From NCBI GenBank assembly GCA_907163375.1, contig CAJQUW010000872.1, positions 248,001 to 312,000 on the forward strand: 64,000 bases of DNA. The letters run 5' to 3'. A model generated the notes under the pieces. That model was not told the DNA's origin. It saw nothing but the letters and a program-made list of their open reading frames with translations, and ran no database searches. A program made the position numbers and the translations under genes. Source of the DNA: Prostheceraeus crozeri (Eukaryota > Platyhelminthes > Polycladida > Euryleptidae). Below are positions 1 through 64,000 of this stretch, piece after piece (the first letter of the stretch is position 1; each line of letters begins with the position of its first letter).

Positions 1-2
1 TT

Positions 3-683
3 CGAAAATCGATTCAAAAGGAGCAAAGTACAAAACGGCCCATCATTCATCATTTAGTTCATTCCCATCCTAAAGATGGGAAAGAAAATGTATTGGCCAG
101 TGGTGCGGATATGCAGCATGAAACGGGGCAACATGCACTTCCCTTCACACCTACGGAAAAGTATCATATCTACAACACGTATAATGTATTTGCCTATCAT
201 AGTTTGGTGGATTTGATGGAGCTGTATGGGAATATTCTCCATGATTTTGAAGTGAAACAGGAACGGTTGGCAACGTTAAGAAGGAGGGTGAAAGAATTGA
301 AACCCACTGCAGGAACTGACAATCTTGACGAGATCGTTCGTGAACGAGATAAGGTGAATGCAGAAGTGACTGTGTTGACGTCGGATCTTTGTCAATTAAC
401 CAAGGAGAACAAACTGTTATTTTATGTGTCTAGACCTGAATCGTTTTATTACAAGAATTTAGAGAGTGATAAGACGTGGAGATCTATCGTCGCCACAGGT
501 TATTATTCGTTGGAAACCTATTTGAATACCATCTTCCCCACCTCCATGACATGGACCATTACATCCATGTCCTATCATTATGAACTGACCATCGATTGCA
601 TGGACGATATGGAAATCAAGATGGACCGACAATCTAAAGCCTATGAGATTTTCAAAGCAGAACAAGTGGCTACCTACGTGTGA
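3..683 (+). CDS. Penton-like/minor structural protein module with coiled coil, 5' partial
   Basis: The frame is open from the first bases of the window, so the true start lies upstream; no ATG occurs before the coding region is well under way. The visible 226 residues include a charged heptad-like stretch (about 270-420 nt) that looks like a coiled coil. A segment near 500-530 nt (GYYSLETYL) follows. The same kind of aromatic-Y-S/T-L/E segment plus a beta-rich tail recurs in the next reading frames at about 962, 1,829 and 2,742. This suggests a protein built from, or related to, the penton-like module of Polintons. It ends at a TGA (681-683), and the same frame stays open immediately beyond it with no nearby ATG. 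The stop is therefore either a real gene end or a CGA-to-TGA mutation inside one longer gene. I recognise the family relation only by pattern, not the exact function. Confidence 0.55.
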   Translation, partial: RKSIQKEQSTKRPIIHHLVHSHPKDGKENVLASGADMQHETGQHALPFTPTEKYHIYNTYNVFAYHSLVDLMELYGNILHDFEVKQERLATLRRRVKELKPTAGTDNLDEIVRERDKVNAEVTVLTSDLCQLTKENKLLFYVSRPESFYYKNLESDKTWRSIVATGYYSLETYLNTIFPTSMTWTITSMSYHYELTIDCMDDMEIKMDRQSKAYEIFKAEQVATYV

Positions 684-1871
684 GACGAATGGATCTTGGA
701 AATCCCCCTCAGCACGATTCATGTTCCCTCCTTTATCCTTCAGAAACAAACCATGGAATTGGACACTCTCTTTGAAAAGAAGAGTGTCGCCTATGCATTG
801 AGTGGGACCCATGTCTTGCTTCGAAACGGAAAACCGACACAACAGTATAAGACCGAGGATAAGAAGCATTCCAATATTCTCAACATCAAACATGGTGACT
901 ATTTTGAGATTTTTCATACCCTATCTCATCTCCCTAGTCCATTACGTCTCAATTTATCCACGAAATACTATACCCTCCAATCCTTTGTGCAAGCTTTCAA
1001 TCAAGCCATCCCCCTGCCTGATATGGTGTGGGTGACGTATACAACAGTGGGCGTCTTTCACGTGCTTCACTTTAAAATCGCGGAAGGGTATTGGTTGAAA
1101 ATCAATCCCCCACAACTCTGGCAACACATGTTGAATCATAGTCATGAATATGGTATGTTCACCTATCATGAACAAACCTGTATACACTCGGAAACGCCGG
1201 AACATTGTTCTGCAAGTTACCGTCGGTATCAACAACGTCCAAAACATGTCACCCATGGGATGACATTACACATCTATGGTTTACCGGAATATACCTTTGA
1301 TTATGCCAAAGGATGGGACCACACCCTCGACACCCTCTTCCCATGGAAAGGGAAGGAATTGGATCGCTTGTTTCAGAAATCCTATTTCCCTTATGCTTAC
1401 GAATCGAAAGAGCTGTTGGCCAATACGTGTTTACAATCCTACTTGTTTGGTGATAGACTCTCTGATAAGACATTGTATTCACCCGCTGTCGCGTATCAAG
1501 AAGGATCCACCCTGAAAGTCTGCAAAGATAGATTGACTTCTTTTATTGGATGGTTCAGTGATGATATGCAAAAGCTCATGACGACCATGATGGAACGCTG
1601 GCAAGAAAACATGTTTTATCTAGTGGATGGTATGGTGTTGGGAGTGGATGTGGGAAAACAAGATATTCAATCGGTGATGGTGAATACACAACCCACACCT
1701 CGCCTTTTTCTTCATCTCTATAGCAAGACCATGAAACCGTTGCACATCTATGATCACATGATTCGGCAAGGTTACATCAACCCCACCTGGACATTTCTAC
1801 CTCGTTTCATCGTGTCCGCATTCCCAAAGAGAGTTATACCTTGGAAGGACTCTTTTCTAAACTCCAAGTGA
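684..1871 (+). pseudogene. Penton-like/minor capsid protein, N-terminal and middle part (continues the frame past a TGA)
   Basis: About 395 open codons lie in the same frame as the preceding coding region and directly follow its TGA. The first in-frame ATG is at 753, so either translation starts there or the region was once joined to the upstream part. A Polinton-style module is visible near residues 85-150 (KYYTLQSFVQAFNQ followed by a beta-rich tract). The central 200 residues are not recognised. The frame ends at a TGA at 1,869-1,871. The typical C-terminal jelly-roll half of the family lies in another frame that overlaps this end, which points to a frameshift between about 1,790 and 1,870. 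The order (module, middle, C-terminal half) resembles a penton-base-sized protein of 500 or more residues, but assignment as penton is an inference. Confidence 0.55.
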
Positions 1872-2329
1872 ATTTACAGGCGTGGACGGATGTATCCCTC
1901 TCTCTCTCGAAAGATCATTATTTGACGGTGAAAACCGCGGAACATGCCTTTATTGATTTTGGAGAAGTGTTGAGTTATCGTATAGGTCTACCCCAATCCT
2001 ATTATGGACCCAATACACAGATGACAACACTCTCTCCCCTCAGCATGACTTCCAATTCCTTCAACATTATCGTCTATTGTAATATTGTGGCCGAAAGTAT
2101 TGTGGAAGGACAACGTGAACAAATCTTGAAAATTCACCCCATTGAAGAGAAACAACGTTTGGGGGAAATGGTGTCGTATGAAGTGTCCAATATTGATTAT
2201 TACCCCATTTTTACATCAGCTATTGATGAGATTGAAATTCAGTTGCGTGGTGATGATGGCGAATTTATTCCGATTCATGAAGGACGATCCTATTTCAAAC
2301 TCCATCTCCGCCGTAAGGAGACTAGGTAA
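1811..2329 (+). pseudogene. Penton-like/minor capsid protein, C-terminal jelly-roll half (frameshifted)
   Basis: This open frame has no ATG before 2,021, yet recognisable coding similarity starts at about 1,811 (SYTLEGLF module). It therefore looks like the continuation of the preceding gene after a frameshift rather than a separate gene. The C-terminal third has the hallmark of the Polinton minor-capsid/penton-like family: a hydrophobic strand (NIIVYCNIV), an acidic turn (DEIEIQLRGDDGE), then GRSYFKLHLRR at the very end. The same order and spacing occur at the end of the next gene, so the two C-terminal domains are paralogous. In Polintons this domain is thought to form a single jelly roll at the capsid vertices. 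That role is family knowledge and is not proven here. Confidence 0.6.
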
Positions 2330-2353
2330 ATGGGGACAGAGTGACACTCAACC

Positions 2354-3244
2354 ATGCATGAGGAAACGATTCACTTGTTGAGTAATGCTCAGCCCAATTT
2401 GTTTCCTCAAAATAGAGCCAATCATTTCAAAAATCGCTTGGTTCCTTCCATCCCCATGGTCCATGGGGATCAGTGGGAAGCCGGTATCTCCGTCGTCAAC
2501 TTCATCAATACCCTTCAGACAATACCCGTGGATGTCAGCTTTAGTGTGGGGACATTGAAGGATCATCCTGAGACGATTCCGACCGTCTTTACGTCCTCTA
2601 TCCTTCCCATCAAAACGGATTCACCGCGAGGAGAGCAAGGCAAACAGGGAGAGCAAGGCAAACAAGACAAACAAGACAAGCAAGGCAATCAAGGCAAACA
2701 GGGAGAGCAAGGCATGTTTACGCGCTTCAACATTCCACGCGGTATTTATTCGGAGAAGACGTTTATGCAGTGTTTGAATCAGAATCGACAGCATGCACAC
2801 AATTTCCACTTTTCTATCACTACATTGGCGCCTCATGTCCATGTTGTCTCAGTGGTCGTACCCACACACTACAGTATGAAACTCCGTCCTTTGCTCAAAG
2901 ACATTCTTGGGTTTAAAACACACTTACTCACTTCCTCACAGCAAGCGACTGCCCCTTTGAATTTGAATGCCTTCACCTACAATATTCTTCTGTATTGTAA
3001 TATTGTATGCTATCATTATGTAGGAGGTATGAAAACAAACTGTATGTGTGTGATTCCCTACACGGGGAAAGATTATGGAGATAGTATTCATCATGAATTC
3101 CAGAATGTCACCTATCTGCCTGCGAAAAGTCAACATGTGCAAGATATTGAAATCAAACTCATGTCGGATGATGGACATCCCATTCGTATGACAGACGGAC
3201 GGTCCTATGTAAAAATGCATCTTCGACGTCGCGCAATTAAGTAA
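2354..3244 (+). CDS. Penton-like/minor capsid protein with collagen-like insert
   Basis: An intact 296-codon gene starts at an ATG 24 nt after the previous stop. Residues about 20-60 carry the family's N-terminal pattern (a short strand, then QWEAGISVVNF, matching the W-E-V/A-G motif typical of Polinton minor capsid proteins). Residues about 93-121 (2,630-2,716) are a low-complexity run of G-K-Q, G-E-Q and D-K-Q triplets resembling collagen, with an underlying 9-nt DNA repeat. The IYSEKTFMQ module follows. The C-terminus has NILLYCNIV, then DIEIKLMSDDG and GRSYVKMHLRR, paralogous to the domain ending at 2,329. The triplet run looks inserted between two folded parts and could be a flexible or trimerising stalk. 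It is probably a vertex or minor capsid component, assigned by pattern. Confidence 0.65.
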   Translation: MHEETIHLLSNAQPNLFPQNRANHFKNRLVPSIPMVHGDQWEAGISVVNFINTLQTIPVDVSFSVGTLKDHPETIPTVFTSSILPIKTDSPRGEQGKQGEQGKQDKQDKQGNQGKQGEQGMFTRFNIPRGIYSEKTFMQCLNQNRQHAHNFHFSITTLAPHVHVVSVVVPTHYSMKLRPLLKDILGFKTHLLTSSQQATAPLNLNAFTYNILLYCNIVCYHYVGGMKTNCMCVIPYTGKDYGDSIHHEFQNVTYLPAKSQHVQDIEIKLMSDDGHPIRMTDGRSYVKMHLRRRAIK

Positions 3245-3247
3245 TTG
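3237..3247 (+). promoter_or_regulatory. Recurring gene-junction motif (candidate late promoter)
   Basis: TTAAGTAATTG overlaps the end of the penton-like gene and sits 26 nt before the next ATG (3,274). A near copy, TTAAGTATTG, occurs at 5,324-5,333, 25 nt before an ATG at 5,359. A shorter TTAAG match lies at 3,918-3,922 before the capsid ATG. The recurrence at plus-strand gene junctions suggests an AT-rich promoter element for the structural genes. This is an inference from position and similarity only. Confidence 0.3.
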
Positions 3248-3273
3248 TCTTTTCCCAAGCGCATCAAGACACG

Positions 3274-3921
3274 ATGACGAATCTATTTTTAATCCGTAAC
3301 CGAACAAATTCCTCTGGACGATTGTTTGGAAGAGGTTCATTTATGCAACGAGGTGGATGGAATAAAGTGATTGGACAGAAAACACGCATGATTAGACCCC
3401 GTGTCACTGGTGTCAAGAAATCATCCATCCGTCTGCCCAAATCACTCAAAAAGAGTGTTCCCAGAAAAACGTTTCGAAAACCCTCTCGAAAAACACCTCG
3501 ACAACCCTCGCGAAAACCCTCTCGAAAAGCATCGCGAAAACCTTCGCAAAAAGGACTTGTACATACGGTACAGAAAACGTTGGGAAAATCGTCACGTACG
3601 ACAGAGTTTCTCAATTCTGCGAAACAAGCTGTCACGGATGCTGTCAGCTCTACCGCACAAGAAGGAGTTGATCGTCTCAAAAAGGGTGTGAAAGCGCTCG
3701 CCAAACGCACCTTACAGACTGCTCCCGAACGTGTTGTAGAAGCTATTCAAAATAAAGTGAGTCGGAAACGCGTCTTCACGGATGAAGAAGGAGATAGGGT
3801 GGAAGCACCTGCTCCTAAACGTCGCCGTGGTCATGTGAACATTGCCCATCATACGAAATGGGGGAAAGGAAGTTTGATGGGGCGTTATCGCGGAGGTGCT
3901 AAACAACGCATGCTCTTTTAA
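3274..3921 (+). CDS. Highly basic virion core-like protein
   Basis: An intact 215-residue protein starts at an ATG 29 nt after the previous stop. Residues about 47-93 are a run of short K/R-P-S-R-K repeats, protamine-like. The C-terminus is also basic (KRRRGH, then WGKGSLMGRYRGGA), and a short amphipathic middle part follows the repeat. The gene sits directly before the major capsid gene. Its position and composition match the basic, DNA-condensing or capsid-lining proteins of adenoviruses and adintoviruses. I infer it packages the genome inside the particle. The repeat could have expanded by slippage. No enzyme motif is visible, and the exact counterpart among known core proteins cannot be stated from composition alone. 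Confidence 0.6.
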   Translation: MTNLFLIRNRTNSSGRLFGRGSFMQRGGWNKVIGQKTRMIRPRVTGVKKSSIRLPKSLKKSVPRKTFRKPSRKTPRQPSRKPSRKASRKPSQKGLVHTVQKTLGKSSRTTEFLNSAKQAVTDAVSSTAQEGVDRLKKGVKALAKRTLQTAPERVVEAIQNKVSRKRVFTDEEGDRVEAPAPKRRRGHVNIAHHTKWGKGSLMGRYRGGAKQRMLF

Positions 3922-3957
3922 GAACTAAGCAATCTTAGGAGATCCGTCCCATCAAGC

Positions 3958-5327
3958 ATGGCGGAAACACCTGCCTTATTGGATGCGCGTTACGATGTAT
4001 TCCAGAGTGATAAAGTCGATGTCTGGAGTAATTCTCAGCATACTAGCGTTCTGACGCCAGTCAATGGATTGGAAAATCCCGGTACCATTCAATTCACAGT
4101 CCCTCGACTAGCCATTCATTGGATGCATGTATGCAATGCCTATTTTCGCGTGGAAGTACAACTCATGAAACATGATTCGCCTAAAGGAGCAGACGTGCCA
4201 TGTGAGTTGTCAAACAAGGCGATTATTATCAACAATACGGCCCACTCCCTCTTTTCCGACATTACTATCCGCTTGAATAGAACGCACCATTGAAGGAGGC
4301 AATGACTTGTATTATTTGAGAGCTTACCTTAGCAATCTTTTACAATACACCAATGATGTGAAGAATACACACATGGTCACACAAGGATTTACTGTTCCTC
4401 AAGTGATGTATGACACAGAGTTTGATGCAGCGACTAAGACGGTAAAGTCTAAGGCAGTAGAGTTTACAGATAAAGAGAATGCACTCAATCAAGCCATTCT
4501 CAAAACAATGGTCAGACCACAAATTTAAACGTACCTTTGACTTTCCCCTGAAATGTAATTTGTTCCAACAAGTGATTGCTCTGCCCCCAGGCATGCAACT
4601 GGATCTCATTTTCACCTTGAATAAACCGGAATATGCCATTTATGATATGGCACATCCTGCAGGGACGACTTCTACAAAGTACAGGTTCAAAATCACCTCT
4701 TTCCAATTGTATATGCCCATGCCCACACCGAATGCAGAACTGCAATTGAAAACTGCGAATCGACGCAAGACAGAAGCCATTTATTATCGCTACAATGGCA
4801 TGACCGTCCAACGACAAACGATTGAACGAGGAATACAAAAGAAGACGTTTTCCAATGTGGCTGCTCTATTGAGTCCTAAACTCATCTTTTTCGCTGTTGT
4901 TCCCAGTAACTCTTGGTTTGATCCAGGAAGTCGTAAACTCTAATTTGGAAGGCATGGACTCTCTCAAGTCACTATGACCACCAATGGAGCCATCATGACA
5001 GGAGGCACCATCAATTGCAAAGATGATGTGATTGCCTACAGTCAATTCAATCGTGCGATTCAAGTCTATAACACGAATGAATCATGTGGTATTGATTTGG
5101 AGAGTTTTACCAAATACTGTTACTTTATCGCCTTTGACTGTACCTTGGATAAACAAATCGATAGTGTTCAACCCACCAATACACGTCAATATGGACTGGA
5201 ATTGCAATTTGAGAATACGACCACGCAAAATATGGATTTATTAATGCTTGTCATTCATGACGAACAATTCTCCGTCACACCGGAGAATGCTGTCATCTCC
5301 AGTGCGTATATCCCACCCGCTATTTAA
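3958..5327 (+). pseudogene. Double-jelly-roll major capsid protein, broken
   Basis: The coding potential is in four consecutive pieces: 3,958-4,293 (from an ATG), 4,307-4,528, 4,479-4,943 and 4,974-5,327. Together they cover about 456 codons with the pattern of the Polinton/adintovirus major capsid protein. The N-terminal part has an I-Q-F-T-V strand and the conserved AHSLFSDI segment. The second piece has YYLRAYLSNLLQY, and the third has LPPGMQLDLIF and a long beta-rich stretch. The fourth ends in a strand-rich C-terminus (YGLELQFENTT). Breaks are a frameshift between about 4,270 and 4,300, another near 4,510-4,528, and an in-frame TAA at 4,941-4,943. The capsid shell gene of this copy therefore cannot make a full protein. 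Intact copies elsewhere in the genome would be expected to lack all three lesions. Confidence 0.85.
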
Positions 5328-5446
5328 GTATTGTTGCGCATTGACATCCTCATAAGATATGGTGAAGGAGCCCGAGTATCACGTTCGTCCTATCGCTGGG
5401 ACACCTCTTTATCAACATCGTCTCATTAAAGCTCAGCGTTGGCTGA

Positions 5447-6079
5447 ATGGGAGAATGGTTAAGCAACACGGAAATAAAAGGAATCATGCAGGGTATGAAT
5501 CAATTACAAGAGAAACATTTACTCAATGCCTGCATATGCGAAGATGATTTTCTCTGTGCTATTCAGTGTAGTTGTCAAACGTTTGCTCATCGCCTCCTCC
5601 AATCTTCTTACGTTCCCTTCCAAGGTGTGTTTCCTGCTGATCTACTTCCTGCTCATTCCCCGGAATCAAAGACACTTATTGTCAATAGTGATCGCTCTCA
5701 TCAACCTGGCAAGCATTGGTTGGCCTTTTATCAAAATGCGGATCAACGCGTATGCGAATTCTTTGACTCTTATGGACTCACTCCATCTCACTATCCACAT
5801 GTTACCGAATGGTTATCGACAACACCTTATCCTCTAGACTATCGTCGCCCTCTGCGTATACAAGGACCTAAAGCCTATTGTGGTGCTTACTGTATTTACT
5901 TTTTAAACCATCGCCCTTTTAACACGTCTATGGATAAAACACTGACCTTCTTTCGAACATTGGATGCTCACGAGAACGATCAAGAACTCATTCAAACCTA
6001 CTTGTCCTTCAATGATAAAATTGTCTATTCCTATTTGTATTCTACATTATCCCATGTTTTGAAGTCAATAAAGAAATGA
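5447..6079 (+). CDS. Adenain-type maturation cysteine protease
   Basis: An intact 210-residue protein, close to the size of adenovirus protease and its Polinton relatives (C5/Ulp1-like clan). The catalytic set is visible in order: His90 in GKHWLAF, Asp107 in FFDSYG, Gln139 in IQGPKAYCG and the nucleophile Cys145 in the same motif. In the family this enzyme cleaves capsid and core precursors during particle maturation. The ATG at 5,447 is chosen because the frame upstream is closed by a TGA at 5,444-5,446, and because GEWLSNTEIKGIMQ is the usual start of the domain. A short frame from an ATG at 5,359 to 5,547 overlaps it in another phase. That frame could be a small gene or a displaced leader and is not supported by any motif. 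The gene follows the capsid gene, as is common in the family. Confidence 0.9.
   Translation: MGEWLSNTEIKGIMQGMNQLQEKHLLNACICEDDFLCAIQCSCQTFAHRLLQSSYVPFQGVFPADLLPAHSPESKTLIVNSDRSHQPGKHWLAFYQNADQRVCEFFDSYGLTPSHYPHVTEWLSTTPYPLDYRRPLRIQGPKAYCGAYCIYFLNHRPFNTSMDKTLTFFRTLDAHENDQELIQTYLSFNDKIVYSYLYSTLSHVLKSIKK
6067..6072 (+). terminator. Poly(A) signal of the plus-strand structural block
   Basis: AATAAA lies just inside the end of the protease gene, five bases before its TGA. It would end the rightward transcripts in the short gap between the two convergent gene blocks. Confidence 0.5.
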
Positions 6080-6099
6080 ATCATGTCAATGATTGTATT

Positions 6100-6105
6100 T
6101 TTATT
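6100..6105 (-). terminator. Poly(A) signal of the minus-strand block
   Basis: TTTATT on the plus strand (AATAAA on the minus strand) lies about 100 bases past the RING gene stop. It faces the opposite way to the signal at 6,067, as expected for convergent transcription units. Confidence 0.5.
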
Positions 6106-6163
6106 TCAGACAGAGGTTAATACTACAAGATTTTGTACAAGGTTCAGTCACTCGTGATAGCAC

Positions 6164-6186
6164 ACTATACACTATACACTATACAC
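6164..6186. repeat. ACTATAC short tandem repeat
   Basis: A little over three copies of the 7-base unit ACTATAC lie in the convergent intergenic gap between the protease and RING genes. The remaining gap sequence (6,080-6,205) shows only the two poly(A) signals. Confidence 0.7.
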
Positions 6187-6205
6187 AGAGCTTTTCCGTG
6201 ATTCA

Positions 6206-6709
6206 TCATGCACGATATGCAGTAACTGTTGAAGCTATGTCTTGATCACAAAGGGGACAAGATGACGTTTCAAAGGGATTATAACATGTAGAACACATAA
6301 CACTATGAGAACATGGTAAAAAGAGAAGGGATCGTTCCTGTTTAAAACATGTAACACAGTTCCGTTCACATATTAATTTAAATGTCTCTTCTTCCAATTT
6401 CTTTCTAAAGTCACTTTTATGGGGAGAGTTATCTGACACATCCGTTGCAAATCTCACTTTTTTCACTTTTTTCACTCCAGATTGCGCCAATGTCATTGTA
6501 TTGCACTGTAGCAGGGAGAAATCCTCTATCCACCTACGATCCAAATGGTGATTCATAGCATGCTCATCGAGATCCATGAGTCGATCCACTAATTCACCAG
6601 CAGTGATCGTTTCATTGAGATGTGTTACAGTTTCTATAGCTTTGAATGAATATCCCAGGTCTCTTGCGACAACCCACGACGTTGGGATACTAGTTGCTGT
6701 CCGATTCAT
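6206..6709 (-). CDS. UBA + RING-finger ubiquitin-ligase-like protein
   Basis: A 167-residue protein counted from the ATG at 6,709. The frame is open further upstream without another ATG, and this start overlaps the end of the TBP-like gene by only 20 nt. Residues about 12-47 resemble a UBA-type three-helix domain (ARDLGYSFKAIETV, then ELVDRLMDL). A basic linker follows. The C-terminus is a C3HC4 RING of the IAP/Mdm2 type with ligands Cys118, Cys121, Cys133, His135, Cys139, Cys142, Cys151 and Cys154. RING domains of this type recruit E2 enzymes and act as ubiquitin ligases, and with a UBA they resemble the C-terminal half of IAP proteins. No BIR domain is present. A role in modulating host cell death or degrading a host factor is inference. 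Confidence 0.8.
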   Translation of the reverse strand: MNRTATSIPTSWVVARDLGYSFKAIETVTHLNETITAGELVDRLMDLDEHAMNHHLDRRWIEDFSLLQCNTMTLAQSGVKKVKKVRFATDVSDNSPHKSDFRKKLEEETFKLICERNCVTCFKQERSLLFLPCSHSVMCSTCYNPFETSSCPLCDQDIASTVTAYRA

Positions 6710-7265
6710 TGAGGGAATCTCCTTCGAATAGGGATTTGAGAATGTCTTCCACCAACGATTCCGCTTCTGCAATCGATAAAGCACCCGTCACAATCACACT
6801 TCCGTTGGAAAAGAAGGAACAGTGTAAATTACCTTTGCGTATTAACGTTCCGGGAAACAGCTCGCGCTCGTTGGAAATCACTGATGTCGATGGTAACTGT
6901 TGAATGGTTTGCATGCGGTCTTTTGTATAGTTCCATTGACATTGAACGGTGCAGGATTTTGTGATTGGGTCGCTCACGTCCAATCCGTAGGGGGCGAGTA
7001 ATTGGCGCATCTCTTTACAAATACGATCGTAGGTTTCCAGAGAGTGGTTGCCCAAAATTTGGATACACCCCCGTGGAAAAATCTGTACAGCAACCGAAGA
7101 GTTCCATTTCCAATAGACTCGACAAGGGCGTGATGCTCGGTATGTGGCCAGAGGGAGTTGCGGTAACAATGTCTGCAGTGGTATTGCGGAGGATGCTCTG
7201 AGCTCCACCATGCGGTTGCAGATCCTTGACATTTTTGAGAGTGGGGTGTAGATACCCTTCTTCAT
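6690..7265 (-). CDS. TATA-binding protein (TBP) homologue
   Basis: A 191-residue intact protein with the two-fold repeated TBP core. Repeat 1 spans about residues 14-95 and has VQIFPRGCIQILG at the position of TBP's I-F-S-S-G-K strand. Repeat 2 spans about 103-183 and has ERELFPGTLIR and SFFSNGSVIVTGA, very close to the family's E-L-F-P-G-L-I-Y and F-V-S-G-K-x-V-x-T-G-A motifs. The aromatic residues that kink TATA DNA are kept as Tyr51, Phe63, Phe137 and Phe152. There is almost no extra N- or C-terminal tail. TBP nucleates transcription initiation at TATA boxes, and a virus-encoded copy could direct polymerase to the element's own promoters. The ATG at 7,265 lies inside the polymerase frame, so the first 84 codons overlap that gene. 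TBP homologues are known in some large DNA viruses. I do not know it as a standard Polinton gene. Confidence 0.85.
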   Translation of the reverse strand: MKKGIYTPLSKMSRICNRMVELRASSAIPLQTLLPQLPLATYRASRPCRVYWKWNSSVAVQIFPRGCIQILGNHSLETYDRICKEMRQLLAPYGLDVSDPITKSCTVQCQWNYTKDRMQTIQQLPSTSVISNERELFPGTLIRKGNLHCSFFSNGSVIVTGALSIAEAESLVEDILKSLFEGDSLNESDSN

Positions 7266-10200
7266 ATAGGCGATGGTTACCGTATGGAAGGCTCTGATTG
7301 GGTAAATACCAACACCGCTTGTCCTCCCAGATACTTAAGGCCTTCTTCACTTGCGTCACTGTTCTCATCTCGTGGTGTTGGGATTGGAGGAGGGTTTGTG
7401 ACACTGTGGTAATGGAATGTTTTTCAAATGCGTCCACATAATTCTGATGTTTCACTTGTCGCTTCTTGGCTTGACATACCCCCTTCATGCGACAGTCGTG
7501 GATTTCTTCCTCATTGCCTTTGAGGACAATGTAAGAGTACATCTTGGCACTCAAACATACAAACTCCTTCACCCTATCCCCCACACACTCATCCTTGAAA
7601 CATCCCAAACGATTCGCATTCTCGGTACGTCTCTCTGGATGACTCACGGGATAATTTGAGGTATCGAGTACGCCTTTCGCCTCCGTATCAATAAAATTTC
7701 GGATGTTGTCAAACGAACGCAGCACTTCTTCACGTGTATACCGGCTGCGGACTTTGAGGAAGAAGGAGTCTGTGTCCCCACCAATGAGTTCCACTGAGGT
7801 GCACGTCTTGTTGGCTTTCCACTGGTCAAACAGCTTGTACATAATAATCTTGCTGTTGTCCAGGATGCATTGCCCGATATAAATGGGCTTGTTCAAGTCT
7901 ACCTTGGTCTTGCGCACATTCACCACCACGGCTTTGTCGCTGATGTTGAAGAAAGATCGGCAAAAGGGATGACGTGTCCATTTGCTAAATAAATTCGGTG
8001 ATCGTACAAAATAGTGCTTCCCATATTTCCGCACATTCTCCATCGTCTTGCCGTACAGTGCGTTCACCATCAACTTGTGGAGATTGCGGCGCATTTTCGT
8101 TGTTGCCTTGGCGCGTTCTTGCGTATGGTATTGAACATAGGGGTGAATATACGGTTCTTGGTTGAAGGAGATCCCGTAATGAACCTTGGTGATATGTAAA
8201 CCCTTCTCCACATAATACTTGAGAGCAGCGATATGTACCACATACTCTTTGCGATTTTCCTGCGTCATCATTAACTTGTTGGCTGAGTGAAAGGGTCGGT
8301 TCCCGTTCAACTCTTGCCATAGCTCTTGCATATAGGGAGACATGTCCTCCCATTTCGCCGTCCCGCGGTAAGGAGCCAATGGTAAATCTTCCGTGGCATC
8401 TTGGACGTATGGGGGATACTCCAAATCGACGCACAGTACATGATCCGTGGTGCCATTGACATTGTATCGTCTCACCCATTCGTCGTTGATGTCCACCAAG
8501 ACCTCCGGTCGTACCCAGGCAAAACAATCCTTCGACAAAGGTCACATCATGGCCGCACCGTATAAATTGTTCACATCGATATAAAACAGGTGAGTACCTT
8601 CTTCTGCTTGCGCGCGGTGCTGATTCACAAATGTCATCCCTCCACGAATCCCTGCTTCAAACACGCGGTACATATCCACGTCATGCAATTTCTCCAACTT
8701 GACCTGTGTCTTTTTAAAGAAAAATGAATAGGTCAAGCCAGGTGTGCCGAAATAGTGGATGGGGTCCAATGCAGACACGTTGCGTATTTCACTTCGAAAG
8801 TGTTCGAAGATGTCTGCAAGCAAGGCTACATCCACTGTCAAATAATAGTGGATATAATCTTCAAACGTGCTGCACCCCGCCTCTGTCCACGCCTTTTGTG
8901 CCACAGCATACTCATCCTCTTCCAACTCCTTCTCACTCAAATCATTGTAAAATGCTTCCTTCGGAGGCAATTGAGTCTCGTGGATACGATCCCAGCAGTC
9001 AAAATATGTATAGGGAAAATATCCTTTCCGAATAGATGTGTGATTGCAATTCGGATAGACGTTGCTCAATATGTGATTTGAGTGAGGAAAGTCGCTGATG
9101 GTCGTTGACAAATTGTTTAGAGAGTCTTTCAAAAACTGACATGAATCGATGAATCGGAGTTTATATATGTTATTGGATGGCATGGGAAGAAAGATGGTCA
9201 CTCCCAACGTCTTGTCTCCTGACACATAAATGGGATCGATCCTATACTTGTGATCCAACTTGGTAAACCCTTGTACAATCACCTGGTGACTGTCATATCC
9301 CTTCCAATTGTGAAACAATATGTTTAATGTGGTCCGGGATTGACGTCGTCGCAGGTTACATGCATTGCACAGGGTTTGTAGATATTTGCCCGTGATATGA
9401 TCGTGGTCTCGCACCTTTGTCGTAGGCCCATTCTTTTCACCTTGCTTCTGGGGTTTCACATCACATCCGCACATGTTACATTGAGCTGTCTGTTCATAGT
9501 CCCGCATATCAGCCTCCGTCAGTTTCATGTTACGCTTCGTCTCTTCCATGTGATGAAACATCGACATGCTCACCTGTCTGATGTGTGCAATAAAGGCTGG
9601 AATGCACTCATCCCCCTTATGGATCACCACCGATTCTTTCATGTCCAGCGCCGGATGCCACACCACATAGGATCCCATATACGCTGCCGTATGCTTCTTG
9701 GACACGGTATCAATCATGCTCTCAATGTCCGCATACATCACAGCGAGGGGTTGAGTGGTTTTCGCGTGGTCGATAAATTCGTGCGGTTTCGTATCTTCCG
9801 GGGTCGTTTCCATCTGAAAAAATCCTCCATCGCATTTGGCTTGATGTTCCAGACGTTCTTTGTGCGCCATGTCCTTTGTCTTTCCAAACTTTATACCCTT
9901 CTCGTAGAAATTGAATCGTAAACTACATAACTCGCATGTTTCAAAACGTTTCACTTGCGTTTGGCTCATGTTCCGATACCACATGCGAGCACATATCTGA
10001 AAATCCGTCACGGGAAGAAAATGACCAGACTGATCCTCCATATCGTACCGCGTCACCATCACCAGATGAACGATGCGTGTGTTCTCCTTCACAGCTTGAC
10101 GGACCGGGTATAATTGGCCCACAAATCCTTTACTGTCATGTACGTGGATACGAAGAATGATATTGTTCTTCTTTTCGAACTCCTGAATATCCCGTGTATT

Positions 10201-11196
10201 CATCAACCCCTCTGACGTCATCATGGAAAAGTCTAGATGATAATACTGGTTCAAATTCAACTTGCGCACTGCAGGAAGTCGATTCTGATAAATGTTATAG
10301 GATGTCTTGGTGCGGGAATCAACACGTCGAGGAATGCGATTGTCTTGGTAGGCAAGTGCATAGAGGACACTGTCTTGAAAACAATGTGATGTATACGTGT
10401 TGTGATCAAAGACACATATGCCTTTACAGAGCTTGATATCTCGGTGGATAGGAATCGGTGCGCCCATGCGAAAATTAGGGAAGGAACTTGTTTGAACCAG
10501 TAACTCCAACACTTCCTTCACCGCAAATCCTGATCCGTCTTCTTGATAGTCTTCAATAAATTCTTCAAACTTTGACACAATGTCACGGAACCATGTATCA
10601 AAGTTACGTGCTTGGACGCCTTCGTGAATGTATGAGGGTGTGGTGATGTCTCTCACTTCCTCTTCGCCCGTCGACATATCCATCTTGGCAAACCTGAGTC
10701 TCATACTCACAAACACTTTCACATCCTCGTGGGGGTGTTGCTGCACAATGACACGATACAAGTCCGCATACATTGCATTTAAATATACCTTCCATTCATT
10801 CGTGGCTTGATGAGGGGTAAATCGATAATTATATCCGCGACCGTCCATGATACGTTCTTCTTCCACAGCTGCACCGCCCTCTTGCATAAACTCAAACAGG
10901 TAGGGACACAAATGTTCATCCCATCCTTCCGCTTCAGCATTCACCACTGTATCGCAGTAGTGACATCGTCCCACACACGCATGCTTATGGTACGCCTCTA
11001 CGTCGAAACTTCCGTCGCAATCCAAACACAGCAAGTCATTGTCATCACCATAATTAAACGCGCGGCAATCGTGTTCGTTTCCATACCATTTACAGCATGT
11101 CCAACAATAGTTGCGACCCGTCTCCGCTGCTCCATGGGCAATACAGTCTTGAAAGCGAGAGAAGGACTGACAGCAGAATTCACACGTGTACTGCAT
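7015..11196 (-). pseudogene. Protein-primed family B DNA polymerase, one in-frame TGA
   Basis: The frame runs 11,196 to 7,015 (about 1,390 codons), interrupted only by TGA at 8,544-8,542. In order it shows Cys/His zinc-finger pairs (residues 1-110) and an OTU/peptidase-like CFQDSVLYALAY...HFLPVTDF region (about 270-400). Next come exonuclease I YADIES (about 489), an HNH-like DHDHITGKY...CNAC knot (about 602), exonuclease II FHNWKGYD and exonuclease III YLTVDVALLADIF. Polymerase motif A is YIDVNNLYG (Asp874). Past the stop come motif B (KLMVNALYGKTMENVRK) and motif C GGDTDS, then KMYS. This is the standard layout of Polinton polymerases, which replicate linear genomes from a protein primer. 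The TGA separates motif A from B and C, so the copy is inactive unless the stop is read through. The last 250 nt overlap the TBP-like gene, where the polymerase frame loses recognisable similarity. Confidence 0.92.
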
Positions 11197-11234
11197 GGTT
11201 AGAATGAGAATGAATTTCTCTGACAGCGCCTTCC

Positions 11235-11242
11235 TTATATAC
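11235..11242 (-). promoter_or_regulatory. TATA box of the polymerase gene
   Basis: The minus strand reads GTATATAAGG about 40 nt upstream of the polymerase ATG (11,196), the right distance for a start site leaving a leader of roughly 10 nt. An AP-1-like TGACTCA (11,250-11,256) and a CACGTG palindrome (11,260-11,265) lie just upstream. These are sequence matches only. The element's own TBP homologue makes a canonical TATA box here notable. Confidence 0.55.
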
Positions 11243-11262
11243 CCTGCTGTGACTCATCACAC

Positions 11263-11388
11263 GTGCTCGGCGCCGCGTGCTCCGATTGGTGCTCTGTGCT
11301 CTTACCCCAAGTGCGCCGATGCGTGGGCGTGTGCTCCGTTTCCTTTCCTCTTCGCAACCCGTGCTCTGATGCGTAGGCGTGTGCTCCG
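11263..11388. repeat. Cluster of GTGCTC repeats upstream of the polymerase
   Basis: GTGCTC occurs seven times in about 125 bp (11,263, 11,277, 11,289, 11,296, 11,331, 11,361, 11,381). Two 28-bp blocks at 11,311-11,338 and 11,361-11,388 are direct repeats exactly 50 bp apart with three differences. The cluster could be an upstream regulatory array of the polymerase promoter or part of the element's terminal region. The window gives no second end to compare. Confidence 0.65.
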
Positions 11389-11399
11389 ATAAAAGAGCA

Positions 11400-12237
11400 G
11401 GGCATGTACTTAAGTGCAAAGTGTGTGGAAAGGGGCTAGACTGTCCTACTTGTGCACATATACTTTTCGTTGCAAGCAACTTTTGTCGAGGAGTTGAATT
11501 TTCCCACGAGTATGCTACACGCACCGGAACGGTGTTTAAGTGTAAAGATCACCATGAAGAAGAGTGCAAAGGTAGAAGGAAGTAGGACCTGGGCGCAACG
11601 AGCTGCTGCGGGTGCACCATCTTGACAGATACTGAGCTTAGTAGGCCGAAGTTTAAGTGACGGCTGGCGCCGATGTCTCTGGTCCTTTTGGGTGCAGCAT
11701 TTGCTGTTTCACATAAACCAGCGATTTCGTTTATCAAGCGATTTTATTTATAGCAGATTTCTTGCATTTATTGATTACTCAATCACTCATAAGTCACGTA
11801 TGTCATCTGTAGCTACTTTTAGGAATTATCTACATTATTTTGTCACGACTTCAAATAAATTCATTTTCAATTGTCAACGCATTACATAGTTTCTTAACGC
11901 ACCTTGCGAATTTTGTCCAAGTATTGCGCCAAGAATTGTATGCACTGATTCATGTGATCAGCATGTAGGATTAACTCTAGATTGCCCATCTCTACACATG
12001 TCAAAAGAATTCTGTGGCTATGTTCATCAAAATAAATTGTTTCAACTAATTTTGTGCAATAGCTAATTTAATACATTGGTAAGATGGTTTACATTGCTTC
12101 ATCGTGTGTTTCAAATTTCAATTAAAATAAAATGATGAATTTCCTTTCAACGCCCATAAAAGGTATCTATTTGATTTAAAGTATGGAATTAGCTCTGAGC
12201 ATAAAAAAGTTTGTAGAATTAAGGAGGGTATTATCGA
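11400..12237. other. Right boundary zone of the viral element and start of host-like DNA
   Basis: Composition shifts from element-like to AT-rich host-like between about 11.4 and 11.75 kb. A Cys-rich open frame (11,370-11,585, plus strand) has no ATG and is not supported as a gene. No terminal repeat or target duplication could be identified. From 11.75 to 12.24 kb I see no gene. Confidence 0.5.
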
Positions 12238-12375
12238 GAAATGAGCGAGCAAGCGGCATTTTTTCATGATTTTGAGCGGTGAGCGAGCGAAAGGATTATT
12301 TTGAGGAAATGAGCGGAGAGCGAGCGACAGGGCGATTATGGGCAAATGAGCGATGAGCGAGCGAAAGCGGAATTT
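12238..12375. repeat. GAGCGAGCG minisatellite, about 3 to 4 units
   Basis: Diverged units of roughly 37-45 bp each contain GAGCG(G/A)TGAGCGAGCGA and an AT-rich spacer. The GAGCGAGC core appears at about 12,242, 12,282, 12,320 and 12,355. No coding function is apparent. Confidence 0.6.
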
Positions 12376-15300
12376 CGATCCGCTCAAAAACACTGCTCCA
12401 GGGTCTTGAAAAATGCATGAGATACGCATGCAGGTACACTGCCGCGAAGCTGATGGACATCGGGAAAATGATTCATCGAATAGGAATCTGAAATCAATAT
12501 TGCTTCCAAAATTGTAGATCTATAATGAAGAACTGAAGCGACTATTCCACAAATCCAAATCTTGAAATATTGATTGCATGAAGATTCGAAAGCATTCTTC
12601 GCAAAAAAATCTGAAATTACTGTAACCTGCTTAACCACCCTAATTTCTATGTGACTGAATTTATTTTGCTCAGTTCTTAGACTGAAAACCTAGATTAATC
12701 ATAACATTCCTCAGAGTTGTTGAAGCATCTTGCAAGACAGTCGAAAGTTGTCATTCCTGCAGCTGGTTCGCACCATATCAGCGGCGGTCTCATCTGCTGA
12801 AAGGATAGTCAGCATACTCCACGAGGTCTGTCTTAAGTCTGAATACCGATGTATCACACCTCAATCACGCTTAATAGTGCACTCACGTCTATTCCATTTC
12901 TACAAGCAATCTACAAGTAATCTTTGCAGTGGCATATGAGACCTATGAAGCCGAATATTCGAAAGTAGTCTTGTATATATACAGTACAATTATTTATTTT
13001 TTTTTATTACAGTTTGTACACAGTATGTAAAATACATTTTTTATTACAGTATTAAAAATATCCATTGCGCTTATCAGAAGGGAAAAATTTTGAAATATCT
13101 ATGCAATCGGCAAATTTACCGTCGAATCGAATGAAATCTCGAAGCCTCGCAGGTCGGTCCCTCCCTACTATGTGTATTTCAATTATCAGAAAATTTCTTG
13201 GCCATGATTGCTTTTTTCGTGATAAAGTTATCCCCTGAATTTTATAAAGGCCTTCTCTTCTTTGCCTTTTCTTTTGCTGCTTGCAGTTCGCTTTTCAATG
13301 ATTCTTTTTGCACCCTCGCTATAAATCATCTTTAGATCGAATAATCACAGAGCCGACATTTGACTCTGAAGCCACTTTTTATTTTCAACCTAAATATTAC
13401 TTGTATGACTTCATAGGTGACTATCCGTTCATATGCAGTGTATAGACTGCTTGTGCCACAAGTAAGCGATATTATGAATCCATGAATAATAGGCTTATAG
13501 TAGACTGCACTTAGGTATACTTTAGCCTGTTCGTCGAGCATACTAGCGATATATTTCAATTTTCATAATGCATGTAATACTTAAACGAATGCACATGGGC
13601 AAGCGAAACATTATCATTTACATTGAATGCATAGACTAACCAAATACTTTTCGTTGCCTCTACACAAACACATTGAAGACGGTTTTCATTGTAGTGCTGT
13701 GGTATGCAGATGACTTATTACCATACTCACTATGCAAACCCAGTTATCTAACTGTGCAATCTATATGACGCATAAGCATGTATCGTAATACTAATTACAC
13801 ATGTACCGGTAACACATGAAATGTAATGCCTTGAAAGTAAAGCGACACTGACTAGTATGAAGAAGATCCTCTTGTAACACGTTTGACGGTGATATCTGTT
13901 GTTGATATATAGCGCATAATTACAAGACCGATTTGTGAAGTACGATATCTCCTTGATAATTTATTCACCAATTTGGACACAGGAATGAGCTTGAATCGGA
14001 ATATCACTCCATGTTATAGTTTCCAAATCAGGGCCTAACATTGTTTCACAAACAAAATGCTAAAAATAGATTCACGATTTTAATGAAATTCTAAAACCTG
14101 GCTAACACACTCACTATTCCCTATTTATTTTACTGAGTTAATGAGCGAATTACGTCAGCCATGTAATTGAAGGGTCGGATGTATAACGGGATGAGCCACA
14201 TTTTTTTCAAAAACAGAGATATTTTATTCCATGTTATGATAGATCTGCTTCTTTTAACTGAGTTTAGCGTTTTCCGATTTGACGATGAACGTCCACGAAA
14301 GATGTTGCTTAAGGTCTTTCTAAGTGGAATCTTTCATTGGGTTATAATTGAGCCGACAACATATAGCAGCAATTGCCAATACTTATATGAGACTCGATAG
14401 TCCTCTTTATGTAGTCCATGCTGAGCTTCCATTGATATGCCGTTTCAATTAATATAATTTCAATCTGTACTTATATAATTATATATAAATATATATTATT
14501 TATTTTGATATTATGTTATATATTCTTATTAGTAATATGATATATTATATCATATTTATATATTAACATATTTAGTGAGACAAAACTTGGTATTGTCTCA
14601 CTAGGATTAGTGATAGAATATCCTAATTGTGCCACTCAGAAAATAATGAACTAATGATTTGAAAGATTTGAACTTGTAGATTGAAAGAGAAAGGCAAATA
14701 AATGTCATTTCAATGCATTAAATTAGATGAAAAATTAAAAGGCAATTAACATTCTGTAGTGCTGACAATATGATTTTATTAGATGCAGCTGCTTCTACTT
14801 CGTGAAAAGGATTGCTAGCATGAAAACTTCAGCTTGTCTTCTAAAACCATAAAAACCGGTGGTGATTTAATTCGAAATAAGTAATGTGGACTAAAAAAGG
14901 ACAGTTTTTTCAAAGATAATTTAAAGACAATTTAATCTAAATTTCAAAACTGATTTTAATTTCTAGCATTAATCTTCAATTTTAAAGCTGAATGCCACAA
15001 ATTTTCTGGAAGATAAAATCTTGATAAAAGTAGAAAATGTGAACAAGGATTTTTTCAGTTAAATAAGTATATTAGGCGAATGGGATCAAATCAAATGACA
15101 CCTCAATTAACATTTCTTATTGGACGCGTACTGAAATGGAGGAGCTTCGATAAATAAGCGGCAATGTACGTTAGTTTTAAGAATGAGCACGCAAAAGGGG
15201 ATGTGCTACATAACTTGGGTTACATGTTTTCAATTGGCCGCCTGTATGAGTAGGTCTCATGCGTCTTTAGCTTCACTACTTGATAAGCTGATAACTCATG

Positions 15301-16270
15301 CGCATAGACTCGCATTCTCTGACGTTCAGGAGACTAGCATGCATAGCTTTTGTATGATGATATTTCAAAACCTTTAAATTGCTCTTAAGTAAAATTTTGA
15401 AAGTGTGGCTTTTCAACAAGTAAGTAATACCAGTAAGTATCCCCTTATTCGCCCAAGCCCTTCAATTGTTGAAATTGGTCAATTTATGGAAAATTTATTT
15501 CCTAATTTGTAGGCTATATCTGTTTGCTGACTTATTAAGTGTATTACTATCTTCACCACCAGAGTTATGTAAACTACTGGCAGAAAATGAACAATATGTA
15601 AATCCTTGCTATTGATTCGACAGATGCATTGACGAGGTTTACATGCATCAGCAATATACACGTATTTCTGTTGATATAAATGATGAAAACCAAAGAAAGA
15701 GTTAATCGACAAAGTGGTTAAGTCTACAAGTATGAGCTCTTTACAACCTCGTCGATTAACGTTCTCTTCGAGTATTTCCTACGACGAACTACCTGATCAA
15801 AATGATAGAAACCAGGACTTACCCCAACGATGCAGACTTTGCATTCAATACAATCCATTGTATGAACTCGCGAAAGTGGCAGTTAGTATGCAAATGAAGC
15901 CATTAGTTTGATATGACACAGACGCTGCAGTGATGCGAGACGATAATGTTTAATCAATCGCCCGTGATTTATCTATCATTCTCGTCTTTCTAAAATTAGA
16001 ATACTATTTATCTCAGCTGTAGCAAATATGACAACTTGCTAGCATGCTGCTTATATATTTAGACAGAGCCTACAGCCTATATTATTTGCTACGCTCTGAT
16101 CTAGTTCATTGCATTGCAAGATTAAGCAGTTATTGATAGTGCAGTCAATATTGTGACATTGAAAAGACATTCAAATGGTCTATTCATAAAAGTTGAGACT
16201 TCACGTTTAAATGATAATTAACAGCATCGCTGCATCGAGGAAATGCTTCTCCATTTTCAATAGAATTTTG
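12376..16270. other. AT-rich non-coding DNA
   Basis: Only short unsupported frames are present. The tract at about 14,460-14,580 is almost pure A/T. No exon with convincing splice sites or similarity was recognised. Confidence 0.5.
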
Positions 16271-16273
16271 CTG

Positions 16274-16345
16274 TCCACTTTTGGTCAATTGATGTAACCA
16301 TGGTTGCATCATGGTTGATGTCCACTTTTGGTTGTAACCATGACC
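16274..16345. repeat. Small direct duplication around GTCCACTTTTGGT
   Basis: GTCCACTTTTGGT occurs at about 16,275 and 16,319, each followed closely by a TGTAACCATG-like segment. This is a local duplication of about 45 bp with drift. Confidence 0.5.
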
Positions 16346-16773
16346 AAATATGACGATGATGTAATACGGGAGCAAATGTAAATAAAAAACTCGCCTAATT
16401 CGACGACAATTCTAAATCCAGAATGATGTCAGTATATCTCAGGGTTGAATCCGGGTCCGGATCTTCCGGAGGCTTTGGGTCAAGCAGACCGGCGTACCCG
16501 GACAAGACGGGAACCGTATGACCCAGACGGTCCCGTTGAACCGAAAATTTTTTCCACATATTTATAATTTTAAAAAAAACAGTGGGTCTATACCTATACA
16601 AAGTGCAAAATTATCATGACAAAATTGTCTCAGGGAAAGACTTAAAATAAAATTTAAAAAAAGCAGGAACGATCTGAACAACATTTATAAAGGTATGTTT
16701 CTGTTAAAATTTTTGCCGGAAAATCAATTTACTTTGACAGTTTGAGACTACCTGCAGGAACTGTAAGAGGCAA

Positions 16774-17025
16774 TTGGTTTTCCGACAGAAGACAAAAAAA
16801 ATTAGAGACATTTTGAAACACTACCTTTACACTTTTCCTTTTGATGTCACTGTTGGGCTGCACCAGGGATGGGCTTCGAGTCCATGTCTCTTCCTGCTGG
16901 CCTTAGATGTGACAACTGGTCCCCCAAAAGACAAGCTCTACGCTGACAATCTGGTGATTTGTAGGGATTCTCCAACAGCAATACAAAATAGGTTTGAGGT
17001 GTGGCGCAAGGCAAACGCAAATTAA
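16774..17025 (+). pseudogene. LINE reverse transcriptase fragment
   Basis: An 83-codon fragment contains FDVTVGLHQGWASSPCLFLL, a decayed version of the LINE motif G-V/L-x-Q-G-S-x-L-S-P-x-L-F. It then has KLYADNLVI (the Y-A-D-D catalytic box with the second Asp changed to Asn) and a W-R-K-A helix. This is the palm of a non-LTR reverse transcriptase. The flanks are too decayed to follow. It is a dead fragment. Confidence 0.8.
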
Positions 17026-17029
17026 CTAG

Positions 17030-19830
17030 AGAGCAAAATATTGCAGACGATTAATACCAGCTAGCTTGATTGCTAGATAGGAGCACAAGCATAATGTAAA
17101 GTGATAAACAACCTTAATGACGAAGTTGAATTGATGAATTGAAACTAACATTAACTGTATGGTTGAAAGAACATGGCATATTTTAGAGCCATGTTTTTTC
17201 TTTTTTCCAATTTTACAAAGTAGACAAAACGAAATTTTACTGCAAGACACGACTGAAAACTTGATAAAAAGTTAACATTCCGTGCTAGATAGGCTCATGA
17301 AAAAGATTGCGCAAAAATATTAGGAAGGTGCAGTCCTAAATGATGTTAGTTCCTAATGGAAGAGGCTATGAAGAAACAATAAATACATCGGATGTACTAG
17401 AGGAGATAATAAACATCGGATGTACTAGAGGTAATCACTTAAATTTTGTCGCTGTTCGTTCATTCACAGAAGTTTCGAAGTCTTAAAATACACGGGAACC
17501 CACAGGCTTTATGACCCGTGCATGAGGATCGTCTACTCACTATGTCAACCAATTTTAAAACAATCTGAAAAATCTCCCCATACTATCAAAGAATGCATCA
17601 TAATCAAAAAATATTTGAGATATTCTTTTCAGCTCAAAACTCATTCGACTCATTTCAGAGTGTTCACTTCCTTTTAAGTGTTTGCCTATCTTATAGCCAT
17701 TCCAATTACCATGAAGGTCATTCATCAACTGAATTGACTTCCTCATTGGCTTCATCTAGAATTGGACAACCTTCCTATAAGCAAAAATTTGCAAGTCAAC
17801 GGTCCAAAGCATTGTGATGCATTAAGCATGAAACACATGTGACATGCAAAATTAGAAAAAAATTAATTTCTATGAACTTCTCATAACCGCAAAACTGTTG
17901 ACCACACTCAGAGGTTTAAAATGGTAAATCGCATTTGAAAATTGGTTGGATTGTCACTGATCTACAACACTTCAAAAAATAGGGACATCTAATTTGACTC
18001 ACGCTGTAAAATTCTTTAATATCAGATAAACAGCTTTTGCTTTTACGGATACTTTCAGTTCAGACAATAAAAATACAGTGAAACTGATTTTAACTGTCTA
18101 TTTGATCGGATATTTGCTGCTTGCAGTGTACCTATATACCGGCATGTGAAACCAATCAACAAAAATCAATTAGAATCAATACTATTTGCGTCTAATGTAT
18201 CATTTGCGTCAAAATTACCGACTTGTGCATCTTCACGCATGTGAAGTGACAAATTCACTTTGTACAAAAGCTTTTCTGTCACATTGAAAACCTCTATAGA
18301 TAGTGTATGCATGGGGCCATAGGCGAAAATATTACGTCATCATGCACTCAAACTGCGTTAAATACTTGCAGTGGATTGAAAATTGATAACACTGCTCTGT
18401 AAAGTAATCATAATAGAAATTAAGATAATGCATGCATATCGCATATAAGTGATATTCAATATCTCATATTGATTAGGAATCTGATTGCGTGATAATATGT
18501 ACATGTAAGATAAAATGAAAACATGCCTGGTTGAAATTTCTGTATTTGATCCTCGCAGATGTGCATGTAGTCTATTTTCAAACACTGATAACTGCACTTC
18601 GACGTACTGTATTGAACACTCGACACCGTCATCGTGTGAGCAGTATGCTGGAATATAGCTAGAATTACATATGTACCAATGCACCTTTATAGACTAAATG
18701 ACAGCGCTACAATTTCTACAAGCAGGCATCCACTGGTATCGTTTAGTAGGAATATTTCAAGTAGCAAAGTGTGTGTTGTTGGCCTATCATGTTTACATTA
18801 TTAGGCTGGCTTTATGCATCGATAGTGTTCTTAATTAAATAAGCTATCTTAGGCCTGACTAGATGAGAGCAGTAAGCCTACGAGAAAAAAGGGCATATCA
18901 TGACTTCTAATAAGGAAGGCAGCTTTGTTTTTAAAAATTCAAATTAACTGTATATATAGTAGTCTGATATCATAGATTGTAGACCTACTAGTATGTGTAC
19001 AGCACTTTCTTTTAATTATCTAATAACAGAAATTCCCCCTTAAAGTTGCAAGTTCCATGGAGGTATTAAGACTTGATTTAGGCCTATCATGCATGTACAC
19101 AGTAGACTAGCGGTGGCATAGAATGTCCCCTAACCTATCTAGTGAGGGTTTCTGTCGGCTAAGCTTATCACAGATATTTGTCTCATGGGAATTATTATGG
19201 GAAAAATCGTAAATTTTGAAAAATCCTGTGTGAATGGGAATTCCCACTGGAATCCTGCAGGAATGAAACGAAGAAATTTCTTCTCAAGGCCAGCCTGGTA
19301 CAGGGAATAGTTGAGACTTATGTGCCACGCAATGTACTTTCAATATACTGCAGTTACCATATGCTATAGGCCCACATAACCACACATCTTGACATATTTC
19401 TTAAGCTCTATCTAGGAATGGGACTTCCTTTACCCAGGATTTTGATGTACACAAATGAATTTGCATTCATTCGTGCCCATATGCGTGTTAGGAATTTGAA
19501 AAATAGTCATGAATTAGAAAACTTTGAAGATTTCACATTATTATAAATAATCTTGTCCAGACAACAGTTGGAAGTGAAAGCGGAACAACACTGTTGGAAA
19601 TATAAATGCTTGTTCAATATCAAAAATACAGGCTTTCGAATAATATCATTTTTGAAATCGTAGTACCAAACATCGATTACTAGAAATAGAAAATGATTTC
19701 ATGTCTAAAAAGAGTTCTTGGAGTTCTAGAATTAAATATCGGAATGGCTGACATTAGTTTTGTTGAACTGGTTATTAGTGTTAGATGATTTCTATAATAA
19801 CAGTTCAAAACAAAATAAATTTGTGTAACG
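17030..19830. other. Non-coding, nothing recognised
   Basis: AT-rich sequence with short frames only. No motif, repeat boundary or exon was supported. Confidence 0.5.
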
Positions 19831-19986
19831 AAATACATAGGATTTTGTTATCCTCTCTATTTCTTAAAAGCAAATGATCTGATCCGGCAGACGCGAAGTT
19901 TTGCAGTAGGTTAGAGGTGTACTATGCTATGTGAAAGTTTTGCGTACTACCTCGTTCCCTGCACAACTTCACGCTGGCTCCCGGAC
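19830..19986. repeat. Solo terminal repeat of a TA-flanked MITE
   Basis: The right edge ends CTGGCTCCCGGAC followed by TA (19,987-19,988). It matches the terminal repeats of the complete element at 27,941-28,670, including inner segments such as CATAGGATTTTGTTAT and TTCCCTGCACAACTTCACG. No partner arm was found nearby, so this is a one-ended copy. Confidence 0.65.
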
Positions 19987-20108
19987 TACATTGGACCAAG
20001 CAACTAACTAAAACACTGAACTGATATGCTAAGCTGCTGTTAATAGAACATTACCAACGAACAATTTTTCATTTTTCTCTCGAGGATTACGTAATCATTG
20101 CCTCAACC

Positions 20109-20861
20109 CAGGGATGCGGAGTTTTATCATTTTGATAGAACTCCGACTCCGGGTGGCGGCAAGTATATATAGCCTAGTTTTTTTGAAAAGCAAACCGGTA
20201 ACCTACATAATAGATCATAGGCTTACCTGAACCTATCTTTCGTGATTATTACTGTATCAATTATCAATCATTTTCGATGAAAGTTTATCAAATGTCGCTT
20301 TCAGTTTGATGCATGCGACTCGGCTCCCCCATCTTCTTGATGTGTGCTTCACACTGTCTTTCTCCTGTCTCTACCAGACAGGAAAATCTCCCATCCTTCT
20401 CCAAAAATATGAGTACGCTTTCGATTTTAATATGCGCTTTGGAGAGATATCACACACGATTAACGTGAGGGTAAGAAGCAATGCTCTCAAACAAACTAGT
20501 ATTTCATTTTTGTCTCTGATGTAACCTTTGGTGCGTAGATGTGATCGAGGCTAGGAAGACCTGTTTTCTCTACTAAATCACCGAGTGAAAAGACAATCCT
20601 TTTTTCACTATCACGGTTCATTCCCTCAGCTATTATAAGCTTTGTATGCACTGCTGTCTCTGTACTTTTGTTTGACGGAGAAAGTTGGCATCAAGACAGT
20701 GACAGATACAAAGTATATACACAAGAATAAATAATTTGTTTGTATTATATTTCGGGTCTAGTATAGGCCGGAGTCCGGAGTCCTATCATTTGATAGGACT
20801 CCGACTCCGACTCCGACCCCAATAAAAATGATAGGACTCCAACTCCGACGCCACATCCCTG
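20109..20861. mobile_element. 753-bp non-autonomous hAT element with perfect 8-bp target duplication
   Basis: The left end is CAGGGATGCGGAG and the right end is CGCCACATCCCTG, an imperfect inverted pair beginning CAGGGATG. The 8 bp CCTCAACC lie on both sides (20,101-20,108 and 20,862-20,869), the target-site length of hAT transposons. Both subterminal regions carry GGACTCCGACTCC-type tandem triplets in opposite orientation. No transposase is inside. Confidence 0.85.
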
Positions 20862-21328
20862 CCTCAACCCCCTCGTAATCAATCGCCCGTAATCATTTCG
20901 ACAGCTCCTTCCTCCCTCTAGATGATTGCGTAACTCTTGAACGATCGACCCCTCACACATAATTTGAGAGTGCATGTGCCAGCTTTGCCACCAATTAATA
21001 TTCAAAATAATGCAGCAGTTTACGAGAAATCATCGATCAAGATTTGAAGTCGTGCGGATGTGAAACTAGCCGTATGCCAAAATACCAAACAATCTTGCGC
21101 ATCGCATATCTATGAATTATCAACCGTATGAACGAATGAAAAAAAACACGATTGAAGCATGGCACCCTAATTATTTCACAGAATTTCATTATAATTACTC
21201 GAAAAATGAGTTGAAAGTGGTGTGGTTATAAAGTTAGCCACAAAAAACATGGACATACACTGTACAGTCGCAACATAAAAACAAAGATATTCATCAACCT
21301 GCTTATAAAATGATAAAAGTCCATTTAT

Positions 21329-21552
21329 TAAGAGTGTGCCAGCTTGTTCCAGCCGTCAGACAATCTCAACTCTCCGTAGAATCCGCACTAATGCGGGTTA
21401 TAGTCTTTTGATGTCACATGGTCTTATCCACCTATCCGCACCATTTTTGAAGAGCGCGTGTGCCAATCACATCAACCAAATGCATTTATCTGGAGTGTGC
21501 GAGCCTGTGTCAGCCCTCAGACAACCCCGACTCCCTGTAGAATCCGCACGCA
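21329..21552. repeat. Direct duplication with about 157-bp period
   Basis: Segments near 21,329-21,395 and 21,486-21,552 share GAGTGTGC(C/G)AGC, CAGACAA and GTAGAATCCGCAC in the same order and spacing. This is a diverged tandem duplication of unknown origin. Confidence 0.6.
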
Positions 21553-22005
21553 GTAGCAGTGATCCGCACCCTTTTGCTTCTCATGTAACTAGACTCAAAA
21601 GTTCTTAACATATTCAACATTTTAACCAATTTAACTAATGCGCAATCGATTGTTTGCAGGATGATAGCAACCGCGTTTTCTGTCCGCATAAATTGATTTT
21701 AGGATTGTGCAATGAGTTATTTGCTCATCCATCATCATCAATCTAGAAATCTCATAAAGTGTAGTATTTGTTGAATTTAAACGTCGCGACTCGTTTCTTC
21801 CTTGATAAGTATAAAAGGAGATAACACGAAATTGATTCAAAAGTTTGGTTTTGAAAAGTTGCAACGACTCCGATGTCGTCAATACACACATTGTTAAATT
21901 TTTCGTGCTTCTAACCTGTGAATCATCGAACTCTTTTTAACCTCAGAAGGGTGATAAAATTTGTCGGACCGATCATAATATTTTAATTTCTTACTGAAGC
22001 TGACT

Positions 22006-23727
22006 ATGAAGAACATGATTTTGCTCACAGAATATTCAATGGACATTCTACGTTCACAATTGGATTCTATTATGATCAACGACGACGTAAATATATTAAT
22101 CGGGATAAGAGGAAGGTTGAAAATCACTGACGATGAATGGAAGCTATTTCTAGGCACTGAGAACGCTTCCATGGAGGCGTTATCAAAAACACATGATTTA
22201 AGTGGCTTGAGCAACTGCCCTGAGAATCTTGCGGTAAAGCCGCTATCTTCACCACTGTTTATGGCCGCTGCATGTGGAGCGATTCAATGTTTGAGATATA
22301 TTATGCGCTTGGTTAATGTCACTGAAGTAAAGCCTAATCAGGACAACGTACTTCATGCAATTATTTACGGCAAGCAGCTCAATTTATTGAGCGATGAAAC
22401 TTTGCACAAAATCTTAAAAATTCTGGAGTCCGATCTGACAAAAGACAATTTTCGTCATCTACATTATCACATTGGCAATCAAGGCTTGCGTCCTGCTGAG
22501 TTGGCTATCTTTGTCGGCGAGTTTTATGTTGGTCAGTTTATGCTTTATCATTCTGTTCTCCCTGTAATAAAGAAAGTCAGGTGTGGTACAAAAACATATA
22601 TCACGTTGAACGTTGATTGCTATGACATATTCCATCTCAATTCTCGTCTCATGGTATCTCCCCTGATGTTAGTTATTGCAAATCCTTCTGTCAAAAATTT
22701 GCATAGAATGAAACACAGTGGAGTGTTTAAATCACAATCACTTATGAGAGAGTGGATGGAAGTATTGTACAAACGAAATCGTTATTTTTTACTAAGTACA
22801 TTTTGCGTCTTCTTTTTGCTTGTGATGATACTACTTTTCTGTAGGTTTCAGTATACTTTTAGTCACATCAAAAGGAAATGTAGCAACATAACTAATTACA
22901 AGCAGTCACTTACGGAGAATGTGTTAAAGTTTGGAGAAATTTTCGTGCTAATTAGCAATATTTTGCTAGCACTCTATTGCAATGCTGTCAGTTTATTCGG
23001 TTGCATCAAGCATTACAAGTCAAATTGTGGTCTCAAATCACCTATTAACTACTTTCAATCGCCAATATGGCCGACTTTATTGAATTTTAACATTCCATCA
23101 ATTGGAATTTTGGCTTGCAGTATATTGTGGATGACTTTGCTACTACGCCCATTAGCATTTTGCGATAATGTTCATACATGGCTATCAATGATATACTTCT
23201 TATTGATTCTGCTATTGACTTATACTGCATTGTATTCTGGTGTTTTGTTGCCATTTTTCGGCACATTTCTCTTCAATTTCTTTCTTTTGCTAAAACAATG
23301 GGTTATTTTTATAGGGCTTTATATTTTTGCGATTTTCGTTTTTGCCCATTGCACAGCAAATGCAAACCAAGCCCTGAATTTATTGCCTGATCTTCAGGAA
23401 CAGCTTTATGGAAGTAGGATGAAGTCGTTTTATACGACTTTTCTAATGACACTGAGTATTATAGGGATTCCAAGAGAAGAACTTAATCTCAACATAATTT
23501 TGAATGGTGTTACTTGCATAATCATCATACCAATTATGCTTTTTAATTACATAATTGGAACAGCTACTTCAGAGCTCGCAAATATTTCTGATGTAGCTGA
23601 AGAAGCCATTTGTATACACAAGATGGTTTCAGTAATATGGGGGGAGATTACATTTGCACATATTCACGAACGCCGGCGCAGCACACACATGACATCTGTA
23701 ACTATATGTTTAAATGATATATCGTGA
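22006..23727 (+). CDS. Intronless ankyrin/six-transmembrane TRP-like ion channel
   Basis: A single uninterrupted 573-codon frame starts at an ATG. The N-terminal 200 residues contain ankyrin-like pieces (SPLFMAAACGAIQCLRYIM, then DNVLHAIIYGKQ, then RPAELAIFVGEF). Six hydrophobic segments follow at about residues 258-280, 307-331, 363-386, 390-411, 421-449 and 498-520. A pore-loop-like stretch (FYTTFLMTLSIIGI, 473-488) lies before the last. After S6, NYIIGTATSELANI and an amphipathic helix sit where TRP channels carry the TRP helix. This is the architecture of TRPV/TRPA-type cation channels, though with fewer ankyrin repeats than usual. Ligand and ion selectivity cannot be told. The absence of introns suggests a single-exon gene family or an expressed retrocopy. 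It looks intact. Confidence 0.75.
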   Translation: MKNMILLTEYSMDILRSQLDSIMINDDVNILIGIRGRLKITDDEWKLFLGTENASMEALSKTHDLSGLSNCPENLAVKPLSSPLFMAAACGAIQCLRYIMRLVNVTEVKPNQDNVLHAIIYGKQLNLLSDETLHKILKILESDLTKDNFRHLHYHIGNQGLRPAELAIFVGEFYVGQFMLYHSVLPVIKKVRCGTKTYITLNVDCYDIFHLNSRLMVSPLMLVIANPSVKNLHRMKHSGVFKSQSLMREWMEVLYKRNRYFLLSTFCVFFLLVMILLFCRFQYTFSHIKRKCSNITNYKQSLTENVLKFGEIFVLISNILLALYCNAVSLFGCIKHYKSNCGLKSPINYFQSPIWPTLLNFNIPSIGILACSILWMTLLLRPLAFCDNVHTWLSMIYFLLILLLTYTALYSGVLLPFFGTFLFNFFLLLKQWVIFIGLYIFAIFVFAHCTANANQALNLLPDLQEQLYGSRMKSFYTTFLMTLSIIGIPREELNLNIILNGVTCIIIIPIMLFNYIIGTATSELANISDVAEEAICIHKMVSVIWGEITFAHIHERRRSTHMTSVTICLNDIS

Positions 23728-23739
23728 TCCTCCCTGAGC

Positions 23740-25670
23740 TCCTGTAACAATATAGGCCTACCGCATTATGAGTTGCTTAGATTCAAGGGTGTCGTGCGAA
23801 CATAAATTTGGGGCACCCAATAGGGATATAATAATGATCATCATTCAAAATGTGCAGATTCTAAATGCAGATTCACTATATCTCCCGCTACCATTACGAA
23901 AAACCTCCGCGCTCCCCAATCATTTTTTGGATATCATCTTTAAACAGTATGACTCCATGAGTTGTGTAGCATGAACAACGAATATTCAGTAAATAATGCG
24001 CATAGGAGATTTGAAGATTATTGAATTGCAGATATCGTCAATGCTGACGTGGAAGCTAATTATGAAAACTTTCTCCATGACTACGACCATTGTACACGGC
24101 AAATTCATTCGGCACAATGTGCATTCTACCTATAGATTGATATAATCAAAGAACGAAATATTTTTTCTCCTATTCTCAGACAAATAAATCCAACTAAAAT
24201 CATTACCTGAAGATACTAATTAACCTAATTTTTTAAGTACTTCAAAAACAGAAATTTTCATTTTAGGTGTATAGTGAAAGACCTATCAAAGTGCACGAAA
24301 ACTTATGAAATCATGGATTAAATGACATCACAGTTGACTGACCTGATAGTTTCATTATTTCAAGTAGTTTACGTTTAAGTGAAGTAATAATAACGAATTC
24401 CAAAACTTTGAGGACGCTCGGGCGACCTCAGTCGTTTATCGAATGTCGCTCTGATTGGATTGCGTTTGGTTGTTCCGTTTCACATAACAATAGTACAAAG
24501 AAACATTTTACTTTGAATTATTTTCAACCGGTCTTTGTGTTTTAACATTGTGTATTCACAATGCTCGTGTTGTAAAACTCCTATAAAACTATTGTACTCC
24601 TATCAGTAATAATTTAAGTGATTGAATGCAGTTGTTATTTAAGCTCATTTTGAATAATTTTAGAATACATGTGCTATCTTTCATATAGCTAATCAGCGTT
24701 TTGCTTACTTTCGTGTGATTTGAACAGAAGGAATTTTGTGAAAGCTGTATACAAATCGGTTCGATTCGGAAGTCTAATAGGGGTCCCCAACAATTCAGAT
24801 TCGTATCTCAATTTTCGCTGATTTATTAATATGACTCATGTATTTAATCATATATATCTCATCCACATGTACAACTAGTTAAAGTCTAGCCGCATTGAGT
24901 AAGTTGTGAGTCTAGCCATTTATAACTCAATTGAAGCCGTGATTTTCATCAATCCTAGCATTGATTCTGTTAGTTAATAATTTCGAAAGGTGCATGAGCA
25001 TAACAGATCCATAACCTATACTGGAAAAATAAGCTGCTAACCGAATTCCCTAAAAATTGGGCCAATTCAGAAGCAGATTTGTTTTTGGCTAAGTGCTTCA
25101 AGATTCTTGTCAGAAAAGTTTTATTCTATTTGATCTTTAAGTTTTGTGCTACTTACACATTACTATCTCTATATCATCGAGTAGACTACATCAGAGAAAT
25201 CAGATTTGAATAACATTTCGGCCTAAACAACACTTCACTATTTTATTAAAGGGTTAGCTAGGTCTGTCAATTATTGGATCTTCCAAAATCTCTGTAACAC
25301 TGAGAATGGAGATTTGAACTCCGCATGAAGACCGACACGACATTGATAGATAGATGGGTATACCCAATTAACCAAATATCAAATTCTAAGCTTTCTTTCT
25401 ATCTGTCATCCAGGCTAATTCTCCGAGCTGGGGCAAGCATACTAACAGTAGTTTGGCTGTTATCTAGCATGACTCTAGAAAAAGTTTACTTTATTCAACA
25501 AGTTCTCAAACAAAAATCTCACATTTACCGATACATACTCAGTCCTCAAAATCACTTAATTTAAATTTTTAACACCACCTGGACGATAGTTATGGTGACA
25601 TCGCTGAATGAAGCTATATGGTTGTTTTGAAAACTATAATGTAAATTTTGACTATATTTGATATAATATT
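23740..25670. other. Non-coding, nothing recognised
   Basis: AT-rich sequence without supported genes. Short frames are not backed by motifs or codon pattern. Confidence 0.5.
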
Positions 25671-26039
25671 AGATACTAATGGCATAATGGGAGGTGAACG
25701 AAATATTCCAGCTACTATGCGTTAACGCTTGAAAGGGATAAAACTGTGAAGCAAGTTCATACTGATCCTGGCCATTCTGAACATGAGTAGTTGTTACTGG
25801 CGGGGGAGGGACATCACCACAGCATTTTCTACATTTGTAGTTGGAATCAGCTCTCAATGATCCCGCAATCTCTGAGCATTTGTGATGGATGCCATTCTTG
25901 CAGCCGACGCAGTACATCGAGTTTCTCCCTATGGCCCCGTCTGCTGCATATGCCACACGGAAATCTGCCAGTGTCCTTTGTTTCCTCGATCATCCTGGCA
26001 TGCGCAGTTCATGACCTTGGTCTTCTTCAGGTTAACCCG

Positions 26040-27255
26040 AAGACCGTGTATACTTACTTGTACTTGTATCGGCTGTTGGCATTACTGGCTTCGCCGGCTC
26101 CAATGATGGCCGAGTCTCGGACCAGGGCAGCTCAAACTCTAGGGTTTGAGGCCAGGTCGGCTACCATATTGGTCCATTGTAACTCCCAACGGCGTCTGCC
26201 GTATGTTTGCGGCCCCAGCAACGGTTGAAGATTAGCTTTGATAGTGTCCGTCCATTTCTTCAGTTGGCCTCCACGCCGCCGACGCCATCCGGTACATGGA
26301 CTTGGAAAGATAATGTTCGGGAGTATGTCTCCAGATCTTCAGAGAGCATGACCAAGCCAGCGAAGTCAGCGGCGTTTGATAGTCAACCTCAGGGGTAGCA
26401 TGTTGGTCCTTTGGAGAAGCTGACCGTTGGATATCCGATCCCTAATTCGGATGTGCAGGATTCTACGGAGGCAACATCGATCAAATACTTCGAACTTAAG
26501 TTGCATCAGTCGTACGCATGGTCCAAGAGTTTCACAGCCATATAAGAATATTGATTTAACAAGGGCTTCATAGATCTTTGTTGTCAGACTGATCTCACGA
26601 CGTGACCACAGATGTTTCTACAAGCGGGTAAACGCATAACAGGCCAAGTTTACACGTCTGGCGATGTCATCTTCAGACTGGCCATTGGACATAACAGATG
26701 AGCCTAAGTAGATGAATCGATCAACTTCTTCAAGCGTAATCCCATTCACCATCATAAGGATCTTCTCCTGAGCTTATAATCCGTCCTGATTGTGTCCTGA
26801 TCCGTCCGTAATGATTTTTGCTATTCTGCATTTATTTTCATTCCAAAACTTCTTGACGTCTCCACAATGCGATTCAGCACAAGTTGAAGATCTTGGTATG
26901 ACTCAGCCAAAACTGCGATGTCATCCGCGAAATCTAGATCAGTGACTGAATAGTCTGGTAATCCTCACTCCTTGGAAACCGGTCGGCGCTTCGGACATTA
27001 ATCCGTTGATGGCGTAAATTAAGAGGATTGGGGGAAAGGATGCATCCTTGCCGACCAGTAGAATTGGCATTAAAAAATCACTTTCTTCACCATACACTCT
27101 AACCTTTGATCTGGTGCAAGAGTATAATATACCTTCAGCAGCTTAAGGAGTTTCACGGGCATCCCGTCCATTTGTAACCAAATCCATAAAGAGTCAAAAG
27201 CCGCGATCGATGAAGCAAGCGACCGTCTTCTGCTGAAGACGATGGCGGTGCTCCA
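26040..27255 (-). mobile_element. Second LINE RT/C-terminal fragment nested in the first
   Basis: On the minus strand this piece starts at an AIVFSRRRS-like RT motif (about 27,235). It has a DFADDIAVLAESYQDLQ-like catalytic segment (about 26,930) and an EVDRFIYLGSSV segment, and ends with LRWLGHALR and a RRRWELQW-type tail (about 26,350-26,150). This is a different LINE type from its host: the host's RT stops at about 27,262 and its Cys-rich tail resumes below 26,000. Stops and frameshifts are frequent. Confidence 0.75.
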
Positions 27256-27566
27256 AGACCCAAGACCATCTTTCCAGGCAGTGTATCTTTGCTCTAGGCA
27301 CTCCAGTGGATAAGCCGAAATAACAAAATCATCTGCAGACAAGAGTTCATGCTGACAACCTGTTCGAAATTCGCGAGAAAGTGTCTCCTGACAATCACAA
27401 AAAGAAGTGGGCGCAAAGCTGATTCTTGATGCACGCCTGCTGTAACCTCGAATTCAGAACTGAAACCACCCCTCACTCTGAACTTAGATCTTGTGTGTCG
27501 GTACATGGCCTGAACAGTCCAAATGATCCATTCCTCGACACCAACTACCCTCATTGCCCACCACAA

Positions 27567-27568
<2 letters not shown>

Positions 27569-27606
<38 letters not shown>
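27569..27606. repeat. (TC)n microsatellite inside LINE RT
   Basis: Nineteen TC repeats. On the minus strand they read as Arg-Glu codons exactly between the A-F-D box and the LWWAM segment of the reverse transcriptase, where the intact family has a short R-E-containing link. The repeat probably expanded from that site. Confidence 0.9.
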
Positions 27607-27607
<1 letters not shown>

Positions 27608-27940
27608 ACACTCAATCAAACGCTTTCTCCAATTCAACAAATACAAAATACAGTTCTTTTCGTTTTTCAATAATCTCTTCCTGTAGCTGTCCCAAAATGG
27701 AAATTGCATCAATTGTCGCTCGTCCCGTCATGAAGCCGAATTGAATTGAGTCAATTGACACCTGTTGTCTGATGAATGGCTCAAGCACTCTTTCCAGAAT
27801 TTTCAGGACTTGGTCCTGCAACTTAGGGCCTCAGTAGTTGCCTCTCTCAAGAGCATCGCCTTTACTTTTGCAGCAGTTAATGATGAACGACAGATTCTAA
27901 TCTTCAGGTATTTTTCCCTCTCGGATACAGGCATTTGATA

Positions 27941-28670
27941 GTCCGGGAGCCAGCGTGAAGTTGTGCAGGGAACGAGGTAGTACATAAAACTTTCAATAGC
28001 CATATACAACTCTACTACGCCAAAACTCCGCGTCTGCGGATATATCATAGTTTTACGAAATAGAGAGGATAACAAGGATAATGAATTTCCAATGGGAAAA
28101 TGTGTTTATTTAAGGTGTTTTGACTGACTTTTTCGAATTTTAGCTCAAAAAGTTACACAAATTGGTATTTTTGTTGCACACAAAGTAATAGAATCATCTC
28201 ACAGATATTAACAAATCAAAGGAGTTATAAATTCATTGGAAGAGGTGAAGTAAAGTGTACAAAAGGACCCTTTTGAAGTGTACAAACAGAAATTTTTCTG
28301 AAAAAACTTTTCCAAAAAAAATTTGCCAATTAACCAACGAAAAGTGTTGTTTGTACACTTCTGAAAATCTCATCAATGAATGCTAACTCAATTTGAAAGT
28401 TATGATCTGAAAGATCACTCATTAAAAAAGTTCAAAAAAATAATTTGTGTAAACTTTTACAATTGTTAAACGGAAAAAAATGGAAAATTTCGCTTAAATG
28501 TCACATTTTACAATGGAATTACATAGGATTTTGTTATGTCTCAATTTTCTTAAAGCAATACTTTTGATTAGGCGACGTCAGTGGGTTAGTAAAAATTAGG
28601 TGTACTATGCTTTGTGAAGAGTTTTTTTGCGTAGGTGTCGTTCTGCACAACTTCACGCTGGCTCCCGGAC
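27941..28670. mobile_element. 730-bp MITE with long terminal inverted repeats and TA target
   Basis: The left end GTCCGGGAGCCAGCGTGAAG and the right end (its reverse complement at 28,651-28,670) are flanked by TA on both sides (27,939-27,940 and 28,671-28,672). The inverted arms run about 100-180 bp with drift. The insertion cuts the LINE reading frame cleanly. A single-arm relative is at 19,830-19,986. No transposase is present. Confidence 0.85.
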
Positions 28671-29318
28671 TATGATGGCATGGCTGACAAATCGACGGCA
28701 GTATCTTCCCCAGCGCGGATCATTTCTACTACTACAACCGATGGGCCAGCTGCTTTCCTGTCCAAATGCCCAAATGTTCTTGCCTTCAACAGCTATTTTG
28801 ATCTTAGTGGCATCAATTCAAGGAGGGGGGCCTATAGTTGGTGGAACACATGCAAGTAGACTGTGATTCCAATTGAACCCAACATTCAACATGGCATCAT
28901 AGTAGCTCTTCCATGCAGCTAGCATGTCAGCATCAGAATATGTAATGCTTCTATCTTCTCTTTTGATGCAATTATAAAATCTCTTTCGCCAATAACATCT
29001 TGATTTTCTTCCTTTGTTTGTTGCCCGTTTTGCCTAAATGTAGGCTTCTTTATTTCCTCCCTTTTTCCATTCCTTCAAGAGTTAACGTTTCCTCTTTACC
29101 GCATATTCAACTGCTGCTTCATTCCACCACCAAGTCTCTCTTCGTCTGACTGATTCACCGTTGGTAAACCCAAATGAATGCTCACATGCTCCAAGCGAAC
29201 TTGACTTCATAACTGACCACAACCCTTCAACATCATGTGACTGGACTGCAGATTGGAATCGCTCTGATGCATCCTTTTCATAATCAGCACGAGCGGTGGG
29301 TCACTTAAGCTTCCAAAC

Positions 29319-30170
29319 ATAGAGTAGGTATATTGTGTAGAGTAGCAAATCAGCATTTATCAAATCCCCAATGTGTATGCACATTCGATTTTATTAAATG
29401 AACTCAAGGGAGATACAGTTGGAATTGTTTCGAAATGTGAGATATGCAGATTTTTTTGCAGTTTTGAAGAAATTACAACGGAATTAAGTGATCATGATAG
29501 TATAATGCAGAAGGAAATTATATCATTCTACAGATCGTCCGTGTCATGACAGCCTTTGAAGAGGTAATGTTTGTTAAATTACCAACTCGATGATCTGCAA
29601 TTGCTTTCATGCTGAACCTTAAGGGAATCTTCTTAAGCGTGATCATACCATAAGCAACCTGCCCGCACTGGTAGAGCAAAATAACAGAATCAAAGACAAT
29701 TATTTCAATTAACTTTGAAGGATGTAAATGGATCCACATCAACATTCAGATTCAAGAAGCAAAACATAATAGTAAATCATAAATTCATGCCGATGAAAAT
29801 TGAATAAAAAACATGTAATTCCAGCCACGGAAGCACAAAAGGATCTGACTTTTTCAGAAGTCGACTTCCATTATAATGCCGTTCATTAGATTACTTTGAT
29901 CATCAGCATAATTTTGGCTTAGCTACGATGTCTGCTAGCAAATATTCATTCCTTTTGATATCCAACTTGTTTCATACTACTTATAAAGGGGGCGTCATGG
30001 CGGTAGAATATATATTGGCAAAATTTTAGCATTTTCAAAACTGGTCAAATAATTTTTTGGACCGCAGGAACGTAATCTCCCCAAAAAAACTGAATCTTCT
30101 CATATAAAAATTTTTACTGAATACAGATTACTTATTTGAGTCGACACTCTACCTACATATACTTACTCTG
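29319..30170. mobile_element. CATAGAGTA-ended repeat inserted in the LINE
   Basis: It begins CATAGAGTAGGTATATT and ends with an ATATACTTACTCTG-type inverted end. It separates the LINE endonuclease from its linker. Internal blocks match, in inverted or direct orientation, the complex at 30,632-32,518. Examples are a GGAACGTAATCTCC block near 30,070 and a TCAAATCCCCAATGTG block near 29,360. No coding region. Confidence 0.75.
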
Positions 30171-30631
30171 CTTACAAATGAGGAGTTTAGGAGCCAAAAT
30201 TCTCTTCTTCGGTGGTCTTACTGTGATACATTCATGCCGCAAATAAGCAGCTTATGTTGCGATATGCACTCTTCACTTCTAATTCCAATGACGTTTGCAC
30301 CACGAACTAGGTTCAGGTACGCCTGTCCAACCAACACAGTCGATCTGAATCGATGCGGACCCAGACCTATAGGTAACTAGCCAAACAGGCCACTTTCTCA
30401 AAGAAGGTGGTGACCACCGCAAGGTTGAGATCAACACACAGTTCCAAAAACCCGGTTCCTTCAACATTCCTGGATCTAAAATCATGATTATCATGAAAAC
30501 CATGGAAGACATCAGAAAACCTGCCAACATGCCCATTCAGGTCACCACCAACAAACAGCAGTTCTCCACCAGATACGGCTGCGTAGGCGCTGAAAATGTT
30601 GATCGTTTCCTTCTTAATTAGAACTCTGAAC

Positions 30632-32518
30632 CATAGAGTAGATATATTAGGTAGAAACTCCGAATTTATCAAATCCCCAATGTGTCACACTTTCGATTTC
30701 ATCAAATGAACTCAAGGGAGATGCAGGTGCTATATTGGCACCAAATGTGCGATATGCATATTTTTGCAGAAATTACAATGGATTTATGGTCAATGATCAT
30801 GATTGTAATAAAGAAGGAATGATGGTATTTCACAGATTCTCATGAGAACCTTGGAGATTTAATGTTTGCTGAATGAGAAATTCGATGGGTTCCATTACTT
30901 TCATGCTCAATTTCAAGAGTATTTTAAGCGTGATCATATCACAGACACGTTACTCATAGAGTATAGGTAGAGCGTCGACTCAAAAAAGTATCTGTATAGA
31001 GTAAAAATTTTTATATGAAAAGATTCAGTTTTTTGCGGAGATTACGTTCCCGTGGTCCAAAAAATTATTTGAGCAGTTTTAAAAAAGTCAAAATTTTGCC
31101 AATTTATATACTACCGAGATGACTCTCCTAAATAAGTAGTATGAAACAAGTTGTATATCAAAAGGAATGAATACTTACTAATAAGCATCCTAACAAAGCG
31201 GAAATCAAGCTGATTATGAAGAGAATTTCATGAATTGTATTATGATGGAAGTCTTCATGAAAAAGTCATGATATTATTCGTGCTCTCTCAGCTGAAATTT
31301 CAAGTTTTTAATTTAATTTTCACCGGCATGATTTTATGATTCACTAAATTCATGTTTCATTTCTTGAATCTGAATAGTGATGTGGATCCATTTACATCCT
31401 TCAAAGTCAATTGAAATCATTGTCTTTTCTGTTATTTTGCTCTACCAGTGCGGGGAGGTTGCTTATGGTATGATCACGCTTAAGAAGATTCCCTTGAGGT
31501 TGAGCATGAAAGCAATTGCAGGTCATTGAGTTGCTAATTTGAAAAACATTACCTCTTCAAAGGCTGTCATGACACGGACGATCTGTAAAATAATATCATT
31601 TCAATCTGCTTTTTACTATCATGATCAGTCGATTCCGTTGCAATTTCTTCAAAACTGCATAAATATGCATGTCTCACATTTGGAAACAATTCCGACTGTA
31701 TCTCCCTTGAGTTCATTTAATAAATTTGAAAGTGTATACACATTGGGGATTTAATAAATGCGGAGCTGCCACTTTACCTAATATGTTTACTCTATGAATT
31801 GCATTGTAGTGAAAGTCTTCATGAAAAAGTCGCGATATCAAATCGACTTTGCGCGATATTATTCGTGCCTTCTCAGCTGAAATTTCAAGTTTTTAATTCA
31901 ATTTTCACCGGTATGATTTGGTGATTCACTAAATTCATGTTTCATTTCTTGAATCTGAATAGTGATCTGGACCTATATTTACATCTTTCAAAGTTAATTG
32001 AAATCCCTGTCTTTGATTGTGTGATTTTGCTCTGTCAGCGGTAGGCCCCTGTGATACATGATCATGCTTAAGAAAATACTCTTGAGGTTGAGCATGGAAA
32101 TAATAGGAACCCATCGAATTGCTAATTCAGCAAACATTGAATCTGGAAGGTTCTCATGAGAGCTTGTGAAATAATATCATTCCTTCTGCATTGCAATCAT
32201 GATCACACAAATCTGTTGTAATTTTTGCAAAACTGCAAAAATTTGCATATCTCACATTTGGTGACAATACCACCTGTATCTCTCTTGAGTTCATTTAATA
32301 AAATCGAAAGTGTATACACATTGGGGATTTAATAAATTCGGAGTTACCACTCTACCTATTATATCTACTCTATGGTCGACATTCTACCTATATATCCCTA
32401 CTCTATGGATCACGGGAACGTAATCTCCCCAAAAAACTGAATCTCTTCATATAAAAATTTTCATGGTATGCATATTCTTACTTGAGTCGACACTCTGCCT
32501 ATAGATACTTACTCTATG
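30632..32518. repeat. CATAGAGTA repeat complex: one forward and two tandem inverted copies
   Basis: A forward copy starts at 30,632 (CATAGAGTAGATATATT). Two head-to-tail inverted units follow at 31,231-31,795 and 31,796-32,374, each ending in ACTCTATG and carrying the same order of blocks (AAGTCTTCATGAAAAAGTC, GAATCTGAATAGTGAT, TTGAGGTTGAGCATG, CACATTGGGGATTTAATAAA). Further ends occur at 32,407 and 32,518. The arrangement could fold into a large hairpin and probably arose by repeated insertion or rolling duplication of a non-autonomous element. Confidence 0.75.
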
Positions 32519-32540
32519 ATTGGATTATGATTATACCCAC

Positions 32541-32752
32541 AGACATCGAACACTATACGCATTAAGGTTGATAGTTGACTTAGTTATTGATGTTCGATGT
32601 CTATGATTCGACCATACTTAATGGATTGGACACAATTGCAGGGTGACAGCTAGATTCTGCAGCAGTCCTGCTCTAGAAGAATTTGAATATTGCGAACCAT
32701 AGACATCAGATAATGTAATTCCTAATAATGTCATCCGATGTCTATGGTTGCG
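32541..32752. repeat. Two adjacent small hairpins sharing AGACATC
   Basis: AGACATCGAAC (32,541-32,551) pairs perfectly with GTTCGATGTCT (32,592-32,602). GCGAACCATAGACATC (about 32,692-32,707) pairs with GATGTCTATGGTTGCG (about 32,737-32,752). Both stems share the same core, suggesting two copies of one short palindromic repeat. Confidence 0.65.
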
Positions 32753-32759
32753 AACTTAG

Positions 32760-34560
32760 TTGAGAAATTGTCGAAATCTGAATCACGTTGTAGGGAACAA
32801 AAGAACAAATTCTCTAGACACTCTAGAGAATCCTACTCTACATTTCTGTATGCAAAAGTGCGCTGTGTATTACTTTTTAATGGCTCATTTTTATTCCTGC
32901 CAAACTTCATTTTGCTCAGTTCAGTGAAACATGACAGAATCAAAGTCAAGTGCATTAGTTGCAAAAGCAAAACCAACCAGTATCGCTCTCCGACATCGAG
33001 TAAATCGAGTACTTGATTAATGACTGATATTTTCCCATGTATTTTCCTGTTCAGCACCAGCCCTTAAATGCACCGTTTCCAATATGCTTGTTGATGCGTG
33101 TTGTATGCATGCACACGTAGATGTTGTATGTTATTGTGCTGAAAGAAATGAACAGTTGAATTACACTATACAAATCGCTCAAGCGTCAATTTAGCTGCGG
33201 AGCCAGCCAGTATGCGTTGAGAAAAACTTGTTTTAAACCATCATATTCCAGTTACTTAGAGCAAAATAAAGCCGAAGGATTCAAAAATGTCAATGTGTTA
33301 AATGCACTGTTCAGCAAATTATTTTTTAAGTACTTTATGAGCCAAATTAGTCGTTATTAATTACGTGATGGTTGAAATTTAGTGAGATTTGATGATTCAT
33401 TGACTGATAACTTGACAACCATGTCTACATCGATGATAGCTGATGATCGATGATAGTCATTGATAGCTTGACACCATTAGTCTATAGGTGACATGAATTG
33501 GTGTCCGTCATGGTATGCAATGATTGCAAGGGATTTGGTTTGATGTGGAGATTACTCGTCTTCCTTTGGTTTACGTGAATGGCCAAGCACGTGCAGTGCA
33601 AGTCGCATTAGAGGCCATTCGAGCTATAGTTACATTTAAGACTGAGCATCTGTCTTGTGAAAGCGCACATACTTCACTCAACTTGAATCCTTGATAAATT
33701 AGTCAAATGGAAATACTATTCACACACTTCGACTCCTTACGATCTAAATTTTCTGATTGCGTGCGTTTAATGTGATATCAATGTTGAATACATTTTGTCA
33801 GAATCCAGTCTTGAATTTGCGCTATATTCAGTGGGACCTTGATTTTTGTGCTCCTCGCATCCAGTTCTGCCAGTGACTATCAGTTTTGAAGTATGTCTTC
33901 TGTTTGAAGGCTAGAGACTCCCCACAATGCTTGGTCGAACAATTGAAAAACACAATTCGCTTATCTGCGCGAGATCTTTTGGCGAACGACATAGGCCATT
34001 CGCAAGCAACAGATTTATTCGCAGAAGTAATTATCGCACGATTGACACAGACATGCATGATGCTAGATAATCAGACAAACAATTGACGATGAGGATGAAA
34101 GGCGGGAATGAATAACGCGGTAGCAGAGAAAGCAATGGAAATCCGGTCACTCTGAATATAGGCAACACTCAGCAGCATGCGCTAGAAAAATTGAGAATGC
34201 CCAGCTCAATAATCATACGGAAGAGGCACACAAAAACATGTTTAATCGATAAAATTGATAGATGAAATAGAATAAGATGAATAAAGTAAGTAAGTACAAA
34301 ACGTTCACAAATACAAACCTATTAAAGTGAATGAATAAATGCAAAAAATAACAATGAATTACATAAGAAATATGTAATATGGGATATAGGAGGGGTAATA
34401 AATTGAGTAAGCAAAGTGAGCAAGAAATAAATACGTCTGTAAATTAAATTTATGATATTTAAGCAAAACACAATAGAATACAAGCAATACTGATAAGAGG
34501 CAGGGAACTTACATCAAAAAGAACAAAAGAAAAAATGAGAAAAAGAAAACCTGAAACACC
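32760..34560. other. Non-coding, nothing recognised
   Basis: A 66-codon frame at 33,886-34,086 has a plausible amino-acid composition but no recognisable motif. Otherwise only AT-rich sequence is seen. Confidence 0.4.
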
Positions 34561-34565
34561 TTGTC

Positions 34566-34860
34566 CAAGCTGTTACTGATAGGTTCGGTTATGGCTACCG
34601 AGGCGTCTTGTCCAAAGTGCCTCCTTGGTGATCCTCTTCCGTCAGTTTTCCACATGGTCGATTACCTGCAAAATATCGAAATCAACTCGGTGGTGGAGCT
34701 CGTACACGTGTTTTGCACCTTCCGAACTGTCAACGTCGATGGCACGAATCGATCGTTTGCGTTCTTTTGTCCTTTCTTCAAAAGGTCTTGTTGTTTCACC
34801 AACATATCGCCAATCACAATCTCAACACTCGAAAGAGTAAACCACACTAACTTCTTGAAC
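34566..34860 (-). pseudogene. Penelope-like element GIY-YIG endonuclease fragment
   Basis: One minus-strand frame, broken by two stops, carries a VYSFEC-x-DC start, a YVGETTRPFEERTKERKR core and an HHRVDFDILQVID then KRITKEAL end. The order matches the GIY-YIG nuclease domain at the C-terminus of Penelope-like retroelements, including the Y-V-G-E-T-x-R segment. The reverse transcriptase part is not seen next to it. A dead fragment. Confidence 0.7.
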
Positions 34861-34899
34861 AGGCTCTTTTGTCATTTGTAGACTCCACCAGATACGGCA

Positions 34900-36030
34900 A
34901 TTTGTCGATGTGTCATTGACACTCGGAAATGTGCAGCCATCAGTGTATATTTAAGACTAGGGCTGTGCCATAGGATGATCCTTATACTTCCTGATGTTGA
35001 GAAACCATGTGAAAAGAGTGACGAAAAATAGATAATTCAAGTTCAGGATTATTTTAGACCAAGAAGTCTTAATTCCCGTGACCTCAGAATTCCGAATCTC
35101 ATAGAAAATACTGCGAACCCTGATACTGTTGCTCCTCTTGCTAATAGATAGACTATCTTAGTATTCCAGCGGCCAATGATCCGTTCGAGAAGTTTTCTGG
35201 CATCTGATAATATTGTCACATCACATAGAGACTGCTTGAAGCAAAGTAATGTCGAGATGCTGACCGTCTCGCATGGCATTTTGTAGATAATGGTGGCATT
35301 CCTTCGAATCTCCTACATCTCCTGTTGCGCCCAGGTGTTTTGAATAAAAATATCAAAAACAGGCTCTTCCTTTGCTATTATTTCTAAAAAATCAACTGAA
35401 TCCCGACGTTTCGTCCGCCAATGACTTTGAAAATTAGACATTGCAACTTTCAACCATTTTTTGTTGCATATCTACATAACTTCTGATTTCATTTAACTTT
35501 ATAGAATTCCATTAGAACTGTCATAGAGGCAATCGGGTTAAGTATGATAAGAGTAAATTGCAAGTATTTGAAAAACCAAATTAAAGAATACCTATGTGAG
35601 TCTGTTTCAAATTCCTGGGCATTATTACAAATTTCTTAGTGCTTTATAAACTTTTCATTGAATTGCTTAGAAAATATGACATTTATTATGAAAGATAGAG
35701 ATCTTACTTTGAAGATTTTGAAGTTTTAATTGATCATCACGCGACAGTTTAGAACGTGAGGCAAATTAAGCTTCGCCTACACCTTAATAAATGCTTTGGT
35801 GCAACTTTTCAAAATTTTCGGTGCACCGTTTCCCTATAACCGATACACTTCTGAGAAACACATAGTCAATTCTAACTTTTTAATATTTAATGGTTGAGGA
35901 AATGTTATTATATGACTAGCCAAGACATCTTCAATCAATTCTAACTTTCTTAATGCCAATATCACAGAAAAAGTTTGATTCCTTGCAAATTTTGTAAATG
36001 AAAAATTAGGCCACGGTATTTGAACATTAA
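34900..36030. other. Non-coding; possible Penelope-type flank
   Basis: CCCGACGTTTCGTCC occurs at about 35,404, a motif often seen at Penelope-like element ends. A 76-codon minus-strand frame (35,049-35,279) is not recognised. No other feature was supported. Confidence 0.3.
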
Positions 36031-36032
36031 TT

Positions 36033-36434
36033 GCACGACATGTTTCGGCCAACTCTCTTTGAGGTGCAACGCTAGACTGGCAGGCATTGTCACCAGACAT
36101 TTCCCATAATTTTATCTTATGTTGACTTTCATTTTTAATTTGATTTGTATTCAAACTGTCCACTTTCAGCATTACATTGAGTTTGTTACCATCTTGCTTT
36201 TCATTGTTTCATCTGATTGTCAGTGATTAAATTCAGCAAGCCTGTCATCGTCATATTACCTTCATTGTGCCTATATTGATTTCCTAATCACATTTGCTTG
36301 TTCTATGCTTCAGTGATATTGCTAGCTAGTATGCATTTTGTCTACTGTGATTTCTATTCCGTCAAGTGTAGATTTTGTACAATGCCTGTCACTCCAGCGT
36401 TGCACCTGAAAGAGAGCTGGCCGAAACATGTGCA
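36033..36434. repeat. Inverted repeat, about 400 bp, fold-back type
   Basis: The arm at 36,033-36,090 (ACATGTTTCGGCCAACTCTC, then GGTGCAACGCT) is inverted at 36,379-36,434 with about 85 percent visible match. Roughly 290 bp separate the arms. It looks like a small fold-back or MITE relic. Confidence 0.6.
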
Positions 36435-37005
36435 ACAAAAGTTTGTATTTTTCATAAAAATGCCAATAACGTTGAAATTATGAGTTTTCAGTGGAACCAT
36501 CTCTGGGTCATTGTTTTGTGTTACCAGTTGCATGAAAAAAAACGAGTCTGAATTTGAGGAAAAGCCCAACTGGAAACTTCTGAAATGCAGGGCCTTGATT
36601 ACTTCTCAAATTCGACAAATTTGTTTTGATTTCTCAATTCCTCAAAAATTCTTCAAATATAACCAAACTAAGATGAATTCCTCAAATTTGAAATATTTTT
36701 GTCCGATTTTTATTATTTATGTTTCGACTTTTTTTGGTGATTCTGCCAGCATCATCTTTAAGAAGCTAATATATTATCTTAGATGAGTCCGCTTTACTCA
36801 ACTCCATTCGTTCTCATTCGTGATATGATCCTGCATGATTTGTGATTTCAGTGTGTCAGTATCTGCATAGTCATCAATGACGGTCTGTGTATGTTTTCTC
36901 ATTTTCATCTATTGTTGGTTCATCCAAATGAATTATAAACGCAGTTCTCCGTACACTGCGTGAGTGAAGTTGACTGTTGTTAAATAAGTTTTCAATATTC
37001 AAAAC

Positions 37006-37360
37006 GTGTGTCAAGCTAAAATAAATGTGAAAAACAATCGCAAACTGCTAATTTATGAAGCCGTTGCTGAGACAGTTGTCGCCATTGAAGATGCCGAAAG
37101 GTCAAACATCCCTTCCCACGCCGATGTAGTCACTAAAACAGATATCATTTTGATTCTCAAGATTGTTCAGTCTGATCATTCATTCGCCAATTGTGGTAAC
37201 TAAGGGGAAATCGCTTCTGGAATATTTCCAGTGTCAGATTGCAGGCGATATTGACTGTGGTCGAAAAATTTTTTTTACAACATTTCACATGAAGTAGGTC
37301 CGTTTTTGCAAAAGAGTTGTGTGATCCAGCAGTTTTGTCAACGAAGCAATTAGACATAGT

Positions 37361-37446
<86 letters not shown>

Positions 37447-37800
37447 GTTTCTTTGACCATACTTCTGCATGTGTTTCGGCTTTCTTTGGACATACTAAGG
37501 ATGACGATGTGAGCACAGAACTTCTGAAAGCTTTATGAGAAAGCAGTCTTCGTCTTCAAATGCTGCTACATATTAATTGTGATGGTCCCAGTGTGAATAT
37601 GGTGATTTATAAGCACGCAGATATATGCTTTGACATATGCTCAGGGTTATCGTGGAAATAATTATTTCTATTTTCACTCCATGGAAATGGAAGTGACTTA
37701 ATGGGGCGGAGGGGGGTAGAAATTTCCTCCAAGTCTTGTGTCTTTGAGAAAGTAGATTTCTGATCTGTGGCTTACAAAAAGATGTTTCGCAGGCAAAATT
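37006..37800 (+). pseudogene. Transposase-derived gene fragment, interrupted by (TA)n
   Basis: Plus-strand pieces read like a decayed transposase family common in invertebrate genomes. An NVKNNRKLLIYEAV N-terminal part (37,021 on) is followed by a stretch with stops. After the TA repeat come SAFFGHTKDDDVSTELLKAL (37,470-37,535) and INCDGPSVNM (about 37,575). The F-x-G-H-x-x-x-D-D and D-G-P-x-V-N segments are the recognisable parts. Several stops are present. The assignment rests on remembered family patterns and is tentative. Confidence 0.35.
37363..37446. repeat. (TA)n microsatellite
   Basis: An 84-bp nearly pure TA tract, with one phase slip near 37,425. It lies inside the transposase-like fragment. 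Confidence 0.95.
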
Positions 37801-40610
37801 GCCTTATCAAGTTACAAAATGATGCAAAGGTTAGTATAATTTCAATGTAACTTAATGCACTTAACTAAGGTAACTAAAAAGCGGACAATTAGTTAATCAT
37901 AGGAAAGAGCAAAATCATTACATCCCGAGAAAGTTTAAGAAATTATATTACTCTTTAGTTGGGTAAACAACTGATCTCCCATATCAATGAATTGGCAAGC
38001 AAGTCGTTTCATGTGATCAAGGTCTAACATTGGAAAGATTTTGCTTAACAGTCTGACCATTCGGATGACAAGAGGACAGGTCTGCTTCCAATCATACTCG
38101 TACGATCAAATCCAATTAACACAACGAGATTACGAGGACTGTATGTGATCTACGTGGTGTGACAGTAGATAATAGTTCTTTAAGTTATTCATGGCATATA
38201 AAATGCGATATATCAAGCGTTGGCCGTCGGAAAATACTCGCAGATAGATGTTTGAGATTTTTCATAGCTTCTCGGAAGCGCAGATGCATAGGAGCGCAGT
38301 GGATGTACGCTCGTGTCGGATATTGGACACAGATGTCTTTGGATCGTCTGCCTGGCATGTTTGTGGATGTTTCTATACAGAATACATTTGGTTTTTAGAT
38401 GCTCAGTAATACGAGTGTGAAGTTTCCGGATTGTTATCATATTATGTGACATCGACGCCATTTTGAGACTTAGTTCCATGCTTGTTTTGGGAATACTTAA
38501 CCAGCGCACGCGTGTGATTTCCTGTAATGTAGCTCTTTTGGGCGACCTCAATGCCCCGAGAAAAATCCAGGAAGTTGAAAATCGAAAACACGTCGACACT
38601 GAGGAGCTGCACTGCTGAAAAAAGAATTGTACTACAATTGACATAAAATGTTTACATGCAGCAGTTGAAGCATTTGTTCATATTACAGATCGCAACTAGT
38701 AATTCTGTGTAATGATTGTACTCATCAATTTTTAAAAGTAGTGCTTTGGATAGTTATTCACAATTTTCAGCATTAAAACTTGCGGCTATTTTCCCGAATT
38801 TCATTGAGATTTAGAGACTGTTGCATTGTATTTGATTCTTCAGCAATGTTTTCATCATATCTATGATTTTGAGACAGAAATATGGTTTTAGTTTTAATTT
38901 TCAAAAATGATTTTCACCTTAATATTCGTAGTACAGGCGCGCTAATTTTGCTAAAACTCGTGCACTTCGTCTTATGTTAAATTATAATATGCATTTGTAA
39001 CTATGGTATGCACTAGTGGATTGGATTCCCAAGGAAAAGTTTCTGCTAGATTTTGACTTCTTAAGGTTTTTTGCAAAGACAAGAACCTAGACCATTATTT
39101 GACTATGAAGTCCGATACCTATGGATTGACTTAAAAAACATTTATTGACTTATTGACCTATGGTTTGAACTAAGGTGAGTAGATGCCGTTTTGGATTTAG
39201 GTTGTGTTGCGGCTACATTAGGAGTTAGGTAGAGGAGCGGCTACATTGGATCCCAATAGAAAAATTAGTATCTAGATTAGCTATTTCTTGACTAAGAGGC
39301 TTGGATGGAGGTAAAGGAGATATATTTAAGTAATCCTTGACTACTGCTACGGATAAGTGGGATCCATGGCGGAAATTTTTAGGTTGATTACATTTTACTT
39401 TTTTAGGGGATGAGTAGTTTTTGCACTTTACTTAAAAAGGGAATGCTAATTGCAACAGAGATAAAATGTCAAGAAGTCACACAACGATAGGGCTTTTGTG
39501 ACCTGACTGCGTGATAGCAGCAAAATATCATTGCCGCGTTGTATGGTCATAGACAGGTTCTGGTGAATTCATTCGGAGGTCGTAGCATGTGTCGCCTTGG
39601 AGGTCAGTCCATCTCTGACTGATATGACGGATTGTAGTAAGAGATAACGTCCCTAAGTGCCGAAAGTTTCGACGCTTAAAGTGAGCAAAAAGTGAAATTT
39701 CTACAGGTATTCATTAAATAGTAGTATGTTAAAAGTGATATTTAATGAATGCTCGTCGAAATTTCACTAACTTGCTAATTATAAATCTCAAATTTACCCA
39801 GTCATGGCTGCAACATTAAATAGGGAGTTGTTTCGATGTTGAGAGATGTAAACTAGGCCATCTAATGTTTCCATTTTTCAACAGAGGATACAACTCAATA
39901 TTCAATTATTCTATTTACTTCTAGTGTTGTAGTCTTTGACCTGCTTACAGCACCGGCCGCTGGGTTTACCTACACAATACGCGCTGGAAAGAGCGGATTG
40001 ATGAGCTCGATCACCGCCGGTTGGCCGAAGGACCAGTTGGGGATGGTCATGACATCGAAATAGATTGTGATGCAGTAGATTGGGATAGAGATGCAGTAGA
40101 AGGCGGTTTGTGTTTTCTAATCCTTTCGCGACCTGTGTCACACAAGATTTTGTATGAGCTTTTTGGGAGAGCACTAAAAATGGGGAGTTTAATTGTGTAG
40201 CGAAGGATAACGCGGAATTCTATAGGAGATATGCTCGTCCTGGGTATCGGCGCCGGCATGGTCAGCGGCTATAGACATTGACTAATATCAAAGATTGATA
40301 CATCTTATCCGCAGTTTTCGTGCAGAAAATGTGAAAGATCAGCAAATTTCAGATTATCTAAAAAGAACATGTACTCGCTCGTAAATATGAAATTCTATTA
40401 GGCAAAATCTAGTGACATTTGAGGAAAAGTTGAGGAATACGCTGAAACCAAAGGTCATGAAAGCCTACATCACACGACTTTTAGTATTAAAAGATTAGCA
40501 GCAAGAATGCAACGAGGAGGGGAGGGATTAATCGCACATGTTCGGTATTGAAAGGATTAATGCACATTCATCTACAGAATTCTCATGAATGAGACGGCAG
40601 CTTGAGCTGA
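37800..40610. other. Non-coding, nothing recognised
   Basis: Short frames (for example 38,213-38,644 on the minus strand) lack motifs or splice context. The block at 39,950-40,110 is locally GC-richer, with two GATGCAGTAGA repeats (about 40,070 and 40,092). Confidence 0.4.
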
Positions 40611-40628
40611 GGTAGCTGCATTAAAAAT

Positions 40629-40837
40629 TAATCACAAATTTCCGCGGCCGATTGCCTTGTTCAAATTACAAAGAATCATAATTTTTCTCATAAATTATAT
40701 TTAATTTATTATTTATATTTAATTTAGTATATTATTTTTTATATTAAAGTTTATATGAAATTATATTATTCTCTTTTCATAATTAACTTGAACAAGGAAT
40801 TTTGTGAAATTTTAAATTTTGCTGAAATTTGTGATTG
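40629..40837. repeat. AT-rich fold-back repeat
   Basis: CCTTGTTCAA (40,655-40,664) is inverted at 40,788-40,797. An outer pair, AATCACAAATTT and AAATTTGTGATT, is at 40,630 and 40,825. The loop is almost pure A/T. A small MITE or hairpin relic just upstream of the DRC3 exon. Confidence 0.55.
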
Positions 40838-40991
40838 ATTTATAATACAGCAACATCGGCCCCAAATGCCTTCTCATTTATTGAACATGTTGCTGAAGGA
40901 AAACTTCCCTATTGTACGAACTTTCATTATTGAGACTAAACAGTGCTGCTGCCTTATTTGAAGTCTGTTACTCGCTTGGATTCTTTTCCAG

Positions 40992-41156
40992 AAGGTATGA
41001 GTCGACTCTACGACACGGTTGAACCAGCTGTCATTGATGATGACATGCTTACCCAAGGCGTGCACGCCCAAGGACCAAAAGATGAGGCTGGTCGAATAGC
41101 ACGTGAAGAGGGAATTGATTTTGGTGATGTGGCGTCACTGAGATTAGATTTCAAAA
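40992..41156 (+). CDS. DRC3: DRC3 (LRRC48) first coding exon
   Basis: The exon starts after a clean acceptor (pyrimidine-rich TTCTTTTCCAG ending at 40,991), so a 5' untranslated exon lies upstream. The ATG is at 40,997. It encodes 53 residues, including EPAVIDDDMLTQGV, QGPKDEAGRIAREEGI and DVASLRLDF. This is the conserved N-terminus of dynein regulatory complex subunit 3, a leucine-rich-repeat protein of the nexin-dynein link in motile cilia. It ends at a strong donor (GTAAGT, 41,157-41,162) with one base of the next codon left over. That phase fits exon 2 at 54,918 exactly. This is a real host gene on the plus strand, and it supports a ciliated animal genome. Confidence 0.9.
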
Positions 41157-41222
41157 GTAAGTTTTCCTCTTTAATGCTACCATTTGAGATTCTTCAATGC
41201 AGGACTTATGTCGTTATGTCGC

Positions 41223-41295
41223 CCTTCGATAGCTCAGTTGGTAGAGCGTTGGCATAGAATGCCAGAGGTCGGTGGTTCAATTCCACCAAGGCGCG
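41223..41295 (+). tRNA. tRNA-like sequence, probable pseudogene (anticodon position AGA)
   Basis: It has a perfect D-arm (TAGCTCAGTTGGTAGAGC), a five-pair anticodon stem around the loop ATAGAAT, and a T-arm GGTGG-TTCAATT-CCACC. The loop places AGA at the anticodon, but there is no long variable arm as serine tRNAs need. The 5' and 3' acceptor strands (CCTTCGA and AAGGCGC) do not pair. The 5' part resembles metazoan tRNA-Tyr. Best read as a chimeric or decayed tRNA gene, or the head of a SINE. Confidence 0.65.
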
Positions 41296-44200
41296 CAGTG
41301 ATTTTCCGCCTGTTGCATTATCATTGCAGCTACCTTTGCCTACTGTGTGAACTAAATTCGTCTGTTGAATTTCGATGAAAGTTGAAATATTTGTAGCCAT
41401 TGATATGTACGCATTACGAGTATAATACAATTTAGCTATTTCGCCGACTTTTGTAAAGCTTGTTTTCTGCTGACATTCAAAATTTCATTCAATGAAATGA
41501 TTACCGAATATTGATTGTGCATTTCAGTAAGCCTGTCTCGCTCTCTACTTAGACCGTCAAGGCTAGACGGAGCAAGAGAATGTTCTGTTTCTTTGAGCGG
41601 TAATATTTGTGGGTGGAAGTTATGAGTTTTCCTTCCCAATGACTTTTATTTGCGGTTAGATTTGTGCCCTTTATTCATTATCGCTAGTCAATGAAATTAA
41701 TCACTGAGTAATGAATAAAATATTTGATGAACATTATTGAAAGCATGATAATCTATCGTTGTAATGAAATAGATTCATATCAAGGAGCATGGAAGCAATT
41801 AAAATAGATCAATTATGGTTTACATTCTAAGCTCATATTTCAAAAAGAATAAATACAAATCTTTGAGTTTAGCTGTACACCAAATGATAAAGAAGTTGAG
41901 ATTGAAATGCTTCACTATGTGAAACATAATGTAACGTATTATAGAATTAGAAGGAGACAACTTAAAGAAAGTCTGCATCAAAGTTTGAAGAAAAACTCTT
42001 GATAGCATAAATTGGCTCAAATGTTGCTACTCGTGGATGGTTTACATCATGTCGCCAGATCTGAATAAATTTTGAATGTAGTCTTAGTGAAATAATGTTA
42101 AATTATTAAAATCTTAAATCATCTTATGAAAATAGATCATCTGATGAGCAGAAATATTTCGAATACTTTCACGACTTTCTTCAGGATATACCCTGCATAT
42201 GCTAATAAATTCATTATACTAGTAGTGTGATTCATGAAAGAGATTTATTTAAAAGAAATTGAAATTATTATGATACAAATACATGCATTTTAGTTTCAAG
42301 TATGTTTTCACAACAAAAATTCACCACAACATATTGTGTTATATTCATGCCATCATCATGCTGAAGTGCAGAGTTTATTTCTTGCATACATTACATTAAA
42401 ATAGTGATAATAAAAGTGATACTATTCATATGGAGAATAGTAGCCATAATTTTTCATTCTAAATTAAGTTTTTATCATTGGATATTGATGCTGATGTCAG
42501 AATTTTTGTCATTACAAGTTTATCAGCCACAACGACCATTCTGCTAGACTAATCATGCGATTAAATAGTTCACAATGAAAGAATTTGGCGGGCAGTGCTA
42601 AAACAGGAATGCGACTTGTACCCATTCGGTGAAGACACTTAGCAATATATTGTGTTTGAAGCAATTTTCACTGCTGATCGTTTTAAAGAGGAAGATTATC
42701 GACAAATTAGCTATAATGATCAAACTGCATGAAATCTAAAACAATAGCATATCATTTTATAGGCTTGCGCGAGCGGTTTCGTGGTCTCTATTCTTATTTT
42801 GCTATGATCAAAGTAGAGAAATGTTCAGTTACAATTATTTAAACTTTGCTTACATCACCGTGTAGAACAATTCACGAGAGCAATTAATTCGAAACCTTAT
42901 GAGCACTGCTGTTCAGGCTCACAACTGACAGGGGAAAGTGCTTCAAACTCCGCAGATTCTCATGTTAGTTAGAACAATTATGATGGAGAATATGAAGATA
43001 AAGTAGTTCAACAAATAAACAGTCTGCTTACAATTGATGAAGTGCTTCGAGATGAACTATAACTATAACTACGAACTATAACCGGACCTCTTAATAATTA
43101 AGATTGTATAGCTTGATGTAAAGTAATCTGGGATTCCACTCATTAATAAAACATATAATAAAATCATGCCGTTTATATATGTCTTCGCTAGTGTGGTTAT
43201 AATTACTATGTGCTGTTTCGTGATTTAACTTCATTCACTGAAATACATGAACCATTGATTGTCCTCTCCTTCCAGCATTTCATTCATAGTTTTCATCTTT
43301 TTATGACACATCGACATCATTTGTAAATATTCCATGCTATTCGCGCATCGTAATAACGCAAGTGGATCTACATGTATGTATTCTCATTATTTATGTATAT
43401 CATCAGTGCCCTCATTGACTTGTTAATTTCATTGTTATCATTTTATCACCCCAGAAACGTGTTTTCAATTTGAGAATAAACGTTCTGATAATCTGATATA
43501 CTATGTCTAGCATTTATTTATTTATTTAATTCATTCTGGCTCTAGTAGATCAACTGGAAGCTCTTCATCCGTCTCGAAACATGCTTTCGTTGCCAGTCAT
43601 CTATTACTGGACGCACATTTTCTTCGTATTCTTCATTACCGATATAGTTTAGTGCTTTGCAAGTGAGAGGGGTGACAAGCGATGACAAATGAAAGCATTT
43701 TTAAGTGTTCTATAGCTAGGACGTATGTATACACGGTAAGAATAATCGAATGAAATTATACGATGCATCATGTAGTTCAAGCAGAATTCATGTGATGTGG
43801 GTTTGGAAAATCATGTTTTAAAATCACGTTGTAAAACGTGGTTTCTTAATTTTTTTCTGAATTTCTTCCAATCTGTCATATAAAATGAACTTGAACTGCA
43901 AGTTTTCCCGGGTAAAATGATTTCCATGTCTTTCAACTTCAAGATAAAGCACATTTATGCAATTTCAAGGAAAGTCAATCTTCTTCAATAGACGTCATAG
44001 ATTTCAGTGTCAGATCGCACATATTCTTGATATTTACACAACATCGTGATAATGCATGCAAATTAGTGAATAGGAAAACAAGTTCAAGGATCAATTATTT
44101 CATGGAAGTTCATGATGTTTCTCAGTTATAGGAAATGGTTGCATTAAGTTGAACTTGAATACCTAACACGAACTTGTTTTGATTAACAAAGTTGCTTTAA

Positions 44201-45539
44201 ATCTTAACTATTTGACTATTCAGATGATTGTGCCAATGAATACCGTTCATGTAGCCACTGCATGTGTGCGTCAAATTACGATGTGCGTACTTAGCACCAT
44301 TGTGATTCTCAAAACATGAAATCACAGCCATGTCTGTCTTTTTTCTTCTTTCATTTTGATAATGGAACTTTTCTATAGACCTATTGTTTGCATCCTGTGC
44401 ACAACCTAATCATGTGGAATTATCGGAAATATCCTATATGTGTATTTCCCTTATATGGGAAGATAGGAGATATCGCATTTTAATTTTGCGGGTCCCACCT
44501 AATATCTTTGCTATTGGCGCTCGTCTGAACAATTGGTGCTTGTACACTTATGATAGATTTTTCTTCAACTTGTTATGAAAATGTCTGCTAATAGTTACTA
44601 AACTTGTACAGTAACGAATATCATTTTTCACACGCATCTGTCATTGATTGAATCATGAAATTCAAAGACATGTGCGCTGTCGCACTCGCTCTAATTATGA
44701 AGCAATGCTGGCGTTCTAGCACTTCTCGATCAACATATGAAATCTCAGCAACATTTTATGGATATTTCTGCTTGTTTTGAGGCTAAAGGCAGCCCCATGT
44801 AAGATTTTGTTGATTTGTAAGCATTTTTATTGTTATACGAGATAGAATCCATGAATTAGGATAGAACCATATTATCCATCAAATCAACCTGTACACGTCA
44901 TGTCAACCACGTTACTGGTTTATATGACGATATCAACATACGAGTATCTTGAAAAGAGTGCATAATGCGAAATGTTAGAAGGAAAGAAGCAGAAAAGAAG
45001 ATCTTCCAGACTTAAATAATTTAAGCACAAAGTTCCATGGCAGCCATAGGCGCTGCGTTTCGTCCGCAAAGGGCTCGTTGGTGTTGCTAGGATGGGCCCA
45101 AGCTAGTTTTTAGGCTTCAAGTAATCACATGCCATGAGCAGATTTCGCGGTAGAGTTTTGCTAACAGTTTGTCAACTTTTATTCTATAAAAGCAAAGAGA
45201 CTTAAAAAATCTCATATCTTTACTTGGAGTATTATCATATGAAAGTGGAAATGTATCGAAGCACAATGTGCACATCTCTTAAACTGAATTATCTTTTCGC
45301 TGTTAGTTTTACTAATGATTCTTTAATCAAATCAGTTTGTCATAAAGCAAGTAAAATGCGATATCATGACAGATCAAAAACGAAGTCATAAAATTATGAT
45401 TAAAAATTGGATTAAATGAATTAAAATTAAAAGTCAATAGAGTCAATAAGTCTGAGGACTTCAGTTCAGGCTTGTTCATTTAAAAAGACTCGTGAGTGTA
45501 GCAATATAGCTATTGGTGTCATTGAAGATGTTGGTTCAC

Positions 45540-46010
45540 TGAAATTTTGGCTAAATTGGTGCACTCATATAAATGTATTTCTAAAAACGGCGAACCAGAG
45601 AATTTATGGCACTAGGTTACTGAAGCCTCTCATTTCCCAGCAAGAATTGACTCTTGTTTATCACTCGCTTATAAGAAGCATTTTCGAGTACACATCTTGT
45701 ATTTTTGTGACTCTTCCTACTACTCTCGAATGTCAACTCGAACAATCTTAGAAACGTGACCACAGACTGATTTGTTCTCTATCTCTGTCTTTTCGGACAT
45801 CTGACTGTGAATGTGTGGGTTTTCCGATTTAAAACAACGTCACCTCGCGGCGGCTCTTCGTTTGTTTCGGGAATCTTCAAGCGATCGCTAGCATATCCTA
45901 TTTGAGATTTTGCCACAACAATCATCCAGATCCAATCGCTTTATTCAATAAGTTTCGATGAGTGCTCGGCGCTTCAGCACGTTTGTTCCATACTGTCATG
46001 CTATTAGTGA
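45540..46010 (+). pseudogene. LINE ORF2 C-terminal fragment
   Basis: A plus-strand segment with LLKPLISQQELTLVYHSLI and IFEYTSCIFVTLP, the C-terminal region after the reverse transcriptase in CR1-like LINEs. An RLICSLSLSF segment and an N-N-H-P-D-P-I-A-L-F-N-K-F end follow. Stops and at least one frameshift break it. It lies in the DRC3 intron. Confidence 0.7.
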
Positions 46011-48181
46011 GAACTTGCTCATTCATTGACTTATTTTTCTATATTTTGACTTATTCAATTTTTTTCAAAATTGTACAATGTATCAACATGTATTTTATGT
46101 GATTTTCCTTATTTTAAGAAATGCATGCCATACCATGACTTTCACAGACCATGACACACATTTCCTGAAGTGAAACGGATCAATCTATTGATTATTCCAT
46201 GAGAGTTTTGCGACATTACATGGTCAGTCAGAAAGTGCTGCACATCTCCATTTACAATTCGGAAGCAAATATGATATAAATATTTAGAAATTGTACTGCA
46301 GCAGTTATCTCATGTGTTGTAGTGTTTCTTGCCATTATCTCGATTTTCTACCTATCACACTAAAAGTTGATCTTGACATCAAAATTCTATGCAAGCACAA
46401 TACCGTGTCCAAACTTAAGGTTTAATGCCGTTGCTTTACATACAACATTTATATGATGCGGTGTCGCACCGTCATATCTGAAACCTGTGACAAATCTGAC
46501 ATTTTTATGGTTGTGACACGTCATTCGATTCATCACCTCCATTGCATCCCTGATTGTACGTAGCTTTTCTACTTCTGATGTAAATATGTATTCTGAAGCA
46601 CTTTTCATCATTAATAGTAATTGTATTCAAAAAGTTTTGGTTGTAGGTTATCGCTGAAGCTTGTTGTCACTCTTACTATTTTTTCTCTTAAAGTTTGAAA
46701 TTGGGAATGAGCTTATTGTATAACCTTTCAATTAGTGCTCATAAAATCTGTCTAATCTGTCTATTTTTTATATATAAATTAATTAAACTACGGTAGAAAA
46801 TTGCACCCTGTTTGAACTTTTTCCTGAAGCATGGATTAATCGGATTTCATATTTTCATAAAACTAGAACGCGAAACGCCACAGAGAAAATAATAAATGTA
46901 TTAAGATACAAAAGCATCCATCCAAAACTAACTTTCCGATTTTAAAGAAGTGTTCAAAGATTGTGAATAAAAATGAGATGGTTCTGATACATAATCGTCG
47001 GTGTTAAAAGTACATTGACACTGTCTTTGAACATTGTCCGGAAAGAAGTCGATGGCGGTATCATTTAATCACTTTAAGGCAAACCTGTTGAAACAGAATG
47101 ACAAAGGAAGGAGAGAAGGATTTAAGTCACGCATATAGACTAATGATTCCGATGAATCAATCGTCTTGAAGTACTTATGAAACCTGTTGTAAATGCATTA
47201 TAATGGAAATGCATTGCTGCATTATGGCTTCATCACTTGATCAAAAACTTCACGGGTATGATATTGAAAGCAAAAGAGGTGAAAAGAAAGGTTATTGAAT
47301 TTTGACTGTTCATGGGCGTTGCAATATTGGTTTTGATTTGAAAAACTATGAACAATAGAAGAGATACATTGACTTTTTCATTAATCTGCTTCTTCTATAT
47401 TGATGTCTTGTTGTGTGTAATATCATTTATTGTCATATTCGTATGTCTGAGAACAACATCATCCTACTAACAGCAGCTTTGATGCTAATATTATGTTAAT
47501 AAAGATGCTGTAATTGAGAATAGTGAAGAAGATGATGAAGTTATCGCATCATGAAACTAATCTATGACATCATATAAAATTGTTATTAAATGGGATAATG
47601 TGTTTTATCTTCCACATGCATATTACATGCATGTTATATATAAATTCGCAACATGTTACAGATACATGTTTCGTGGTGCATTAAAACCAGTGACGATGCT
47701 GCTAGGGAACATAAAGCCACTTCCTCGAACCACGAAGTCACCGACTTAGAAAGTAAGAATGAGTTAAAATAGAACCGTGGAGGCGGTGTAAGTAGACCGG
47801 GTTAAACGGTAATTGTCAGGCCCGGCCCGCTCATTTCGGCCCTTTCGACCGGTTATGAATATTGATGCAATATATAAAATACACCGCAAATTCATATCTT
47901 TAAGGGTGATCTTTTCTTAATAGGCCTATTGTAATTTGTGAAATTATGACGCATTTGAGATTGATTTTGCTGTAATCTAAGAATTGCCGGCAAAGTAGGA
48001 ACTCTGCCGTTTGGTTATAGATAGCCAATCGATAGAAATGGCAAACTTAAAAAATCGGTCTGACCATTGCCTCATATTGTAAAATCAGATAGATCACTAG
48101 ATAAGCATCTATGTCAATGCTATCGATATGTTTTTCAAAAAAATATTGTCAATAATTATAGGCTTTTGTGAATTACATGTA

Positions 48182-49604
48182 CGAGGGGCGTACCAAAAGT
48201 TCGTGACGTTTGTCTCTCCTATCCATAGACGTCCATTTTGGCGCAAGTGCATACCTAAATATTATTTCTTGTAGTTCTGATAATTGCTTTTCACACGAAA
48301 AACATTTAACTTCCATTTGTACAAATATTTATTGACAGAATTAAAGGCACATCAAAACTCTTTTATCGATTTGGTCACCTTAAATTTCAATACACTTTTC
48401 CCATCCATCTCTTCTCAAGTTTCTTCATTCCGTCTTCAAGCCAATCTTGCGGAAATTTCCCCAATGAGGCTTTAATGCTCACTTTATCTCTTTCACCATT
48501 GAATCGAATATCCCCGATTGCCTACTTCATCTGACCGAAGAGATGAAAGTCACTAGAGGTCAAGTCAGGGGAATACAGTGGGCGAGGAAACAGCTGCCAC
48601 TTCAGCTGCTTGATTGTGGTCATCGTTTTCGCTTCTTGGTCCCCTGCGTTATGCTGCAGACATGAAGGACATCGCGAAATCTTTTCTTGTCTTTTTTACG
48701 GCAAAAGCTTGGGCACGATCTGTGAGGGGCTGCTGTAGTATTCGGCATTGATTGTGTGACAAGGAGGGCAGTAGTCAACATGATTCACATCTTCGCAATC
48801 CCAAAAGACTGTCGCCTGGAACTTGCCTGCAGAAGATGTTGTCTTGGCGTGATCCGGTGTGTGCTCACCTCGCATTATCCATTGCATTCATTTTCCTTTT
48901 CGTCTCTATTATGGCAAGAAGTTCGGCAGCGGAGTTCCATCAACCGTGATGAATCTCCTCCAAAACCCTTCGTCATGGTCTTCCAGAAGACCAAGAATAA
49001 CAGAGGAGTTGGTGACCCGAGTGCCTTTTGTTCTGCAGTCAGCAGCCTTGGCAACCAACGACCCGAAACCTTGGACAACTCAAGGCGGTCATGGAAGATA
49101 AGCTCAAGAGTCCCACGCGACAGCTGGTCAGACGTTTCCTCCACTTCATCAAATGTTGGACGTCTATCAGAAATGTTGGAAGCTGCCAAACCAAATCTTC
49201 ATTTTCTTCAATGGTTGACTGGATGGATGGCCACAGCGATCACCGTCTTCCAATGACTTCTGTTCCTCTGGGAACATTTGCTTTATGGTCGCCCTTGCAG
49301 GAGCAGTGTCTCGAAGACTGTTTTTAGACGCTCAGCCGATTGGGTTGGTGTTTCCCGTTCCTTGGACAGAAAGAGCAGACAAGATCTCCAGTTACAATTT
49401 ATGAAGTCCGTCATTCTGACAATAGTAAAATTGTTTCACTAGTTACCGGCTTCAGTTCGTGTCTCTACAGGTTTCCGTTCAACCGACAATACCTCACATG
49501 CAATGCACATGATTGATAAAACATGACAGCGATCAGTGATCAAAGAAAAAAGTCGAATTAAAGTCACAGTAATCAAACGTCACGAACTTTTGGTACGCCC
49601 CTCG
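48182..49604 (-). mobile_element. Mariner transposon, full length, transposase dead
   Basis: The ends CGAGGGGCGTACCAAAAGTT at 48,182 and its inverse ending at 49,604 form a 31-bp terminal inverted repeat. They are flanked by TA (48,180-48,181 and 49,605-49,606). The total is 1,423 bp, the normal mariner size. The minus strand carries transposase pieces in order: MTDFINCNWRSCLLFLSKE, KVSGRWLPRLLTAEQKAL, SSAGKFQATVFWDCE with NHVDYCPP (the second catalytic Asp region), and a SPDLTSSDFHLFGQMK box near 48,515-48,560. Several frameshifts and stops separate them, so the copy is inactive. Confidence 0.92.
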
Positions 49605-50679
49605 TATATGTTCATTGTCTGTATTCTAGCATTAGAATCTATGATATGTGTTTAAAGGATTGTAATGTTATTAAAACGTGCTGTGCTCAGATCAGGGTCC
49701 ACCCCTAGTGACTCGCCAAAATAATGAAAAGTAGGAAGATCCATTAAAATATTGGAGCGTTGGTATAATGCCGTTAATTCCTCACTGAGGTAACACACAC
49801 CAGTTTCAACAGGTCATTATTAAACGATTCATTCAACATCATTTCTTCAACAGCTCACAGTCCATATTTAGCGATTCGCATAATGATTTAATGATCTTTC
49901 CATTGAGATGGATAGGATATTTTTGATATTTTTGGTCTTTTTGTTTCTACATTATCGCTTCATGTTTTGACCACATCACAATTAAAGCAGTGTCGCTAAT
50001 AATACATATTTTTATCCTTTCGCCTGCTTCAGTTTCTATAAATCAGGGTGCGCAACTTTTTCTTCTATGAAAGCCGCAACCAAACTTCACCTCATTGCTT
50101 AGGCTTCACTTAAATATGAAATTAACTGTAATTCTACATGTATGCATGATTTGTCACAACAATATTCATGTATATTAGATGTACTTTACATCGACCACAA
50201 TTCTACAATTCTAAACGTTTGACTTCTGCTGTAGAATGCTGACATAAACCAAGTCAGACCATAAGGATGAGTGCACGAATATGATATTCTTCAAAAACAA
50301 TAGTAAGGTAGAATTTATAAGACATCATTGCATGAAAAGTAATATTTAGCCTAAAAGATATGAATGAATGCAGTCAATCTGCAGCATATAATAGCATCTT
50401 TGGACTATTATAATTCGTCGGCTTTTCTCGATTTGTGCTTATTTTTTATTATTTGTTCTTATCGATGGAAGACCGCCGACGGAGTTACAATGGCACAATT
50501 TGCACACCTTTGTAAATGAAAGTTGTTTAAACAAGCGTATTGGAAATCATTGAGAGCACTTTTTTTGGAAACCGTGGACTGCAGATTCAGTTTACTTGGG
50601 ATAGATAATTCCGCAAACTGATGATAGCTGTCAACAAAATGCATCCAATTATCATCTCTGATTATCTTTTGATGTGGAT

Positions 50680-53600
50680 CAGTGGTGGCGCCAGGGTCCT
50701 AGAGCTGGGGGTCCATGGAAGCGTTGTGCCGACGGTTTTAACCGAGGTGCCGACAGGATATACCGGCTAATTATTGTAATCTATGAACAGCTATGCCTAC
50801 TTGTGGGCTATACATGCACATGTCAATTGTGTAATTGAGTTGTAAATGTGCAATTTTTGCACACACAAAAAATTGTGCAATCGATGCACACTTTGTTATG
50901 CACCTACACATACGTCCGATTTCTTCTTTCAGACAATTTACATGTTAACTGTCACCGAAAATGTGTTTCTATATCTGAAATATATTAAATTATTAATAAC
51001 GAGTATATCTATGATTTTCTTTCAAAATCTTGCGTAATGCATGTATGTTAACTTTGAGAATTTTGAAACAAATGCCTGTTGGCTTACCTCGTGTACATTG
51101 CATAAGAGCAGGTAGCAAGTTTTGTACCGGTTTGTTAAATTTCTTCTTGCGGGAACAATTAAAATTCGTAAATAAGTAGCTATGAACTGAAAGCATATTC
51201 GCTTGCTAAACGCTACGTGTTGTATAAATACGAGGATACTTTGACTCATGTAGCGTGCGTGATGATGACCTTCATCATGCACTCTATTTTCTAGGAGTTC
51301 TCGACTACACCATAAAGCTATCAACTATGCTAATCGATTTAATGTTAATGCATGCGTGCAACTCAAATAATCAGAACCTATGTAGGAACTTTATGCATTT
51401 GTTTTCCAAATTTAATTTGAGAAAAAGGTATATAGAGAAAATATTAGAATTTTTTATGTACAAATGGTGAGGACAAGGAACTGCCGCATGCATATGTCAT
51501 AAAACTTCGAAAGATTTGGGATGTACATGTACTTTTCCTAACGTGTTAGGACACGATTTTCAAGAAACAATATCATTTATGTAAAAAAGCAAATGGATAG
51601 AGCTTGCAAGTTAGAACTTCGTTTAAATCAGTGTTGGGCCTAAATTTACAAAAGATACGAGCAAAAACTGAAATGAGATAGGTCTACAAAAGTAGTTGCT
51701 ATTCGTACTATTTTATACATAAACAGAGAAAATAACACTAAGGACAATGATCAATGCGCGCCATCCTTTTTTCTTGATAGTAATCGCATCATACTTTTTA
51801 CCTCAATATCAAGATCGTCTTGTTGAGCATTGCAAATTTCTCCGAAGGGTCGGATGATATCCTACTTTAAAAAATCTTTGCTTCCAGGAGTCAGTGCCGA
51901 TATACCTTTCATGATAACCTTATTTTCCTCGTTAAATCATCGGTTCAACTCGTTCATGCAAAGATCAATTATCGGATAAAATACTTGTGTGCGGAAATCA
52001 ATAATAGAAGAGGATCCTAGCGAAGACATAACTACACTGTCTTTTAAGCATCTCGATTGTTTTCTAATTCTTTTTCTTGTGCTTGTTTTTTATAGACCAC
52101 AAGTATCACAAAGTTCATCTGCTTGATTTGTTTCATAACTCCTTGGCCTGGCTAAGTTGAACCCGGAGAAAGTTTAACCTCATTATCTAGACTCTTACAA
52201 ATTGATTTAGAAATATTTCGATTATATAAAAAGTTAAATTTAGATATATGCATACTAAATGTGCATTTATGTCCAATTGCATGCAAATTATGCATACTGC
52301 ATTATTATGACTATCACTTAGGAACCATTGCGCTTAACTACAAAGCATTCTGTACGACTGACCATGTTACTGCATGGGATGCAGACTATTTGCCTACACA
52401 GATGCTACGGTTATATGACTACCCATACTGTAGGTTACACTGCATGTATATCTGAATGTATGTGACTTCTGTATTTCGCAATAGTAAAAGGGATTTTCAG
52501 TCAAAAAGATGCAAATTTTTCTTGAGCACTTTCAAAGTATATTTGTAATTATTAAAGCCTATCTTAACTACTTCCAAAATGAAACTTGCCAAGATCTCAT
52601 GTTTGAAGCTGCTGGCGAATCGATTGCAATTTTAAACTTCCGTCTCCACTCTCAGGCCGGTCCCTCTCAGATTGTCAAAGTTGTTGCTTTCGACACTACA
52701 CCCAGACAGGTCATTCAAACGAAGTAGGGGAGGAAATCTTAATTTCTATTAAAACATGCTGTAAGTGGTGGCCAGCCGTCACTGGGGTGTCCCTACTTCT
52801 CATGGCCAAGTCAGTGGAACATCTATGCCTTCATTTTTTCCTTCGACTGCTTCACTCAGCGGAAAAATTCCACATTCTCGCCAAAGTCAACCACCTGGGA
52901 TGATGTCCCAGTAGCAAGGGCCGACACGTCGAAGTTAGTCGGAACTGCTTCCAGAAACGACGCAGCGACCAGGCAATAGAGCCGCTGAGGAGGTTACTCC
53001 ACACCTTACTGTACCACTGACTTTGAAAGTAAAGCATCAATTCATAATTTGACATTCTGTGTAGCAGATCGACTTACCGTTTGAACTATTCGACAACGCG
53101 AACAACAGGCGTTCTATTAACTGTTGAATCAGTCGTGCGACGTCAGAAATGGTGCAGATGTGGCGTTTCGTTTTCCTTTTTAAACATTCAAATGAAAGCA
53201 AATCAAATGATTGTAACATATTTGGACCATCTCATTGGTGAAATAGCAAGATCATCGCACGATATGGTCTACGCACGCTCGCTACGCTCGCGCAAAATTT
53301 GATCGATCACATCACTACCGAAATCTGAATTAGCTCCTTGTCTCTCAAGATAGACGATCTGTTGATTGATTGTATTAGCAGGTGGAAATCTCTAGTAGAA
53401 AATCGTTTATCTATTATCTTATCTCATCCTCATCATTCAAAAAATCCACTGAGAAATCAGTTATAATTCTACATGTTAATAGGTAGCAAATCTATTAGAT
53501 AAAATGCGCTCGTATATTCTGAACACGGCAAAATCATCAAAAATGACAATTGCTCCTTCATATTGTCTTGTGTATAATGATCTATTATAGTTGTGCACGT

Positions 53601-53897
53601 GTCAACAATTATCAAATAACCAAAAACTCGACACAGAGAAAATCTCTTCCCTATACAATCTTGCTACCGCTCAACAGGATAAAGAGATAACGTTGTAAAC
53701 AAAAATGCTTGTAGTAAATGTTGCTGACTTGGCTTGCAATCCAAGTCAATATCTAATGCAACGATTCGTAACTGTACTCTCCATTATTGTAATGCAAAAT
53801 ATAGGTGCTGGAGGCCGACTGCCGACAAAATTTAATGCCGACGGGGGGTCCAATAATTTTCTTGGGGGTCCCAGGACCCCCCGTAGCGCCACCCCTG
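50680..53897. mobile_element. 3.2-kb hAT-ended element without a recognisable transposase
   Basis: The left end CAGTGGTGGCGCC and the right end GGCGCTACCCCTG-like inverse (CAGGGGTGGCGC read from the right) are typical hAT termini. They are flanked by an 8-bp near-duplicate, ATGTGGAT (50,672-50,679) and ATGTGGAA (53,898-53,905). Subterminal GGGGGTCC and GCCGAC blocks also match in inversion. The interior is AT-rich except for a GC-richer island at 52,650-53,020, and no hAT transposase domain is visible. It could be a non-autonomous or deeply decayed copy. Confidence 0.7.
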
Positions 53898-54917
53898 ATG
53901 TGGAAACGTATTATATATTCATCCCTCATGCAACATTCGTTCTGACGATCGTGATAAGCTAAAAGTAACATTTGATATGTTTGTCGACCTATCGGATGGC
54001 ACTCAATTGTCAGCAACAATTAATCGGTGCTATTTTAGTTACATGCATTGATTTGACTTGATATGATAAGAAAGAAGAAGCTTACGGCATGGTGAGATTC
54101 GTATTCAGTTTTAATTAACATGTAATTCTATTCAATGATGTCTTTCATCTACCTTTTTATCGTCTCGCAAAATCAAAGATTAGGCAAATCATGACAAGGC
54201 AAATGGTGAAGACATTGGACCTAATGATATCTAATTACCAAGGACTCCGTTTTCCGCGGAACGCGCGAAAAATGGAGAAAAGCGCGGAAATCTAAATTTA
54301 TTGGGGATTAACGCGGAAATCTTCATGTTCATTGAGAAATGCCCAAAATGTAAAATGTGAATGGCAAAACAAATGAAAGAAAAATAATTTTTTCATTATT
54401 TCTGTAATTCATCAGTTATATTGTAACTATTTTGATCGCAACGGATTTTCTAGGTTAATGAATAATGCGAGTTTCTAATTTACTGTTTTTGTGTTATGCA
54501 ACGGACTGTATGAGTTCATTTATGAACGGCGAAGGAACGATAGTAGCGCCCAAAAGCGATTTAATGGTATCAGAATGAGTCACACAAGATTTCAGTCAGT
54601 CGCTGCATTTTTCCTTGTTTTCTGTTCCCTGTCAATGCATGTATGACCTCATGTTCTATACTTAGTAGGCTATAGTTGACGTCATATAAATTTCGTCGCA
54701 TCACAATGCGTTGCGGGTTAATTCAAGAGATCGCTCGAAATACTTAAGGTTGATTAAAATAATTCAAATCAATCAAATAGGGCCCACGTAAAACGAGATA
54801 TTCAGCGCGGAATTTCAAGTTTTGAAGCGAGTTTTGAAAGCCTGACCGCGGAAAATTCCTGTTCCCTGATAATTACGTCACTTTCATTAACTATTTTGCG
54901 TTTTCTTTCATTGGCAG

Positions 54918-55034
54918 ATATTCTGAAGATCGACAATCTCTGGTGTTTCACGTCACTTACAAGGCTACAACTTGATAACAATATTATAGAGAAGATAGAA
55001 TGCTTGGACCACATGGTGAATTTGCGTTGGCTTG
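54918..55034 (+). CDS. DRC3: DRC3 (LRRC48) second coding exon
   Basis: A 117-nt exon between a good acceptor (TTTCATTGGCAG) and the donor GTAAGT at 55,035. Its first two bases complete the codon left by exon 1. The translation ILKIDNLWCFTSLTRLQLDN, then NIIEKIECLD and NLRWL, is the start of the leucine-rich repeat domain of DRC3. It ends in phase 1 inside the next W-L-D repeat. The third exon was not found up to 64,000, so it is either beyond the window or too diverged for me to see. The low-divergence match and intact splice sites indicate a functional gene. Confidence 0.93.
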
Positions 55035-55435
55035 GTAAGTTTCTAGTATAAAGTAGTACAGAAATGCATGCTTGTATCATTGACTGACATTCATTCATAC
55101 TCTATGATGACTTCCAGTTGGAAGATGTGCGTTTTATATTTTTGAAGATACAAGATCAAAAATTTCTGCTTCGGTGAAAATGTCAATGCTATCTATGTAT
55201 CCATGCATGCACGAGTACATCATATTCGAATTAATCAGTAGTTTATTATTTGTGAATTTTATTAATTTTATTTTTTTAATTCTAGGTTTGAATTTTTCAA
55301 TATTTTTTATTGAAATGTTAATTCATTTATTTTTTGCAATCATGTGCTCCATGTATGGTTATTTGCTTGTTCATGTGTACTTGATGCTATTGGTAATCAC
55401 AGCATCTTAAAATATATGCGTTAAAAATATATATA

Positions 55436-57305
55436 GGTGGATTACTCCTGTCCTGAAGTCGCTTATTGATGAAAGATGGGAAGCTTTCAGGAAAAAGGAA
55501 TGGGAGCTCTATCATCACTATAAAGCAAAAATTAAGAATGAAATAGCAAAATCGAAACGTATATGGTCGCAGCAGCAAATAAAATCTTCAAAGAACATTT
55601 GGTCCGTAGTAAATGAGATTCGTGGTAAGAAAGCCTCTCACTTAGCCTTGGAGAAACTATTTGGTGATGGCGATGATGTCAACAACATCGTGCTCGCTAT
55701 CCATGATGAAATGTGCAAGAATTTTAATTACGAAGATAACACTCCTACTCCTCAGCTTGATGATGAAGCATGGACTTTTTCACTTACTATTTCTGATGTA
55801 TATCGTTCTTTGAATAATATTAGCTTGAAGAAGTCTGTCGGTAGTGATGGTGTCCCCAACCGTATATTACGTGATGGCGCTATCTGGTTTTGCAACCCAA
55901 TCCATGCAATCCTTGTGAAATCTGTTGAAACTCGGACATTCCCATCTAAATGGAAACAAGCGGATGTTGTTCCTGTCCCAAAGTGCAAGAAACCATCTGT
56001 ACGCGATCTACGTCCCATTTCCATAACTTGTGTTCTTAGCAGACTTTTTGAACGACTGGTTCTCAAAACAATCGAGCCACAGATCAGCCTTTTATATGAT
56101 CCTCATCAGCACGCTTTTCGACAGTACGGGTCTACTCAAAGTGCCCTGATAAAGATCCATGACTCTGTGACATCATATCTCGACAGTACGACCACAAGGG
56201 CAGTGCGGCTAACTTGTCTTGATCTAGCGAAGGCCTTTGATAGGATGAGCCATAATATTTTGCTTTATCGTCTTGCTTGCCAATAGCAGTGTGAATCACG
56301 GTTTCATCATCTGGCTGAAAAGTTACTTGGAAGAGCGAAAACAGCGCCTGAAGGTTAATGGAATTTTTGCCCCGACAATCACCATCCCTTCTGGAATTCC
56401 TCAGGGCTCGATTCTAGGACCTGCCATTTTGCTGCCTTTATAGGTAGTTTGTGCACTTCAGCCGAATCTTCAATTGTCCTTTATGCCGACGACATAACAT
56501 TGATTGAGCCAGTATCTCGTGAACTAACTCCAAGGAATCTTAAGAAAATTGAAGAATGGCTAACGAACCACAAAATGAAGATGAATCTAAGCAAGTCTTA
56601 CCAAATTGTGTACTACCGAGGGGAGCCTGATGACGTAGCCTACAGTGATATCAGTGTGGCAAATTCTGTAAAGATTTTGGGTGTGCATTGGGATAATCGC
56701 CTTTCTTGGTCGCTTCATTTTGACCATGTTTTAAAGACGGCTTCCAGAGATTGTATGTCCTTAGAATTCTGAAGCCCCTTATGTCGTCTAACGAACTTTG
56801 TGCGGTGTATCAAGCTTTGATATGTAATTTGCTACTTTAAGCCGCCCCACTATTTTCCTGGCTTCCAAAATCAATCGAAGTGAAACTACAAAGGTTTCAT
56901 CAACGCGCCCATAACTTAATTTGTGGAAAAGGTTGCAGTTGTGGTCGATTCCCTATGATATCTACAATGGTAGCCTAACTGACAGATCTCGATCCTTCTT
57001 TGTTAAATGCGAACGACATAAAAGCCACCCTTTGCATGACAAGATACCGCCCCGACTCGAACGAAGTAATCACTTGCGACTTCCCCATGTGAACACTACC
57101 AGAAGACTGCATTCTTTCGTCCCTTGGATGTCTATTATCATGAATGAGTACATGTAATGTCTTTTCTTTACCGGTGTTATTTTTGTGTGTGTCCAGTACG
57201 CCTTGTTTGTTTGCTTACATGCTGTCTTTGCAAAATGTATGTAACTTTGCTGTACTTAATGATTTCCAATATTTCGAAATAAAACGCTTACTTACTTACT
57301 TACTT
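55436..57305 (+). mobile_element. CR1-like LINE ORF2 relic with ACTT tail
   Basis: The plus strand begins with WITPVLKSLIDERW, the linker between endonuclease and RT. RT follows with SVGSDGVPNRIL, WKQADVVPVPKCKK, LRPISITCVLSRLFERL, QHAFRQYGSTQSAL and DLAKAFDRMSH. After a frameshift (about 56,285) come GIPQGSILGP and LYADDITLI, then VKILGVHWDNRLSW, and C-terminal pieces to about 57,160. The 3' end has AATAAAACG followed by ACTT repeats (57,286-57,305), a microsatellite-type LINE tail. It is 5' truncated and frameshifted at least three times. It lies in DRC3 intron 2, same orientation. Confidence 0.9.
57286..57305. repeat. (ACTT)n tail of the LINE
   Basis: About five TTAC/ACTT units directly after the AATAAA-containing 3' end, marking the 3' boundary of the LINE copy. 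Confidence 0.8.
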
Positions 57306-57623
57306 ATATAAAAGTCATAAAGTATGCAGATTGGCCACATACACAAAAAATAATAACGTTCTTTTTTTAAAGCTCTATTGTCGGCAATTACCCCGACCAC
57401 TTCAAAAGTACAGGTAGCAAGCAGTACAACAGCTTAACAACGACAATAGAAGTAGTTAACGTTAGAAATATTCTGTTCAATTGGCATGTGACAAATTTTT
57501 AATGCAATTGAAATCAACAAAATAATTTTGCAGATGCTTCAACTTGATAAATACTAAAAAAAGTAGCTTTTAAATCATGGAAAACATTGCTGGATGAATA
57601 AAAACCACAATGCTTGTCGTCAC

Positions 57624-57690
57624 AGCTGCCTTGTGGCCGAGTGTTCGCTCTGCTTTCGGGAGATATGGGTTCAAAGCTATGTCCTGCTAT
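57624..57690 (+). repeat. tRNA-like (SINE head) sequence
   Basis: TGGCCGAGTGTT resembles an internal box A and GGGTTCAAAGC a box B, about 30 bases apart, with an intervening CTCTGCTTTCGGGAGA stem-loop. No complete acceptor stem can be drawn. Probably a decayed tRNA-derived SINE or tRNA pseudogene. Confidence 0.4.
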
Positions 57691-57699
57691 ATCTTATGA

Positions 57700-59740
57700 C
57701 TAAGAAATTTAATACTCAGCACCAAAGAATGATCATGGGAAAATGAACTTCAGTCGCAAAGTGGAAAATCTTCTTGCCTTACGCTTTTCAAAGTACATAT
57801 AAACATCGATATGATAAACATCTGATGAACTTGTTTCTGTTACTCTTTCTTTCACCAGATGCATAAGAGGAAATGACTACACAGATCCATGCCTTGATGC
57901 TAATCCTCGTTGTCGAAATGATCATCTAAAGATATCGTTCTTTCATTTCGTTGGGGAAAGAACTTCCTTTGGAGGAATTTCCAGCATATTATGTTAAAGC
58001 CACTTAACACGGGCAGTCCGATATTCCAGTGAAAATATCTGCTTCAATTTCCCTTTGAAATCTCAGATCCTGAAACCTTCTGCTTCATCGGCCATTATCC
58101 AGATGTGCTGGTGATCAGTGAAATTCTCATGCTGGTGATGGGCATCTGATAAAGAGACTTCACAAACATGCAAACTGACCATCTCCCATTTACGACCTTG
58201 ACATGATCCTCATGTGATTGATGTGACGTACTGGAGCACGTTCATATTCTACGTCGAATCCCTTTAATTCGAATTTGTGAGGCCTCCATGATCAAGAAAA
58301 AAGCCCCACGCTTGAATAACTCTCTTATGTTGGCAGCTTATTTTTTCTTTCAGCAATCTAGTTTGTTAACTATGTTTCCTTAGTATCTAAATATCTGCCT
58401 AGGTTGTGAATCCCTTATATACATCTAGAACTTGTATCTATGATTTTCTGCAAGAATCTATGGTTTTAGTCACCATTAGCATCTACATGCATAGGCCCTA
58501 TATTTGTGTATAAACATTTAGCAATTCTTTTTGAGGTTTCATTCCTTGATGATGTTGGGTTGAATCTACTGAAGGGCATTGGTAAATATTATTTATAGCT
58601 TAATTACGTTAATAAAAGGTGGTTGCTTTGCCGTTTTTTTGCCATCGAAGTTCATAATGGACTTTCTATTTGAAAATTTTCTATTCTGTTACGCAATTAC
58701 TGTTATTATTCCTTTATCATCCCCATTGTTCACTTTTCGGTTCTCTGTTTCTTTGCCTCTAATCTTCTACTGATGCACATCGTTAATGCACATGTATACA
58801 TAATAAGCGTTTGTTTCGAATAATAATAACTAATAAAACACATCAAGAATAGCAGTAAAGCAAGAGACAAGTTATGAACGTGCTGATGAACAGATTGCGT
58901 TGTACAATCTGTCAAATAATGACGTACAGTAAGGTACAAAAGATGCTGATCGCCGATGAGTATTAGAGGACGGTATAACAAGGTTACCAGAACGTTGCAG
59001 CGTCGAAGGGAAGAGACAGTGGAGAAGATTTTCTGGATTCTTCATGTTGAGGAAAGTTTTAATAGCCCGATGATCGCTACGAATACATAATGGTGTAAAG
59101 TTTCCACAAGAACAATCCTTTCCACAGTTGAGGCGATGTACTCTTCTCCTGACTTTCTAATCTTACGCAGTCCGTTTGATTAAGACTTACGAAAAGAGGA
59201 GAGTTATATTCCAGTATTCATATTTGGGAAGAAACTCCTGTAGTCATAGAAATTGATAACAATAAAACCTCTAGAATGAAAGTAAAGCTTCATGCAATAC
59301 ACATAGTGGCACGAAAATCGCTCGCGTTTTCACTTACATGTAGATACACTTGTCAACGGATGTATCATTGGGTTAGAATCAGTCACACGTGCAATTCTAG
59401 TCTCCTCATTGATCATTCATGCCCCAACTTAGTTCCCCGGATGTACCGCGACCTTGAGTCAATTTCCATTCTAGTCGACTTCAGATAAACAATCTATTTC
59501 TATGCTCGTAGTCGACGTAAATCATGCTCCATTAAAGCGCTATCAGAGACGAGTGTGACAAGCGGTAAAAAACTTTTGAGATATCTAAAGATGTAACAAG
59601 AATGCCATCAATATCACTCTTGGCCAACTTAGCTGTAATGAAATCATGAATTCGAATATGGGACAGCAGTGTTGTTGATCCAGGGTGGAATTAAAATTGA
59701 TTGTTACCGTATGAATTTAATAGACTTTCCTTAACAGACT
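57700..59740. other. DRC3 intron sequence, nothing recognised
   Basis: AT-rich sequence with short frames only. No later DRC3 exon, transposon domain or structured repeat was recognised here. Confidence 0.45.
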
Positions 59741-61990
59741 TCAGAACAAGCTTATCAGATATCTTGAAAATACCGACAGCAGCGAGATAGGACGAGTTTC
59801 TTTGTAAGTCAATGTACCTCTCTTTGGAATACGCAGCACATGCTCCATTTTCCACCGAGTAGAGTACTCACCAGAAGATAGCAGATGAGCAAGAGGTTCA
59901 TTCTTTCTCGCACATTCACGAATGAATGTCATCACTACCCATTAACTTTCGAACATTTATTTTGTTCAGTAGATCAAAAGTAGCCATGACTTTGACATCA
60001 GGATGCCAGTCTGACTCGATGTGATTCAACGTAGACTGGTAAGACCGTAGTTGAACCAAAGTTTAAGCTGAAACACTCATTAAATGCCGTTATGGCTGCT
60101 TCTATATAACCAAATGATCTAGGATTCTTCTCGTGCAATGGTCGGATTCTGACTTGGCGCCGGAAATGATCGCTGTCGCTCCTCCATAAATTGTTCTTGT
60201 GAGTTTTTATGTCGGTTCACAATCGTTCTTTCGTCAATTTTATCATTCGCCTAATTTTACATTTCAGATGATCATGCTTAAGTCAAAATTATCCGAATTA
60301 AACGCATCGTACTTTTATATGATCAAAATCTTGATTTGCGGAGTAAGCCAATGTTTATCATTCAGTCATTTGAATAAACGAAAATTGTAACGATCTCATA
60401 GCTTTACAGACAACATCATAGAATTCGTTTCACTTTTCTTCCAATGTACTTTGAGATCTATTGAAATGATGCCACGGATATGAGTCTATGATGGCGATCG
60501 CTTGATCAATGTTGCTTTTACGAAAATGATACACTTCATGAATAGACAAACACGTCCTGAAAATTGTTGGATGGTTTGTAAATATACAGTGTTGTGGTCA
60601 GCTCTTCCGAAGTTGGGGTCAGCTCTTCCAACGATCAGGGCTTGAAATTCATCAACCATATTTGAGTCAATGTGAATCTTATCGACAATTGCATCTTTCC
60701 TTGTCGACGAATTTACAATGTCTGTCAGACCCAGAACTTTACGAAGAGGAGAACATAGTAATTGATTCAAAACACCAAAAATTATCACTTTACGAGAAAG
60801 TAAATTGCGATAAATTTCATCAAATGAAGACATACCATATTCGAAAATGTTCTCATAATCTATGACACGAAGATTTGGAGTAACATACGTTAAAAGAATA
60901 GTCACAAGTGGTTTGCTAAACAATACATGGCAAGCTGACATGATATTGAAATTGAGCTATCATGGTTGCTGGCGACTGCAGTGGGAACCGCTTTTGCAGT
61001 GCTGTGATCTTTACATGTCAATTTTGCCATCGACTTTTCAGAATTTTTTTTAATCATGCGGAGCAGGATTTTTTAAGCCTTTGCTTCCCTGAAGCTCCTC
61101 TGAAATATTGGGTGAATAAAGGAAGTAAAGAATATAATAGTTGATATCATATATTGCAGCTTTGGCTCTCATTTCATCATTAAGAACAAGAGAACTTTAT
61201 AAGTTCATCAAGTTTCGGTCTCAGGGACTGAACATTAGACAAAAATATCGAATGAAGATCACTGGGTTTTTCTGTTGATGTTGCATGTAAAATCATTGGT
61301 GAAAATTCTTCATGGATCGCGTAAAACAATCTTTGCCTTTACAGGACCATGTCCCAGCCACTAGCTTTCCTTTCTCGTAATTGTTCAAGCAATTCTATAT
61401 TTTTCAGGATTTGAAGCTGAGTACGATCTGGATTTCTATACATCGTTTTGTAATTTGGATATTTATGTAAAGTGGAAGATTTTTTCAAAATTTTGATTTT
61501 GTCCTCTATCTTCTGAAACCTTACGGAGAGAAGTCTTTGACCAGACACACTAAGCTTCCCAAATCTACATGTACGAAGTGAGAGAGTTCAGGAACCCTAA
61601 ATATTATAGGTTACTGAACTAGAATTTAGAGTCTAAATCAAGAGGTTCAAAAATTTCCGTGACTTTTCACTTGTCAAACTGAATTCGGTCATTCACCGCT
61701 CCAGTTTGGTAGACCTGAAAGTATTACATTTTCTTTTTGACGTCTCAATTGTAGTTCATTAATAATTTCATCTGCCATTTTATCAAGGAACTTTGCGTTA
61801 TGCTTCAGGTCCTCATGCTCCTTTAATAGACTGTTCAATTCAGTCTGCAAGTCATCAAATTTTGTGATCAGAAGATTGACCTTTTCGATTGTTGAATGGA
61901 GAAGGTCATAGATTTTGTCTCCAACCTTTCAGAATAGACACTTGGACCACGTCTCCTTTTCTTTAAAGCATTGAATGCGTTATGAAATCT
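59741..61990 (-). mobile_element. LINE relic with ORF1 and ORF2 parts
   Basis: On the minus strand the order is 5' to 3'. First is a coiled coil ending in LRRQKENVILSGLPNW (about 61,960-61,690). The RRM-like half of ORF1 follows (61,548-61,339; SVRFQKIEDKIKILKKS, then RTQLQILKNIELLEQLR). The endonuclease C-terminal part comes next (60,941-60,486; LLCSPLRKVLGLTDIV, then FGRADHNTVYL). A linker follows, then the start of RT (59,935-59,741; LLSSGEYSTRWKMEHVLRIP, then RPISLLSVFSRY). The rest of RT is missing below about 59,740. This is the CR1/L2-like two-ORF layout. All frames are broken. Confidence 0.8.
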
Positions 61991-62147
61991 TGCTTAGTCA
62001 AACTGTTTATCCTGTGTAGACTGGTCCTCTTCCCTCAGGCTTTAATAAGAAAAGGTCAAAGTTCACATTCTTTACATTTATTTCTCCTTTTTAAGCATTT
62101 TTAACTCGCTTTTAATCCTTTTGATCAGATATGTAGGTCTGAAATCT

Positions 62148-62354
62148 AAGATAATTTGTGTGTGATGATTTAGCGTCACTACTCCCCCATACTGGAGGCT
62201 TGGACGGTGCTGACACAGTCAGACTTTTAACTGAAACGTTGTGATCTTTTAGTCTTGATGCCCTTCCTGGTGACTTTCAGTGAGACTCTCGGGGCTCGAC
62301 CTCTGGACCGAAAGATCGCTAGGTCAAGCGCTCAACCGCTGTGCCATGGAGACC
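62148..62354 (-). mobile_element. tRNA-derived SINE
   Basis: The minus strand starts with a tRNA-like head GGTCTCCATGGCACAGCGG, with box A around TGGCACAGCGGTTGAGCGC and box B around GAGGTCGAGCCCC. The body contains CCAGGAAGGGCATC, a motif seen in the cores of several marine-animal tRNA SINEs. It ends with TGACGCTAAATCATCA before an AT-rich flank. The length is about 205 bp. It could be transcribed by RNA polymerase III, and this copy is diverged. Confidence 0.7.
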
Positions 62355-62359
62355 AATAA

Positions 62360-64000
62360 AAATATCTGGGCTAATCCAATATTCAAATAAAGCCTTTGAG
62401 ATCGTCCACGAGAAGAAATTTATCGAGCTCTTTTTTTTAGCTATTATGTGTTCGTATTTTTCGAACCATCGGAAACAGAATGGTAGTGTCTTATTTTACA
62501 AGATGCCGAGTCAGATAAGCACCTTACGCTGCGACAAGTGATTTTCTTGATGACAAAATACTTCATCATAACATCAAATAGGATACTGCGATTTTAGTCC
62601 TCCATATTTAATAATGACTTAACTCAACAAAACATATCAAGTTTCATTCTTTGCTGTGTAGGAAGCTCTGAAAGATGAGACATTTAAAAGCAAATAAGAT
62701 CAATATTTTATATTCTACCATGACAACTATTTCCTTTCATATAAACATTTGATTTTTTCTTCATTAATAGAAATCAGAAAAAGAGATGATGGACATCATT
62801 GGGATCAAAGGAGGATATTTCATATCCGATGCAAATATTCGTAATTGGTAAAAATAATAATTTCTGAATTCTTTTATTTATTCAAATACACCAATAAGTG
62901 CAGCAGCGACAAAGGCAGGATGATGAGGACTTACAAGAAGAATTTTAGCAGTTTACATTTAAATACTTTCAATGAGCTGGAGATAATGATATCTTCACGA
63001 AGCGCGTTCCAATTATCCAAAGTTCGTTGAGAAAAAATTGAGCTGCGTGTTGCAATTACACGAACTACGCAGAAGAGCTGTGAGCTGGAGGTGCTTTGCA
63101 TTCATAATTTGAAAACTGAGATTTTCGGTGATACCTCCAGATATAATAATGAGGCAAAATTTCTGGAAATCATATTAAGTATATTACCGACCGATGTAAG
63201 TATATTCACGTCATTTCGCCAAAGGAAGGCGAGCTGAAAGCCGCTGAAAACTCGAGTAATAAATATTAGTATACAGACAAGATTTTCCCGGGAAGCAATT
63301 TTGCATGTCATTCCTGGCTGAAAGAATATGTTTTCATATATATTGCCGACGTTTCGGACATTCTTCCTTTGTCAAGGCACAGAAAAATTCACGAAAATAT
63401 GGACATGTTCTCATGAACAAAATAAGTTTATAAACAATTTTATGATACACAGTTGACAAATCGACAATAAATCAGTCATTTCGATCTTTCTATTAAGATA
63501 AGGTTCTGAAGATCTGATTTCGATCTTCGGAGCAAATCATGTCCAACGTAATTATCTTTCATGTGCAGCATTATGCGAAAACTGGAGCTCTGATGTGAAT
63601 CATGTGCTTACGCATAGTTGACTGTTAATTGCTACGGAGATGCTATTCGAATCCCGGACCAAGAATAAGTTCTTCGTAGCCAAATTATTGATTATGTATG
63701 CGGAAAAGTAAGAAAATTCATCATCTGCGGGTGGTCATTACTTCAGGTTTGCATCTTTCTTGTTTCTTTCTTCATTGGTTTATTTATTTTCATTATTTAC
63801 TTATTTTTCTTGCAAGAGTAGCACTTGATTAGCAATGACTTGAATGTGCTTCTAAACACAGTGAATCTTCATGTTTTGTAAGATTTTACTTTCACCCTTT
63901 CATGTAGAAAATGAATCGAAATTACACTCTGGATCTTCTCAAAGCATTTTAAAGCAAAGATTGAAGTGTTCTACTTTATTTTTTTTTTAAATACATGGAA
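62360..64000. other. Non-coding; possible Penelope-type end
   Basis: CCGACGTTTCGGACATTC with a following TTTGTCAAGGCAC at 63,345-63,390 resembles the conserved flank of Penelope-like elements. Otherwise nothing is recognised, and no third DRC3 exon was seen. Confidence 0.35.

Follow-up and report, generated by a model that had tools for sequence, protein, structure and literature searches.

A TATA-binding protein gene beside the DNA polymerase gene of Polinton-type elements in a flatworm genome

A Polinton-type element in the genome of the flatworm Prostheceraeus crozeri was found to encode a member of the TATA-binding protein (TBP) family next to its DNA polymerase (PolB). Positions 1 to ~11450 of the analysed stretch of 64,000 nucleotides (the window) hold the right part of this Polinton, which is cut off by the window start. 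The encoded protein, P0001, is probably a bona fide, anciently diverged TBP of a Polinton lineage that would serve promoters of the element via TFIIB and RNA polymerase II (Pol II) of the host. This reading, built on sequence comparison and a structural model, draws on family membership, predicted fold, linkage to PolB, conservation, occurrence in several Polinton families and the lack of a recognisable TFIIB of the element. The Polinton TBP is well supported as a gene; its mechanism is one that we infer.

Gene content and copies of the element

The original prediction that a Polinton-type element encodes its own TBP was borne out by the surrounding genes: PolB, an adenain-like protease and, in the adjoining 10 kb of the element to the left of the window portion (L039), an integrase with rve and chromodomain matches (Table 1). 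PolB, the protease and the rve integrase are shared with Polintons/Mavericks and adintoviruses, as may be a putative ATPase-like ORF in L039, whose AAA matches were all below cut-off. The DNA_pol_B_2 match suggests a PolB of the protein-primed type, priming itself being predicted; the N-terminal piece alone showed no Pfam DNA polymerase match, only weak ones below cut-off. A 187-codon ORF (L039:5389-5952), weakly similar to adenoviral terminal protein in a match below cut-off (E 0.017), is a possible candidate for the protein primer. The putative capsid protein gave no meaningful Pfam or PDB sequence match and a poor AF2 model (pLDDT 48.6). Its frame is broken in the window copy (pieces 3958-4293, 4479-4943 and 4974-5327) and is a single open frame of 455 codons in the copy L040; together with the in-frame stop in PolB, the broken frame marks the window copy as damaged. 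The ORF with a collagen-like repeat is likewise longer in L040 (320 versus 296 codons). This ORF, the 162-codon ORF preceding it and L039:8484-9107 are related and lie close together, apparently as duplicates of one gene. PHROGs and NCBIfam profile searches added little, and the right-end sequence was sought in L039 and not found there; the left end of the element likewise did not turn up. Elsewhere, the window contains a plus-strand frame that is open over 573 codons and has no Pfam match (22006-23727), a tRNA-Ser (aga) gene (41221-41296) and a reverse transcriptase fragment (55648-56286, RVT_1 E 5.5e-10).

Table 1. Coordinates of element features in the window and in the adjoining sequence L039.
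Feature	Position	Strand	Basis or remark
ORF, 162 codons	1841..2329	+	related to ORF 2354-3244
Motif CTAGGTAA	2322..2329	+	before ORF 2354
ORF with collagen-like repeat (2626-2714)	2354..3244	+	Pfam scan, comparison of copies
Motif TTAAGTAA	3237..3244	+	before ORF 3274
Basic ORF, 215 codons	3274..3921	+	sequence
Motif CTAAGCAA	3925..3932	+	before putative capsid ORF 3958
Putative major capsid protein	3958..5327	+	size and position only
Adenain-like cysteine protease	5447..6079	+	Peptidase_C5, 21.4 bits vs cut-off 21.3, borderline
Motif TTAAGCAA	5459..5466	+	35 nt before protease ATG 5495; otherwise inside gene
RING-finger protein	6206..6709	-	zf-C3HC4_3, E 3.8e-11; start overlaps TBP end
Element TBP (P0001)	6690..7265	-	open frame, 191 codons
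PolB, C-terminal piece	7015..8538	-	DNA_pol_B_2, E 1.4e-7
PolB, N-terminal piece	8542..11196	-	in-frame stop divides pieces in window copy
TATATAA box	11235..11241	-	45 nt before PolB ATG
Right end of element	11420..11450	.	copies stop resembling window beyond ~11450
Integrase, rve and chromodomain	L039:7221-8471		rve E 6e-11, Chromo E 7.6e-8
YTARGYAA, first bases	L039: 854, 3623, 8451		about 35 nt before gene starts

A search of the genome (2.05 Gb, 14,165 contigs) with P0001 yielded at least 150 matches. Since the best 150 places were 98-100% identical and 149 of them were free of stop codons, the frame is conserved beyond chance. Linkage of TBP to PolB was also upheld: among the matches listed, a TBP lay within 1.4 kb at 79 of the best 85 PolB places, and the remaining six may have a lower-ranking TBP or none. 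At 63 of these 85 places, the PolB frame stays open for 1,400 codons or more. In all nine copies of ~10 kb, the order protease, RING, TBP, PolB was the same.

Searching the genome with the Pfam profile PF00352 also gave at least 150 matches, headed by the host gene and sharing no place with the P0001 search. PolB and/or protease matches were found beside the TBP at all 13 loci of other families (L004-L008 and L049-L056, representing 11 places), one of which, L050, also carries an integrase with rve and chromodomain. The TBPs of three of these families matched the Pfam profile with E values of 1e-21 to 1e-23. The pairs L005/L056, L006/L049, L010/L040 and L009/window represent the same places and are not independent. 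At some of these loci, a sequence ~40-45 nt upstream of the TBP start lies inside an overlapping ORF (TATAAAAGG at L049:4456 and L050:4187; TATAGAAGG at L052:4360).

Among nine gene pieces compared over 40 rows (38 places, 27 distinct sequences), TBP had the lowest pN/pS (0.076), a value that, like the codon-position counts, is biased low because the copies were chosen by TBP similarity. The C-terminal piece of PolB (0.117) and the protease (0.166) followed, and the remaining pieces ranged from 0.22 to 0.41; the RING gene, which sits between protease and TBP in the nine copies, was less constrained (0.32). The tail of PolB and the TBP frame share 251 nt (7015-7265). Within 7018-7265, 24 of 30 changes among nine TBP-selected copies affected third positions of TBP codons, equivalent to first positions in PolB; variation here follows the TBP frame. 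In the three other families, pN/pS was ~0.5 over only 3-4 rows each, and the variation looks largely like decay of older copies.

The TBP core, its relatives and its altered N-terminal lobe

The minus-strand frame proved open over 191 codons, and the two-repeat TBP core proposed for it was recovered as two stretches matching PF00352 (45.2 bits, cut-off 22.9). Structure prediction returned a two-lobe saddle, so that the profile search and the fold prediction suggested along with the original prediction both came out in its favour. The E-L-F-P-G and F-x-x-G-x-x-x-x-T-G-A signatures were located at residues 135-139 and 152-162, respectively. P0001 has, as claimed, almost no sequence beyond the core, the first strand of the saddle starting at residue 14 of 191. 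Several homologues start at the equivalent of residue 12, P0002 at that of residue 19 and P0005 earlier; the true start of P0001 may thus be residue 12 (7232) or residue 19 (7211). By profile and fold P0001 is a member of the TBP family, yet not a canonical TBP. It was kept in the family despite a lost phenylalanine because TRF2 and the TBP of Giardia have phenylalanine losses too.

Protein searches identified 8 and then 48 database relatives, on ENA, Logan and JGI contigs of 0.7 to 21 kb; as the label rests on similarity, these are presumably Polinton genes. Scans of IMG/VR yielded no confirmed relative, with 62 pattern matches for A1, 78 for the cellular TBP alignment A4, 12 for A5 and 7 for A6, and no match for the PolB piece. 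Alignment A3 combined the window TBP with 45 of the 48 relatives, after removal of P0002 (near-identical) and of P0033 and P0035 (short). A first tree of 52 rows comprised 10 animal TBPs, 15 archaeal TBPs and 27 Polinton-type rows, the latter being the window TBP, 23 relatives taken from the 45 in A3 and three other families of the same genome. A branch with 100/100 support set the Polinton-type rows apart from all the others. In a second tree, from which the long-branched L112 and P0034 were omitted, the host TBP and TBPL1-like sequences were added as single exons. These exons grouped with animal TBPs (100/99), and the Polinton-type rows again lay beyond a 100/100 branch.

Recent capture or retrocopying of the host TBP, unconnected to any function in the element, is accordingly contradicted by both trees and is highly improbable. 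Evidence in its support was not found, and it is further opposed by the occurrence of the gene in four families of one genome and in the 48 database relatives. For the host canonical TBP exon, the best named matches were nemertean and mollusc TBPs. Neither a grouping of Polinton-type TBPs with TBPL1 (p-AU 0.116) nor one of Polinton-type and animal TBPs with TBPL1 (p-AU 0.107) was rejected, and the program warned of long branches; for these reasons no deep placement, with animal TBP, TBPL1 or any other group, was drawn from the trees, which cover cellular (animal and archaeal) and Polinton-type TBPs.

In the numbering of Arabidopsis TBP, used in passages of PMC10005294, DNA is kinked by F57, F74, F148 and F165, and TFIIB is contacted by E144 and E146. 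It had been claimed that all four kinking positions of P0001 hold aromatic residues. This holds for Phe63, Phe137 and Phe152 and fails for Tyr51, since the first kink position is occupied by Pro47. HMMER against 2z8u, hhalign against cellular TBPs and a 63-row MAFFT alignment agreed in placing Pro47 opposite F57, and Tyr51 lies four residues past that site, at a position held by Ile or Val in the cellular rows. Among the 46 rows of A3, proline filled the first kink position in 43 of the 44 rows with a residue there, and a conserved threonine of the first lobe was replaced by leucine in 45. F63, F137, F152 and T160 were each invariant (46/46). The acids of the C-terminal stirrup that face TFIIB were kept in all 46 rows: the equivalent of E144 (E133) was Glu in 40 and Asp in 6, and that of E146 (E135) was Glu throughout. 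All 11 TBP ORFs of other families in the same genome (ten places) likewise had the proline and both acids. By these alignments, the N-terminal lobe has lost one kinking phenylalanine and a conserved threonine. Because one lobe is changed at residues important for DNA kinking, DNA binding by P0001 should not be assumed.

Putative promoter sequences of the element

The canonical TATA box attributed to PolB was verified: TATATAA lies at -45, and no difference was seen among 81 bases compared (11234-11242, nine copies). Upstream regions of 18 element genes, with 19 start positions, were surveyed for further boxes. A TATAAA- or TATATAA-like box at -25 to -60 was present only at PolB and at the gene L039:4444 (TATAAAC, -57), and TATAWAD within 200 nt upstream only at PolB (-45) and a 187-codon ORF (-145). 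The bare sequence TATAT occurred at -29 of the ATPase-like gene, at -36 of TBP (if its start is residue 12) and at -140 of the protease. The idea that the TBP favours TATA promoters of its own element was weakened by this scarcity of TATA-like boxes among the 18 genes, by the losses of a kinking phenylalanine and a threonine in the N-terminal lobe and by a different motif conserved at six genes.

This motif, YTARGYAA, occurs nine times in L039 and window positions 1-11451, always on the plus strand, which is the strand of the genes concerned, and never on the minus strand. Six of the nine copies lie 31-36 nt upstream of the first ATG of ORFs of at least 100 codons; one more precedes an internal ATG of the protease, which is possibly the true start of that gene, and two lie elsewhere. 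YTARGYAA came first among comparable degenerate 8-mers in the regions upstream of the 19 gene starts (6 of 19) in a ranking that made no use of position, and among 100 shuffles none attained six genes and 12 attained five. It was defined after inspection, partly with L056 in view, and it frequently shares bases with the stop codon of the preceding gene, a bias that accounts at most for its TAR part. The base following GYAA in a splice donor is preferably G. A splice-donor reading was judged unlikely, as G follows in none of the nine copies.

Comparison of 8-9 copies revealed no change among 272 bases of the four window motifs, whereas 73 of 901 bases differed between motif and ATG. In the L056/L004 family, the motif precedes a 514-codon ORF by 34 nt and a 461-codon ORF by 38 nt, these two being among seven TARGYAA matches in L056. 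In the TBP-bearing loci L049, L050, L051, L052 and L054, no TARGYAA was found 20-45 nt before an ORF start. From its sequence and placement, YTARGYAA likely serves some of the genes as a core-promoter element; a tie to the element TBP is conjecture.

Proposed role and comparison with known systems

A search of the whole 2.05 Gb genome with the TFIIB profile PF00382 gave 7 candidates and 4 matches on 2 contigs, as would be expected of host TFIIB and one relative, in contrast to at least 300 non-overlapping TBP-family places in the same genome. A high-copy element with its own TFIIB would give many more such matches; a recognisable element TFIIB is thus not seen in this genome, nor was a TFIIB homologue recognisable among the Pfam-scanned ORFs of the window and L039. 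A TFIIB diverged beyond the reach of the profile would escape such a search. Since the stirrup acids are kept and the element has no recognisable TFIIB, host TFIIB would be used. In the proposed mechanism, the element TBP would bind the core promoters of the element and dock host TFIIB by way of the acids conserved in its C-terminal stirrup; the docked TFIIB would then bring host Pol II to the element genes. Unlike a plain copy of host TBP, the altered protein probably has a target sequence different from the standard TATA box, because its N-terminal lobe lacks the kinking phenylalanine and the conserved threonine.

One possible, though doubtful, alternative is a late-promoter switch, in which the TBP reads YTARGYAA and turns on the capsid-module genes late, with PolB transcribed early via host TBP and TATATAA. 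It would parallel the herpesvirus TBP mimic, which acts at TATT promoters, and is consistent with the strand-bound spacing of YTARGYAA, the shuffles, the invariance of the motif between copies and its recurrence in the L056/L004 family. The link from TBP to motif is, however, not direct: the motif was defined post hoc, often lies over a stop codon, is absent before ORF starts in five TBP-bearing loci and stands before only 6 of 19 starts, with three of nine copies not before a first ATG, and the capsid label of the genes concerned is by position only. A full two-stage programme, with early genes under host TBP and TATATAA and capsid genes under the element TBP, host TFIIB and Pol II at YTARGYAA, is offered as a tentative and doubtful model.

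Retention of the TFIIB-contact acids beside an altered N-terminal lobe would also suit a protein that sequesters host TFIIB or occupies TBP sites, thereby lowering host transcription. Such a decoy would have no need of the DNA-facing equivalents Phe63, Phe137, Phe152 and Thr160, which are invariant in all 46 rows, and host shut-off is therefore unlikely. A role in replication or packaging, with the saddle bending DNA at the element ends or origin instead of at promoters, could draw on the position of the TBP gene up against PolB on the minus strand and on the herpesvirus TBP mimic, for which a binding element in the origin is described in PMC6541308; the conserved TFIIB-contact acids would not be needed there, and this role is improbable. 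Action at element promoters through host TFIIB remains the preferred reading.

Virus-encoded TBPs occur in nucleocytoviruses (Heterosigma akashiwo virus, Terrestrivirus, Mimiviridae and others), which provided the best structural matches of P0001 among viral models. Passages of PMC7221094 describe a TFIIB-like gene in almost all TBP-bearing viruses except poxviruses, which also carry a TBP, and varying TFIIB-facing acids in viral TBPs, with ~40% conservation at one contact position. In contrast to nucleocytovirus TBPs, the Polinton TBP keeps these acids and is not accompanied by a recognisable TFIIB gene. Mirusviruses likewise have a recurrent viral TBP, present in 59% of genomes according to PMC10132985, but they differ in their large genomes and capsid lineage; in putative mirus-type elements of Cymbomonas, TBP is sporadic in the portion of PMC10675990 cited here.

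In beta- and gammaherpesviruses, a virus protein stands in the place of TBP (KSHV ORF24, EBV BcRF1, HCMV UL87); in parts of PMC7498053 and PMC6541308, this mimic is reported to replace TBP at late promoters and to use host Pol II. The mimic binds Pol II through a separate N-terminal domain and has five partner proteins, whereas P0001 is a bare TBP core in which the early start of the saddle leaves no such extra domain, and the fold match of UL87 to P0001 was weak (rank 50, E 4.1e-3). Metazoan TBPL1/TRF2, in passages of PMC10005294 and PMC3142196, is said to have lost a DNA-intercalating phenylalanine and to interact with TFIIB without binding TATA. It resembles the Polinton TBP in phenylalanine loss, but is a host gene that grouped with animal TBPs. 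The TBP of Giardia, with three of four kinking phenylalanines changed and a preference for single-stranded DNA (PMC12209930), is similarly divergent, but cellular.

TATA, TBP and TFIID were absent from the main texts of PMC11071296, PMC11071308 and PMC10120064, and TATA and TBP from that of PMC10675110; PMC12220804 has TATA only in a name in its reference list. In the passages retrieved from the openly licensed literature, a set without the original adintovirus paper, the matches listed included no report of a Polinton TBP; co-mentions of Polintons and TATA-binding protein concerned mirus-type elements or mirusviruses (PMC10675990, PMC10132985) or were unrelated (PMC7786948). Term searches met no study of how Polintons read their genes.

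The Polinton TBP is a naturally occurring TBP with one DNA-binding lobe changed and the TFIIB-docking acids kept, and it makes the reading of genes by Polintons testable. If true, the two-stage programme would be comparable to a herpesvirus late preinitiation complex pared down to a single protein. With a general transcription factor among the conserved genes of a virus-like transposon, control of promoter recognition would extend beyond giant viruses, mirusviruses and herpesviruses.
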